This document shows positions 1 to 64,000 of a stretch of 64,000 bases of DNA, one piece after another. The position numbers and the translations under genes are program-made. Below the pieces are notes generated by a model, which saw nothing but the letters and a program-made list of their open reading frames with translations, made no database searches and had not been told where the DNA came from. The stretch is taken from assembly GCA_030374765.1 (NCBI GenBank), contig JARGXX010000075.1, positions 1,054,001 to 1,118,000 on the forward strand, in the 5' to 3' direction. The number at the start of each line of letters is the position of its first letter. The stretch's first letter is position 1. This DNA is from Agarophyton chilense (taxonomy: Eukaryota; Rhodophyta; Florideophyceae; Gracilariales; Gracilariaceae).

Positions 1-582
1 TAAGCCGGTGTTTGGTAGCACGATGGTTAGCGCCAGTTGAGTTTTTCACGACGCTGTGGGGAAACTTGCCCGGTTTTCTCCCTTGAGTGCTACCTCGAGA
101 ATCATTGGCTTCTCGAACCGTTCGAACGGTGTACTGGGGCGTTGTTTCTGAATCCTCTCGAATACTGTTCGCGAGATTGTAGAAAAATCGGCTCCAGAGT
201 CCCCGAGAGCCACTTCTTTCACATTGTTGAGCAGTATAGAGTACCGTCCCTCATATTCATTCGGATTAGTGTGGGAAACTGAACGTACGGACACAAGCTT
301 CGTTTTCTTGTCTCGCCGCTTTTTGTTGCCAAACAGCTTGTTCAAAAGTTCGTTTTCCTTCTCCTTCGGGGTGATGGGGCATTTTCTGATAGGGCGGATG
401 TCATCACAATCGTCGTTGAGAACATGGTTTGTCCCACTCCCCTTGGATGCCTTTCTTCTTTGAAGTGTCCGATTCCTCTCTCTTACCAAGGCGATCGTGG
501 AGAGAACGGCCATTTTTCTGCTTTTTCTCCGGTGGTTCCTATGCACGACCAATCTGCATGTCTCTTTTGTGTCCGTGACCAT
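1..582 (-). pseudogene. Retrotransposon pol fragment: aspartic protease region
   Basis: The minus frame carries a retropepsin-like active site (LGDSGADFSTI) preceded by a charged linker, as in the start of a Ty3/gypsy-type pol. Retropepsins of this family cleave the Gag-Pol polyprotein in the virus-like particle. The frame meets a stop near position 46 but stays readable on the far side up to the window edge, so the element is broken and also truncated by the window. It follows a gag-like frame on the same strand (539-1117) in a different frame, the usual gag-to-pol arrangement. RT and integrase would lie outside the window. The family assignment (gypsy-like) is inferred from order and active site only. 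Confidence 0.6.
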
Positions 583-1117
583 GTTTGCGTTTGAGCTTCA
601 ACCCAGCAGATTGGACGGCGTGCACTTGATCTGCAAGTGATGCCAAGGTTTTCGCGAAGAAAGTAAGATTTCCCTTCTGTTCTGCGGTCCACATGCCCAT
701 TTGGACCCTGACGAGCTGTTTAAGTTCGGAGGGTTCGAGTTTGTGTACCAGTTTCATCACCTGTTGCTTATATCGGTCTTTCTCTGTGATAACTTCCGAA
801 GGGTTGTGTTCGTCGACAGCAGTTATGACGTCAAGCACAAATTGTTTGGCCGTTCCAGCTGGATCCCTTGGGAGCAACTGGTATTTCACTCCACCGATTG
901 CTTCCTTAACTCGATCGTTCAGATCTCGGGAGGTATGAGCCATGCGGGGGTCGAACCATTCCTTGACGGCTTCCTCTGTTGCTCCTTCCACCCTTGCAGC
1001 CCCTGCTATCCTACCTAGGATGCAACGGCTGTGCAGGAGTTTCGGCTTGATGCACTGCCGAACGGACGCAGCCTTGATCTTCTGATTGTTCTGCCTGCCT
1101 GCGTTGATGTCGTTCAC
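539..1117 (-). pseudogene. Retrotransposon gag-like fragment
   Basis: About 190 codons are rich in charged residues and end in a basic KRKHGHGHKRD tail just before the protease frame. Gag proteins build the particle and bind element RNA. No clear CCHC zinc knuckle is seen; the basic tail may replace it. No good ATG opens the frame: the first codon available is GTG and a stop lies just upstream, so the 5' end looks damaged. The assignment rests mainly on position upstream of the protease. It could be another retroelement ORF1. Confidence 0.45.
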
Positions 1118-2480
1118 ACGCTCAATTTAAGCTGAATAATTTGTCTCGAATCGTATTAGTTCCGGTTGTCTTGCTTTCGCCAGAGTTGGAGCCTGTATAT
1201 TGATAACCAGTCCGTACGTCGACATATTTTCCCTCGCAACGAATCTGTAAGATTTACAGTCCCACAAAGCGCTTTGTTGATCGACTGCGATGCGTGGGCG
1301 AGATCAGACGAATGGCCAGAGGCAGTCTGAGCAAAAGCAAGGAAAGAGCAGGCACCAAGTTCTCAGAGATGTCTCTCTCTGAGGTTGCCCCCTTCCTCCA
1401 TACAGCTCTGTCTGGAGGTTGGCTTATTTATTGTGTTTCTGGGTTTCTCTATTACTCTTCTGTAGGCCACCCACGAATGCGTGGGTTGCGAGCGCCATTT
1501 CACCTCTACTCTGTATTGGTAGTTCCTTTTCGGGTAACGCTTGGTTCCCGATGCAGATGCGATGGTTTCACGAGATTCCAGAATGGTCGTAGTATCAACG
1601 GCAAGCAGGGCCATTACCGAAACGGTGTCCGCGAGCGCGCTAGTTACACTGCATCGCCCTCATAACAGTCCCTACCTGAATGGTTGTCGCTCAATTCGTG
1701 CGCCAACGTCGCCGCGCGCCCTCCCCAACCGATTCTGGCGCCGAGTTCTGAACCTCAAGGGATCGCGCGCCGTGCGCAGACACCACTCCGATGCCCGCGC
1801 TGCTGTCGCTCGCTACACCTCTATGGGTTGATGAAAAGAGACACGGGGCGTGCCTCACTTATAAGAAGGGGGTCTGTCGTACAGTGGCAGAAGGTCTGAC
1901 CTTTGAGGTTGTCAATATACTACACTGACCCTGTTTTTGATGGATGCGAGGGATCATCGGCCATGCAGCTCCAGGCGAGCTACCATCTAGGTGTTGTCAG
2001 CCACGTGTAATGTTGACATGTACCTTCTGGTGGAGTAATTGTTAGTACTTGTAATTGTAATTATATTTAATTTAGTACAGTAGTGGAGTGGCCATCTGGG
2101 TCTGTAGTCAGTGCTGGCCAGGTCTCTGACACTAGGTCAGAGACCGTGCCTTGCTGGTACCTCCCGGGTGATCTGGAGAGTGCAGCCCACTGCATATAGG
2201 GAACTGCACCACACCCATCTTAATCTGATAAAGACAGGCATCACTTGGATCACGACTATACCTTTTGGTTCATTGTTTCTCAACTACCACACAGGCTTTC
2301 CCGCGCGTCGACGCCTACCATCGTTCACCTACACGGTATAGTCTAATCGCCCCGCCGTTTGCCCCTCCGTGTTTTCACGGTGCCCTGTTACCGTCAAGGT
2401 TTACTACGTCTACCTTCTAAGGTTGAGCGTCAACACGCTCCCTACGGTTTAGCGTCACTAAGCTCCCGAGACAAGGCAGT
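1118..2480. other. Intergenic DNA, no gene seen
   Basis: Short overlapping frames occur on both strands but none resembles a known family. The 5' LTR or leader of the minus-strand retroelement at 1-1117 should lie here, but I could not find its ends. A perfect hairpin at 2121-2145 is listed separately. Confidence 0.5.
2121..2145. repeat. Perfect 10-bp stem hairpin
   Basis: GGTCTCTGAC and GTCAGAGACC are exact reverse complements separated by the 5-nt loop ACTAG. No T-run follows, so it is not a simple terminator. Its role is unknown; it may be part of a dead element. Confidence 0.7.
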
Positions 2481-3744
2481 AGCATACTCCAGAGGTGATT
2501 GTACGACACTTTTCGACTACAGTACACTCAATAAAAACAACACATGAAAAATATCAAGTCAAAATACTGTTTCAAAAACATATCTTTTCATCCGTCATAT
2601 TCTCTATAACGCCCTTTCAGTAGTTTATTTCGCTTTTTTAACCCGAATGACACTAATAGAGCGTCTTATCATTTATTCAATAAAAAATGATTTAAATTAG
2701 GGATAATGTTCTCATGGTAATTTGTGATAAAAATTTCTGAATAAAAAACTGGACTGATCTGTGTAATATGTCCCTAAACTATCATATCTAGCACTCCATA
2801 CGTGTTTTAAAAAAGTGTACATCGAAAATTCGTCATGGATGATCCATATCAGTCATTTTTAAGGCACCCATGTACTGTTTTTAAACATTTGACTCTTTCA
2901 CAAGCCCAATATTCTGCTTAAAACCTTTATTTTATTCATTCGTAAAGTAGAAAAAAGTAGCACATAACTTTCAAACACTTTCTCATAACGTTTCTAAGTC
3001 ATTATAGCTTCAAAAAACTCTGTTTTAATAAGTGTTTCTTAAGGTTTTCCATCTAAAACAATCTTACATGTTTAACCCAAATTTTTTTTACAAAATTCAA
3101 ATTTATTTTGCAACTATGGTGTTTATAATAGTTGTAGAAATATGTTTCGTCCCTGTTCACCGTTTCTGTCCAAAAAAGATTTAATACTCCTCTTTAATGA
3201 CCCTTTTCGGAGAAACAGAACGCACGTTTGGCTTTATGGTGCGTTTTCAAAAGAAGATTTCTTTTTTGTTGTATCGTTGAACCAATTTTGACTTTTTGCC
3301 TTGCATCATATTTTAGAACAATTAGCATTCCAATACAGTTTGGTTGCAGTTATTTCTGCACCATGACCTATCACAGCACAGAGGACGCTTACTTCCACGA
3401 TTTGTTTTGTAAGAAAAGAATTCTGTATGGCTCAAACATTGCTTTAATTCATACGAAACAGATGCTTAGCATTTATTGTTAGTTTCTGGGCTTTTTATTA
3501 GTTTTTGCGCTATAAAAGTTGGGATCATGCCTTTGCGGTCTAATCTAATAAATTTCGTATGTCTTTGGCGAGATAAAGGCGTTACACAAGTCAGAATGGA
3601 GCTCTATATCGTATAAAAAATATGTTTAAGAAACAAGATTTCTGCTTTGAAAAGGGTTTATTCGGTGAGAAATTGGCTCTACAGTACAGAAACTGCCATT
3701 TTTTAGCCGGTTCTAGGAAGGGATATGTTTCTGAAACGCACTGT
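2481..3744 (-). mobile_element. Degenerate Tc1/mariner copy related to the intact element at 39.2 kb
   Basis: The left part matches the subterminal region of the 39.2-kb element (shared ACTGTTTCAAAA motif near 2567-2580). The right end at 3718-3744 carries the same terminal repeat in reverse (GGATATGTTTCTGAAACGCACTG, broken by small changes). Traces of the transposase are visible on the minus strand; for example, 3259-3320 aligns by eye with 40018-40080 of the intact copy. No frame of useful length survives. The left outer repeat is not evident. This is a non-autonomous fossil of the same family, judged by eye only. Confidence 0.6.
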
Positions 3745-3844
3745 ACTAAATCAGCTGGAGGCTATGTCCGTTCGTGGATGAATATAGACGTTACAGCAAG
3801 TCACTGATAGAGCAAGTGCTTTAAGATGATTGATCGAGCGAGCT

Positions 3845-5533
3845 GAATGGCTGTAGGCAGCAAAGACGAATCGTGCGGTGCTGGCAACATGCCACATCCC
3901 ATCACGAAGCCTACAAATACTCTCAAGAAATCAAAAAACAGCACAAGGCTGCTAGTCAGGCTCGCGTTTACAACAAATTATAGCGCATATGAACTAAGAA
4001 CAAGACCCAACTTGCACATCGGTGTTCGATGTATACAACAGCTATAACAAAACACTCTTCATCATCACTACCGTAAATTCTTGAAGGCCCCGAACATGAA
4101 AAAAAAGTCACAAACAGAAGTGCCTCCAATTCGTACGTTGATCCATATCCCAAAGAGATCTGTTTTGGATAAATGCGTTTTATTCTGATGAAAAAAGTTT
4201 AATTTAGATGGCCCCCATGGTTTTATGTACTATTGGAATTGTTTGAGAAAAGACCAGTTTCGCTTTTCTACACTCCAAAATGGTGGTGCTTTGGTTATGG
4301 TTCGGGGGGCTATATCGTTTTATGGTGTGTCCGAGCTCAAAATGGCAAGTAATAATTAGAATGCAGAAAAGTATTGCTTTACTTCATAGTCGGGTTTGCT
4401 GCTCTTTGTGGTTGGGGTTTTGGAGAGCCGTCTACATATATTTTTGGACAAGACAATGTTTCGATTCATACTGCAAAATACAGGCGCAATTGGCAACTTC
4501 AGCATCATTTGCCTGTAGCATTTTGGATGCACTTGAGTTCGACCGATCGAAATACTACGAAGTCGCGATACGGCATTCATAAGCTATTGCTTGGGCTACA
4601 CTCGATTACGAAAAGTTATGAGAAGAATTACTTCATGGAAAGATTGGGACAGGAGAAATAAAATTAGGAAGTACTGTATTTAGTGTACACTGTAAGGTGC
4701 CATCACCAAATATTTTATTTGGTACTATTTCGATAATTAGGTAGTGGCACGCCACTTGTATACCTTACCGTACAGTACTTGCTTTGCCTCTCAGCACATT
4801 AAAGGACGCAAGGCCCAGGTGAGAACGGCAAACGCCAACCTACAACAACCAACGAACCAAAACACCATCTTGGTGAGTCCTAGTAATCCTAAAGTGGTTT
4901 AACACAATAGGGCACCTACAGCTTCAGTTCTTAACCGTTCTGAGCTATAGCTCTTGTTCCGAGGAAATCCTCTAATGTTGCGCGTTTACCGCCCTTTTCC
5001 TACAGCTTTCTGTGTATGTGTGCTGGTTTCTCTACTGTCACCTGGTTACTTGTGTTGTCACAAGGGTTGTCGAGCCGATCTCGTGTGTATTAAATACCAC
5101 CGCATCTGAACAACCGCTTCGTGAATACACGTATTTCCCCCATTGTTCAGGCACACCTGGCTGCTTTCCGCACACTGTCTTTTTATCTAAGAACTGTTGC
5201 TCGCAAAGCGACACCCGCTCTTCGCGGTTACTTCTGTGGATACACATTGCACCGAGATCTCTACAGTCTTCATTGGAATTTCACAGTGCCGACTTTACCT
5301 CGGCCTGCCAAGTGCGCGGACCTCAATATAATTGAGAATGTAGGCGGATAATTGGCAAGGAAAGCTTATGCTGGCTACAAGCATTTGGAAAATGTAGAAG
5401 AATTGAAGGAAAGTATTGTAGAAGTGTGGGAAGGGATTACGCCAGCTTACATACTGACGCTGTATCACAGTATTAAGAGGCGTCCTTTAGCTGTCATTCA
5501 TGCAAAGGGCGATGCTACAAAGTACTAATAAAT
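3845..5533 (+). pseudogene. Tc1/mariner transposase pseudogene, interrupted
   Basis: Reading through frame breaks, conserved transposase blocks appear in order. They are an SDEK-like block with the first catalytic D near 4180-4200, then a DGPHGF block, then a GGALVMV block (about 4280), then FGQDNVSIHTAK with the second catalytic D near 4450, and finally PAKCADLNIIENVGG with the third acidic residue at 5300-5345, ending at TAATAA near 5530. This is the DD-E transposase order of Tc1 elements, which cut and paste at TA sites. Several stops and frameshifts make it dead. About 780 bp of unrelated DNA separates the second and third motifs. It is a different Tc1 lineage from the 39-kb element. Confidence 0.75.
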
Positions 5534-6000
5534 TAATGTTCCGAGCTTGTGACGTATTTGTGCGGGTTGTAAGTTCGCGGTCTCCATTAGGGTGTCGATA
5601 TTGTTTTACAATTTAGTTCCAAAGCTGAATGGGATAGTAAGATATGATCACATGTTTAAGGCACTACAGATAAAAGCCTTACGGCCGAACTGTTAGGTAT
5701 TTGCGCAATGTCGCTGGGGTGCCAGAAAATGCGATGAGTGGAGTTCTTGCGTTTCAATTTTCGGGGACTGTACCAGCCGTACAGACGTACCGGCCTGTCG
5801 GTACTACACTGACATTAGAAAGTTTGCGCAAATCACTATTTCGCAGATATCGTAGGAACTCAATACAATCATTATACCTGTTCAGGTGCACGAAAAATGC
5901 AAGAAGATGTGATACGAGATTTCGTAGATTTCAGGATTGGTTCGAAATAGAGTTCTTACACATTCTTGTTCCGTCCCCTTCAGCGCGCAGCCCATTCTAA
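5534..6000. other. Intergenic DNA, nothing recognised
   Basis: Only a short unassigned frame is present, with no family resemblance. It may contain the end of the Tc1 element, but no clear terminal repeat was found. Confidence 0.4.
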
Positions 6001-6003
6001 AAG

Positions 6004-6741
6004 ATGGCAAATGCTACAACACCCTCCGTTTCCCCTACTTTGGAGCCGACAGACAACACTGCAACGCCTTCGCCACATGCACCCTTTATTGCAAGTGCTA
6101 AATCCCTACCTTCTACCAAGATGAAGCGATTCCGCTTCATCGATACATACGAAATATTTCTACTTCGTTAGATCTTGGATATTGATGCCCATGTTCCTGA
6201 TTAGGGCAAGTGAGATGTACTTTATGAGAAAGTGCTGGCTAAATTCTTGCAGCTAGTGCCGTCGGTAGTCTTTACTCCTATGCGGACACCATCTACGAAA
6301 ACGTTGAACGATCGTTTCAAACGCCTGCTTACTCGACGCAGATAAAACTTCAGACGGTTGTTATTCTATTCTGAAATCACGGAGAAGATTGAGGAAATGT
6401 AACAGCTACTGAACAATCGGATTTTTAGAATAGACGAGAAAAACGAAGCCAGTCGGTTGGAGAAAGATGAAGCTACACGGATCGGAAAACGTTTATTTTC
6501 GGCTGAGGATGCAATTTGAAGTATGAAGCTCAAGCAAGGAGCCTCACAAGTTACATCAGACTTTGGAAATAGCAAAAAAAGTAAACATACAAATACAAGT
6601 TCTGATGATAGCTTTCGGAGCATTTCAAGCAACAAGGAGAGAAAAGATGTGAGGGAGAATACAAAAATCTTGCTATATAGAAAAGGAGGGAATCGTTTTT
6701 GGAACGTTCGAAGACAGAAACAGAATCGGAAAGGATCTTAA
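6004..6741 (+). pseudogene. Myb/SANT-like DNA-binding protein of a Harbinger-type transposon
   Basis: An ATG at 6004 opens a Ser/Thr/Pro-rich leader followed by a Myb/SANT-like helix-turn-helix (FRFIDTYEIFLLR...), then TPSTKTLNDRFKRLLTRRR and a charged, Lys/Ser-rich tail. PIF/Harbinger elements encode such a protein beside the nuclease. It binds the transposon ends and recruits the nuclease. At least five in-frame stops interrupt it, so it is dead. The partner nuclease lies at 7660-8437 on the opposite strand, and this convergent pair is typical of Harbinger elements. Assignment from motif and pairing. Confidence 0.55.
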
Positions 6742-7659
6742 CTTCTCCAAAAATATATTAACGTCGTTTAGAATTGAAGGAAAAACGGTTTCAGCTAGAT
6801 AAAGATGCTCAAGAGGTGGATTTTACGGAACAAAAAGCGATGTTATCGATCATGGACCTTTTTGTAAAGAAGCTGGGATGATGTTTAAAGTAGAGTCATA
6901 TTATACTGTTCAAAGATTAACATATTCTTCAAACGTTAGAGCAGAACAATCGAGGTAGTAACCTACTTGGACTCTGTTCTCCAAACATGTCTTGAAATTA
7001 AATAAAAGAGCAGACAGAATGTAGAAGAGAGACATAGAGAATGCTCGAACTTTAAGTAGGAGAGCAAAATCGTTTCCTGTCCAAATCTGCTTCCGCTCTT
7101 TGTAGCTTCTGTAGTATAGGGGGTTCTCCGATAAGGAATTTATGTCACATGGTGTACCTGGATGATTGCCGGCATGCGCCGTATACCACTGTGGTTTAGT
7201 TGGCAATTAGCTTAGCCTTTCGCTACTTTAGTATTCTTTAGATGAGAATAAGTAGATAGCGAGGCGCACCCCACGTACAACTTCTCATGGCCACGTGGAG
7301 AGAAGCGCCGTATGTCGGGTGGCTGATGAGATATATTTTCACCAAGCCTGGCCACCCCTTTCACTATTGTAAAGACAAATATCTACTAGACTACTTTGAC
7401 CCCCTTTGGTTTCTTCAGTAAACCATAAAGGTAAGCCTGGTGTCCTTACGGTTTTACGGACCCGCGTGCTCTGTGAATCACCGTTTACCAACGTGGTCTC
7501 AGTAAGCCCGGCGTTCCTGTTGCACCCTCCAGTGGCTCGTGCAGCCACACCCTCCAGGTATCCTAAATATCCTCCTCCTACGTCAAGTACATCCCACGCT
7601 CCCTAGAACCGTCAGGTTTACACCCCCTCGCTACCGTTTTGGTTTGTACCTCAGCTCCA
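6742..7659. other. Spacer between the two Harbinger genes
   Basis: No convincing coding sequence is seen. This is presumably the 3' regions of the two convergent Harbinger genes plus later insertions. Confidence 0.35.
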
Positions 7660-8437
7660 TTAAACAGACGTACTCACCAGATGCATTCCAGCGTTGAACA
7701 CAGATTGCGCATTGCTCGCACTCTCACTGTCCAATTCAGATGGTAACCAAGGTCTGAGTACGTAAGCAACATTGAAATAGATGTAAAACTGCTGTTCATT
7801 AATCCCCAAAGCCCGTCGCAGATCACATATGGTTGCTGAGCTACGAAGAAAGGTCATATCATCACGCCTACCCACTTCATGACCATACAGTGAGAATATG
7901 AGGTCTTCAGGTGGTGCAATAGTCAGATATACAAGGCAGTGCATTCGTTTATGGCCAAATAAACTCGCTCTTTCATTAGATTCATCTCCGCATGGTCTTA
8001 CCATGGGTATCTTCGTGCAGTTAATAAAGCTTATACAGTTCTCTAGGGGTGCACCAGCATCACGAATTGCTTTTGCACACAGATGAGATCTCTCGTGTAT
8101 AAAAGTAGTATGAAAAGACGTTACAAGATGCTGTGTAATCTCTACAACGCATTCCAGCACCTCCCAGAATATCTCGCTCAGATGCGAATAGCGTATACCA
8201 AATATCATCTCCATGCCAAACCAAGTTGCGCCACTTGAAAGGCATCGCAAAACAATGCAATACGCCGTGATGGAATCAGAACTATACTTACTCCGCTTCG
8301 TTTTCCCAACTTTGTAACCAATAGCATGGAATACACTGTCAATATCGGTCTTTCCAATCCTAAGCTCCCGCAGAGATTCCTGTTCGGAGGAAAAGTTGAT
8401 GTTAAATACGACGCTACGAATTTCCCGGGTCCGTATT
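7660..8437 (-). pseudogene. PIF/Harbinger nuclease (DDE), defective
   Basis: One open minus-strand frame of about 258 codons has the Harbinger nuclease order: a helical N-terminal part (ITAYCIVLRCL, IFGIRYSHLSEIFWE), then FINCTKIPMVRP, then GHKRMHCLVYLTI, then LYGHEVGRRDDMTFL and FNVAYVLRPWL. The enzyme cuts transposon ends, usually at 3-bp targets. The first catalytic Asp, expected in a FIDxTK motif, is Asn here. No ATG opens the frame; the first Met is internal. The C-terminal acidic residue cannot be identified before the stop at 7660. It is therefore probably inactive although the frame is open. Confidence 0.75.
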
Positions 8438-11400
8438 CATATATTCTCGACGTCTTGTTTGTCTGTCACAGCCATTTTGTACAGAACTGTTAGTAGTATT
8501 GGTGATTGCTCCGTGCGATGTGGAAAAACAACGCGAGAAAGACTCCTCTTGTAACGCCGCCGGCTTCTTCCGATAGTGTATTGCTTCTGCGACATACTTA
8601 GAAATCTCTTTCGCAGATTACAGGGTATTTGGACAGGATTAATAGGGCTCTTTGGTGCTGGAAACAGCACAAAAGAGCAAAAAAGACCCCAAGACTAACC
8701 GACCCTTTCGAGACTGCTGGCTTTAAACCTGACGGAGCATGAACACCTAAGTGGTAAAACCCTATCCCGCACCTTACTCGGCGTTTGGCTCTCATTTCGC
8801 TGAGATTCAGTTTTCCTTCTCGTCTGCGGTCAGTTTGTGGTTTTGTTTATATTTGCGTTTTTCTCCAATGGTATTTATACCGGCATCCCTTTAAAAGCTC
8901 TATTCTAGGTCGTATTTGAGATTATATGTGACATTTGTCCAACCTGGCAGGTATGATAATGAAGTTGAGGTCATGTCACGAGGTTCGGCTGAAGTAGTGG
9001 AGTGGAAATGATGTGAAATTGGGATGATTGGTCAGCGCTTAGTATCCCAAACAAAAGCTGGAACACTATATACGACTTTTGCGAGCGTAAATACCATTGG
9101 GATAATTTCGTACAATTCTTAATTTCTTCGTGTCCTACGTGGCTGCGAAAAATATAACCAAAACTGAATACAGTGTAATATTTCTATTGTTTCTTAAGAA
9201 CTTCAAAAAAACTATTTTAGAATCTACGAAGGGTAGGTTGGTTTCATTTGGATCCTAAAAAACGTTCGCATGCAGACTGACAATATTCTACAATTGCAAC
9301 AGATTTCCGAGGCCCGTTATTAGGGCCGTTCTATGAGGTTCTTGATCACGAAACGTAAAGATTGAAAGCGGTAGCGAGGCGATTAGATTCCTACACCTTG
9401 CCTCCTGATGTTTATGGTTTCGTTCAATGAAGGCGGCTCGCTCGTTGCTGCCTTCATTGAAATTGAAGTTGAAAAAGTACGCATGAACTTCACAAGTGGG
9501 ATCGGTATGAGCACTTCCACTCAGTATTTGCCCCTCGAGCCGCCCCTCAGCGGCCGCCACTTGGGCCGTTAGCGAAGCAGTCATTACGGCTGAACGAGAG
9601 CAAACACAAAATACCCCGCAAGACCATAATATATATATATGAAATTCCTTCGGAACTACAAACAGCGCGAGACCATCTGCAATCCAATTATATACATAAC
9701 ATTCGTTTGGAACTACAAACAGCACAAAACCAACTGCAGCCCCGTTAATAGGACAACTCCCAGTGCAAGAAATCTCTTAAAGTCCTAAACGTAGGTCAAG
9801 CAATCAAAAAAAAGTAGCGAAAAATCGTAAACTCATCGCGACCAAAATGGTGCAGAGGAGCGTGAGCTTATATCTCCTTCTTCATGTCATTGACGGAAGA
9901 ACATTCCATGACGATGAATACTTCCTTCCTCTCTAGAATCTCTTACATACTTCGGTTCAGATTACAAAATCAAGAAATGGAAGCGAAGGTATCGATTTCT
10001 TAGGGGGCAATGTTCCAACATCAAACTAAAGTGTACGTTTCGCTGTATCCTTGCCAAGTTCTTCTCCAAATGATAGCAGACGACGTGCGTTCGAGGCCGT
10101 AGAGTTCTGCAGACTTCTTTATGCTCTTGCAGAATCCCACATGGCGATCACGAGAACCAAATTAACGGAATGCATGAACATAGACGATATTTATCAGCAG
10201 ATCAAAGACCTTTGTTGTAAAACAATTGCGCCATTGTTTAATGATTACAACTTCAGGCCAGAGCCTAAAACGATTCTTTGCGGTGGAGTTGCGCCGAGTG
10301 AGATATCAATGATATCTCTTGCACTGCTCCCGTATGTGCGCGAAGAAAGGGTGCTAAAGAAAAAATGTGCAGAAATTAAAGTACGTATAGGAAGTGTGTT
10401 TCAAGATACGAACCCTCCAGACAAGGAAATCTGGAGACTATTTCTAGTTTTCCTAACGAGCGGGCTTATATCAAGTACGAGTATTTCTTCTTAAAGTTGC
10501 ACCCCATTCCACAGTTGGTGTTGCCTTCGGAGTCCGACTGTACGAGTTTGGGGGTAATAATGTTGTTCGCCCGCAATCGAAGCGTGGAGGGCGGGACGTT
10601 CATAAAGTTAAGGTGGTTTGTATGGACAGTATTGTTTCTGCGTTAAAGTTGCAGCAGGTGGCTGCTTCTGCAGACATGGAGGCGTTGGAGCGTAAACGAC
10701 TTGAATATAAATTTTTTAATGCGCAGTCCCGATCGACCTCTTCTCCCATGGAAGCTGTTGTGTAGGCAAAGGAACTAGAGGAGCACGCGGTTTGTACTGA
10801 ATACAAGTCTATATTTGAAGGCATTCTATATGATTTTAAGGGCAAGTTCAAGTCCGTATCACCAACGTAGATTTCTATACCAAGTTTTCAATTGTATAAC
10901 TTTCCCAACTGTGCTCACAAGGGCCTCCAAAAAAGCCATCGAGAACGAGCTCAGGCAAGACCAGCAACGAAATCACGTTATCCGATATTCTGTCATCGAC
11001 ACTGAGATCACCCCCGCCATCTAAATACCGCCCTCGCTCTATCCGTTGAAAAAGCGCGCCACACTACAATCCCAAACGCCGAACACCGATAACGCCTCCA
11101 CTTCGCCTGAGATAGCCCCCACCATTCTATCTGTGCCTGATTATGTCGCAGAGAAAACGATTGAAGAGTCTGAACCGGAAATCTTCGTGTTCCAGACGCT
11201 GGAGCTCCTGACCGCGTAACCCCTGACGCTCTCTTGTACCTAAAATTTGATTTGGCTTGCTTCTTCGGTGATCAACACACGACCTGTGCAACACCCGTTG
11301 ATATGATGGAGTTCAAAAGCGTACTGATAATGATCCCATCTTACTGCCATTTTACTCACCGTACAAAAACCCTCGTGTACTTCAACAGCCAACGATATTC

Positions 11401-12132
11401 ACGATCACTTCGAGTATCTTCCAATTCCCCGCACCTTCAGTTGATTGCCCTCGCTGTGAGATATACAACTGCACTTGAGGAATAATTCATGTCCACATCC
11501 TTGCAAATTGGGCTGTTCACTATCTACCTCATTGAGAACAACTGATGTCTACCAACATAGAGCTGTGCAGCAATGCACATTAAATCATAAGCTAGTGATC
11601 TGAAAAACACGCAAAGGAAGCCTGTACCCTTCAACCTCACAACTGATCCAAAGCGCCTTTTAGGCATTCGAATCTACGGATTGATGTCTTGGGCTCTGGA
11701 TTATTGCAGTGCGAGCTTGGTCAAATTTCGAGGGAGGGCAGCTATGTGCTGGTAGCGAAGCGTTTCCGACGGAGCAGCACAATTGTCGTGTAAGAATCAG
11801 CAAAAGAGCGGTTGAGAACTTCATGGGGAATTGAAAGCTAAAGCGATCCGATGCTTTTCTAGAAAAATGTGGGAACCTTTCACAAGCTTATATTCTAATA
11901 CTTAACGACGCCGCTTGTCCTCAAGACAACATGCAAGTCGTTCTGGAACGTCTAAACTCCCTGCAGACTGCTAAACTATACTGCAACATATTCGAGCCAC
12001 TTGGAGGAGAGCTACCTGGAGGGGAACCTCTTGGAAGAGAAAGGTACACACAAGCCTTTCGAAGGTCAAAACTCCTCCAAGACGTACTTTCTCGATTCTT
12101 CACCCATCGGTCATCCTGCTTCTTGTGGTTAA
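8438..12132. other. Mostly non-coding DNA with weak unassigned frames
   Basis: No recognisable gene is seen. A 117-codon frame from an ATG at 10141 (to 10494) has no family resemblance. The stretch 10560-11220 shows broken, charged reading frames that look like an old pseudogene but cannot be assigned. A short imperfect duplication lies at 9643-9739. Confidence 0.4.
9643..9739. repeat. Imperfect direct repeat, period about 58 bp
   Basis: The block TCGGAACTACAAACAGC..ACCATCTGCA recurs as TTGGAACTACAAACAGC..ACCAACTGCA about 58 bp later. An AT dinucleotide run precedes the first copy. It appears as a local tandem duplication. Confidence 0.6.
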
Positions 12133-12340
12133 ATATATAGAGAGGTATTGAGCTTCGAGACAGACATCTCATATGCCATTTTTTCACCAGTTCTTCTACG
12201 CATAAAGGCTCGGAACCTCATACAGTACAAATATTAATATATAGAGAGGTGTTGAGATTCGAGACAGACACCTCATATGCCATTGTTTCGTAAGTTCTTC
12301 TACGCATATAGGCTCGGCATCTCGTACAGTACGTATACTA
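12133..12340. repeat. Two-copy tandem repeat, 104-bp unit
   Basis: Unit 1 begins ATATATAGAGAGGTATTGAG at 12133 and unit 2 begins at 12237 with a near-identical sequence. Both contain TTCTTCTACGCATA and end near a CAGTAC motif. The copies differ at a modest number of positions. No gene overlaps convincingly. Confidence 0.8.
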
Positions 12341-12390
12341 ACTCCGTGATTTGCTCATTTTGTTCCTCCCCCGAAGAAGATTAAACTTTC

Positions 12391-12640
12391 TTAGGTTGGG
12401 TGCAGGACGTCCAGGAGATCAAGAACACCATGCACGCCATCAGCATAGTACTTTGCAGCCGTGGTCTTTCGCCCCATCGTTTTTGTGTTCATAACCATTT
12501 CCATTTGACCGGAAGCTCGATATAGTTCGGTGAACATATCGTCCTCTGCCCGGTTGTCGCCGATGCACGACACCCAGCTTGGCCGTTCTCCTTCTTCCTT
12601 CTATTGTTGCAGTGGTTCTGCCCTCGCTGCCCCTTCGTGT
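12391..12640 (-). pseudogene. Trehalose-6-phosphate phosphatase C-terminal fragment
   Basis: The minus frame reads CIGDNRAEDDMF followed by MGRKTTAAKYYADGVHGVLDLL. This matches the last HAD-phosphatase motif (CIGDDRSDEDMF-like) and the conserved VGxKPSxAKYYLDD segment that ends plant- and protist-type TPS/TPP proteins. The parent enzyme dephosphorylates trehalose-6-phosphate to trehalose. Only about the last 75 codons remain, with an in-frame stop about 15 residues before the CIGD motif and no homologous sequence seen upstream. It is a decayed gene fragment stranded among transposon debris. Confidence 0.65.
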
Positions 12641-14084
12641 AATACTTTCAGTCGAAAATAAAATTGATTTGGACTATCAGGACTCCCATAAGTTTTCCAG
12701 TCAGGACGTCTTCCAACGCCTTTTCTCTGTCATATGGGTAGTCTTCGTAAGGTAAAGCGTGTAAAAATGAACTGCCCTTAGCTCTTAGGTACAATTCACA
12801 CAAAATGGCCATTCAGGCCAACCCAAGACTTTAACAAGGTGCATTGAGGAGCTCGATGGCATCGCAATTAGAAACAAGATGTCTTTTTCATCTCATGCGG
12901 CATCATAATATCCTAGAAAGAGCTCCTACTCTCTACTGGTTCAGGATCGGGTAGATTTCTATTACCGCTTTCTCGATGGATCAACCCACGATGTTCTCAC
13001 TCATGTAGTATCTCAACTAGCAACGCATATGAATGGTGGTAACCTACAAAGAGAGTTTTGGATTGCATGAGACGTGGCATATTTATGTACTTACAGCTTA
13101 ATATCACCGATTCGTCATTCTCAAGTAAGCCGTTTGGAGATGATTCATTTAATTTCTACATTTCTTCTCTCGGACTGCATTTATAACAGGCACTTCGAAG
13201 ACTGGTTGCCCCTTGGCGGATTCTATCCACTCTGTGGTAATCAGTTGCCACCAGTTCGGATATAATTATGCTGTGCATGAACTTTCACAACTTTTATATT
13301 GATCATAAACAGCCGGGGTTTACTTTTATCTCATTGGAGGATATATGAAAAAGAAATCTGGAAGTAGAAGCTCGTAAGCATCTTATGAGGACGATATCTC
13401 TGATGCTGTCATTTCGCTGAATTCTTCGGTGTCGACCAAACGCGACAATCTTGTAGAGGTAATCAAGAGCAAGGGGCTACACCAGCCACTGATTTACAGT
13501 GCTGCAATAGTATAATTTGACTAAGCCACTTCACTGGCCTCTAATTTTCTCGCGGTAGTTTCCCTCTTTTCTCTTTATTGAGCACTATCAATACGCTGAG
13601 CGTTGCTTCGATTCGCACAAACCACCTTACTTAGAATCAGTTTCCTGTGTTGAGAGTTATGAAAGGCGTATTCAAGTGATAAGGTTGTGGCCACGACGTA
13701 GAGGGTTTAAAAAGATTGATATCATTATATTAGAGGAATGTAAAGATTAAAGGGTAGTTGCCCCTACACAATTTTAGGGGATGAAAGCTTAGTCTACTCC
13801 TCAGCCACCCGTCGCGAGTTACGACAGCTGGCAGACATATTCTTCCTCCCGATTGTCATAATCGTGGGATCCTTCTTTTTCTCTCTCTCTTCGTTCAGGA
13901 ACCTTCTGAAAAGGGTGTACAGGAAGAACCCTGTCTTACACTTCCCTTCTTCTTTCTTGCACCACAAACTTGCTTCAAAGTCTTTGACCATCGCTAGAAG
14001 AGGGAGCATGAGAAGGCCATGCAATTGGAGCATGCCTATCTTTGCGACATTCTTCTTGGGGATGGGAGAAGCTGAGGAGAAATA
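12641..14084. other. Non-coding DNA, nothing recognised
   Basis: No supported gene was found. The last 300 bp run into the copia relic and may be upstream element sequence, but no copia motif is readable before 14090. Confidence 0.4.
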
Positions 14085-15346
14085 TTGTGTTTGCCAATGT
14101 TTTTGGCTCAAGTAGACGTGATGACAGCGTTCCTACATGGGAGACGCGAGGAAGATGTGTGGGTCATATCCCCTAGCGGCATACCTGGGAGAACTTCCCG
14201 CAGCATCAAACTTCTCAAAGCCATCTATTGGCTCAAGAAAGCACACTTGGCATGGAATAAGAAACTATACCCAAACCTGAAGAGCATCGGTTTCGAAGAG
14301 TTACTGAGGGCGCCATGTGTGCTTCGCCGACGCAACGACCGCAATGAGGATGCATTTGTATTGGTGTATGTTGATGACCTCCAGATTTTCACCACTTGTG
14401 CCATCGAACGGAGTGCAAGTGTGGAGGAGCTCAAGTAGTTTTAAGAACTTTGCATGACTGATGATGTGAGTCTGTTTCTCGGTGTTGAGTTGAAATGGAC
14501 TTTGGAAGCCGATTGTCGCCCTCTCCAGCTGACGCTAGGCCAGTCTGTGTACACGGAAAGCGTGTTGCGACGATTTAGGTTCGTACGATCGAGGCCGGCG
14601 TGCAAACCAATGGTTGAGTCATTCTTCACCGGGTGGGCGGCTGAGGAAGACAAGTCCATCCAGGACCCGCAGTTGTACCAGCAAATGATTGGATCGCTGT
14701 TGTACTTGGGGCTTCGTACTCCCCTAAATATACTTGTGCCAGTGCTTATATTGGCTTGCTTCCAGAAGTCACCAACAACCTATTTTCACAGGGCTGCGAA
14801 GCACGGGCTGCGCTACATACGAGGCACTTCTGGGCACACTCTGAACTACTGCGCTGGCTCTTGAGACTTGGACGTGTATTTTGACTCCGACTTCGGAGCA
14901 GACAAGGTGGATCGTAAGTCCATGTCGGGGCTCGTGGTGAAGCTTGGATCGGTCATTTATATGTGGGGTTCAAGGAAACAGGCATCTGTTGCATTGTCTA
15001 CCGGCGAGGCGGAGTACTACGCATGACCTTAGACATGCAGGAACTGATTTGGTTATCGCGTTTGTTTGGTGAGATCGAATTGTAAGTGGATACAGCAGTG
15101 CCTGTGAGTTCTGACAACCAGTGTGAAATCTATTGTGCAACTGGTGAGCGAGTTCCATCAGGTCGCGCGAAGCATATCGATGTGAACCTGCACTTCATCC
15201 GAGAACTGGTAAAGAACTCTTTCTCAAACGTCATGTACGTTCCCAGTGAGGAAAAAGACGCAGACATTCTTTCAAAGCCACCGTTACATGTCCAGAACGA
15301 CAACAATTTCTAGCGCGTCGGACTAGGAAGAGCAGTCCAGAAGGAG
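14085..15346 (+). pseudogene. Ty1/copia pol fragment: reverse transcriptase and RNase H
   Basis: Successive frames encode copia RT blocks: AQVDVMTAFLHG, then LKKAHLAWNKKLY, then the catalytic LVYVDDLQIF (about 14368-14400), then FLGVELKW, QQMIGSLLYLGLRTP and AAKHGLRYIRGTSGHTLNY. RNase H follows with VYFDSDFGADKVDRKSMSG and ALSTGEAEYY, ending in AKHIDVNLHFIREL and an EEKDADILSKP tail. Several stops and frameshifts break it. Gag, protease and integrase are absent, so it is a 5'-truncated relic. A purine run at 15339-15346 is followed by TGTTGCG, which may mark the start of a 3' LTR at 15347, but its far end was not found. Confidence 0.85.
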
Positions 15347-17700
15347 TGTTGCGTTTTTAAATCGACCGCCACTGCGACCTCCTGGGAAGCATTGAAATAT
15401 TGGAAAACCAAAAGTGGATTTCAGCATGGGCTCTTTTGAGCACCTTCCTCGGAAAAACGCATATGCGCCTCATCTCAATCTCAACGTGAAACAGCCATCT
15501 GATTGGCTACTGCAAATGCCCTGATGCAACGTGGTATGGACAAGTGGTCTGTTTCTAATAGGGCGTTTAGCCAATGTGGCCTCCAGCTCACGTAAACCCT
15601 ACACTACAAAGAGAGGACATTCAATGGTACCAATCATATTCAAACACGACATTAAAGCCTAATGCAGATTCAAGTCAACATGCTACAACCAGGTACCACA
15701 GTGCGCCGTACATCATTGCACTGACATGGCCACGAGTTCACTATGTGCACAGCATAGGAGCTGGACAGCATGGCCACTTTGCACAGCAGTACCACTAAGG
15801 CATATAAACACGTGTATAATGCAGAATCCTACACCCCCTTTCCACCAATTACAGTAACAGCACTAATCACTCATCTGACATCCAACAATGGGGCGTGTTG
15901 GGGCTTCGGTCCAAGTGGAGCGATGAAATCGGACGAGAGCGCTGAATGAGCACGGGCTTTGCAGTTGGAGAAAATGTGCGAGTTCGGGCTGTATTTGGGG
16001 TTTCGGCCGTAATAGCCGAATCTGGACTGTGCAAGACGGTTAGCAATGGCGCACCACTTTGCATGATTTTTTGAGTTTTTATTTGATATGCTTTTTGTTT
16101 GAAATTGTTTTGGCGCGCAATTCCTCATCGCACAGTGGCAAGCTGTGAGACGTTGGTGACCCGCCAATGGTCGGTACTGGCGGAGGAAGCGCGAGCAAGG
16201 TAGATATAATTGTCAATAACGGTCGCCAACGACCGAAGTAAATTGTCAAGGATGACTACCGTCACTTGTTCTTCTTCTTTTACTTTTCTTTTCAACTCGT
16301 CTTTTCCCCTCGTCTTCCTTTTCGTTTCCATAACTTGCGTCCACTTTGTGACAGGGTCCAGGGGATCATCCTTTAGGGTCGCGGAGATAGTTTCTCCCGC
16401 CAGTGCGCCTGCCTACCTCGAGCAAGTCTCTGTAGGTTCAATCAAAGAGTATCAACCAGAAGCCGAGGAGTTTTTCTTTTCCGGGCATGCCTTCTGCCAC
16501 TGCCCGTGAGTTTACTCCAAGCGGGGGAGCACCTGAGCTCCGCTCGTGATCGCGTACAAGACGCGCCTCGGTGAGCGTTGCATACTACGTCAGATGTCTC
16601 CGCTGTCGTCCTCGCTGTCGAACATTTGAGTTAGAATACTCCCCTTTTCGTACCAAAATAGCCCAAAAGCACTGCTTGTTGTTAATGGACTCTGGATGCT
16701 GACAGTTGCCCGCCAAAGTTGGTGCTACGCCGGGGCTTTTACACAGCAAGCGTGATGCGAAGTTTTGGGTTTGAACGATCGAGCCAATCTGAAGGTTCTT
16801 GGCATCCTTGGTACTGACGTCGAAACCTTACACGCGTATTCTCGCCTTTTAAGTAGCTTTACGGACTGAACTCCGGTATGTCATCATAAGATTCTGGCAT
16901 TATGCCACGCCTATATAATTCATCGAAGAATTCCAGAACTATAGAAAATTTGGCCATGTGTAACTTTCGAACACAGCGTTCGGAGTTGCGAGTCACTAAG
17001 GATATCTCGGAGAAGATAAGAAATTTCGCGTTGAAAACGAGGATCTCACGGCTACGTATGTGTTCTGGGAACGCTATTATTGTGGGCTAGAGAGCTAGGT
17101 TGGAGTGCAAAATCCTGGAAAGTTTTGTGGAATGGCAGTTCGCGCCAGTTCACACCAGTTGCACTGCAAAAAATTCTATTTTTTTGGAAATGCCGTCTCA
17201 ACCCCCCCTAGAATCAACAGTGCTCGTCACAGTTCGATGAAAGTTGAATGTTTCCTTCCTTTTCTCTCTATTTTCCCATTCACGAACGTCACCAACGTCA
17301 CCTGTCAGCAACTACTTTGGTGAAAACACATTTACTTCATCAACCACAGCGGAACCCATAACTCATTTGGCATCTGGCCATTGCTTCTCGTGAAAGGGCA
17401 ACGATTACGGTTGAGCCCTGTACACCGCCAGGGCCTGAGGTATCTTACAGACGCCATGTGGACTGGCTGACTTCAGCTGGACATATTTAAAGAATTATTT
17501 TAATTTATTTAGTTGTGATAGAATAGCCTTACAGTGCAAGGGAGATCCCAGCGCCTCGCCATTGATATTAACTTGGTTCGAGTGACGCTTCTCCCTTAGA
17601 ATCGGGTAGGCACAGTTAGGATACTAAATTACCCCCTTTGATACATTAGTTCCACCAATTGGTCTTCAAGCCATCGTTTCCGTAGCTTCGACCTGTAGGA
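15347..17700. other. Possible copia 3' LTR start, then unassigned DNA
   Basis: The stretch begins TGTTG directly after a short polypurine run, as a 3' LTR would. No second LTR copy is in the window to confirm it. From about 16 kb on only short unassigned frames occur. Confidence 0.35.
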
Positions 17701-17859
17701 CTACGCAGTTAATGCCCGCCCATTTCACCAAATACTCGGGGAGTGCCGCCGTCAAGGATACGAACCTTAGGACTCGCTCTACCACGCTACCACAGGTTGG
17801 GACCAGTACGCTGACCCACCACTCATTGCGTTACACTTCTCCGGAAACAACATCACAAA

Positions 17860-18604
17860 AAACTCCCGGGGTACAATCTCAGCCCCCCTCCCGCTGCTTG
17901 CCTTGGCTTACTGAGTCCTTTCCACTTCTGCCCTCTTTCTTCCCATCCCTGGAACAACCCATCGCTCCAACCTTCTCTTCCTCCCCCACAACACTCTTCA
18001 GTTCCCTCTCCCACTTCCTTTCACTAGCAATCTTCTTTCTCATTCCATGTCCCAAATCTACCGCAATTAGCACCCTCTTCTTCCACACCCTCCCTTCATT
18101 ACCCCCATCTCTCTTCGACCCTTCGACCGGTCATAAAGAAGACACCTTCCCATTCTCTTCTTTCTCTGTTCTCCCTCTTCCACCCGCCTTGTCGCTCTGC
18201 AGTCCCTTCAGAGCCCTCTCCAGCTGCGGAACACGACCCTCCAAGTGGCGCTCTCTCTCCTACACCTCCTTGGTCTCCTTCATCAGATGCTGCTCTAGTT
18301 CCCGTCCTCGCTCCATCACCACTTTCAACTCTCGCATAATGCTTTCCTCCAGCTGGCTATTACGTTCCTTCATCGCCCTGATCTCCCTCACAAGACGCTC
18401 AACCGTGCCCGACGGCACAGGACACCCATTCTTCCTTCCCCCCAGCTGATTCGGCGCCTCAGTGACTGATTCGGCGTGATTGTATGGACTGGGATGCGTC
18501 TTGTGAAGCAATGGCTGCAACAAGACTTCGGTCAATGACGGTAGGGTGTGCTCCATGCCCGGATGGGCAGCAATATCAATCTGCTGGTTGCCAATCTGCA
18601 ACAA
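17860..18604 (-). pseudogene. Coiled-coil-rich relic, unassigned
   Basis: The top strand is strikingly pyrimidine-rich at 17860-18450, so the minus strand encodes Glu/Lys/Arg/Leu-rich heptad-like sequence (TVERLVREIRAMKERNSQLEE, HLMKETKEV) with stops. It overlaps the end of the THOC2-like relic in another frame, so a frameshifted continuation is possible. Function is unknown. Confidence 0.3.
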
Positions 18605-19700
18605 AAGGATGGCAGATATCGCATCATCTCATCATCCCATCTCCCCAGGTCTACCCGCATGTTGATGAACTGGAGCTTCTGCGATAGAAATCGAAACAAC
18701 GGTCCAGCATCCACGAAAAAGTATTCTCTGAACACGTCGCGATCGCTCGGTCCTCGTCCGTTCGGCGCAGTTTTCAATCGCTCGTTTCCGACATCGCGCT
18801 TGCCGAGCTTTGCCGATGACAACTCCCGAGAGAGTTCCATGTGATGCTTTTCGTACTCCAAGAAGTGGTTTTTGAAGTCCTAGTTGTTGATAGGCAACAT
18901 GTGACCCCAAACATCAGCGAAGATCATGTGTTTCTCCCGTATTAATACGGCAACAAGGGCGAGTAGGGCGCCGGGAGTCCGTTGCTTAATTTCTGGCTCG
19001 GTAGCGGAAGGAGAGAGCTGTGCAGAACTGGCGGGGGCGTGGAACAACTACAGAATCACGCCCAAGACGGTGGAGATGTGATTCCCCGAAAAGACGGGCA
19101 GCAGCTTGACATGAAGGAGTAGGCGGTGATCGATTGGCATAGACGCGCTTTTCAACCGCAGAGGGTCTATGAACTCGGCTGTTGAGTCGATGAAGAGCTA
19201 AGTGACCTTGTTATACTTGAGGTTGAAATGCGAAATGAGCTGCATGCACTTGGAGAGGGCGGCTTCGAACGTCATCTGCTCTGGGCTCTTTATGCAGTCG
19301 AAAAGAATGCCTATCATCTTTGAGGAGCCTTCGGACTCCTTGAACAAGAAATGATAGCGCATTTGTGTGAACGACATTCTCATTCGCACTCGACTTTCCT
19401 CAAAGGCGTATTTGGCTTCGGGGTGGAGAATCGCCAACGCGTGTTGGTCCAAGGGGTGCAGAAGCTCTTCGTTTGAGAAGAACCTGGATGAGAGAAGCGC
19501 GTCGACGACTTAGCGGAAAATGAAGAGGCGGGAAGGGTTGGGGTCGTAGGCAGTCGGGGGATCGAGTATGTTTAGAAAGAGAGAAATAGCGTTGGCGAGA
19601 GAGGCCGAATCGAGCTGAAGGTTGCGGGTTTTGGTGACAATTTTCGAAACCTTAGTCAGAGAGGAGGACTATATGACAGATTCAAAGAGAGAGAGATGAG
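18532..19700 (-). pseudogene. THO complex subunit 2 (THOC2/Tho2)-like pseudogene
   Basis: One minus frame, interrupted by several stops, carries blocks resembling the Tho2 N-terminal and middle region. RYHFLFKESEGSSKMIGIL corresponds to the family KYNLLREENEGYAKL block. CMQLISHFNLKYNKV corresponds to IGCFNLDPNRVLDV. LVAVLIREKHMIFADVWGHMLP corresponds to the [22 protein letters not shown] block, in the same order and spacing. THOC2 is the scaffold of the THO/TREX complex that couples transcription to mRNA export. Stops at least at 19199, about 19048 and about 18880 show it is dead. Only part of the roughly 1500-residue protein is present. Family blocks are recalled, not searched. Confidence 0.5.
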
Positions 19701-20700
19701 GTACTAACTGGGGGGCCCAAACTCGTCGTGAAGAGTCATAATGTTATAGAAATGTTAGGTGGGAGAAGTGGGACGTGTAGAATGTACAATGTAGATTTTG
19801 CGGAAAGCAAGCGTTGATCCATGCAACCGCGAGATTATAAATGGCACAGAGAAGGGCGAAGTTGGGTTGGGGCAGGGTGGGGCGTGGTGCGAGCGGTCTT
19901 GGAGTGTGCTGCATGGGGTGTCATAGAAGCGGTAATGGTGTGGGAGTTGGTGAAGGCAGGGTTGTAGGATTTGGGGTTCATGGCGGGGGGGGGGGGAGTC
20001 GTAGTGAGAGTTGGGGTGGGAGCGGTGGTTGAGGGGGGGCTGGTGCGGGGGTTAGGTGAGGACGGGTTTCGTTTGCAGATTATGATTTGGTCGTGTTAGT
20101 ACAAAAGTTGGTTGTGAAGGCGGAGTTTGGGTTGGCAGTGGATTTAACAAAAAATCGGGGAAGGTGTGTCGTACTGCGGAGGTGGGTGGAGAAGATGGGA
20201 CAATGTTATGGTTAGTTGCAGACGGGTTTGCGGCGGCAGATGGTGTTTTGGTGATGGTTGTACAAATGTTGGTTTTGAAGCTGAGCGCGGACGCTCTGCA
20301 ACTCGGATTCGGTGCTTGCGGGCTCGTGCGTCACAATTTGCCAATTTCTTGAGCCGCCGTCCAGTTCGAATTGAAAACGCACACACTCATCTGTTGTAAC
20401 GCCGTGTGCGACGCGTCGCGCCTCGCTTCTTTTTCGCATACATTTTACACGGAGCACATTTCGCATGCCGGCGCATCTTGTCTTCTCCTTACGCTCATCT
20501 GAAACAAGTCGCGCCTTGGGCGCTCACGCGCCCACTCTACCGCACCAACCACCATTTCATGGTTCTACCAAGGCAAAAACCATTAAGTAAGAGAAAATAG
20601 GATTGTCATTGTGTTCGTAGTGAAAAGGAATTCTACAGTAATTGAAAGACGGCCATTGTCATTGAATTGTAGGTAAGACGTTTTTTCACTGAAGGTTATT
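19701..20700. other. G/T-rich low-complexity DNA
   Basis: The top strand is strongly enriched in G and T, including a run of 13 Gs near 19984-19996. Open frames here are composition artefacts with no family likeness. Confidence 0.4.
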
Positions 20701-20712
20701 TACCTCTCGTTT

Positions 20713-21700
20713 TTGGAATTATCAACTTCATTGAACGTTCCATTACATTTCAAGAAAAAGGATCCAATTCTCTTACAGCCCACTGATAACTCAATTACAA
20801 TGGGTTTCGCTAGGCCTACGTGCTGTTTGCTGCTCGCATGCCAATCATGCCTTTTGTCGGACAGTTTGCGTTGCCTTGCTGCTCGCCGTCGCCATCGCTG
20901 TCGTCGCTACTGCCGTGCTTCGAGCCCCGTCGCTTCTCGCAAGGCCACTCGCTGGATACTTTGCTCTCGCTTGTGCCGTTGCGTCATCACGCTTAATGCG
21001 TCGCAGATAGAGGAGGCGCGAGAGAAGTTTTGGGTAAGGGATGGGGATGGGACGAGGAGGCTATCGGCATGGGGCATGCCCCGGATTGAAGATCTGCTGT
21101 TTCCGGGGTCGAGAGCCCTTTTGAGATTCAGGAGATTTGATGAGGGGGATTTGTACTTTAAGAATGGAGTTGCGGTGGAAGTGCTGGAGGAGTTTATGGG
21201 GTACCATGCTAGAATGGAAAAGAATGGGAAGATTTAGTACGCGGATGGGACGGTGATGCATCTTGCAAGACTGGATGCGTGGTTTGCTTGGGTGCTGACG
21301 GCGATGGACAGGGAGGTTGGGTGCGGGAGGCAGAGAAAATTGTTTTTTCTAGGTTATACGGTAAGTATTTACCGCTTGCAGTGGAGGGGGTTTTGGAGGT
21401 GGCTTCGGAGGTAGTGAGGGAGAGGAATGTTGTGGAGTTTTAGAACTATGGGTTTATTGTGGGGGATGACAGGAGGGTAGCAGGAAATTTGGAGAGGTTT
21501 GCCACGGTGGGAATTTGGATTCCTTTATCTGGGAAGATCTACCTTGCAGTGAAATAGGACTTCTTTGTGGACAACTTGACGAAACGTCTCGGTGCTGTTT
21601 TGGGTTGCTACGTTAGAGACTGCAAACCGGAAGTGTCATATTTTAGTCTGTTGTAGAGGGTGAGTGGGAGCGGAGTGGAGAAGCCAAAGTAAGAAGAAGG
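20713..21700 (+). pseudogene. Unassigned decayed ORF, possible accessory gene of the adjacent transposon
   Basis: A frame with normal-looking protein composition (IEEAREKFWVRDGDG, GMPRIEDLLFPGS, YFKNGVAVEVLEEFMGYH) runs to a stop at 21235 and remains readable beyond it through at least one frameshift and further stops to about 21660 (YGFIVGDDRRVAG, DFFVDNLTKRLGAVLGCYV). I do not recognise the family. It is convergent with the CACTA/Plavaka-like transposase relic at 22.2-24.7 kb, so it could be that element's second gene. Confidence 0.35.
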
Positions 21701-22282
21701 GGAAGAAGTTGGAACGGTGGGTGCAACACAAGGAATATTAGGAGACGTGAACTAAGGCGACGGTTTTAAGAATGGTTTCACACCTGGGTCTCTATAGAAA
21801 TGGTTCAGGTAGAAGCGGTGGGAGCGCCAGTCGAGGCGTGGTGGGAAAGAAAAAGCAGGGTGTTTCTCTCGGAGGAAATGGACGGAGCCGAGGATGGAGA
21901 AAGGAGGGATGAAACCGAATCAAAAGGAGACGCTTTCAGAGGTTGAGGCTGAAGAGATAGGTACAAGGTGCTATTTGGGGTTGTATTCGTCGTCAGTGGC
22001 CCTGCAAATGGAGACGAAGTTGAGGGCTTCGTGGATGTTGTCCTCCCGGGGGGCTACCTCCAATAACTCAACGAATGCGAGTTCGGTAGAGGTGTTGGGG
22101 GTGTTTGTTGATGAGAGTCGAATAAAGAAGTTGAGTTTGCATACCTAAATGGTGAAGAAAGAGATGGACAAGGTTTGGCGGACATCAATAACCTGTGAGA
22201 ACTATGGAGACTTGGAGGGAACTAAGGAGAGAGCGGCAAAGTTGCGTTAAATGACTGGGATGGGGGGATTGTTGAGTGCGAT

Positions 22283-24653
22283 TTATATCTTTGCCGGATG
22301 GCAATCTTTCAATATGGGGATGTATCCACCGACGATGTACGCGGACTTGACGACGGTGAAATTGAAAAGACGGATGTCGGGGTGGTGCTCGTGGAGGGAA
22401 AGTGTTTCAAAGGAGAGGGTGATGAAGTAGGAGATTGCGGTGATTCCTATTTGTGGGATGGTGGAAATGGTGTCTGGAGAGAAAAGGTTTATGAGGGAGA
22501 ATGTGTTAAAGAGAGGGTTGAGGCGGAGGAGTCTGTGTGCGGTGATGAGGTCTGAGAGTGGTGTGGTTCTGCCGTCAAGGACAAAGACGAGCTTACGGAG
22601 TGTGAGAAGAGTTTGGGAGGAGGGGGAGTAGAGGGAATGGTGACAGGGGATGGGGTTCCAGTGCTGGAGTGCGTGTGACTGGTCCATGGCAGGGATGGTT
22701 TCGGTTTGTGGGGTGGTTCGTCGCTTGGAGGTGTGGTGGTAATGGGCTTTGAAGAGGGTGTGGGCGTTTTTTTAGATGCCAGAATCGTTGAAGTGGAGGC
22801 CCCAGTATCTTCAATGTCTTCGAAAATATGGTCGAGGAGGTGGAACTTGAGAGTGGCGAGGTTTAAGGTGTGGTGCGGACCGAGGGTGGTAACTGCACTG
22901 AGTTTGAAGGCGCAACTGTAGTCCTAGAGTGTTGCGAGTGTATCTTTTGTCCATTCCAGGACGGTGTTGCATTGCATGGCCATAAAGAGGAGGTCGCTGT
23001 ATTTGGTGAAGACGGTGGTGATAGGGGTTGTTTGTCCTTTGGTGCAGCATCTGTCGAAGAAAGCACCGATAAAAGGGAAGACCATTTCGAGAGCGCGGTA
23101 GTCTTTGGCTTCCAGCATGCCGCGTATGAATTCTGGAGTAACGAATACGTAGAGGTAACGAGCGCTGTCTGAGGTGGAGAATTTGATGCGGAGTCCTTCG
23201 GTGAGGGAGTAAGCTTGCATGGTGGCGAGACTAGAGTGTAAGTTGTTGAGCATTGAGGTGCGGACGGACATAAAGGAGCGGGAGGTGCTGGAGGGGCTGA
23301 TGGTGGTGAAGAGAGATTGAGACTTGAGCCTTTTGATGGCTGTGAGTTTGATGCGCTTGGAGATTCCAAGGTAAAAATTGTGGAAAGATTCGAATGAGAA
23401 GATTCTGTAGAAGGTGAGCTTTTGGAAGATGGCGTGGAGGGGGTAGAGTTCGAGAATGGAGCTGTATTTCTTGAGTGATACTTCTTGGAGGGCAGTGAGA
23501 GCTTCCTCTTTTTTGGTACGGGTGACAATTGGTTTTCGGGAGAGGAGGGCCTGTTAGGAGTCATGGGAAAGTGAGCAGTGCAGATTTCGAGTTTTGGAGG
23601 TGTGTTGGGGATTGTGGGATGGAGCGTTGTGAGAGCGATCGTGGAGGAGGGAGCGAGTGAGGAGACATCGGTGGCAGGGTCTCTTGGGGCGTGCTCCGTG
23701 GGAGATGGCGAGGATATCCCTGGCCTCGTGGATGTTTGCGCAATAGCTTGCGAGGACCGGGTGACATTTGCAGAGGACTTTGTGAGCGTCGCGGAAAGGA
23801 AAGTTGAGGAGACCGGAAGAGAGAAGGGGCTGGAGGTAAATTTTGATGGCGGCTTGTGTGAGTTCCATTCTTGTTTCGATATGGATATCTGCGGACTAGC
23901 GGGGGATAAATATGCTTCGGGAGCAGGAGCAGTGGGTTGGGGAGAGGTTGGGAGGTAAGCGACGAGGGTGAGGTTCTGAGAGATGCATTTTCGTCTGAAT
24001 GAGTCCGAGAAGTTAAGGAGGGAGATGTTGAGTGGGTAGGAGGTGATAGAGGAGTGGCTTTGAGGGAGGTTTAGGAATTCTCAGAGTAGAGCTGGATGAA
24101 GCCGATGAAAGAGTCTATTCCGGTTGTATGGTGGGAGCAGTGCCATATGATTTTGCCGGTCTTGAACTGCATGATGGAGGATTTGAGTACGGGGAAGTCG
24201 TTGTGCCCGAGGGAGGCGGCCATGGGGTGAGTGAAGGTGGGGGAGCCGGATTGTGACTTTTGGGCGATGGGGTGGAAGAAGGTGTTGTCGTGGTGTGCGA
24301 GGTAGAGCTGATGCTTGAGGACACCGATTGGGTTTTTGAGGTAGACGGTTGCGGAGAAGCGGTTGAGAGTGTCAGTGATGGAGTGTGGGACAAAGCGGAA
24401 GGAACCGATGCAGTGCTTGAACAGGTTTTCCTGAAGGTCGATGCATAGCCGGAGGGAGGAGATGGTTTGCTGGAAGGTCGACTTGAAAACGCTTGGGTCG
24501 TTGAAGATGGTGATGAGCTCGTCCACTTTTCGGTGGCCGAGGTTGGAGGCGATGAAGGAGATGTAGAGGACGAGCTGCTCTACTTATGGGTGTTGGGAGA
24601 TGGGGGTGAAGGGGGGGGGGTGGGAGAGGGAGGCGGAGGATGAGAAGGAGCAA
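22283..24653 (-). pseudogene. CACTA/Plavaka-like (Tnp2-type) transposase relic
   Basis: Minus-strand blocks in order are a segment ending FPVLKSSIMQFKTGKIIWH (24.1-24.5 kb), then FRDAHKVLCKCHP..LASY with HGARPKRPCHRCLLTR (a CxxC zinc-binding motif, about 23.7 kb), then SFESFHNFYLGISKRIK (about 23.4 kb), YLYVFVTPEFIRGMLEA, and TLKFHLLDHIFEDIEDTG (about 22.85 kb), ending with a conserved-looking C-terminal part to 22283. The motif order CHRC, then L/FHxFxLG, then KFHxLDHxxEDI, is that of Tnp2-type transposases of CACTA/Plavaka elements. Stops and frame changes show it is dead. No CACTA termini were identified. The family is inferred by eye. Confidence 0.45.
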
Positions 24654-24699
24654 AGAGGACTGTTAACGATTTGGTGTGCGTCTGCGGTGTGGAGTGAGA

Positions 24700-27080
24700 G
24701 GGCATGTTCCTGGTGGTGGTTTGAATCCTCTTCTACGAGAAGGACGTAATCGGAGGGGCTGTTTGAGGGGTGAGAGGAGCGTGGAGTTGAGGAGTGGACT
24801 TGTGTCGTGTGTGTGTGTGGGGGGGGGAAGTGGATGATGGCTGGTGCGGGCGTGCATTTGGTGGGGGAGAGCTGGTGAGGGCACCTGCGTTGGTGGCGCT
24901 GTACGGCTAAGATGGTTCAGGCGAAGAAGGAGCAACGAGAAAAGCAGTAGGGAGGCATGCTGTGGAATGCAAGGGGCGCGTTGAGGCGGAAGAAGGGAGA
25001 ACAAGAAGGGGGACGTAGAGGCTATAGCACATGGGCTGCGGTGATAATTATATGGGGAGAGTTTTGGGACATGCTGTTCACGTGATGCAGGGCTGTGGGG
25101 AGGAGTTGAGACGAACTGTGGACACTGACACCTGCGTTGTGCTAAAATGAAAGATTTGCTGTGTGCCGCCGATGCGCCAGATTTCTATTCCTATTTCGAT
25201 ATTTATTGCTATTTCCAGGTAGTTTTGTGCTATTTCAGTTTCGCTAAGAACTGGAAACTTTGAATAAGTGAAGTTATTTTGAGAAAATATGGAATTGCAA
25301 AAAATGAAAAAATTCACGGGTTTTCTATTCATTCTATTCTAGTTCGTCCGTTATTGACGCCTAAACTAGCATTCCGTGAACACAGACGTGACGGTAATTC
25401 AATAAATGCTACAGACAAGTGGCAAGCATTCTTCTCAAAGTACAGTGGAGCTTGTCGCGTTGTTCGAGCAGATCAACCGAGGTACAATTTGGTCTCATAA
25501 CACCACCGCTACACTCGTTGAGGGATACATGCTCGTGATTTAAAGATCTGTATTAGGCAACGACTGGATACTTAGAAATTGAGGTTTCTTTGTTGTAGCA
25601 ACCGTTAAGTATGTGGGCGTGTATGTCGCGAAATGTGTAAAGTGTTCTAGTATTGCTGGAACACACATATACAAAGTGCCAGCAGCGCCTGCACTTTCTA
25701 TACCGTCGCTGGCGCCAAAATAATCATATTGCTTTTATTTTTATTGGTTAGGGTACTGCTTCAAACGCTGCTAACAGGGATTAGAGAAACAAAGAAGCAT
25801 AACGATTGAGTATTAATGCGTTTCAGCTCCATTTTGAAAGTTTTGGATCGTTATAAAAAGGGCTCTAATGTGTCTAAGTTCTCTCCTGGACGATTTCCAG
25901 CAACAATCAACCCCAAAAGATTACTTTTCTTTGGATAGGATCTCTTACACCGAATTAAACGGTGACGTGTTTGTCAACTGTGGTACTGTGACGGGTTTGC
26001 CACTGGGTGAGAAACCTCATTCAAATTCAAATTATGTGAGGCGTCTTTCATTGTGTAGGGAACCATTGACGTGTTATACGCGGAACAAAGCATCCCCTGT
26101 CAGCCCATTGTATCGATTGAAGCGCCCTCAGCGTGAACAGGATATTTAATGTCGAAAGACATATTTGTGCTGTCTCTGTGATTCTTGTAAAGAGGACAGT
26201 GAGCCAGTTGAATTCTTAAGTATAAAACTGTTCACATGCACAAGCTGTAATACTTTACAAAGTGCCCACGCTCTCAGGTTTTTATGTTGTACATATATTA
26301 AAGGCTGTGACAATTGTTTCCGAAGAAAAAACACGCTGTCTTGTATATCACAGAATGCATGCAAAGCTCCGCTGAAACACGACCGTACATGAAGGCAAGT
26401 GACATTTATTTTTTTATGTCCCGTAATATTTGTGCCCACTTAAATGTAATGGTGTATCGTGCACTATTGTTTTTTTCTGTTGTAAGTTGGTGGGATTTTA
26501 GCTTATGTTTTAATGTCACATTTGAATATGATTTGTAACCTTGAATTTTTTCATTTTTAGTCTAAAGTGTGAGAGGAAGACTCTAGCTCAACGCTTCTTT
26601 GGCACGCAATAGAAGACGAAACTGGTCAGAGGAAGTGTTACAAAAGTGGACGTTGTTGTCAAAAATAATCTGAGAGACACTTTCGTCTCCATAATCTTCG
26701 AGCTACCTGGTGGCAAGAAAGTGAACACTCTCAAAATTTGCAATTTTCAAGTTTAAGATCATGTCACGGTTCAGGAAACGGTTCAAGAAGACATCAATTC
26801 GAACTTGGAGATGAATGGTGCTGCTATTACTAACGAAGTTTCGAATAGTGAAGAGCAGCATACTGTCACGGATGACAATGACAGTCACACAGTGAATGCG
26901 TTGAACCTTCGTTCTGTGACAAACAGAGACACATAAGAAAACTTTGTGGAAGCTCAATCGGCAAAATGGACAACGGAAAATGTATCGTTGACTCTGAATG
27001 GTCCAGTGCAAATGGAGCAATGGAAAGTCACGGGACCCGTTGGAGATATTATCTCCGCCATTCATGCACCCTCGGCACCC
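24700..27080. other. Unassigned DNA
   Basis: G-rich low complexity continues to about 25.0 kb (a GT run followed by poly-G near 24810-24830). Beyond it lie A/T-richer DNA and short unassigned frames. One at 26165-26392 is cysteine-rich (CCLCDSC...CTSCN) and may be a zinc-binding fragment. 26.6-27.08 kb may hold the eroded N-terminal part of the following piggyBac relic. Confidence 0.35.
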
Positions 27081-28160
27081 TCTCTATACGACTTCTTCAT
27101 GTGAATGTTTCCTGTAGCACATTTGGAAAAAAATAGTTAGATCTACCAACTCTCGACTGGAAAGAAAAGGCTTAAAGTAGACTACAGGAGGGGAAAAATT
27201 GAAGCTTTTTGGTTTGATGGTGTTACTGAAATTCGTTGAGTTTTCATATAAAAGATCACTTTGGTTTAAAGACACGTTTTCTAAATATATTGAATCTCCG
27301 CAGCTCGGAAAGATCATGTCACGCAATTGGTTTGAACAACTACAACAATCTATCGTTTTCAGTAGCTCTGAAAACCATCAATAATCAGAAGAATGCAGGT
27401 GGTCAGGTGTTTCTGAGTTTGTGAAAGCTAAAAATGACCATCGAAAGGATTTCGTAACTCCGTCACGCACTTTGTGCGTAGACGAAAGTATGTTACGTTG
27501 GTATGGAATTGGGAGGAACTAAACTGAAATTGGGCTTTCACACTACACTGCTACTTATGGGAAACCTGAAAATGGTTGTGTATTAAAGACAGTGTGGTGT
27601 AAAAGAAGTGGAATAATTCTCAAAATTGTAATCACGATAAAAGCTGCGCAACCAGATATACAGCTTTTCGAATCGGAACATACGCATGGAACAGCTGTTC
27701 TAATAAGACTTTTTGAAAATTGGTTCGTCACTGATTGAATTGTTTGTTCCGATTCATTTTTTGCATCTGTTAAAAAAGCTGAAGATCTTTTTAAAAAAGG
27801 GAAATGCGATTTATTGGGGTTGTAAAAAAATCCACCAGAATATTTCCTAGGAAACATCTTTCCGAAAATACGATGACAGCACGAGGCCAGAACGTTTCAA
27901 TGGTCGCAAAACTATCAGAATTGGATCGAAAGATGACGTCAGTGCTCTGGGTGGACCTTGAGAGGAGATATTTCATCAGAAATGGTAAAAGTATCCCGCT
28001 AGGATTTCCCATTTTTCGTGAAAGATGGATGACAACTGATGGAATAACAAAGAAAACATTCGGCTTTCTATTGGTATGCCAGAGGTATGTCAGGAAAACT
28101 ATTCTTGTTTTGCAAGAATGGATAGGCATAAAAGGTCATATTAAGATGATAGTCTGAATG
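27080..28160 (+). pseudogene. piggyBac-like transposase relic (DDE_Tnp_1_7)
   Basis: Frame-shifted blocks follow the piggyBac order: GKIMSRNWFEQLQQSIVFSS (27306-27370), then LCVDESMLRWYGIG holding a catalytic Asp (27470-27520), then IVCSDSFFASVKKAEDL with a second Asp (about 27735-27790), then FIGVVKKSTRIFPRKHLS and LERRYFI (27804-28000). The family cuts and pastes at TTAA sites. Multiple stops show it is dead. The final 117-codon frame (27804-28157) is the longest surviving piece. Confidence 0.7.
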
Positions 28161-29004
28161 TGGAAAAGAATTTCAATATGAAAAAAATGTCTTTTAGATT
28201 GAATACTTCTTTGCTTGAAATGTGTGCGGTTTATACTTGAATCTTTACAAAGAAATAAACGGGAACGCATCGAATTTTACACCGCATATTTTCTGTTGTA
28301 ATCTTGCAAACGGATTATTCGATAACAACTAAGATACTTTACGAACTATTAAAAGAAAATACAAGGAGAAATATGAAAGAGAAAAGAAATATACGGCTGG
28401 ATTAGGCATTCTTTTAATAGAGATTAATCGAAGAAGAAGAAACTTAGATGGTTCTTAGACGTCTCAAAATATCAACCCCAGCGAGGTCGGTGTAGAACAC
28501 TTTCAATTCGATCGCGGTGAATCGGCGATCTTGCAGATCAACATTTGTTTATTGATTCGAATTTGATTCCGGGAACATATACTTCGCAGCTTCCGGCAAA
28601 ACAATCAACGTCTATCAACGTGTTCTGGCCTTGTATCGAGAATTTTTGGAACGAGATATAATGTGACAGTCCAAAAGGGAAGACTGCGACGCAGTTTGCT
28701 GGCCTGTTTACGCACATGCAAGGGCGTGATCATTACCCACGACTTCAGACAACAGTTTGCGCCTTCATAAGAGCAAGTCTTCATCATGGGATATCCGAGT
28801 ATGATCGGCTCTGGCTTCATCCCGCGAAAACTTTTGGAGTCAAAAGGCTTCGCTCTATTCCCGCCTGCTGAATTCATTGAATAGAAATAGGAGCTTCCAG
28901 CTCGAGCCACTCTGCCGCGAAAATGAAGCAGTCCATTCACGGCATGAATTTGGGAAAAGAGACCAAAAAGTCTGTCATGCAGCATGGAACGGTAAGTTTT
29001 GAAC
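28161..29004. other. A/T-rich spacer, then presumed 3' flank of the secreted-protein gene
   Basis: No supported gene. A minus-strand frame at 28605-29153 overlaps the end of the next gene in another frame; it may be a 3' extension lost by frameshift or a chance frame. Confidence 0.4.
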
Positions 29005-30231
29005 TCAAGGCCATTGCTCCACACATTCACCAGTTGAGTCACAGGAAAATCCTCCAGAACCAATGTATCGCGGGTTCTTGATAGAGAACAGATTGCCGTA
29101 GTCACCTTGAGGGCACATTTTCGGGATACACATTCCACCCGCCTTCTTTCCAAGCAGCGGACAGTACTTCTCCGAATTACTGACGGCCATCAAACTCGAT
29201 GTGATACGACACGCCACGGTGTCTCCGACTGCAGCTCGGGGTGAGAGACGGGCTTTATTGAAATTGAGACACATGGCCTTGCCGTTCCTTCTGAGCTTCT
29301 TCATGAAAGCCATACAGTCAGACTTTGACTTATACGGTGACTTACTTCCACAAGCTTGCATAATTCTGTCGCAGATTTTGGAAACGGGAATGTTGAACTG
29401 CGTGTAGGCGTCAGGAAAGTCTGGATAATAAAACTGGGCTCCTATGGCGCTGAACAGTGAGTTTTCGGCAATATATAGTTCCTTAATTTTCGCTGAACAT
29501 GGAGCAAATGTCACGAAGGTCTGACGCGCATGGAATGAGTCTCCGTCATAATAGGTCTTTTCGTAGCTTACCAGATTGGACCGAGCCCAAACTAAGCCTT
29601 GGCGACTGCCACCAGGAGTGTTTGAACTCCATGGAACATGTGAACCAGCTGCAATTTGGCGGGACACCAGATAATCCACTGTCTTTTCCTTTCCACGGAG
29701 CATGAGAAGGCCGATGCTTCCAAAAGTCACATTGTCCGTCAACAAGGTGGCGACGAACTTCTTGAAAGCGGACACAGTCTGTGGTTCGGAGTTCTTCAGA
29801 AAGAGTTGATCGAGTTTGTTCAACGTTTTCTTTCTCTGGGTTCTCCAGTAATTGGGGTTTGAGCATGAACCCGTCGGATAGTATTCGGTCGCCTCCGAGA
29901 CGAATTTGGGGCACGTAGATTTCAATCCAGCAGAACCTCTCGATGGTATGGACGGACGTAAGGGATCAGTAATTTTACAGAATCGGACTCGTGCTGAAAA
30001 GCCGTACGGATTGGTTGAGAGCTGTGAGGCCGCGAACAAGGCCGCTGGTTGGCACCAGCACTGTTTGCCATTGAATTCCCGGAGAGCCACGCAACAGTAA
30101 TCAGGCTGTGCCTTGTCTGGTTGTCCGCATGCTTCGATAAGCTTTGAGAGCGATGGACCGCAGTTCTGCGGTATGGCCAGGGCAAGGTGGGCACAGAGAC
30201 TGAGCAGAAAGACAGGAGCCAAGCGTATCAT
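29005..30231 (-). CDS. Secreted Cys-rich protein with N-terminal eight-cysteine (LTP-like) motif
   Basis: An uninterrupted 408-residue frame starts at an ATG with a clear signal peptide (about residues 1-19, hydrophobic, ending ALA). Directly after it, cysteines at 24, 35, 46-47, 58, 60, 85 and 107 give the pattern C-X10-C-X10-CC-X10-CXC-X24-C-X21-C. That is the order of the plant eight-cysteine motif of nonspecific lipid-transfer and related proteins, a four-helix fold with four disulfides. Residues about 140-260 could be an NTF2/SnoaL-like alpha-beta region (inference). A second Cys-rich part follows at about 285-402. It is probably exported or on the cell surface, and the ligand is unknown. 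A TATA box lies about 90 bp upstream. It is divergent from the LON-protein gene. Confidence 0.8.
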   Translation of the reverse strand: MIRLAPVFLLSLCAHLALAIPQNCGPSLSKLIEACGQPDKAQPDYCCVALREFNGKQCWCQPAALFAASQLSTNPYGFSARVRFCKITDPLRPSIPSRGSAGLKSTCPKFVSEATEYYPTGSCSNPNYWRTQRKKTLNKLDQLFLKNSEPQTVSAFKKFVATLLTDNVTFGSIGLLMLRGKEKTVDYLVSRQIAAGSHVPWSSNTPGGSRQGLVWARSNLVSYEKTYYDGDSFHARQTFVTFAPCSAKIKELYIAENSLFSAIGAQFYYPDFPDAYTQFNIPVSKICDRIMQACGSKSPYKSKSDCMAFMKKLRRNGKAMCLNFNKARLSPRAAVGDTVACRITSSLMAVSNSEKYCPLLGKKAGGMCIPKMCPQGDYGNLFSIKNPRYIGSGGFSCDSTGECVEQWP

Positions 30232-30315
30232 GTTGGAGGTGTAATGTATGTTTGGGAAGGTTGGAGAAAATAAAATGGGGGCAATTTGAAGACCGAAGGA
30301 AGATGAAGGTGGAAG

Positions 30316-30323
30316 TATTTATA
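30316..30323 (-). promoter_or_regulatory. TATA box of the secreted Cys-rich gene
   Basis: TATAAATA on the minus strand lies 85-92 bp upstream of the ATG at 30231. That leaves room for a 5' UTR of about 60 bp. Confidence 0.6.
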
Positions 30324-30802
30324 TTGTGGGCTGAGAGGGTCTACGTACACATGGTTTGCACAAAAAAGAGTGCTGCGGGACAAATACCACGTGCACGTCT
30401 CTCAGGGCATGGAGAGAAACAGACATATCATATGTTATTTTTAACGGCCGTTCAGTTAGTGCTCTATGAAATGAAGGAGGAGCAATACAAAATCTCGCGA
30501 AGCGAGAGCATCAAAGTCAAGTTTGACAGCATCTCAAACTCGGGATAAGTGAAATAGGGCAAACCGTCTCAAGAAGGCCCGCAATAAGGACAGTTGCAAG
30601 TCTCTCCTCAGAGGCAGGCCCGGGAGCAACACGGAGGGCGACGCATGTGAGAGCAACAAATAGAAAGGGACAGAATGGAAATGGTAGCAAAATTAGTGGC
30701 TTGCGGATTGCTCGACGGTGATTTGACATCACAATGAACAAAGGAGAGGTGCGCTGGAGCCGAAGAAACGCGGGACATACATGACGGCGGTGGTGCACAT
30801 TG

Positions 30803-32326
30803 ATGACTCGGCGACTACCGGCGCACTGGTCGCGTACGGAGAGACACAGCTCACCGGCACTTGAAAAAAAATTGCGGCGCCCATCGCTCGCAGCGAAAAA
30901 CACGCGCCGCCGGGCCGCACAGTCCACCCACCTCCTCATGCACTGTCGAGGGACAGCAAAGCTCAGCGCCGGCGGGCTCCAACACTTTTCTCTTCTGCCC
31001 GTCGCCATCGCGCTGCGAACGTCTCCCGCTATGTGCATCCTCTGCTGCAGCCACAAGCAACTAGAACTTCCCCACCCGCCGCGCTGCGATCCGCGAGACC
31101 TTTATCATGTCGCGCACTTCGCCATAGGTTCCGGCGTTCTCTTTCCAGGCGAGAGTTCCAACATCGACGTGTACGCTGCCAATTCGCTCCGTCTCATGGC
31201 CGATATTCGCACGTCCGGTCTCCGTCCCCTCCTCCACAACGAGCCGCAGTGGCCTTCCGCCACGCTTCTCTCCCGCGTCATCGCCATCTCCGCCGAGCCC
31301 AACAGCCCGTACGGTGCCATCGTTGCCTTTTCCAAACAAGGCTCCCCTGTGACCGGTTTCGACAATTTCTTTCGCTTTCGAGTAGCTGTTGTAGGTCGCT
31401 ACAAACTTGCCCGCCCTTCGACCATGCATTGTTCGTACTCATGTGTGCTCGTATCGCTCATTTGCGAAGAACCTTCCATCCGTCTCCCGTGTCCCGATCG
31501 TGCCTTCCCCTTCCTCTCACCAAGTCCACTCCGACGCTCGGCTCGTTCGCGCATCATTACACGTAGCACCGCCGCCGCACTGCGATCGTCGCCGCGCCTC
31601 CGCTCAAGTGCTCAGATGGGTGGTCTCAGATACGCCCACTGGCGATCTGTGCAACCCGAAGTACTTGTTGCGCGCGCCTGTGCCGAAGCTGCGGAGCATG
31701 TTTCTAAGTTTAAACCATTTGTTGCTGACGAGGTTCCGAATGAACCATGCCCTTCGTGGTGGTCCTTTTGGCTTTGTCAGTGCCTCTCGCTAGACACATC
31801 TCAAAGCTTCTTGTATCAGTTGCATAGCGAGACTTCCGTCGTGCGTCGTCTCCAAGAATTCATCGGCTATATGCTACACGGTGAGGAAAAGACGCCCGTT
31901 GACGAACGCATAAAAACTGTATGGTCAAAGAAACCCCCTAAAGTTCAAAAGGCAATCTCAAAGAAGCGGAAGAAACACGCATCAGCGTCATCAGCGATTC
32001 GCCACGCCGTGGGATGCAAACGAATTCGTCCGTCGTCACAACTCGCTGATATTCTAGGCGGTGATCCATGGCCATCTTCATCTGCGAAAGGATTCCAGAA
32101 CGTCAATCTAAATGTTCCCTGTACCGGAAGGTTCCGCTCAATCCCCCCTGAATGCTGTGAGCTCCCAACAAACCAACCTGAATCTGAGAACGATTCGCTA
32201 TTATGTATCCGGAAATGCACCATACGCTTGCAAACTAAGCCCACCAACTGCGCCGTCAACGACATTAACCACCCGAACTCGTCTGCAATAGAAAAAAATA
32301 CTTGCTCCTGGAGGGCAACAAGGTGA
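30803..32326 (+). CDS. Cereblon-type LON-domain protein
   Basis: One plus frame has a LON substrate-binding-like domain: HFAIGSGVLFPGESSNIDVY (the family's LFPGE..PLxLF block), then GAIVAFSKQGSPVTGFDNFFRFRVAVVGRYKL (the glycine-rich strands), then RYAHWRSVQPEVLVARA and PSWWSFWLCQCLSLDTSQSFLYQLHSETSVVRRLQEFIGYML, which matches the helical end of the domain in cereblon-like proteins. A Lys-rich tail follows and no CULT zinc domain is seen. Cereblon is a CRL4 ubiquitin-ligase substrate receptor; a role here is inferred. Start: ATG at 30803 gives 507 aa, but the first 76 residues look like GC-rich non-coding sequence, so the ATG at 31031 (431 aa, MCILCC) is a good alternative. Convergent with the dynactin gene, 187 bp away. 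Confidence 0.7.
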   Translation: MTRRLPAHWSRTERHSSPALEKKLRRPSLAAKNTRRRAAQSTHLLMHCRGTAKLSAGGLQHFSLLPVAIALRTSPAMCILCCSHKQLELPHPPRCDPRDLYHVAHFAIGSGVLFPGESSNIDVYAANSLRLMADIRTSGLRPLLHNEPQWPSATLLSRVIAISAEPNSPYGAIVAFSKQGSPVTGFDNFFRFRVAVVGRYKLARPSTMHCSYSCVLVSLICEEPSIRLPCPDRAFPFLSPSPLRRSARSRIITRSTAAALRSSPRLRSSAQMGGLRYAHWRSVQPEVLVARACAEAAEHVSKFKPFVADEVPNEPCPSWWSFWLCQCLSLDTSQSFLYQLHSETSVVRRLQEFIGYMLHGEEKTPVDERIKTVWSKKPPKVQKAISKKRKKHASASSAIRHAVGCKRIRPSSQLADILGGDPWPSSSAKGFQNVNLNVPCTGRFRSIPPECCELPTNQPESENDSLLCIRKCTIRLQTKPTNCAVNDINHPNSSAIEKNTCSWRATR

Positions 32327-32513
32327 AAAGTGTGGTACAATAACATCTCATGAATACCGCCAAGCTGTTATGCCTAATCGGCATTAATCAACTTCATGGG
32401 GTACACATGTCTACACCTTCATGAACGAAATATATCAATATAAGAGCCTAGCCATTTGGGATGTTTCGATGAAAACATTCGCTTCGCAAGCTGGTGGCCT
32501 GGCGTTTCCGTGT

Positions 32514-33668
32514 TCAACTCTGCTCCGTTCCTTCGTTAACTGTTACCGTAGAAAGCTTCAAATTAAGGACATCAATGTTTTTTCGAACAGTACCAATGTT
32601 CGTCTCCAGATTACGTTGCACTTTGCCCAGAAGAGAATTGTTGGTTTCACTGCGTTTCTGTAAAGCATCAACTTGTTTGTTTAGCACGGTCAAACATTCC
32701 ATAAACTGGGCAGCATCATCCTGAACTCGCTTCAAACATCGAAGTCTCTGTACCACTAAAGGCATACTTTCCGCGACGCTCTCCCATTTCTCTATTTTTT
32801 GTAAAACTCTGGCCATGCGCACAATATCTGTGCCCTTCTCGTCGCGAAGCTCTGATTGTAGTATGCGAGCAATATCTTCAGCGTCTTTCTTCAATCTTTG
32901 TGGAAGGGTTTCATCAGTGATAAGACCAAGTCTCGTTCGTACATCTTCAAGAAGCGGCGCCAATGCAATCATTTCACACTGCTGATCAAGACGTGGTATA
33001 CCTAGAGCAATCTCCATTGCGGTCACTCGTTTCTCCAAGGACTGTAAGATGGAAACGTTAGGAGAAAACATCTGCACAGTCACGGGGTGCTTGGACTGAG
33101 GATGGTGGTCGTTTTCGTAAGAATCGGGCAGCGGATGTGCATTGGGATTCAGGCGTACGGTGCGGCTTGGTCGCAGTTCAGCATTAAGATTGTGCTCAAT
33201 TTCTTCAAGCTGTATTCGCAGCAGTGTCAAATCGGGCAAATGGGACTTGTGCTGGAGCTCATCATTTGGGGAACACTCAGAGGCAAGCGATTCCACTTCT
33301 GCGCGCAGTCGTTTTAATCTCTCGGATCGCGTTTCCGAAGCGGGTAAACGGGGCCTTCTCGTGAGGAGAGTGGCCTTCTTGGATGGAGTGCTTTCGGGGT
33401 ATATCGAATCCGAAAAGTCGGGAGCATCGGCAAGGGGAACAACACTACCGGCAAACATTTCGAATACCTTGAGAGGGGCAAGGCGTTCTTCGACAATGTC
33501 GTCGTCTCCATAGTAGTCCTCTTCGTGCTCCTCAGCCTTCACGGGCTGCTCAAAGGGAAGGGTAGATGAAAATATGTCCAACTTGGATAATTCGGCCGTT
33601 TCGGGTGGTATAGGATCAGACTCGAAGACGACGGGCTCATCGGTTTCTGGAATGTACACCCATTCCAT
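32514..33668 (-). CDS. DCTN2: Dynactin subunit 2 (p50/dynamitin)
   Basis: A 384-residue intronless frame with an acidic N-terminus (Asp/Glu-rich, with YYGDDDIVEE), a charged middle and three predicted coiled-coil stretches. The C-terminal 93 residues align by eye with animal dynamitin: IEKWESVAESMPLVVQRLRCLK, then AAQFMECLTVLNKQVD, then a heptad region (ETNNSLLGKVQRNLETNIGTV). LEKRVTAMEIALGIPRLD corresponds to the family LExRLARLEAVVG block. Dynamitin forms the shoulder of dynactin, the cofactor that links cytoplasmic dynein to cargo. Length is close to the usual 400 residues. Start: the only early ATG, at 33668, places the acidic N-terminus correctly. No breaks seen. Confidence 0.8.
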   Translation of the reverse strand: MEWVYIPETDEPVVFESDPIPPETAELSKLDIFSSTLPFEQPVKAEEHEEDYYGDDDIVEERLAPLKVFEMFAGSVVPLADAPDFSDSIYPESTPSKKATLLTRRPRLPASETRSERLKRLRAEVESLASECSPNDELQHKSHLPDLTLLRIQLEEIEHNLNAELRPSRTVRLNPNAHPLPDSYENDHHPQSKHPVTVQMFSPNVSILQSLEKRVTAMEIALGIPRLDQQCEMIALAPLLEDVRTRLGLITDETLPQRLKKDAEDIARILQSELRDEKGTDIVRMARVLQKIEKWESVAESMPLVVQRLRCLKRVQDDAAQFMECLTVLNKQVDALQKRSETNNSLLGKVQRNLETNIGTVRKNIDVLNLKLSTVTVNEGTEQS

Positions 33669-34399
33669 TGCTAGGACGGCAAAAGTGGTAAAGCGGGAGG
33701 AATTAGTGCGAGTGGGCAGCAGGATCGCGGTGGGAACGGAGAGCGGGCCAGATTGGCAGGGGTGTGGTAAGCTATGCTGACATGACCGTGTAGGGCTGCC
33801 TCAAAAGCGCAGCCGACGTTGTGCACGGGTGGTAGCAATCTATCTAGATAGCGCAGAGCCTCATCTAAGGCTAGATTGCTAGCTCTCTCTCTCTCGCTTT
33901 GTTCAGTTCTAAGAGCCACGTCGAGGCCGTGGAGCACGTGGAACAATTTGCTATGCTTGTACACGTGGGGGCCGGACGGACACTATTCTTCATCTCTGGC
34001 AATGGAGCAATTTCGAGTCTCTCTATAGCTGCTAGCTAGCTAGAGGATCTGCGGGAGCATCGGTCATTGAAAAAATAATTTTATATCATATCAGAGCCAT
34101 GACATACGAAGAATAGGCTGCGTTTAAGAATATATGTCTCGGAAAGAATGTCAAGAACCACAACATGAGCTTTGCAATCACGTTGGCCTTCCGCATGATA
34201 ACCACAATAAGACTGCGCCCCTTGGCATTCAAAGATGCTGTATTCTTTCAGAAAATACATTCACTCTTTTGCAGAGTCATGCATTCGTTGCAACCGTTTC
34301 GTGAAACGATTCATTCTCGCAACAAATGATGCGGACCGCCATCACCTTTCGAAGTGTTTAGCTTCTTATACACATGCATACAACGCCTGCTTCAGGGAT
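33669..34399. other. Intergenic DNA between dynactin and DUF455 genes
   Basis: Nothing coding is supported. It holds the promoter of the dynactin gene and the 3' flank of the DUF455 gene. Short simple repeats (CT run at 33884-33896, GCTAGCTAGCTAG at 34030-34043) are present. Confidence 0.5.
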
Positions 34400-35275
34400 T
34401 TACCTCTTCAGGGTATTATTTCGCCGCAACGCTGCTCTTTCCTTGCGCTGCCTTTCCACTTCTTCCGCAACTGGCATGTACCATTCTGGTGTCATCCCAG
34501 CTTCGCGTCGTCTTTTTTCGTTGAACGGTTTCGTGAAAGCGCCCGGATTTGCCAGTCGCAATGCAATCTCATGGAAAGTGCTAATGGAGTCAATGTCTAG
34601 CCTGTCACATTCCTTGAGGAACCACTTAACTCCGAGTTGCACATGTCGAATTTCTTCATCTGCGATCTGACGTACAATAGCCGCGGAGTTGTTGTCCCCA
34701 AGACCAACCAATCGCTCCACTAATTTTGGACCAGCGTCGAGCCCTTTGGCTTCTGCGACTAACTGTCCCAGCGCGAGCCTTTCGTGTAGACAGCCTCTCG
34801 ACACATTGGCCGACTTCCAAATGATATCGTGCGCAGGTAATGCACCATAGGATGAGCCTAATGCAATGAGGCGCTCCTGTAAATAACTAAAATGGCGTGC
34901 TTCATCCGATGCGATCGATAGCCAGTCCTCAAACCATTCATCGCGGTCTTTCGTTGGAATTTCGCTTTCAAAGCGGAGCATTGTATCAAAACAGAGATCA
35001 ATAGCATTTAACTCTACGTGAGCAAGCGAATGCAAGTGATACACATTTGCTGGAGCGTTTGATTGCTTCACGCTGGGTATTTGAGATGGGGGAACAATAT
35101 GCGGGAGCTCCGGTCTTGATGGACGGTCGGGAGGTATGTGAATGGCTCCAACATTCCGTAACTTTTCCCAAGAGTTGTTTGCAGCTTGAGTCAACCGAAC
35201 TTTGTCGGAAGGAGCTGCGGTTGTTAGGACGCGAAATGCGTAAGATGAAACAGATGTGGATGTAAGATGTGACAT
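34400..35275 (-). CDS. DUF455 ferritin-like protein
   Basis: About 291 codons match the DUF455 family along their length: AYAFRVL-type opening with TTAAPSDKVRLTQ, then PPDRPSRPELPHIVPP, then HSLAHVELNAIDLCFD, DEARHFSYLQERL, and IADEEIRHVQLGVKWF. The Glu/His residues in the ELNAID, DEARHF and DEEIRHV helices form a ferritin-like di-metal site, so a diiron or similar cofactor is expected. The reaction is not known. I chose the ATG at 35275 because the family homology begins within a few residues. An in-frame ATG at 35350 would add 25 basic residues that could act as a transit peptide. No breaks seen. Confidence 0.85.
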   Translation of the reverse strand: MSHLTSTSVSSYAFRVLTTAAPSDKVRLTQAANNSWEKLRNVGAIHIPPDRPSRPELPHIVPPSQIPSVKQSNAPANVYHLHSLAHVELNAIDLCFDTMLRFESEIPTKDRDEWFEDWLSIASDEARHFSYLQERLIALGSSYGALPAHDIIWKSANVSRGCLHERLALGQLVAEAKGLDAGPKLVERLVGLGDNNSAAIVRQIADEEIRHVQLGVKWFLKECDRLDIDSISTFHEIALRLANPGAFTKPFNEKRRREAGMTPEWYMPVAEEVERQRKERAALRRNNTLKR

Positions 35276-35689
35276 TGTTGGTAAGGAAGGGTACAATACG
35301 AACACCGGAGGTTGTTTGTTCCAGGCTTTTCTTGGGATACGCTTGTGCATTCCTACAAAGTTAGCAATCCAGTTGGCAACTCTTGCCGAAGTATTGGTTG
35401 ATTGCTTTGTTCGGACCTTACACAGAAATTCTTTACCGAACAAGCTTGGGGACTGCCACGTCGCTCTCTCTCTCTCGAGCTCTGAAAGGTCGGTGAATAA
35501 TCATTTTATTTGATTTAAGGATTTTTGGAGCTCTTGTGCAGATTCTCTAAAAAAGACGCATGTACATTATTTCGCACCGTAATTTGGTCCACAACTTGCC
35601 TATTCTTCGTAACTACGTTCGGTCTCGTTCTTGGCATCATTTCTACTTGAATAAGCTTCTCTTCAAAAGAAAAGCGCTTAGAAATTCTG

Positions 35690-35995
35690 ATGCTATTGGA
35701 TGATGCTTTGAGAAAGCAGGAGATCGCAACGGAACTTGAGCTGTATCGGACGCAGTCACTGCGGCTGGAAAAGCGACATCGAGAGCTGGAAGAGGCCATC
35801 AACGCCGTGAAGAACAATAATGAAGAGCCCGTTTTGTACTGCATTGGAAAGCCAGCGTTCTTGCAGCTGTCAGTCGGGAAAACAAGATCTCTGCTAAGAC
35901 AGGAGAAGAACACGGTGTGGGGGGAAATAGACAAAGCGCAGCGCGCGATTGTCAAGCTCGAACGCCGACTCGAAGACCTTTCCGAATCTAGTTGA
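35690..35995 (+). CDS. Small coiled-coil protein, prefoldin beta-like
   Basis: A 101-residue frame forms two long charged helices (residues about 5-47 and 63-98) around a short hydrophobic hairpin (EPVLYCIGKPAFLQL). This is the layout of a prefoldin beta subunit, where the hairpin corresponds to the YEPVGRMFIL segment of subunit 1. Prefoldin hands unfolded actin and tubulin to the chaperonin. It is about 20 residues shorter than typical subunit 1. The frame is open for 38 bp upstream of the ATG but has no earlier ATG, so a missing 5' exon is possible. Identity is tentative. Confidence 0.5.
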   Translation: MLLDDALRKQEIATELELYRTQSLRLEKRHRELEEAINAVKNNNEEPVLYCIGKPAFLQLSVGKTRSLLRQEKNTVWGEIDKAQRAIVKLERRLEDLSESS

Positions 35996-36958
35996 TGAGT
36001 GATTAAATCTGCGCTGTTGAGTGATCTGTTGAGTACACGGTTGGTGGCAGAGCTGCGTATTCTCATAATTTGTTCTTATAGTGCTTCGCAGCATGTCCTA
36101 GAGAGGGACTAATCCAAACTCTTCTGAGACACGCAGTGCGTCAACGGTGCTTGAACGTAATTGCAATCGGTGTCAATCACCAATCGTACAGCTTTTGTCG
36201 TAAAGGTTTGCTTCCCACAAAGATGTACGAAGCCACCGAATGGATTATGGTTTATTAATATATTTCGAATCACAGATCTTCGAGACCATACCAGCTAGAG
36301 ATGGGGCGCTTCCGTATACACCGTAGCCATAAATACATATAACATGTATTTGCTGTTCTCAGACGAGCGGAGTCAGGCTTCATGATTACAGAAGCATGTC
36401 TGTGAGTCCAGACAACTATAGGCACCGTAGATAAAAAAAGCTCCTGCGCACGGTTCTTCCGGGTTCTCTCCCCTCCGTAGCGTTTCTTCTCCCGTTTTAC
36501 ATTAGTCGCTTCTCATCATCTATCTGGCGCTCTTTCGCGCATTGCTCTTCGTTGCACTCAATCAACGAAAGTTGGAATCTGTGCGTATTTCATTTCGATG
36601 CCCAATTCAATTGTACATATTTCCAGTTCTCACAACTGTACAATGATGAAATTTCCTGGTTGTCCCTCGCAGCAACGCGGCTCATTTCTGACTACAGATT
36701 CTCACATTCTCTGCACCGTATACTCTGTTTACAATGCTAGCACACAAGATACCATTTCGTAACTAACGAGCAATTGAGTATATCGGACTTAAACAGTTAC
36801 GCCAGTACCGCGATATCTGGCGTAGACATTTATGAATAACTTCGGGCTTCAATGAAGCTATGCGGCACAATGGTAATTACAATGATGTAAAGCGTCACTT
36901 ATCATTCTGCTATTTCAATGTTTTCCATTGTTCCTAATAAAGCCAAACTCCAAGTGAT
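35996..36958. other. Intergenic DNA, no gene seen
   Basis: Only short frames without family likeness. It separates the prefoldin-like gene from the 3' end of the nuclease-like gene. Confidence 0.5.
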
Positions 36959-38356
36959 CTAGAAGAGACTTTCATGAACAGCCACGTTGGAAATCTTAAA
37001 CGCAGTTTTCGAATTTATGTCACTGTTCTTAAAGGTCGCCTTAAACGGAAGGAAACTTCCTATCGTATTGGACACGTCGAACTTCTTCACACCTCGCTCC
37101 CACAAAATCACTCTCGTCCTTGTGTACACCACGTGAATGTCATACCATCCGGGACCGGAAGTCATGGAGCTCGTAGCCAGTCTGGTAAACGTCGACCCTG
37201 TTACCTTGTTCCAAGTGGGAGACGCCCCGGAACGGAACTGTAAAGCGATCCCTCCAGCAAATTCCAACGTTGTCTCGCTCGAATAGAAGCGGTACGGTGA
37301 GAATTGGAACCTGAACGAAAGCCCGCTGTTCACCGGGTATTGACGCTTCGAAGTGATTGTTGCACTCGAAGAAGCAATGGACTGCCTGTCTGAAAAGAAC
37401 CAAAGCTCTCCGTCATCCATCGAGATCCTTGGCCCACCTGCACCTTGGGAAAATGTCCACCAATCATTGTTAGTTTGCGACATATACCCGATGAAACTCA
37501 GCGTGTTGACTACCGTTCTCTGATTTGTGCATGAGGAGTCTGCTGTCATTTTTTTGCTGGCAGACTTAATCGTGGACGTACGATCGGGAAACAAGCGTTT
37601 CGCCTTTTCACCCTTCTTGTTCTTAATCTCCATCCCAAGCCACGGCTCTTTCACCCAGCCCCCTGACGAGTAGTACTCGACGTCAGCGAACAGAAATACT
37701 TTCTTGCTTGCCTTAGCGTTGGAGTTATAGCGCACCAAGATGGTGACAAATACAGTGGACAACTTGTCTAAGTCCATGAGCTCGAAGGCCTCCTTTACCT
37801 TGCACTCAAACACATTATTCATCTCCTGATTTACTTGGCTTGAAAGAGTAATGACGTTCAAATAGTACGTCCCTGATCCACCCAGATCCTTTGCCCACAG
37901 ATGACCGCGTTGCCTGCTGTCAGAAGGAAACTCGTCCCATCCTGGCGGCCCAATCGGAGTGTATGTCCTGGATCCAATGAGTCGAGGATGGAGAGCATCA
38001 TAGGTAAGAGCAAAAGAAACACCGGTAGACTGAATGTTGTTCAAGGCAGTTCCTGTCGTCGGCATTGGAAGAAAAAACTCGCGATCACCGGCTTTGGCTT
38101 TGAGATTATCGTAAAAGTAATTGTCATTGTCACTCACCTGCCGAGCTGGACAGGCAGTCGTTGATGAGGAACCTGCAGCACAATTCGACACTCGAGTTGA
38201 CGGGCATGTGACAAAAGCGGCGAAGCAAGATCCTGCGCGAACTGTCTTTTGTAGAGAAAGTTGTGGGGTCAAATCTTGACTCGAAAGTGTAGATGCACGA
38301 ATTAAAATGGCTAGAAGACATGTCTGTACAACAGAAACCAAAAGACACAGCTTCAT
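36959..38356 (-). CDS. Secreted DNA/RNA non-specific nuclease-like protein with C-terminal beta-sandwich
   Basis: A 465-residue intronless frame with a signal peptide (MKLCLLVSVVQTCLLAILIRAS). Cysteines near residues 33-70 probably pair in the extracellular space. Residues about 135-200 carry QRGHLWAKDLGGSGTYYLNVITLSSQVNQEMNNVFE. The RGHL..LGGSGT..N...L....N pattern matches His-Me-finger DNA/RNA non-specific endonucleases of the polymorphic-effector type, with His as general base and the last Asn as metal ligand (inference). The C-terminal 150 residues (LWFFSDRQ..., GGIALQFRSG..., GPGWYDIHVVYTRTRVILWERGVKKFDV) look like a concanavalin A-like beta-sandwich that could bind glycans. The start is the ATG at 38356 because it opens the signal peptide. 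A TATA box lies about 93 bp upstream. Confidence 0.7.
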   Translation of the reverse strand: MKLCLLVSVVQTCLLAILIRASTLSSQDLTPQLSLQKTVRAGSCFAAFVTCPSTRVSNCAAGSSSTTACPARQVSDNDNYFYDNLKAKAGDREFFLPMPTTGTALNNIQSTGVSFALTYDALHPRLIGSRTYTPIGPPGWDEFPSDSRQRGHLWAKDLGGSGTYYLNVITLSSQVNQEMNNVFECKVKEAFELMDLDKLSTVFVTILVRYNSNAKASKKVFLFADVEYYSSGGWVKEPWLGMEIKNKKGEKAKRLFPDRTSTIKSASKKMTADSSCTNQRTVVNTLSFIGYMSQTNNDWWTFSQGAGGPRISMDDGELWFFSDRQSIASSSATITSKRQYPVNSGLSFRFQFSPYRFYSSETTLEFAGGIALQFRSGASPTWNKVTGSTFTRLATSSMTSGPGWYDIHVVYTRTRVILWERGVKKFDVSNTIGSFLPFKATFKNSDINSKTAFKISNVAVHESLF

Positions 38357-38448
38357 GTTGCTGAATTGCTGCGAAGGCTCGGAGCGTGGCCGTTGCACAC
38401 TCTATCTTCACGGCTTTAGTCAGGTGTCGGAGGTTTCATCGCGCTACG

Positions 38449-38455
38449 TTTTATA
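38449..38455 (-). promoter_or_regulatory. TATA box of the nuclease-like gene
   Basis: TATAAAA on the minus strand about 93 bp upstream of the ATG at 38356, at the same spacing as in the other secreted-protein gene. The tandem repeat at 38496-38665 lies just upstream of it. Confidence 0.6.
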
Positions 38456-38495
38456 CTGGTGAACTGATATTCGAACGCAAACGGTATATCTGTCT

Positions 38496-38665
38496 GAAGA
38501 GTGTAACATATTCTTGTGAACGTAGGTGCAGCCATATACAAGCAATATAAAACACACGCAATCCTCTGAATTGTCTGAATGAAGAGTGTAACATATTCTT
38601 GTGAACGTAGGTGTAGCCATATTCTAGCAATCTGAAACACACACAGTGCTCTGAATTGTCTAGGG
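38496..38665. repeat. Two-copy tandem repeat, 85-bp unit, in a promoter region
   Basis: GAAGAGTGTAACATATTCTT begins at 38496 and again at 38581. The copies are near-identical over about 85 bp, including TGTGAACGTAGGTG and CTCTGAATTGTCT. They lie about 40-210 bp upstream of the TATA box of the nuclease-like gene, so they may duplicate upstream regulatory sites. Confidence 0.8.
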
Positions 38666-39205
38666 TTAGCCATCCCAACGGGTTAGTTTGTGACACATTT
38701 TTAACCACCAAATCATGGCTTCTTGCTGTGAAAAAAGATGTTCATTTATTGGCGCTTGATATTGAGAACGTCTCGCGAGAGGAGAACGTAGAATTACAAC
38801 ACGCAATCTTTTTCAGGTAGTTGCGTAGGTTGCACTACAATTCCAACGAGCGAACGTTAGATAGACACGAAATAGAACCTTTAATTTGAATTAGTAGCCT
38901 AATTTAGTAGACGTTGAATTAAAATGACGCTGCTTTCTTGGAGCGTTAGAGACCTACAACAAACTCCCAGCCAATGTAAAAAAGCTCTAAACAAGAGAAA
39001 TACTTCTCTTGTCCGACAAAAATCTATCAAACAACCCCCAAGCTCTTCATCTCCAACTTCTCCATTAGTACCACCATCCTTGCCGTCCGTCTTTTTCTTC
39101 TTCCGCTTTCTACGCCGCTAACTCCGATTCAACCGCATCGCTGATTCTACACCCCCTACGCCGAATCTTCTTTTGCACAACACTTGACTCCTCTCAGCCG
39201 AGACA

Positions 39206-40509
39206 TAAAGTCTGTTTCAAAATCATATCCCTCGCGCAAATTTTCCAAAAATCGACGTTTTGGCTACAGTACAACTAACAAAATCAGTGTGAAAAAATTT
39301 TCAAGTAAAAAAACTGTTTCAAAATCATAACCTTTATTGCATCCTTTTTATTCTAACGCGAGTTCAGTAGTTTATTTTTGCTCCTCTAGCCTGTATAACA
39401 CTTATACAACGCTTTGGCATTGATTCTATAAAAGGATTGATAGCATTACAGTCAATCTTTTCCCAGCAATCTTTGATACAATTTTTCAAATCAAAAACTG
39501 TATCAAACTGCCTTCCTTGCCCATAAACCATTCGGGCCAACATTCCCCAAATGTTTTCGATAGGGTTGAGGTCAGGAGAGCGCGCAGGCCATTCCATAAC
39601 CGACATATTTAGACTATTGAACCACTGTTTCATAGAATTAGACTTATGCACAGGTGCATTATCTTGCTGGAAAATGAATTCTTCTCCGTGCATACAGTAT
39701 GAAAAAGGTAAAAGATAGTTTTCTAGAACCTCAGCATACTTCTCAGAGTTCATTGTAGTTTCAACAAAAGCCATATCAGTTGCTCCTTTCGTGGAGATTC
39801 CAGCCCAAACCATTACTGATGCGCCTCCTGAATGCCTAGTCACAAATTCCTTCTTTTCTTTTCGTAGATCATGCCAATAAAATTTATAGCAATCTGGACC
39901 ATCAAGGTTAAACTTTTTTTCGTCGGAAAAGATAACATTATTCCATTCCGTTTTCCAATAAGCCTTTTGAGCACACCATTCAACTCGATTTTTCTTGTGA
40001 TTATCTTTTAAAAAAAAAGTTTTCCTCATTTTTGTGTACTTGAACAAATTTTGACGGTTGACTTCACGCCATATTGTAGATCGTGATAGAGGCAAATTTA
40101 GATTTTTGACAATTTTCCCGCAAGATGAAGTGTTGCGGCATAGTTCTCGCTTAATTCCACGCTTATCGGCCGGGGATAGTGCCGTTGGACGGCCGGTTGA
40201 ACGCTTTGTTCCGTATGCAGCGGGGTTTTTGATGAAGTTGCTGATTGTTTTTGGGCTGCGCTTGAGTTTTCGGGCTATATCTGCTGGAATCATACCCTGA
40301 CCTACTAATTCCATGATTTCCAGCTGTTCAGAGCGTGTGAGAGGTGCGCCACGAGCCATAATTGAGCGAATGATTGTATAAAGGATATACTTTTGAAACA
40401 GTGTTATTGACTTAGTGGTTTTTATTTGTTGTGAAATGTGCTCTACAGTACGTGAAATGCCTTTTTGGCGCAGTTTTTGTAAAGGGATATGTTTTTGAAA
40501 CGCACTGTA
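39206..40509 (-). mobile_element. Tc1/mariner element, apparently complete, with IR/DR ends
   Basis: TA dinucleotides at 39206-39207 and 40508-40509 flank a roughly 1300-bp element. Outer inverted repeats share CTGTTTCAAAA/CGTTTCAAAA with ATATCCCT (39208-39232 and 40483-40507). Inner copies of the same motif lie at about 39311-39334 and 40381-40404, so each end has two direct repeats, the IR/DR layout known from some Tc1 elements. One intact transposase frame lies inside. A degenerate relative lies at 2481-3744. Confidence 0.8.
39364..40359 (-). CDS. Tc1/mariner transposase (DD34E)
   Basis: 331 residues with no stop or frameshift. The N-terminus has a paired-type helix-turn-helix: LTRSEQLEIMELVGQGMIP with KLKRSPKTISNFIKN, a GRPTALS hook, and a second HTH (CGKIVKNLNLPLSRSTIWREV). 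The catalytic core has FSDEKKFNLDGPD (first Asp), FIFQQDNAPVHKS (second Asp), and then DLNPIENIWG with the third acidic residue 34 residues on. The enzyme cuts at the inverted repeats and inserts at TA. The frame extends 58 codons upstream to 40533, but the ATG at 40359 (MARGAPLT) begins the DNA-binding domain and lies inside the inner repeat, so it is the likely start. It is potentially active. Confidence 0.9.
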   Translation of the reverse strand: MARGAPLTRSEQLEIMELVGQGMIPADIARKLKRSPKTISNFIKNPAAYGTKRSTGRPTALSPADKRGIKRELCRNTSSCGKIVKNLNLPLSRSTIWREVNRQNLFKYTKMRKTFFLKDNHKKNRVEWCAQKAYWKTEWNNVIFSDEKKFNLDGPDCYKFYWHDLRKEKKEFVTRHSGGASVMVWAGISTKGATDMAFVETTMNSEKYAEVLENYLLPFSYCMHGEEFIFQQDNAPVHKSNSMKQWFNSLNMSVMEWPARSPDLNPIENIWGMLARMVYGQGRQFDTVFDLKNCIKDCWEKIDCNAINPFIESMPKRCISVIQARGAKINY

Positions 40510-40574
40510 TACATAGTAAGTCTTATAGAACAATGCGCAGCTATCTGTAATAGTGTCTACACGCCCGGATAATT

Positions 40575-41042
40575 GGCCTCACCTGAGGCCAGCTTGGCCT
40601 CATATGAGGCCAAAATTTTCCTTAAAAAATAATTGAAAATTCTTCAAGATATGAATTTTCAAATTTAGAGCAGAAAGGAAGAAAACAGAATTAAAAACCA
40701 TACATCTTTATCGTTGAGGAAAAGCATCGGGAATCGAGTCAATCAGAGCTTTAATACTCTTCTTTAAAACGACATTCTTTTGGTGTAGCAAACTTCAGTA
40801 GTCGCAAAAAAATAACAACCAAATACTTCTGCCCTCAAACTATCCAAAAAAAACATGTCGAAAGGAAATATCTCTTTCAATCATCTAGTAATTCATACTT
40901 TAAATCTCAAGGCCATCAAAGGAAGATTGTTCAGCAATATGTTCCAGTTATACAGACAGAGCTCGTAGATTGCATTTATTGCTTACTTACAAAGAAATAA
41001 AAAAATGGCCTCATATGAGGCCAATTGACCTCACATGAAACC
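40575..41042. mobile_element. MITE-like element with doubled palindromic ends
   Basis: The left end has GGCCTCACCTGAGGCC (40575-40590) and GGCCTCATATGAGGCC (40596-40611). The right end has GGCCTCATATGAGGCC (41007-41022) and a decayed copy (41027-41042). The two ends are inverted repeats of each other over about 37 bp, and each half is itself a palindrome. The 395 bp between are A/T-rich and code for nothing. No clear target duplication was found. The superfamily is unknown. Confidence 0.65.
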
Positions 41043-41540
41043 ATCGGTCGTATAGATACTAGAGTAAACATAAACAACCCCAGCAAGAAACAAGAAATAA
41101 CTAACTGAGAGAAGTAGACACGTGAGTTAAGCATCTGAGAGAGGGCAGTAAGTGGGTGGGCAGAGAAATAGAAATATCTAGCTTATCAGGAAGACAGCTT
41201 CACCGTGTTCTTCCTCGACTATCAAGGTGATGTTTGGGTGACCACTTGTCGACGTGGCCACTTGCTATTTCTAGAAGAGCTTCACTTGCATATACTAGTG
41301 TATAAAAACGCGTAAGATGACAGGAAAAGTTAGCTGCTCCACTTTGACGCGTTTTTGCGACCGGTCTGTAGCACTTGCGCGAAGAACAACCTTGACGCAG
41401 CGGTGACAGAAATGCTACTGTCGTAGTGGACCTGCATCATGTCAGATGCTACCCAGTTTAGCCTTGACTTTATCCAAGCATCCTAAACTCATAGTCCCGG
41501 CACTTCATTATGACCTCCTATACCAGCGCTAAGCGAAGCG
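41043..41540. other. Spacer, possibly the far end of the DIRS-like element
   Basis: No supported gene. If the neighbouring DIRS segment is flipped back, this stretch read on the minus strand continues it, but I could not recognise recombinase sequence in it. Confidence 0.35.
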
Positions 41541-42463
41541 TGTGGAGCAAAACCCGGCGACGGGAAGTGCTCTCAAGGTGTTCGAAGCCTTGCTCCCTGG
41601 GGGAGGCAGACTCAGAGACAGAGCCCTCCGTTCCACCCGTAGTGTGGGGTGTAACTCCCACGGGGGATTCCGGAAGTACCGACGGAGGTGAGGGGTAGAA
41701 ACCGTTGGGTCGGGAATGGGTATGGGTATCCCAAAGAATGGGGGAAAATCCGGCGAAGAGGAAAAACGGGGCGAGGGTCGGGCACTAACAGGCACCGGAC
41801 CCGAGAACGAGAAAAGGGGCGAAACAACAAAAGAAACCCAATACAGGGGCGAAAACCTGTCCTCGAAAGGAAACACAAAAAGCATGCAACAAGTAAGCAG
41901 AACCCCCACGGGGTATCGTGCACGCAGGTCGTCTGAGCGGTCCCAAGGGGGTGGTTGCACGGAACCCAAACGTGGGCACTCTCCAAGTGGAGTCGTGTCC
42001 CTACGCAGGCGTTGCTAACCAGAGCCCGTTCCGGGTTGTAAGGCCGAAACGATGGCGACGAAGAACCTCTAAAGGTATCGAAGACCAACCTTGGTTACCA
42101 TTTACTCTGAGCTTCGGACTGTCAGATCTCGTCTCCCTAAGTAGGGCCCACTAACTAAACTCTACTAATTACAGCAGTGCACACCTGCTCAGGGCCATAC
42201 ACGTGGAGATCCCACTGTCAGGGCCCAAAAATCCAACGTTCTAACAAATATCCGAAAATCGGTGCCAAAATTAAGCCACATGTATCACGGGGCCAATCCA
42301 ACCATGGGCCATCCGAATCTTCACGTCATAGGCGAACTCTAACCAGAAAACAGTGCCACCTCAGCACACCTTAGAGGGGATCATAGTCATAACCCTCGGA
42401 GGGTTCAACCCTCATTCTATGAGTTGCATCTTCAAGTATCCCCTAACTGGGCGTTGCTCTACA
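41541..42463 (-). repeat. Inverted extra LTR of the element A family
   Basis: The 923 bp are the reverse complement of the LTR at 44562-45484, with very few differences visible, starting TGTGGAGCAAAACC and ending GCTCTACA on the top strand. No element body is attached. Its left flank is AAGCG. Its original right flank, after undoing the inversion, is AAGCA (complement of 44557-44561), a plausible 5-bp target duplication with one change. It is therefore probably a solo LTR. Confidence 0.9.
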
Positions 42464-44561
42464 GACACAGATCGCATGAAGGTGTAAATCGCAGAGGCGA
42501 AGCGTTTCAAGATGCTCCGCCTGGAAAGGCAGCTGCTTCTACTCTCTCAACGAAATCGGCGTTGGGTGCCGTTGGAGAAGGTGAGGCACTCCTGCGGTGT
42601 GGCGGTCTCTCTCTCGCTTGTGCTCTTTATTACCCTCTTCCACACTCCTTCATTCTATTTCGACATGAATATCGCGGAGGGCGAGGAGAAAGGGTCAAGT
42701 ACGAACCGAAGTCCCGCAGAAGGAGCCATAGGCTCCTTCTGCTGGACGAGTGACGCTGCACGGAGCAAGAGCCATGGCGGCACGCCGCTGCCTCTGCCAC
42801 GAGAGAGGATTCCCGCTGCTCGCGAGGCGACTTCGTTGCCGCGGCACGGACAGGTCGGATTGTGTCGACAATCACTTGGCTTTGGGTCGGTATTGGCGTA
42901 TATTGGCGAAGGTAGAAGGACATGACCTTCACAAGCTCGACCCGCCCGAGACCATGCACAGCGACGCGAGTGAAGCGGGCTACGGTGGAACCGTGGAGTT
43001 CGACGAAAAAGAAGGGTCACAGGCTTTGTGGGAGTGTCGGGGTTTCTGGATGGTAGAGGATCGCGCGCAGAGCATCACGTTGCGGGAACTGTAAGCAATA
43101 CAGATTCAATTGCAGTGGCACTTCACGGACTATGTCTCCCAGCCGAGCGTACGTAGATCGCTCCTTCACGAATATAATCAGGCGGCAGTCTATGTCTTCA
43201 AAGCCATGGTATCAGCCTCGTGGCCAATGATGGCGGAGCTTCGACGTCTGAGAGCCATGGCGGCCGCGCTGATTGTAACTTTAGAGGTTCGTTGGATCGC
43301 TTCCGCCGTGAACCGGTTCGCCGACGCAACGTCTCGGGCGTGGAACCTGGGAGACGCATGAGCTATGGACAGCTTCTTGCGCTCCATCCACCGCGAATAC
43401 CACCTCGACCACAAAGTGTTCCGAGACTGGCTGGTGGGGGAAACGCTAGTTGCGCGGAGGAAGTACCTTGCCACTCAGATGGAGAAGAACTAAGGCGACG
43501 GAAAGCGCGGCTGTGGAACGCCCTGTTCGACTTTCTCCCACTAGTGGTAGGGAAGATCGAGGCAGAGAAAGGTCGTGGAGTGGTGTTGGCTCCCTACTGG
43601 CCATTGCAAGCATGGTTCGCGGGCTTACGTGGCCTGGCATCCCACATAGAGGGCCTTCGCTTCTCGTAGAACAATCTTCCGTCACTTCACGCCGTCGGAA
43701 CGCAGAATGGGGAGTAGAGGTGGTCAGGATCAGATAGCTGCGCTGCGGACTAGTGGAATTCGAGACGCAGTGATTTCATGAACCGGGACGGGGGGAATCA
43801 CTGGAGGAGCTGGAGCGGCAGCGCATTGGTTGGTGAATCATGGTTGGGCGGCGCAGACGTTGAAAAACCGAAGCAGTCAAATTAAGAAGTGGATGCTGTT
43901 CTGCGATGAGGATGGACGAGACCCCCTGCCGGCTACTGTAGGAGATGTGGCGGCATATCTGGGATACCTCTACCTCGAAGGACGAATCGGGCCAAACTCT
44001 GTGCGACAATATGTAAGCGCCGTGCCCCGGTTTCATGAGACGCAGTGTTTCACTGCCCCTACCCGTACCTCTCTTGTCTACGCCATGTTTTCCGCTTACA
44101 TCAATCTCACGGACAAGGATCGACCTCATACCCCGAAACGCCTTGGTCTGAGCGCTGAAATAATGCATCACGTCACACTGGCGGGCCTGTCTTCTGAACA
44201 GATGCTGGAAATCTGCACATGTGCGGCATCGGTCTTTTATTTCATTCTCCAGCGTCGCGCAGTGTCAGTCGAGTATGATCTACAAAGTGATGTGAGCAAA
44301 ACGGACCCTGAGATGACCTTTGTGGTCACACATCGAAAGAAAACGTCCAGGCCCCATCCATAACGCCTTAGATACCCACAGAATCCCCTACAAACTGGAC
44401 GTCTGAACCTGATGCGGAAATAAAATTTCGTTTGCCCGGTTTGCAGCGGGTTTATGGTCACAAGAGCATAGCGAACTCTTGGTTCGACTAATATCGGCGA
44501 TGCATTGTACCAAGCACTATAATTGTCTTCGTGACTGCACCGGACGGATTTTTCTATGCTT
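42464..44561 (+). pseudogene. DIRS-like retroelement, distal half: RT end, RNase H and tyrosine recombinase
   Basis: In shifting frames it encodes the end of a DIRS-type RT (RFKMLRLERQLLLLSQRNRRWVPLEKVRH), then RNase H with MHSDASEAGYGGTVEF and DRAQSITLREL, then YVFKAMVSASW and RWIASAVNRFADATSRAWN, and from 43830 a tyrosine recombinase. The proximal half of the same element lies at 56347-57600 on the minus strand. DIRS elements lack integrase and insert circular cDNA using the recombinase. Stops and frameshifts occur throughout, so it is inactive. It is trapped between inverted LTR copies. Confidence 0.75.
43830..44363 (+). pseudogene. Tyrosine recombinase fragment of the DIRS-like element
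   Basis: A 177-codon frame begins with a SAM-like N-terminal domain (AAQTLKNRSSQIKKWMLFCDEDG, VGDVAAYLGYLYLEGRIGPNSVRQYVSAV) and continues into the catalytic domain, where the first catalytic Arg is probably in LQRRAVSVEYDL. The H-x-x-R and Tyr boxes are not identifiable before or after the stop, so it is truncated or frameshifted. Confidence 0.6.
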
Positions 44562-45484
44562 TGTAGAGCAACGCCCAGTTAGGGGATACTTGAAGATGCA
44601 ACTCATAGAATGAGGGTTGAACCCTCCGAGGGTTATGACTATGATCCCCTCTAAGGTGTGCTGAGGTGGCACTGTTTTCTGGTTAGAGTTCGCCTATGAC
44701 GTGAAGATTCGGATGGCCCATGGTTGTATTGGCCCCGTGATACACGTGGCTTAATTTTGGCACCGATTTTCGGATATTTGTTAGAACGTTGGATTTTTGG
44801 GCCCTGACAGTGGGATCTCCACGTGTATGGCCCTGAGCAGGTGTGCACTGCTGTAATTAGTAGAGTTTAGTTAGTGGGCCCTACTTAGGGAGACGAGATC
44901 TGACAGTCCGAAGCTCAGAGTAAATGGTAACCAAGGTTGGTCTTCGATACCTTTAGAGGTTCTTCGTCGCCATCGTTTCGGCCTTACAACCCGGAACGGG
45001 CTCTGGTTAGCAACGCCTGCGTAGGGACACGACTCCACTTGGAGAGTGCCCACGTTTGGGTTCCGTGCAACCACCCCCTTGGGACCGCTCAGACGACCTG
45101 CGTGCACGATACCCCGTGGGGGTTCTGCTTACTTGTTGCGTGCTTTTTGTGTTTCCTTTCGAGGACAGGTTTTCGCCCCTGTATTGGGTTTCTTTTGTTG
45201 TTTCGCCCCTTTTCTCGTTCTCGGGTCCGGTGCCTGTTAGTGCCCGACCCTCGCCCCGTTTTTCCTCTTCGCCGGATTTTCCCCCATTCTTTGGGATACC
45301 CATACCCATTCCCGACCCAACGGTTTCTACCCCTCACCTCCGTCGGTACTTCCGGAATCCCCCGTGGGAGTTACACCCCACACTACGGGTGGAACGGAGG
45401 GCTCTGTCTCTGAGTCTGCCTCCCCCAGGGAGCAAGGCTTCGAACACCTTGAGAGCACTTCCCGTCTCCGGGTTTTGCTCCACA
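44562..45484 (+). repeat. 5' LTR of element A
   Basis: 923 bp, TGTAGAGCAACG...GCTCCACA. It differs from the 3' LTR by scattered substitutions and a 7-bp indel near 44855. It should hold promoter and polyadenylation signals; no clear TATA box is seen. Confidence 0.92.
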
Positions 45485-45486
45485 AG

Positions 45487-45500
45487 TGGTCTCCCGACTT
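45487..45500 (+). other. Putative primer-binding site of element A
   Basis: TGGTCTCCCGACTT begins 2 nt after the LTR. The same 16-nt context AGTGGTCTCCCGACTT follows the LTR of element B (58294-58309), so it is conserved between two diverged elements. The cognate tRNA was not identified. Confidence 0.6.
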
Positions 45501-45711
45501 AGAATCCGTTTTCGGACTTTTGGGTTGGTCATCCACGTGTTGGAATATCTCTTGGAAGAGGAAGCACCGTCGTGAAGATTTGTTGTAGTGGTCCCCTTTG
45601 GAAAGGGTGGAATTGGTTTTTATTATTGTTTTGTGTTACGTCATCCGTTCTCCGGGAATCTCGTGATCGAATTTCATCGTTACCCCGAATCGTCGGTGTC
45701 GTGTCTGCAGC

Positions 45712-47742
45712 ATGTCGCAGCCTACCCGTGGTTACAGGACTGGATCGAACCGTCAAGCGAATTCAGTGCCCCCGGCCCCGCCTAGGTCGAGGAGCTCAAT
45801 TCCCGAAGATCGGAACGATTCCGGTATCGATCCGGACACTCGGGGAGCACCCTCAGTGGTTTCAGGTCCTCGAGAGGTCGTGGCTGTGGGCCCAGCTCCA
45901 GTGGTGGAGACCCCCTCAGCAGCACCCCGAAGTCGGGCCGACCCTGAATTACAGCGCCTGGAGACTCGAATCGATATCGCCAACGCGGCTCACGTCGAGC
46001 TCTTTCAGGATGTTACTACCCTCCGCCGCAAGGTGGAGGACGCCCAGGTGCGGGGAGTCGCCGATGACCTTGGTACCCTGAGGAGGGATGTGAACTCCCT
46101 TTTGGAAAGCTTTGGTACCCCTCGGGTCTTTGTCCAGGAGTACCGGAGCCTCGTGGAGGAACACCGCGTGCAAGCGGAACGCTTCCGAGCTCGGCTGGAC
46201 AGCCTCGAGGCCATTATCCGTATGGACGGAGACATAGAAGCCTCGAAGGATAAACCCGACGTTTCGGAAGACGAAGAACACCGCTCCGCTAAACGGGACC
46301 GCCACAAGTCCAAGAAGAGGGTTCACCTCCAAGAGGATTTATCGGATTCCGATCACAATCGCTCGTCATCGAGTTCGTCCTCCGAATCTTCGGATAGTGA
46401 AGATGGACGCCGGTCATCCCGGGCGACTCGGTCGAAGGCTACCTACACCTCTCAAGGGGCAATCCGTACCCGGAAGAAGGGTAGGAAACACCTTGGATTA
46501 AGGGAGCTGAAGCCGACGAATCCTCTCTATCGGAAGCTGCTATCGTATTGCTATTACCGGTTGGATAACCCTTCGGGAGATCGAACATCCCGCGGAACGG
46601 GTAAGGTCAAGGACTACATCAAAAGGCTGAGCATCACCCTACAGAAGAGGGAGTTCACAGGAACAGACCCAATTCTGGTGCTCGATTTCCTTGCGAGGTT
46701 CGTCCAGGAGGCTGACATCCTCGGTATGAGTGAAGCGCAAGCGTATCTTGCATTACCCTATTTCTTAAAGGGGATGGCTGAAGACCAGTTCAACTCCGTC
46801 CGTGGATTATCCCGAGCCTCGGAAGGGGGAGTCACGTGCTGGCCCGAAGCGGTGCAGTACCTCTTGAGGTCATACGCTACTGGAAATGCGATTCAGGAAG
46901 CAATCCTTGCATTAAGGGATATGCGGCAGAAGCCGATGGAAACCGAAACGGTGTATTCAACTCGCTTGAATAAAGCGTTTCACCGATGCGGGAATGTATT
47001 CCCCGCCTACGAGAGATGCACCATGTTTGTGGATGGTTTGGACCCCTCGATAAGGGCATTGGTTGCCCGACATCGGGAAGAGAAGCGCAAGCTGACCTAC
47101 TTGGAACTGGTTCAGTACGCCCAGGCTGAGGGGGATACTCTCCGCGCCCGGTAGAACCGAAAGAGTCGGCCGACACGTGCACTCCTCGCCGATGGAGGTA
47201 ACTCGTCTTTGTCACTCGCAGGAGGCCCTGCCCCTGTGGGGGTCAATGATAACATTCACTTCATGGGAAGTAACCCCGAATCTATGGGTACGTCTGAGTT
47301 GCCGTCGACATCCGCTCCGACTACGGATGAAGACCCTGCGCTCTATACCCAAGGACGGAGGGTGCCAGCCGCATCGCTACCTTTTGCGAATACCGCTGCT
47401 CGGTTCTCTCGCCCCGGATGGAGAGATACAGCACCACGTCGCGTGGATCCACGTCCACAACCGAACCCGGCAGAGCTGATTTGCTATTTGTGTTACCTCC
47501 GTGGTCACAAAGCACCAGACTGCACATTTTCCCTGCGGGAGGGTTCACGTATTATCGCTCAGTACGAGGCTCTGACCCCTGAGGAGAAAGCTCGAGTCCC
47601 GAGTAGGTCCTATGAGGAACAAAGGATACTCCGGGCTCACCTTTCTGACAGGGATACAGAACTTGTACCCGCGAACGGGGAACAACCGGTCCCCTTCGAG
47701 GAAGCTGCACCGAATTCGGGGGGGTCCGCTTCGAAAAACTAA
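45712..47742 (+). pseudogene. Gag of element A, one in-frame stop
   Basis: From the ATG at 45712 one frame runs to 47742, interrupted only by a TAG at 47152-47154. The N-terminus is Pro/Ser-rich, with a coiled-coil middle (residues about 80-170) and a basic Ser-rich segment. The retrotransposon Gag fold follows (LDFLARFVQEADILGMSEAQAYLALPYFLKGMAEDQF, GGVTCWPEAVQYLLRSYAT, ETVYSTRLNKAF). After the stop comes a zinc knuckle C-X2-C-X4-H-X4-C (CYLCYLRGHKAPDC). Gag builds the particle and packages RNA. Element B has an uninterrupted homologue, which shows the TAG is a nonsense mutation. Pol follows 2 bp downstream in another frame. Confidence 0.9.
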
Positions 47743-47744
47743 AC

Positions 47745-50700
47745 TTGGGAGTATCACCTGCGGGAGGGGCGTCTTCTAAGCCGGAGTTGAAGACGCTCGA
47801 GGCGCTCCAGCTTCGCTCCCCAGCTGTGACTATCCTTTCAAGGAGAACGGCTGACACCGACGTTAACTCGGGATACTTTAGTGTCCTCCGTCACCCGTGG
47901 ATACGGTCCCGTAATCCCCGTATTCCGGATCGAGTTATGGTAATGGCCTAGTGGAATTATAAAGTATTCGCCGACTTCGGCCTGTCCAAACAGTTTATGG
48001 TTCGTCAAATATCGGTCCTGGATACAGGAGCCGCTCCTAACTTAATTCATGTTGAATTGTTACCCCCGCTGCTCCGGGTTCAAGTTCGTACCGGTCCACG
48101 TTTGGATATCGCCGATGCGAACAACAACCCGCTACGGACACTGGATACAATTTCCCTCATGGTGAGTTTAGGCTCCTATCTCGTTCAACTAGAGTTTATT
48201 GTATGCAAGTCACTTGCAGCACCAGTCATACTGGGTTGTGACTTTTGCGACCGCTTCGTGGAAGCTATCCGTCCTCGGAATAGAACTGTGGAACTCGAAG
48301 ACGGGTCTACGATCCCAATCGTTCGTAAACCCTTACAGGGAGCAGCGCGAACACGCGTTCCTCTCCCTGTCGCGCAGGAATCTTTGAAGAAGGACCCTGT
48401 GTCTACACGGGTAAAGGTTGCGAAGTCAGTGGCTATCCCGCCAGAAACCCAGGTTTGGGTCACAGTTGTTACCAAACAAATTGGTGTGCATGTGGTACAA
48501 CCGAACCCGTCTCTGTATACGCGGCGTCAACTCGCCCTTGCGAATGGGGTTGTCTCCGTGGAACCAGATAAACCTTTCAAGGTTTTGGTAGCCAACTTTG
48601 GGAAGACAACGCAGCATTTGGTCAAACACCAGATCCTGGGTTCTGTTCTTCCACACCCGCATGCGGTCGTACCTACAAAGATCTCTATCGCAGAGGTCCT
48701 TGGTGTGGCGGACCCTAAGGAGGGGGAGGACACTGCCGAAATCGCGGAAGACGGTGAGCATACGACTGCAGCTCCACACGCTGAACACTTTAAACCTCAG
48801 GAGGTTACGGCCCCTATCACAGGAGCAGACCAGACGGATCATGTTCAGGAATTGGAGAAATGGGATCTCAACCATGTACCCGCATCTCATCGGGAGAAGC
48901 TGAGGCACATGCTTCGTGAATTTACCCCCATGTGGGATGGTTCCCTTGGAACTATTGGGATTACAGAACACTGCATCGACTTGTTACCGAACACTCGGCC
49001 TATTGCCCAACATCCTTACAGGGCTGGACCGAAAGCTCGGGAAGAGGAGATATCTCAGGTGGAGAAGATGCTTAAAGCGGGCGTAATTGAACCTGCCCAG
49101 TCCGCTTGGGCCTCACCCGTGGTGTTAGTTCCGAAACCGGATAGATCGTGGCGTTTCTGCATCGATTACAGACGCCTGAACGAGGTAACCATTAAGGATG
49201 TGTACCCGATCCCTCGGATGGACGAATACATCGACTCCCTTGGGAGCGCTACTATTTTCTCTACCCTCGACGCCAATTCGGGCTACTGGCAAGTCCCTAT
49301 TAGGGAGGAAGATCGAAACAAAACGGCTTTCGTGTGTCATCAAGGACTTTTCCGATTCCGGAGGATGCCTTTTGGGTTGACAAATGCCCCCGCAACGTTT
49401 CAACGGGCGATAGACATTCTGTTGGCTCGCTTCAAGTGGAGGACGTGTCTAGTGTATTTAGACGACATTATTGTCTTCTCCAACAGCCTGGATGACCATC
49501 TCGAACACGTCAGGGACGTAATGAAGATACTCCGCGACGCGGGAATCACCTTGAAACTCAAGAAGTGCGAGTTTTTCACCGATTCTGTTAAGTATCTGGG
49601 TCATATCATCCGTCCCGGACAGCTTTCAATCGATGAAGTACGAGTGAAATCCTTGAAGGAAGCAAAACACCCGAAAACTCAAACGGAGTTGCGATCCTTC
49701 TTAGGTCTGTGTAACGAGTATCGCCGATTCGTCCCGAACTTTGCGGATATTGCCACCCCCCTCAACAGGCTCCTGACGAAGGGACAACCAGTTAAACTGG
49801 AATCTTTTGGCGACGCGGAAGCGTCTGCCTTCACGGCACTGGTGAATGCCGTAACATCACCGCCAATCTTGGCTCTACCCAATCCTGGGCTCCCTTACGA
49901 AGTGGACACCGATGCTAGTGCAAACCAAGTAGGGTGTGCACTGTTCCAATCCTCTGAGGATAGTGAACGTCACCCTATTGGGTACTTCTCACGTTCCCTG
50001 AATGTCCATGAAAGAACTACTCGGTCTCCGAGAAAGAATGTTTAGCCGTTGTGTGGGCCTTAGCTACACTTCGCCCCTATCTGATGGGTACTCGTTTCAA
50101 AGACCATACGGACCACGCATGCTTGCGTTGGCTCCTGGAGATCCCCGAACCCTCTGGCCGCCTTATGCGCTGGCGTCTCCGACTGTCGGAATTCTACTTT
50201 GAGATCCTGTACAAGAAAGGGAAGCTGAACACTCAGGCTGATGCACTATCCCGCTTGGGAACCACAGCGGAAACGGAACCCTACGAGGACGATGACATCC
50301 CATGTTTTATGGTATCGGACCTCGAGCGAGGAGCTCAACCGCTGACGGATGATGTTTGTGACGATATACTCGTCAACGAGAGTCTGGATTCGCCTACTGG
50401 CTCTTTTATACCTATCTCCCCAGAGGAGATGATACGCGAGCAACAGCTCGACCCATTCTGTACACGGATTCGGGCTCGCCTCACTGGAGGATTTCAGTTA
50501 CCTTTCGAGGACGACGATCAGGGTTACCTAATCAGGACCGTTGGACCTCGCCCGAGGATAATGGTGCCGCACACCCTACAACAGAGGGTATTACACCTCA
50601 CTCACTATGTGAAGATTGGCGCCCACCCCGGGGGAAGAAAACTGTACATCACGTTGAGAAGGGACTTCTACTGGCTGGCAATGGCATTCGATTGTTACGC

Positions 50701-51832
50701 CGTCAGACGGGCCTGCGCCAATTGCGCCAAGAATGACGTCAAACTTGGGAAGCACTCTAAGAAGTTGACGCTTTTCCCGGCACGGGCTCCACTCGAATTC
50801 GTGGCCATAGACATCCTAGGGGAGGTTATCAGGACGCCCCGAGGTCATCGGTATCTGCTTGTCATTTCTGACAGATTCTCTAAGCTAACGAGAACTGTGC
50901 CGCTGAAGCGGATCACCGCCGCTACCGTCGCGCAAGCGTTCGTGACCCATTGGGGCTTCGTATATGGACCGCCGGTGCAGTTGTTATCCGACAACGGAGG
51001 GCAATTCGCATCAAAGTTCTTTCAGGATGTATGTCGAATCCTTGATGTAAAGAATTTATTTGTTACTACGTATCACCCTCAGGGGAATGGCCAGGTGGAG
51101 AGGTTTAACCGCACGATACTCAACGCTTTGAGATCGTATGTTGCGGATCACCCCAAAAATTGGGACTTATACACAGACGCTATCACGTATGCATAGAACA
51201 CCCAGGTACATCGGGTTACATCGCTATCCCCATTCGAACTGGTACTGTCGAGGACACCGCCGCCGGTCGCCATCGAGGCTCAACCGACGCTGTCGACGTA
51301 CCCGTCACCTGGATTGTACCGAGAAGCCTGGAAGGAGTGGCTTGCGAAGATGGTGCCGATAGCCCGGAAAGCAATGGAAAAAGCTCAACGCGCCTACAAG
51401 AAGGACTTTGACAATCGGGTTCGCAAACCTCTACCTCAGGTGGAGCCCGCCGACTTCGTCTTCCTTCGAAAGGAATAATACCATCCTGAAAAGGAACGTA
51501 GGCACAAGCTTACGCCAATTGTGGACGGACCCTATCGTGTGGTTTCTGTAGACCCGGACACGGTGGTATTGGATATCGCTAACCGCCACGAACGGATCTC
51601 CAGGGACCGCATCACACGAGCGCCCAACCCAAATGTGGAAGTGGTGTCGGCACCAACGCCCTCCACAGGGGATGATTCAACGGAAGTTAACCCGTCAGGC
51701 GGAGATTCGAACACCCGCCCCGTTATACTTCCGCACCCGGAACATGGTTTAACCGACCTACCGGAAACTTCGGATACTCCTGAACCTGAGCCAGCTCCCT
51801 CAAGGGCCCAGTCAACGAACTCTTACAGATAG
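47745..51832 (+). pseudogene. Pol of element A: protease, RT, RNase H, integrase
   Basis: Domains in order: protease LDTGAAPNLI (48021), RT with SAWASPVVLVPKPD, CIDYRRLNEV, LDANSGYWQ and catalytic LVYLDDIIVF (49453-49480), RNase H with VDTDASANQVGCALFQ and the SEKECLAVVWA block, integrase zinc finger (HLTHYVKIGAHPGG...CANCAK), and integrase core with AIDILGE, LLSDNGGQF and QGNGQVERFN giving D, D and E. Lesions are TAG at 47949, a one-base frameshift near 50012, TAG at 51194 and TAA near 51475. All motifs are otherwise intact, so it died recently. Pol copies the RNA to DNA and inserts it. Confidence 0.92.
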
Positions 51833-52800
51833 ACTCCCCCACCGGAGGTAATTAAGCCTCCTGTCTCTCTGCCTAAGGAAGGGGAGGAGGACTAAGTTCC
51901 TTCGCAGGAAGATGTTTCGGCGTCAGCCAGTCGCCCTAACAGGGAATTTAGTTCTCACAGTGAGACGGCGAGCCCGACCGAGCCGGCGACAGAGAAGTCA
52001 CAACCCCAGCGTATGGGTAGCGACATCACCGCCGACCCAGCCGAGCACGACGTCAGAAAAGATGACGAAACCCCGCCTAGGGAGAGTCGTGTGGAGAACT
52101 CCGCACCCGGAACGCTTACAGAGCCGACGACCACCCGCCGCCGCGGACGAGACACTGAGGTGTCGCACACTCAACCCCCGCTTTCTCGGGAACGAGCTGT
52201 GTCAGCGGACCCGCACGGGGAAGATCTCGACGACGAGGTTGACCAAATTTGGCTCTCCTTTATGGAATGGGAATAGGAACTCCTATGGAGACACTGGAAC
52301 CCTCAGAAATGGGAAGGAAATGAGTGAGACCCGTCGGGGACAGCTCAGGAGAGTGCTAGCGCGTGTCGAAAGCGCCACCTCACATCGGCATATGCAGATT
52401 TTCCCGCACAAGGAACGGTCACCCCACACGGGGCGCCCGCGCATTTGTGTGGCACACGTCGAATGGCACCGAGCCAATCAAAAGGCTCTGACGACCAACC
52501 GTCGCGCAAACCGCCTCCGTCACACGGCGTGTTGCACGGGAGCAACCTTCGCCCCGTAGCTCGGGTTGACGTTGAAGTCTTACCCCACTGAGATTAGAGA
52601 CGCTACCGCGTCGCGGTTTCTCAACCGTCACGGAATCTAAGAACACTGTTGTTATCGGAAAGATCTCAGCTTCAAGAAGAACCCAAAACTGGGCCGTTTT
52701 GACTCCGTAGACGGAAGTTACAACGTAGCCCACAGGCCACTCGGCGCCGTTTAGACGAAGTGCTGAGACCCGCTCGCAACACGGAAAAGAACCCACCGGG

Positions 52801-53091
52801 GTGTGTCTAGTCCCTACGTTGACACCCTCAAGGGAACTAGAGCGTTCCAAGATGGAAGAGAAGCCCGAACAGGGAAAAGTGCACCCGCAGGAATTCGTTA
52901 TCGATCGCATCGTGCGTCACATCTACACCCCAGAGGGAGAAGTTCGCTACCAAGTCCGATGGTACGGATTCTCGCCTGATGAGGATACAGTGGAACCCAT
53001 TGAGCACCTTCCGAGGTCTAAGGTTTTATCCTTTCACCGACGCGCTCGGGTAACCTTGCCTCCAAATCTGGATCGTGCCCAAGTCGGGTAA
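52801..53091 (+). pseudogene. Chromodomain tail of element A pol
   Basis: FVIDRIVRHIYTPEGEVRYQVRWYGFSPDEDTVEPIEHLPRS is a chromodomain, with the aromatic YQVRWYGF strand and the DTVEP turn. It lies in a different frame from integrase, after a roughly 950-bp Pro/Ser/Thr-rich decayed linker (51.8-52.8 kb). In chromoviruses this tail follows integrase and targets insertion to modified histones. The first aromatic-cage position appears as Phe in EFVIDRI. It is separated from pol by stops and frameshifts. Confidence 0.85.
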
Positions 53092-53239
53092 GCCACCACG
53101 GGAACTGGTGTGGATGGGACCATGAAGTGAGGAAGATGTTGTACTTCTGAAGAGGAATTGAGGAGAGTATCCCGAAGAACACGTATTGAGAGGGAATGTC
53201 TACTGGCCCTCGGCTTAGCGCCGTTAACCGGGGAACACA

Positions 53240-53430
53240 GCATCGGTTATCGGGAAAGTTTATGATGAAAAAGGAAAAGAAGACCCACGAAGTGGAGAAG
53301 AAGATTAAGGAGAAGATTGGACCCTAGGAAGGGAAGAAGATGAAGACGAAGATGAAGAAGATCCTAAGAAGGAATGAAGAAGATGAAGTAGAAGTTAAGA
53401 TCCTAGGAAGGAAGAAGAAAAGAAGTTATG
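53240..53430 (+). repeat. Purine-rich (GA) tract in element A
   Basis: About 190 bp consist almost wholly of A and G on the top strand (repeated AGAAGATGAAG and AAGGAAGAAG motifs). It lies between the chromodomain and the end of the antisense ORF. It is too long and too far from the LTR to be the priming polypurine tract. It could mark a border between the two convergent genes. Confidence 0.7.
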
Positions 53431-53624
53431 CAAATATCAGAAGTTTACTATTGTCGCCAAGCTATGGACTCTACAATTGCCCTAAGGCGGAACTATGGAA
53501 AGCCCGAGGAGGGACCCGCCCCACCGTTGGGATTCTTACCCTGATGGTACGCCGAGGCGAAAGCCAACATCTGGCTCACATCCGTCATACCCGGGGGAAT
53601 CGGAATGCCCGCGTTCACGAGGCC

Positions 53625-55220
53625 TTATCGCACACTATCCGCTTGCGGAGTGGCAACCGGCGCCTGCGCAAGGGTGTTCACACCCCACCCGGGAGGAGCA
53701 GATGGACCGCCACCGGATGCATTCGCCGCCGCAGCTGAGGACGTTCCCACTGGTTGGAAGGGTGCAGATGGCTCCACAGGGAGTACTCCACTAGGAGCTG
53801 GCATGTCGTTATCCAACGCTGGATCGTCCAGGTCTACTGGAGGCTCGTGCTCGTAATCGTCGGTATAAATGAACCCCGTCGGGTGTCTCACCGGCATCGG
53901 TCGAGGCGAGGCCATCAGTGCCCGTGCTTGCGCCGCGCTGATGCGAACCCCTTCGAAGGGATTGTAATAGACCCAGTTACCGGAGCCCGGATCGTACCGG
54001 CCAGGAGACTTGTCTCGCGCGGATCCTTCCCCAGCGGGCTGATTTTCCACTAGAACTCGATCCCATTGGGTGTTGTCGATCACGTCCAAGATTGGATACA
54101 GGTCCTGCACGTTGCTGACCGAACCCAACGCTGGGACAAGGTCGATCTGACGCATGAAGGTCCGTAGCATCGGAGGAATATACCAGACACGGAAATGGTC
54201 ATGGGCATCCCAGAGGAGGTGCGCCGCTACGCGGGCTGCCCACTCGGCTGCAACGAGGGCCTAGTATCCCGAGTTAGGGTCGTGCATCAAACGAGACCCG
54301 ATATAGTAGATGCACGGGGGCAGTTCAGCAAAGCACCCTCGGGGGATCTCGACCTTACTCTACCAAGCTAGAAGGGGCACGAATCGCCCAACCTTCGCCG
54401 TGTTACGGATACGCTCCAGTTCCACGTGAGGATATGGGACAAGGAACCCGAAACGGGAGCGCGAGCGGTGCTCGAAGCGCACGCGTCAATCGAACCCATA
54501 CTGGGTAAACTGCCGTTGAAGGTACCTGAATTCAGCCCGAATGATGGAACGACTTCTTTGGAGCATATCTTCTCGCAGAGAAAAACCCGGTCCGCGGAAC
54601 TTGGCTTCGGGAAAGGCTGCCAGGTTATCCCCGTAGGAGACCTCACCGTACGTGCGGTAATAGGCGACATCGAACCCGTACTCCGGGGGAACCAGACGGT
54701 CAAAGCGTGATCTCTCCAATCTCTGGTAGGCCAGAGCCGCCATCGCTGCGCACGCCTTGTCCAAAGACTCCCCGCGACCGCGGTATAGATACTGAGGCTC
54801 TATGGCTACCCGCGCCCTCCAATCGGGAGAACGTACAACCTCGACAGGTAGGCCACCCGGCAATAAGCCGTCCTCCACGTAGGAGTCGATGAGCTCATCG
54901 TCGCGAACCGCTGTCGGATGGAACCACGGAGCGCGGGAATATATCACCGGATCGGTAAAAGGACTCCACCTTCGAAAGGATTCGTTTGAGATCCAACCTC
55001 TGGAGTGTGCTACCAAGGTCATAGAATGAGCGGAGTTCCACGCCACCGCGTTAATGTCCAAATCCTCCTGAAAATGGCGGTTGCTCGCCGAGGCGGAAGG
55101 TTCGGTACCTGACGGAGCCGCATCCAAACCGGAGAAATATCCACCCTGCTGGGGAGTTTCGTTGTCCGCCGGCGCTGAGGCTGACGGCCCCGAGAGTGGG
55201 TTGATGACGTATGGGTTCAT
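53625..55220 (-). pseudogene. Antisense ORF of element A (about 530 codons), three in-frame stops
   Basis: On the strand opposite gag-pol, one frame runs from the ATG at 55220 to the stop at 53625 with no frameshift, broken only by TGA at 54486, TAG at 54360 and TAG at 54261. The sequence between the stops keeps a normal protein composition. It contains a Ser/Ala/Pro/Gly-rich N-terminus, a charged aromatic core (SREDMLQRSRSI-like helix, AAEWAARVAAHLLWDAHDH) and a Pro/Gly-rich end with an NWVYYNPFEG motif. The frame is open upstream of the ATG to a stop near 55416 (GTG at 55388). A TATA-like GCTATATATA lies at 55361-55370, about 140 bp upstream. I do not recognise the family. Antisense genes in this position are known from some plant gypsy elements. 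It was probably a real gene, now decayed. Confidence 0.6.
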
Positions 55221-55360
55221 TCCCTTGAGAGGGTTGGTTGAGACTGCTGTTGCGAGAAGTTGCTTATCGCCGAAAGTCGGAGGAGTAGAAGAAAGTTGTA
55301 CCGATGTGCCGGTTTTGTGGCGATCCTCAGAAGTGGTGAAGGACCCTAGTGGGAGAGCAG

Positions 55361-55370
55361 TATATATAGC
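55361..55370 (-). promoter_or_regulatory. TATA-like box of the antisense ORF
   Basis: GCTATATATA on the minus strand about 140 bp upstream of the antisense ATG at 55220, inside element A and just before the 3' polypurine tract. Its position suits an internal antisense promoter; function is inferred. Confidence 0.45.
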
Positions 55371-55417
55371 GACCGGAACGCGAGACACCCGCGGCTCGGA
55401 ATGTTCTTCCTCGTCTC

Positions 55418-55430
55418 AAGGAGGGGGAGA
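55418..55430 (+). other. Polypurine tract of element A
   Basis: Thirteen purines (AAGGAGGGGGAGA) end exactly at the TG of the 3' LTR, the expected place for plus-strand priming. Confidence 0.85.
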
Positions 55431-56346
55431 TGTAGAGCAACGCCCAATTAGGGGATACTTGAAGATGCAACTCATAGAATGAGGATTGAACCCTCCGAGG
55501 GTTATGAATATGATCCCCTCTAAGAGGTGCTGAGGTGGCACTGTTTTTCGGTTAGAATTCGCCGATGAAGTGAAAATTCGGATGGCCCATGGTTGGATTG
55601 GCCCCGTGATACACGTGGCTTAATTTTGGCACCGATTTTCGGATATTTGTTCGAACGTTGGATTTTTGGGCCCTGACAATGGGATCGCCACGTGTATGGC
55701 CCTGAGCAGGTGTGCACTACTGTAGAGTTTAGTTAGTGGGCCCTACTTAGGGAGGCGAGATCTGACAGTCCGAAGCTCAAAGTAAATGGTAACCAAGGTT
55801 GGTCTTCGATACCTTTAGAGGTTCTTCGTCGCCATCGTTTCGGCCTTACAACCCGGAACGGGCTCTGGTTAGCAACGCCTGCGTAGGGACACGATTCCGC
55901 TTGGAGAGTGCCCACGTTTGGGTTCCGTGCAACCACCCCCTTGGGACCGTTCAGACGACCTGCGTGCACGATACCCCGTGGGGGTTCTGCTTACTTGTTG
56001 CGTGCTTTTTGTGTTTCCTTTCGAGGACAGGTTTTCGCCCCTGTATTGGGTTTCTTTTGTTGTTTCGCCCCTTTTCTGGTTCTCGGGTCCGGTGCCTGTT
56101 AGTGCCCGACCCTCGCCCCGTTTTTCCTCTTCGCCGGATTTTCCCCCATTCTTTGGGATACCCATACCCATTCCCGACCCAACGGTTTCTACCCCTCACC
56201 TCCATCGGTACTGCCGGAATCCCCCGTGGGAATTACACCCCACACTACGGGTGGAACGGAGGGCTCTATCTCTGAGTCTGCCTCCCCCAGGGAGCAAGGC
56301 TTCGAACACCTTGAGAGCACTTCCCGTCGCCGGGTTTTGCTCCACA
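55431..56346 (+). repeat. 3' LTR of element A
   Basis: 916 bp, same ends as the 5' LTR, with scattered substitutions and a 7-bp deletion. It is followed by GTGTT and the DIRS-like RT sequence. Confidence 0.92.
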
Positions 56347-57600
56347 GTGTTCAGGAGCCCACCGAGGTTTTCCAGCCGCCACTTTGCCTCCCCAAAACCT
56401 TTCGAAGGATTTCGGGTTATACCCAGCCGACTAAAAAGCGCGTCCAATCTTGTGACCGCGCGCCTGCAGTCTTTTTGCGTAAACGCCCGACCTCTCGGTG
56501 AGGGTGCAACCCGGAAGTCGTCAATGTACGGCAGCATGCGAAAGCCCATTTGCTCCCTCATGTACTCTACGAGGGGATGGAGCAGGTTAATAACCCACCA
56601 AACCGAACACCCACATCCGAAGGGGAGCGCGATACACCGGTAGACCCGTCCGGCGTATTGGAAGAGAAACCAGTCGCACATACTTGGATGTACATGAAAA
56701 TGAAGATAGCCACTCCTGAGTTCCCATGACCTGAGGGTGACCTTTCCCTGCTGCGCCAACGCGAACGACGTCAGCGTCTCCATTTTCACGCCCCCCTTCG
56801 GCCATTGCTTGCTCTGACGCTTGAAGTTGACCATAAAGCGTCCCTTTGGACCCTTGCTCTCTTCTTGCCGTACAGTGGAGGCTGACGACACCGGATTTTT
56901 CTGGTTCGCTCTCTTCTTGACATAGTCTGCTCTAACCTCTTCGTACACCCCCTATACACACCCTCGTTGTAAATCCTCTGACCCAACCATCGTGTCCTCT
57001 TTCGATTGGGAAACATTCTCGAGTATCTCTCTGGATGTGAAAGAAACTGTCGGTGGCTCCAGGATCCCGTATCTTACAGCCCTCACGAGATACTCGCCAG
57101 CTCTGAGCTTCGGTGGTCGGCGTTCAAAGCTGTTTCTCTCCACAGGGGCAGTACCCCCGTGCTTTCGCGCTCCTTCCACTTCCTGTTCTCCATTACTGAT
57201 CCCTAGCAGCCTCAGTCGGGCCGCTGCTTCCATAAATGTTACTAGAGAGGCTTGAGAGACGCTCCAAGCGTGCTTTCGCGAGTATTTTTGCGGCTTTCAC
57301 CTCCATCTTGGAGATGTAAGCGACCCGTGCATACCTGTAGGACTCCGAAAAGATGGCATCATGCCCTTGTTCTACGAGGAAAGACATTTGTCTTGCAACT
57401 TCCACACCCTGCTCGTTGATGTCTCCAAAAAACTGTGCTCTCATGGGCAATACTTCCAATGTCGCTTTCCGGGCGACCTCGGCTACAGCCATTCTTCTTG
57501 TTAAATCTTCTATAGTACTTTCATGGATTCTAGTCACATCTAATGATGTGAGACTAAGTTCCGTCCAAACGCCTTCTGCGTTCAGTGTAGTATTCTACTA
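56347..57600 (-). pseudogene. DIRS-like retroelement, proximal half: Gag-like region and reverse transcriptase
   Basis: Read on the minus strand from about 57600: a helical Gag-like frame (TRRMAVAEVARKATLEVL, ARQMSFLVEQGHDAIF), then an RT with one stop near 56949. RT blocks are GRFMVNFK, WELRSGYLHFHVHPSMCDWFLFQYAG, RCIALPFGCGCSVWWV and catalytic MLPYIDDFRVAPSP. These are typical of DIRS/Ngaro RTs. The frame stops at the LTR (RLENLGGLLNT) and resumes at 42464 once element A and one target copy are removed. The 5' end is cut near element B's LTR. Confidence 0.8.
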
Positions 57601-57659
57601 TGTCGGGGAATCCGATAGATTGGGTTTTCGCGAAGTCGCGGTTGGAACTCATGAGTGAG

Positions 57660-58293
57660 TGTTATCATCAGCATTTTGATATGAAGCGGCATCCCGCACA
57701 GGATGCGTAGACGCAGAATGTCTTAGTGGAACACGTGGCGTCATGGGTCGAGTGGCTTACCACGGCGCGCGCATAGTTGCGACCCTTCCGAGGGGAATGC
57801 CATATTGGCAACGGCGCATGTAGTGGCGATCCACGTGGAGGGCTCTACTACCCTTTGTAGCTAGACGTCCATTAGGGACCGTATCCATACAGTGGTTTGG
57901 CTAAGTGGCTGACCACTGGGTATTATTTATTTGGGCACTCACCCTGGTGCACAGTATATATTGTACCAGAGGTGAGCGCCGACTCCAATTAAAGAAGACA
58001 ACATGGGCATCATGACTATTCTGTTCCTCGCTTAGGATTCCTTAACCGGAGATCCGGACGAGGTATAATAGATAGTCAGCCCCCAACCATTTCACGAGCC
58101 GTCTCGTACCTACGTTCCATCAACGTTTTACAGTTGCACTGTTCACCCTCGCTGGCGAGTAGTGGCCTTACAACCCACTTCCAGCTCGCTGGTGTTGTAG
58201 CTCTACCACCCCTTTTTCTTCGCCGCAAGCGACCCATCGTCCGTCCGAACGCTGTCGCAGGTGTCTGCTTTCTCCGTTAGAGCGGATACTACC
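57660..58293 (+). repeat. Presumed 5' LTR of element B
   Basis: The right edge is set by the conserved primer-binding context at 58294. The left edge (TGTTATCATC at 57660) is a guess, because no second copy is in the window. TATATATT near 57953 with AATTAAAG about 35 bp on is a plausible promoter. Confidence 0.5.
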
Positions 58294-58295
58294 AG

Positions 58296-58309
58296 TGGTC
58301 TCCCGACTT
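58296..58309 (+). other. Putative primer-binding site of element B
   Basis: TGGTCTCCCGACTT is identical to the sequence after the 5' LTR of element A, while the sequence around it differs. Confidence 0.6.
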
Positions 58310-58508
58310 CGAACCACTGCGTTCAGCTGAACTGAAAAATTCGTTTCTAGAACGTGGAATCGATATCGATACTTGGAAGAAGTGGAATCACTACAGTTAT
58401 TGTTTATCGAACCACCTCCGGCAATTGCAGAATTAATCGTGGTTGAACACGTGGTCGAGAAGTCGAAGACACCATTTGGTTCGCACCTGGACTCAGGTTT
58501 GGTCTAGG

Positions 58509-60662
58509 ATGCCGAAGACCCGAAGCCAGTCGAGTACTGGTCGCCCCGGTCCTGCGAAACCACCCCCGAAACCGAGGCTCGCCTCATCTGTTGAAGCCGG
58601 AGAGCGGCTGTATCGTCAAGCGATGTCGCGCTCACGCTCGGTGAATGATGAACGAGATCTCTCTGATGTACCGGCCCCTGTGGCAGCGGCAGTCACGCCC
58701 ACCACAGAAGCCGTAGTTGACCCTGAGGTCGTCGGACCTCAAGAAGAAGATGATTTGCGCAGGGAAGTGCGTCGTCTCAAGTCTGAGTCAAGCGCTTCGC
58801 GTGTGCGCGTGGTTGCGTTGGAATCGCAGATTGCTGCTCTTATCGCTGATGTCGAACACTTAAGCAGTGCGCATCAAGCACTCGCTCGTCAAGACGATGG
58901 GAAGCAGGTCTTTGCATCAGTGAAAACACTACGTGAGGATTTGAACCATCTACTGGAGAGGTACGGGAATACGCCCGATGCGCTACCCGGCTTAACCGTG
59001 GATGTAGAGGAAGTCCTCACTCGAGTTAACCCTCGTGTAGAACGCCTGGAGGCGGCAGTTCATGCGCAGACTGCTGCTAAACCAGTCGTGCTGGAAGAGG
59101 AAGGAGCTCCTTTGAAGGAAGCTCGTTCGAAGAAGTCGAAGTCTCGACGTAAGAAGCGGAAGTCCGCACGTGATTCAAGTGATGAATCGTCAAGTACGGA
59201 GGGTTTAAGTTCCAGTACTGATGATTTTAATGATTCAGATACGTCAGATGACCACGACAGTGATGATGGTCATCGAAGGGCCCGATCTCGGAAGAAGAAC
59301 ACGTCTTCGTGGTTAATGAGAAAAAAGGGCTCACCTTACAGAAGATTGAAGGTGCTCCCGTGCACGAATCCGCTTTATCGGAAGGTCCTGAATTACAGGT
59401 ACTACCGTATGAAGGTGAAGAGCAAGAAGCGCTCAGGACGCGAAACTGCGAAGGTGAAGGATCACATCAAACGACTGAAGATCGGCCTTAATGATTTAAC
59501 ATTTGATGGGAAACCCCCCATTCTCGTTATCGAGTTTCTCACTCGATTCGTTGCCGAAGCAGACACTCTAGAGATGAGTGAACCACAGGCATTGGTGTCT
59601 TTACCACACTTCCTGAAGGGTTTTGCTTTAGAGCAATATCGTTCCGTATGTGGATCATTGACAGCCGATGAAGGCGGCGTTACCTCATGGCCAGAGGCGG
59701 TGCAGTATTTGCTGCGGAGTTACGCGACTTCAAACGCGATACGTCAAGCGATCCTGGACCTAAGGGATGTTACCCAAAAGCCTGAGGAGGGCGAAGCTGA
59801 GTACAGCTCAAGGCTGAACAAAGCTTCAGTCCGCCGTGGAAACGTCCACTCGACGGAGGACAAGATTACCTTGTACATCGACGGGCTGGACCCGAGAATC
59901 AAGTCGTTGGTAGCTCGATATCGAGAGAAGCATGGAAGAGTCTCCTTTTTGGAGTTAGTTCAGTTTGCCAAAGCTGAAGGAGACGTGGCCAGAGCGCTTG
60001 GTAGCCCCCGTCGTTCAGTGGCTTTTGGAACCTCAATGGGTAAGGGGAAGATCTCCGCCAGAGTTAATCAGCGCAGCAAACTGGTACATCTGGAATCTCC
60101 AGTGCACTCACGAAATTCGTCGTTGGCACCAAAAGGGAGTGACTCGCATGAGGAGGCGGTCCATTTAATAAAATATACGGACTCTTCTGTACCTACAGTG
60201 GATCTCCCACACTCGGAGTCTCAGGATGAGGAAGCCCTAATGGCTATGGAGGGCCGTCGCCCTATGTACCGTCCCTACACGGTGCCACCACAAGGAGGTT
60301 TTAAGAACGGGAAACTCGGATGGGTGGATACTCGCACGGCTTACCGTTCAGAACCTATGTTGACCAACCGTCGTGACGGTTTGATTTGTTATTCATGTTA
60401 TGGAAAACACCATTTGCGTGCAGAATGCACGCTTCCTGCAAAGGATCTGAGTCGTATCATGACGAATTATGAAGCACTCTCAGAAGAGGAAAGGAGCCGC
60501 GTACCGGCGGGCATGTATTGGAAAGCCAAAAGCTGGTTTTCTCAGACACCAATGCGCCGGACGGACAAGCCGGTTGCTCAGAATGCTGAATTGTTACAAC
60601 CCGGAACCCCGGTAGGAAGAGGCGCCTTTGAGGCGAATAAGCCGGTGCAACCGGAAAACTAA
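58509..60662 (+). CDS. Gag of element B, intact
   Basis: 717 residues with no stop or frameshift. It has a Pro/Arg-rich N-terminus, a coiled-coil region (about 70-190), an acidic and basic Ser-rich linker (KSKSRRKKRKSARD, DSSDESSSTEG), a retrotransposon Gag domain (VIEFLTRFVAEADTLEMSEPQALVSLPHFLKGFALEQY, GGVTSWPEAVQYLLRSYAT) and a zinc knuckle C-X2-C-X4-H-X4-C (CYSCYGKHHLRAEC, about 60386). The frame is open upstream, but the first ATG is at 58509 (MPKTRSQS). It ends in TAA at 60660; pol follows in another frame. Confidence 0.9.
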   Translation: MPKTRSQSSTGRPGPAKPPPKPRLASSVEAGERLYRQAMSRSRSVNDERDLSDVPAPVAAAVTPTTEAVVDPEVVGPQEEDDLRREVRRLKSESSASRVRVVALESQIAALIADVEHLSSAHQALARQDDGKQVFASVKTLREDLNHLLERYGNTPDALPGLTVDVEEVLTRVNPRVERLEAAVHAQTAAKPVVLEEEGAPLKEARSKKSKSRRKKRKSARDSSDESSSTEGLSSSTDDFNDSDTSDDHDSDDGHRRARSRKKNTSSWLMRKKGSPYRRLKVLPCTNPLYRKVLNYRYYRMKVKSKKRSGRETAKVKDHIKRLKIGLNDLTFDGKPPILVIEFLTRFVAEADTLEMSEPQALVSLPHFLKGFALEQYRSVCGSLTADEGGVTSWPEAVQYLLRSYATSNAIRQAILDLRDVTQKPEEGEAEYSSRLNKASVRRGNVHSTEDKITLYIDGLDPRIKSLVARYREKHGRVSFLELVQFAKAEGDVARALGSPRRSVAFGTSMGKGKISARVNQRSKLVHLESPVHSRNSSLAPKGSDSHEEAVHLIKYTDSSVPTVDLPHSESQDEEALMAMEGRRPMYRPYTVPPQGGFKNGKLGWVDTRTAYRSEPMLTNRRDGLICYSCYGKHHLRAECTLPAKDLSRIMTNYEALSEEERSRVPAGMYWKAKSWFSQTPMRRTDKPVAQNAELLQPGTPVGRGAFEANKPVQPEN

Positions 60663-60678
60663 GTGAGAGAGCCCCTAG

Positions 60679-63210
60679 AGGTCGGCACTAGTCGATCTCG
60701 TAGTACTGACCAGGGAGAGCTCGCCTCCCTGCTCCCGCGCTTGGAAGCCCAAGATTCGCTTGAGGCCTCAGAAATTTCCGCCGAATGGAATCAATCCGCG
60801 GGACGGAAAGCGAGTACAGTTTGACTGTGAGTTACATCGTCCTTGGAGAAGTTATACTTGTTCGTCGAAACGGGAAAGTTACCTCACGGTAGTGTCTAAA
60901 AGAAACTATAAGGTCTATGCCGACATCGGCTCTGACAGGAATCTGTCATCTCTTGGATTGACTATCCTGGACACAGGTGCTGGTCCGACCTTTATACGGG
61001 AATCGGAGCTCGCTCCTGTTGACTTGGAACGTATTCGATACGGTCCTTTACGGGACATCCGGGATACCAACAAAAACGCTGTGAAGACACTGGGAACAGT
61101 TCGAATCGTGGTGCGTTTGGGACGCTTTCTAGTACTAGTCGACTTCATCGTCTGCAAGACGTTAGCTGCACCAGTGGTACTGGGATGTGATTATTGCGAC
61201 AGGTTTTTTGAAGCCATTCGCCCGCGAAGAAAACTAGTGGAACTAGATGATGGATCAATGGTACCAATTGTTCGCAAGCCAATGCGTCGTTGCTCTGAAG
61301 CACCTCCACTTCCACCATCTATGGAATACGGGAAATCCCGAGGACGTGTCTCGCCGAGGATTCGAGTAGCGAAGAGTGCCATGCTGAAGGCGCAAACCCA
61401 AACTTGGGTACAAGTAAGAACAGAACGACACGGACTCGTGGTAATTCAACCGAATACTCGGATGTACGAATCCCGTGGATTGCTAGTCGCTAACGGCATT
61501 GTTCAGGTTGATCCTGGTAGCCCCTTTTGGATACTAGTGAGTAACCTCACCGATAACGATTATCAGATACCGAATAATCAGGTCGTTGCAACAGCTTTGC
61601 CTCATCCCACAGTGGTGGTCCCTACTCATATTTCTACTACAGAAGTATTGGGATTAACCCATGTCGGTGATCCAGACGAAGAACTGCAAACTCCGTCTGG
61701 AGATAAATTGAAAACTGCAAAGGATCCAGAGAGCCTGGTCGATGAGCTAGACTTAGCACATGTGTCGGAACACTACAGAACGAAGATCAGGTCTATGCTG
61801 AAGAAGTATAAACCCATGTGGAGTGGAAAAATAGGAGAGATCTCCGCTACGGAACACCACATTGATTTGGTCCCAGAGTCACGACCCATCTCCCAACCAC
61901 CCTACAGAGCGGGACCGCGAACTCGCCAAATCGAGGAGGAGAATGTCAGCAAAATGCTGGAAGAAGGAGTAATGGAAGCAGCTCAATCTGCTTGGGCCTC
62001 ACCAGTGGTGCTGGTTCCGAAACCTGGTGGTTCTTTACGAGTCTGCATCGATTATCGAAAACTGAACGCAGTTACAGTTCGGGATACATACCCGTTGCCT
62101 CAAATGGACGAATGTATTGACAGCTTAGGAGAAGCGAACGTGTTTACCACGTTGGACGCCAACTCTGGCTATTGGCAGGTGCCTGTAGCGGAAGAAGACC
62201 AAGGCCAAACCGCATTTGCGTGTCACGCCGGTCTCTACCGTTTCAAAAAGATGCCCTTTGGCTTAACGAATGAACCGGCTGTATTCCAGCGTACTCTGGA
62301 CATCTTGCTCTCAAGATACAAGTGGAAGACTTGTTTAGTCTATTTGGACGATGTGATTATCTTTTCCCAGGATGTAGAAAGCCATTTACGGCATGTCGAG
62401 GAGATCCTCAAAGCACTACAGAGCGCAGGTATCACCTTGAAGTTCAAGAAATGCGAATGGTTCGCTGGCACCGTCCGGTACTTAGGACACGTGATCAAAC
62501 CGGGACAGCTTGCCATTCAAGAGGCACAGACAGCGGCTCTCCGCGAAGTACAACCTCCGTCGACACAGAAGCAATTCCGTTCTTTCTTCGGCTTGTGCAA
62601 CTTCTATCGACGATTCGTGCCGCGATACTCGCATATAGCGGCACCGCTCAACGCAAAGCTGCCTAAAGGACAACCAGTACAGCTGGAACAAGTAAGACAA
62701 GCTGAAGTGGAAGCGTTCAAAACGCTGAATACAAAGATTATTACAGTCCCAGTCTTGGCGCTGCCCATCCCCAACCTGCCATACTCAGTGGATACCGACT
62801 CTAGCGAGTACCAAGTAGGGTGTGCCCTTTTTCAAACACACCCTGATGGTGAACGCAAACCCATTGGTTTCTGGTCAAGATCGCTGAACGGAGCTGAGAA
62901 GAAGTATTCAGTTTCAGAAAAGGAATGCCTTGCAGTCGTTTGGGCTCCAACCACATTGCGACCGTATCTCCAAGGAGAACGTTTTACCGTCAACACGGAT
63001 CATTCGTCTCTACGATGGTTACTGTCCATTATAGACCCGTCTTGTCGTCTCACACGATGGCGCTTACGACTTTCTGAATTCGATTTCGGAGTAAAGTATA
63101 AGAAGGGATTGGCCAATTTTTAAGCTGACGCGCTATCGCGACTCAAATCACTGGGCGAAACCCAAGGCAAAATCGATGAAGAGATACCTTGCTTCTACAT
63201 GGAGACCCAT
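60679..63210 (+). pseudogene. Pol of element B: protease, RT, RNase H
   Basis: The frame opens at 60679, one frame on from gag, with no useful ATG, so a frameshift or readthrough would be needed. It carries protease ILDTGAGPTFI, RT (SAWASPVVLVPKPGG, CIDYRKLNAV, LDANSGYWQV, catalytic LVYLDDVIIF at 62337-62366) and RNase H (VDTDSSEYQVGCALFQ, SEKECLAVVWA, NTDHSSLRWLL). A TAA at 63121 replaces the Gln of the conserved QADALSRL motif seen in element A, and a frameshift follows near 63210. RT residues are intact. No integrase core follows. Confidence 0.9.
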
Positions 63211-64000
63211 TCACCATCTTTGAAGAAGAGGAACAAGAGACCCTTGATGATTATTTGGATGCGGACCCGTTCCTTGCATTAGCAGACACTGATTCTTCAG
63301 TTCAACTCGAGCGAATCTCGTGCACTGAGCTCCTCAATGCGTAACAGGCCGATACGTGTTGTGCGTCGATACGCTCTCGTCCTAACGGGGGGGAGGAGCT
63401 CCCCTTTGCACTCGATTCACGAGGAACACTGTTAAGACATGTCGAAAAGCATGATAAAATCGTGATTCCACACGTCTTGAAGATTCGAGTACTCTATCTG
63501 GCACACTACAGCAGGCTGTCTGGTCATCCAAGAGGAACGTTGCCGCTTCAGGCTGAACCGTCAGGTGAAGCGCCATTCGCTGTTCCGCCGATATCAGGTC
63601 CTATCCCTCGTGGGCAGGAAGAAGAAGACGTATCGCCTCATGTCGTGGTGCAAGCACCATCGTCTACCGAACAGTGGTCAGAATCCGATAAACCGAAGGA
63701 AGTTCATCCACGAATGGAATTGAGAAGTAGCAAGGAGTACGCTTCTATTGAACCTGGAAAACACGATAGCTCTTTATCTGAGAAAGGTTCTCAAGGAATG
63801 AGTACACTGCCCCTTCGGGCAGAACCACAGTTAGTCGACGAGCGAACTCTTAGCGACGCGGAGACTGCTAACACAGAGACGCTTGGGTCAGCCCTAAGGC
63901 ATTTCAAACCTGTTAACAGGAGTCTCGCGCCAACAGCGAAAGCATTGAGAAACGTCCAGGAATATGTTATGGATCGCATATGTGAACATGGCGAGCATGA
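63211..64000 (+). pseudogene. Integrase-deleted tail of element B
   Basis: One frame with a single TAA near 63342 runs to the window end. It aligns with element A up to the first integrase zinc-finger histidines (VLYLAHYSRLSGHPRG, about 63487-63540), then passes at once into a Pro/Ser/Glu-rich linker and ends with VQEYVMDRICEHGEH, the start of a chromodomain. The rest of the zinc finger and the whole DDE core, over 500 bp in element A, are missing. The element cannot insert by itself. Confidence 0.75.

What the first reader, a model, noticed from the sequence alone, without database searches (positions are those of the whole stretch)
53625..55388. Long antisense gene inside a chromovirus, between chromodomain and 3' LTR
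Seen: one minus-strand frame of 532 codons from an ATG (588 counting open sequence to a GTG), with exactly three nonsense codons and no frameshift over 1.6-1.76 kb, plus a TATA-like box upstream. The sense frames here are closed. Known: a few plant gypsy lineages carry antisense ORFs near the 3' LTR. Inference: the element carried an extra gene under selection until recently. The protein resembles no family I know.
Basis: partly seen in the sequence, partly recalled or inferred. Interest (0 to 1): 0.78.

Follow-up and report, generated by a model that had tools for sequence, protein, structure and literature searches.

The report
Backwards gene in algal chromoviruses
A family of jumping genes in what is very probably a red alga carries an extra gene written on the opposite strand next to one of its ends; a distant sister family keeps the same protein although the DNA no longer looks alike, so it is a real gene, but what the protein does is not known.

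Summary
The minus-strand frame lies between the chromodomain and 3' LTR of a Ty3/gypsy chromovirus in an 80-Mb genome of a phycobilisome-bearing alga (most likely red). Of 71 scored full-length hits, 45 are stop-free; 0 of 1000 shuffles reach 640 codons.

The decisive evidence is between families. A second, diverged chromovirus starting in the window has the homologous antisense gene in the same place: 33% identity over 469 columns, E 1.7e-62, no blastn match, fourfold sites at chance. A fragment of a third family has it too. Within family 1, variation looks neutral, but so does the chromodomain, so that test has no power.

It works like the antisense accessory ORFs of Grande, RIRE2, Retand, PvRetro13 and Boty, but matches no Pfam, NCBIfam, PHROGs or PDB family. 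Best reading: a soluble accessory protein expressed from the 3' LTR side, probably regulatory. Coding is strongly supported; transcription and function are inferred. The structure server stayed busy.

The parts
44562..45484 (+). 5' LTR of element 1 (starts TG, ends CA)
   Evidence: 889 of 923 alignment columns identical to the 3' LTR
45712..47154 (+). gag frame of element 1, ended early here; 69 of 89 scored gag places have a 691-codon frame (stops read through and counted apart; hand count)
   Evidence: 44% identical to gag of element 2 over 462 aligned codons
47997..51196 (+). pol (RT, RNase H, integrase) in two frames 47997-50045 and 50051-51196; interrupted
   Evidence: RVT_1 5.6e-40, RT_RNaseH_2 3.9e-17, Integrase_H2C2 5e-10, rve 4.6e-10
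52801..53091 (+). chromodomain
   Evidence: PF00385 E 1.6e-8
53493..55415 (-). Antisense gene: 640-codon stop-to-stop frame in relatives; in this copy broken by four nonsense codons (54486-54488, 54360-54362, 54261-54263, 53625-53627); terminator 53493-53495
   Evidence: homologues in other families
55218..55220 (-).
55361..55368 (-). TATATATA box, exact in 36 of 45 copies; 11 nt before the ATG site at 55349 and 140 nt before ATG 55220
   Evidence: promoter function is inference
55417..55430 (+). purine-rich tract next to the 3' LTR (putative PPT)
   Evidence: seen in the sequence
55431..56346 (+). 3' LTR of element 1; candidate site of the antisense promoter
   Evidence: promoter role is inference
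58443..63123 (+). Element 2, diverged chromovirus (gag 58443-60662, pol 60760-63123). Its chromodomain (in L061 462-1184) and homologous antisense gene (L061 1456-3282, minus, in two frames) lie past the window end

Best explanation
The frame is a decayed copy of a genuine antisense accessory gene of chromoviruses in a (very probably red) alga. Shown: the gene lies between the chromodomain and the 3' LTR, reads towards pol, encodes 575 to 618 residues (by start codon chosen) without a membrane segment, and is conserved as protein between two diverged families, with a fragment in a third. Inferred: it is transcribed leftwards from a promoter in the 3' LTR or at its border (the first ATG is 24 nt from the LTR in family 2 and 81 nt in family 1; a TATA box stands at 55361-55368). 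Inferred, less surely: the protein acts in trans on expression, nuclear transport or integration of the element, as proposed for the plant antisense ORFs, and is not a capsid or envelope protein. The window copy is dead; its nonsense codons fit decay after insertion, though two of the four are shared with one or two other copies.
For: Six-by-six frame comparison of the two elements' 3' regions (stops as X): antisense-antisense E 1.7e-62, 33% over 469 columns; next best a sense pair at 8e-15; blastn nothing at 1e-3. Fourfold sites at chance (0.15 and 0.27 against 0.25 expected) while residues are 31% and 37% identical; in the C part dN/dS about 0.33 with dS 2.2, near saturation; in the N part dS saturated. 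45 of 71 scored full-length hits stop-free, 14 of 30 DNA-ranked copies (the window included) with at least 600 open codons, 18 of 132 scored family-2 hits with 607 or more codons and no stop (hand count; at least three of these look like copies of one sequence). Third family in the flank of L022. Chance open frame excluded. Highest 19-residue Kyte-Doolittle mean 1.06, pI 5.0-6.2. No similarity to gag.
Against: Within family 1 no significant excess of synonymous variants among shared polymorphisms: p = 0.14 in 44 copies, 0.61 in 30. Among scored hits, stops per codon are nearly twice as frequent as in gag. No transcript, peptide or structure was available. No TATA box is obvious in family 2. 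The one family-2 copy held here is split into two frames. If the second ATG is the true start, the nearness of the start to the LTR loses force. The trans-acting role rests on analogy.
Confidence: 0.6

Rival explanations
1. The antisense RNA, not the protein, is what matters: it pairs with the 3' end of the genomic RNA and limits transposition by dsRNA or interference; the open frame is secondary.
For: Antisense RNA roles are discussed for such elements in PMC7264820. A transcript starting in the LTR would overlap the purine tract and the 3' part of the genomic RNA.
Against: Between families 1 and 2 conservation is in amino acids, in one frame, with synonymous sites randomised and no blastn match left; a regulatory RNA would not keep a 600-codon frame in both.
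Confidence: 0.06
2. The protein is a structural or envelope-like component (third gene, env position).
For: It sits where env sits in retroviruses; the size is suitable.
Against: Opposite orientation to gag-pol; no membrane segment by hydropathy; no Pfam or PDB relative; no similarity to gag.
Confidence: 0.1
3. The gene is a host gene (or a foreign mobile gene) captured in reverse by an ancestor of these chromoviruses. This concerns origin and is compatible with the best explanation.
For: Antisense orientation is what capture of a gene with its own promoter could leave (inference).
Against: No relative was found in the libraries searched, but broad eukaryotic protein databases were not on hand, and a host copy among more than a hundred element copies could not be picked out.
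Confidence: 0.15
4. Shadow of a sense gene: a sense protein under selection keeps the opposite frame open.
For: Sense-sense comparison gives a weaker match, E 8e-15, and one sense frame shares wobble positions with the antisense frame.
Against: Sense frames are closed (longest 203 codons over 45 copies), and the antisense match is about 47 orders of magnitude better.
Confidence: 0.02
5. Chance open frame in a stretch with few stops.
For: Stop frequency is low here (0.028 per codon in shuffles).
Against: 0 of 1000 shuffles reach 640 codons; homologous frame in another family.
Confidence: 0.01

Closest known systems
Antisense accessory ORFs (aORF-3R) of plant and fungal LTR retrotransposons: Grande gene23, RIRE2, PvRetro13, Boty (PMC7264820)
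   Same: Position between pol and 3' LTR, antisense to gag-pol, no clear protein relatives, LTR retrotransposon carrier.
   Different: Host is an alga, carriers have a chromodomain, diverged families share one protein. Sequence relation to those proteins was not tested, apart from Pfam families.
Retand-lineage antisense ORFs with TRP28 domain, PF04195 (PMC11963269)
   Different: Retand is a non-chromovirus lineage found in eudicots and Liliopsida; no PF04195 match in our proteins.
HTLV-1 HBZ and HTLV-2 APH-2 (as described in PMC7264820 and PMC11963269)
   Same: Antisense gene at the 3' end; for HTLV an antisense promoter inside the 3' LTR is described.
   Different: Retroviral, far smaller proteins (recalled), no sequence relation shown; here antisense transcription is not shown.
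Chromoviruses (Ty3/gypsy with chromodomain); the abstract of PMC3605345, seen in a search listing, says they occur even in green and red algae
   Same: gag, RT, RNase H, integrase, chromodomain, LTRs.
   Different: Large antisense gene after the chromodomain.

Membership tests
Chromovirus | LTRs, gag, RT/RNase H, integrase | tested here: met
   (gag by position and by similarity to the Pfam-matched gag of element 2)
Chromovirus | chromodomain downstream of integrase | tested here: met
   PF00385 1.6e-8 in element 1, 8.3e-7 in element 2
Chromovirus | RT phylogeny inside the chromovirus clade | not tested
   no tree was built
Antisense aORF between pol and 3' LTR (aORF-3R) | antisense frame in that interval | tested here: met
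Antisense aORF between pol and 3' LTR (aORF-3R) | present in more than one family | tested here: met
Antisense aORF between pol and 3' LTR (aORF-3R) | present in most copies of the family | tested here: inconclusive
   many copies have it, but the searches used this region as query and their lists are capped
Antisense aORF between pol and 3' LTR (aORF-3R) | transcribed antisense from its own promoter | not testable with these tools
   no RNA data; only a TATA-like box
Retand TRP28 protein | PF04195 domain | tested here: not met
   Pfam scans, E up to 1 for stop-free relatives and family 2, E up to 0.1 for the window halves: not listed
Env-like gene | sense orientation and transmembrane segment | tested here: not met
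   antisense; highest 19-residue Kyte-Doolittle mean 1.06
HBZ-like antisense regulator | antisense mRNA from the 3' LTR, nuclear protein | not testable with these tools
   first ATG 24 to 81 nt from the LTR is compatible only
Gag paralogue | profile similarity to gag of the same elements | tested here: not met
   hhalign probability 0.1, E 0.76; both profiles are shallow

The most novel reading that the evidence does not exclude
A whole lineage of algal chromoviruses carries an ancient trans-acting antisense gene of a protein family unknown elsewhere, driven from the 3' LTR like HTLV HBZ. That would be an HBZ-style second transcription unit evolved independently outside animals, land plants and fungi.
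Probability: 0.4. Interest if true: 0.7.

Novelty: new variant of a known kind. Interest (0 to 1): 0.55.

Why it matters
Antisense accessory genes of LTR retrotransposons are reviewed mainly for land plants, with one fungal element, and their functions are called unknown (PMC7264820). A conserved antisense protein in chromoviruses of a distant algal lineage, with many uninterrupted copies in one compact genome, suggests that antisense second genes arise repeatedly in LTR elements and gives a system where transcription, location and partners could be examined. The listings of four full-text searches showed no report of such a gene in algal elements; I opened passages of only one of the listed algal papers, and the library covers only openly licensed PMC papers.

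Tried and rejected
Within-family polymorphism test. The first version with 45 copies gave p = 0.003 (counts, Fisher) but included L043, a chimeric copy whose tail does not match (444 private differences). Without it p = 0.14 over the 618-codon part, and 0.61 for the 30 DNA-ranked copies. The signal is withdrawn. Other frames gave nominal p values of similar size in either direction (for instance 0.036 in a wrong antisense frame), so nothing should be read into them.

Chromodomain control: the first run used an unsafe orientation rule and is discarded. The repeat (29 loci plus the window, L019 matching over 165 of 400 bases only) gave private N58 S12, shared N8 S4, so no selection is visible there either.

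Rejected: chance frame, sense shadow, gag paralogue, TRP28. Weak library hits not believed: Pfam E 0.045, 0.17 and 0.31, PHROGs 0.49, PDB 0.97; the PDB profile search gave nothing up to E 1. A viral-contig scan, which finds close relatives only, matched three stretches but no relative; the profile version could not be run.

No structure: structure prediction was busy, so no fold search was possible. The SSU rRNA search failed. Actin hits were used only as a look at the host. Element 1's flanks gave no matching target-site duplication by eye.

Papers: PMC7264820 read in parts 1 and 2 of 3; PMC11963269 and PMC12477816 in passages; PMC6317226 and PMC3248453 searched for 'antisense' and related terms with no occurrence; the rest only as search listings (one search listed none).

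Full report
What is there. The window is G000:C75:1054001-1118000 of a 79.8-Mb genome in 135 contigs. Phycobilisome linker domains occur on seven contigs (13 matches), and the one dynein heavy-chain domain search gave a single match. That fits a red alga without flagella; a glaucophyte is not strictly excluded. The finding lies in a Ty3/gypsy element with LTRs at 44562-45484 and 55431-56346 (889 of 923 alignment columns identical), gag, RT, RNase H, integrase and a chromodomain.

The frame. Two start codons are conserved, at 55349 (42 of 45 copies, not this one) and at 55220 (43 of 45). The TATATATA box at 55361-55368 is exact in 36 of 45. If that box is a core promoter, transcripts would start below 55349 and the second ATG would be used; this is inference.

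Copies. The N-half search scored 131 places (of 1308 first-look candidates, so a lower bound), each at 90% identity or more. With a natural 618-residue frame as query, 71 places were scored (of 1864 candidates), full length or one residue short, and 45 of them have no stop (hand count of the table). As a yardstick, 73 of 89 scored gag places of about 480 codons are stop-free (hand count). That is 18 stops in about 42,700 gag codons and 33 in about 43,900 antisense codons, nearly twice as many in the antisense frame; both lists are ranked by score and so favour well-kept copies. Among 30 copies ranked by DNA only (the window included), 14 keep at least 600 open codons; over all 45 distinct copies, 16 do.

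Selection. Within family 1 the variation is mostly private and looks neutral. In the antisense frame private variants are N336 S163 stop20 and shared variants N75 S48 stop2; Fisher p = 0.14 (44 copies, L043 dropped as chimeric, two-allele sites only). For the 30 DNA-ranked copies p = 0.61. The chromodomain shows no constraint in this test either.

Between families the answer is clear. Element 2, which starts in the window, has a pol frame 53% and a chromodomain 47% identical to those of element 1. Behind its chromodomain, just before its 3' LTR (which starts near L061 3307), it carries two minus-strand frames, L061 2386-3282 and 1456-2349, homologous to the N and C halves of the family-1 protein (E 3e-20 and 3e-44). 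All six frames against all six: antisense-antisense E 1.7e-62, 33% over 469 columns; best sense pair 8e-15; no blastn match. Codon comparison: N part 243 codons, 31% identical, fourfold sites 0.15 identical against 0.25 expected; C part 279 codons, 37% identical, fourfold 0.27 against 0.25, dN/dS about 0.33 with dS 2.2. Gag (44%), pol (56%) and chromodomain (48%) are more conserved. Of 132 scored family-2 places, 18 have 607 or more open codons and no stop (hand count). A fragment of a third family is visible where a family-1 copy sits inside another antisense frame (L022 left flank: 35% over 104 residues to family 1, E 2e-10, and 29% over 86 to family 2, E 3e-7). This one keeps short DNA matches to family 1 (42 bases at 86%, 29 at 83%), and whether its element has a chromodomain was not seen. 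The block around APWF-P-A is shared by all three.

What the protein is. No believable match in Pfam, NCBIfam, PHROGs or PDB, none among close relatives in viral contigs, none to gag. The pieces examined have pI 5.0 to 6.2 and no membrane-like segment; the family-1 protein is rich in Ala, Pro, Ser and Gly and has an arginine-rich stretch near residue 290. No structure could be run.

How it probably works. If the first ATGs are used, the start is so near the LTR (24 nt in family 2, 81 nt in family 1) that the transcript must begin in the LTR or right beside it. That resembles HTLV, for which PMC7264820 describes an antisense promoter inside the 3' LTR, and Grande gene23, described there as transcribed from its own upstream promoter. 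I think a regulatory or nuclear accessory role likeliest, by analogy only.

Known or new. [quoted passage not shown] This one differs in host, in carrier and in protein, and TRP28 was tested and not found. The listings of four searches showed no report in algal elements, within the limits of that library. I therefore call it a new variant of a known kind.

Noticed in passing
window 32517-33668 (-): Dynamitin (dynactin p50) homologue, PF04912 E 1.5e-28, the only match found in the genome. The genome also gave one dynein heavy-chain domain match, in a 4605-codon open frame (C13:592000-593025). From recall, dynein has been thought missing in several red algae, so this deserves a check. A p150 search found nothing, but its control was empty too.
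   Followed up: partly
window 43830-44360 (+) and 56199-56948 (-): Flanks of element 1: a frame with a weak phage-integrase SAM-like match (E 0.0029) on the left and an RT-like frame on the opposite strand (E 0.0011) on the right, both below Pfam's cut-offs. Element 1 may have landed in a tyrosine-recombinase retroelement with opposed genes (Kangaroo-like, recalled).
   Followed up: no
window 39367-40533 (-): Uninterrupted 389-codon Tc1/mariner-type transposase frame (DDE_3 1.5e-18).
   Followed up: no
L002 73-792, L021 72-797 and window 53605-53690: A short sense peptide (PLAEWQPAPA) encoded near the end of the antisense gene in the window recurs upstream of the chromodomain in L002 and L021, but not there in the window copy: possible template switch or local duplication.
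   Followed up: no
L043: Copy whose antisense gene switches to other sequence after about codon 434.
   Followed up: partly
L061 3307-4664: The 3' LTR of element 2 aligns to its 5' LTR in two pieces (77% and 94% identity) separated by about 690 bases absent from the 5' LTR: an insertion or a mosaic LTR.
   Followed up: no
window 36962-38398 (-) and 34403-35443 (-): A frame with a non-specific endonuclease domain just over Pfam's cut-off (PF13930, 7.1e-7) and a DUF455 protein (4.1e-74), each in one open frame.
   Followed up: no
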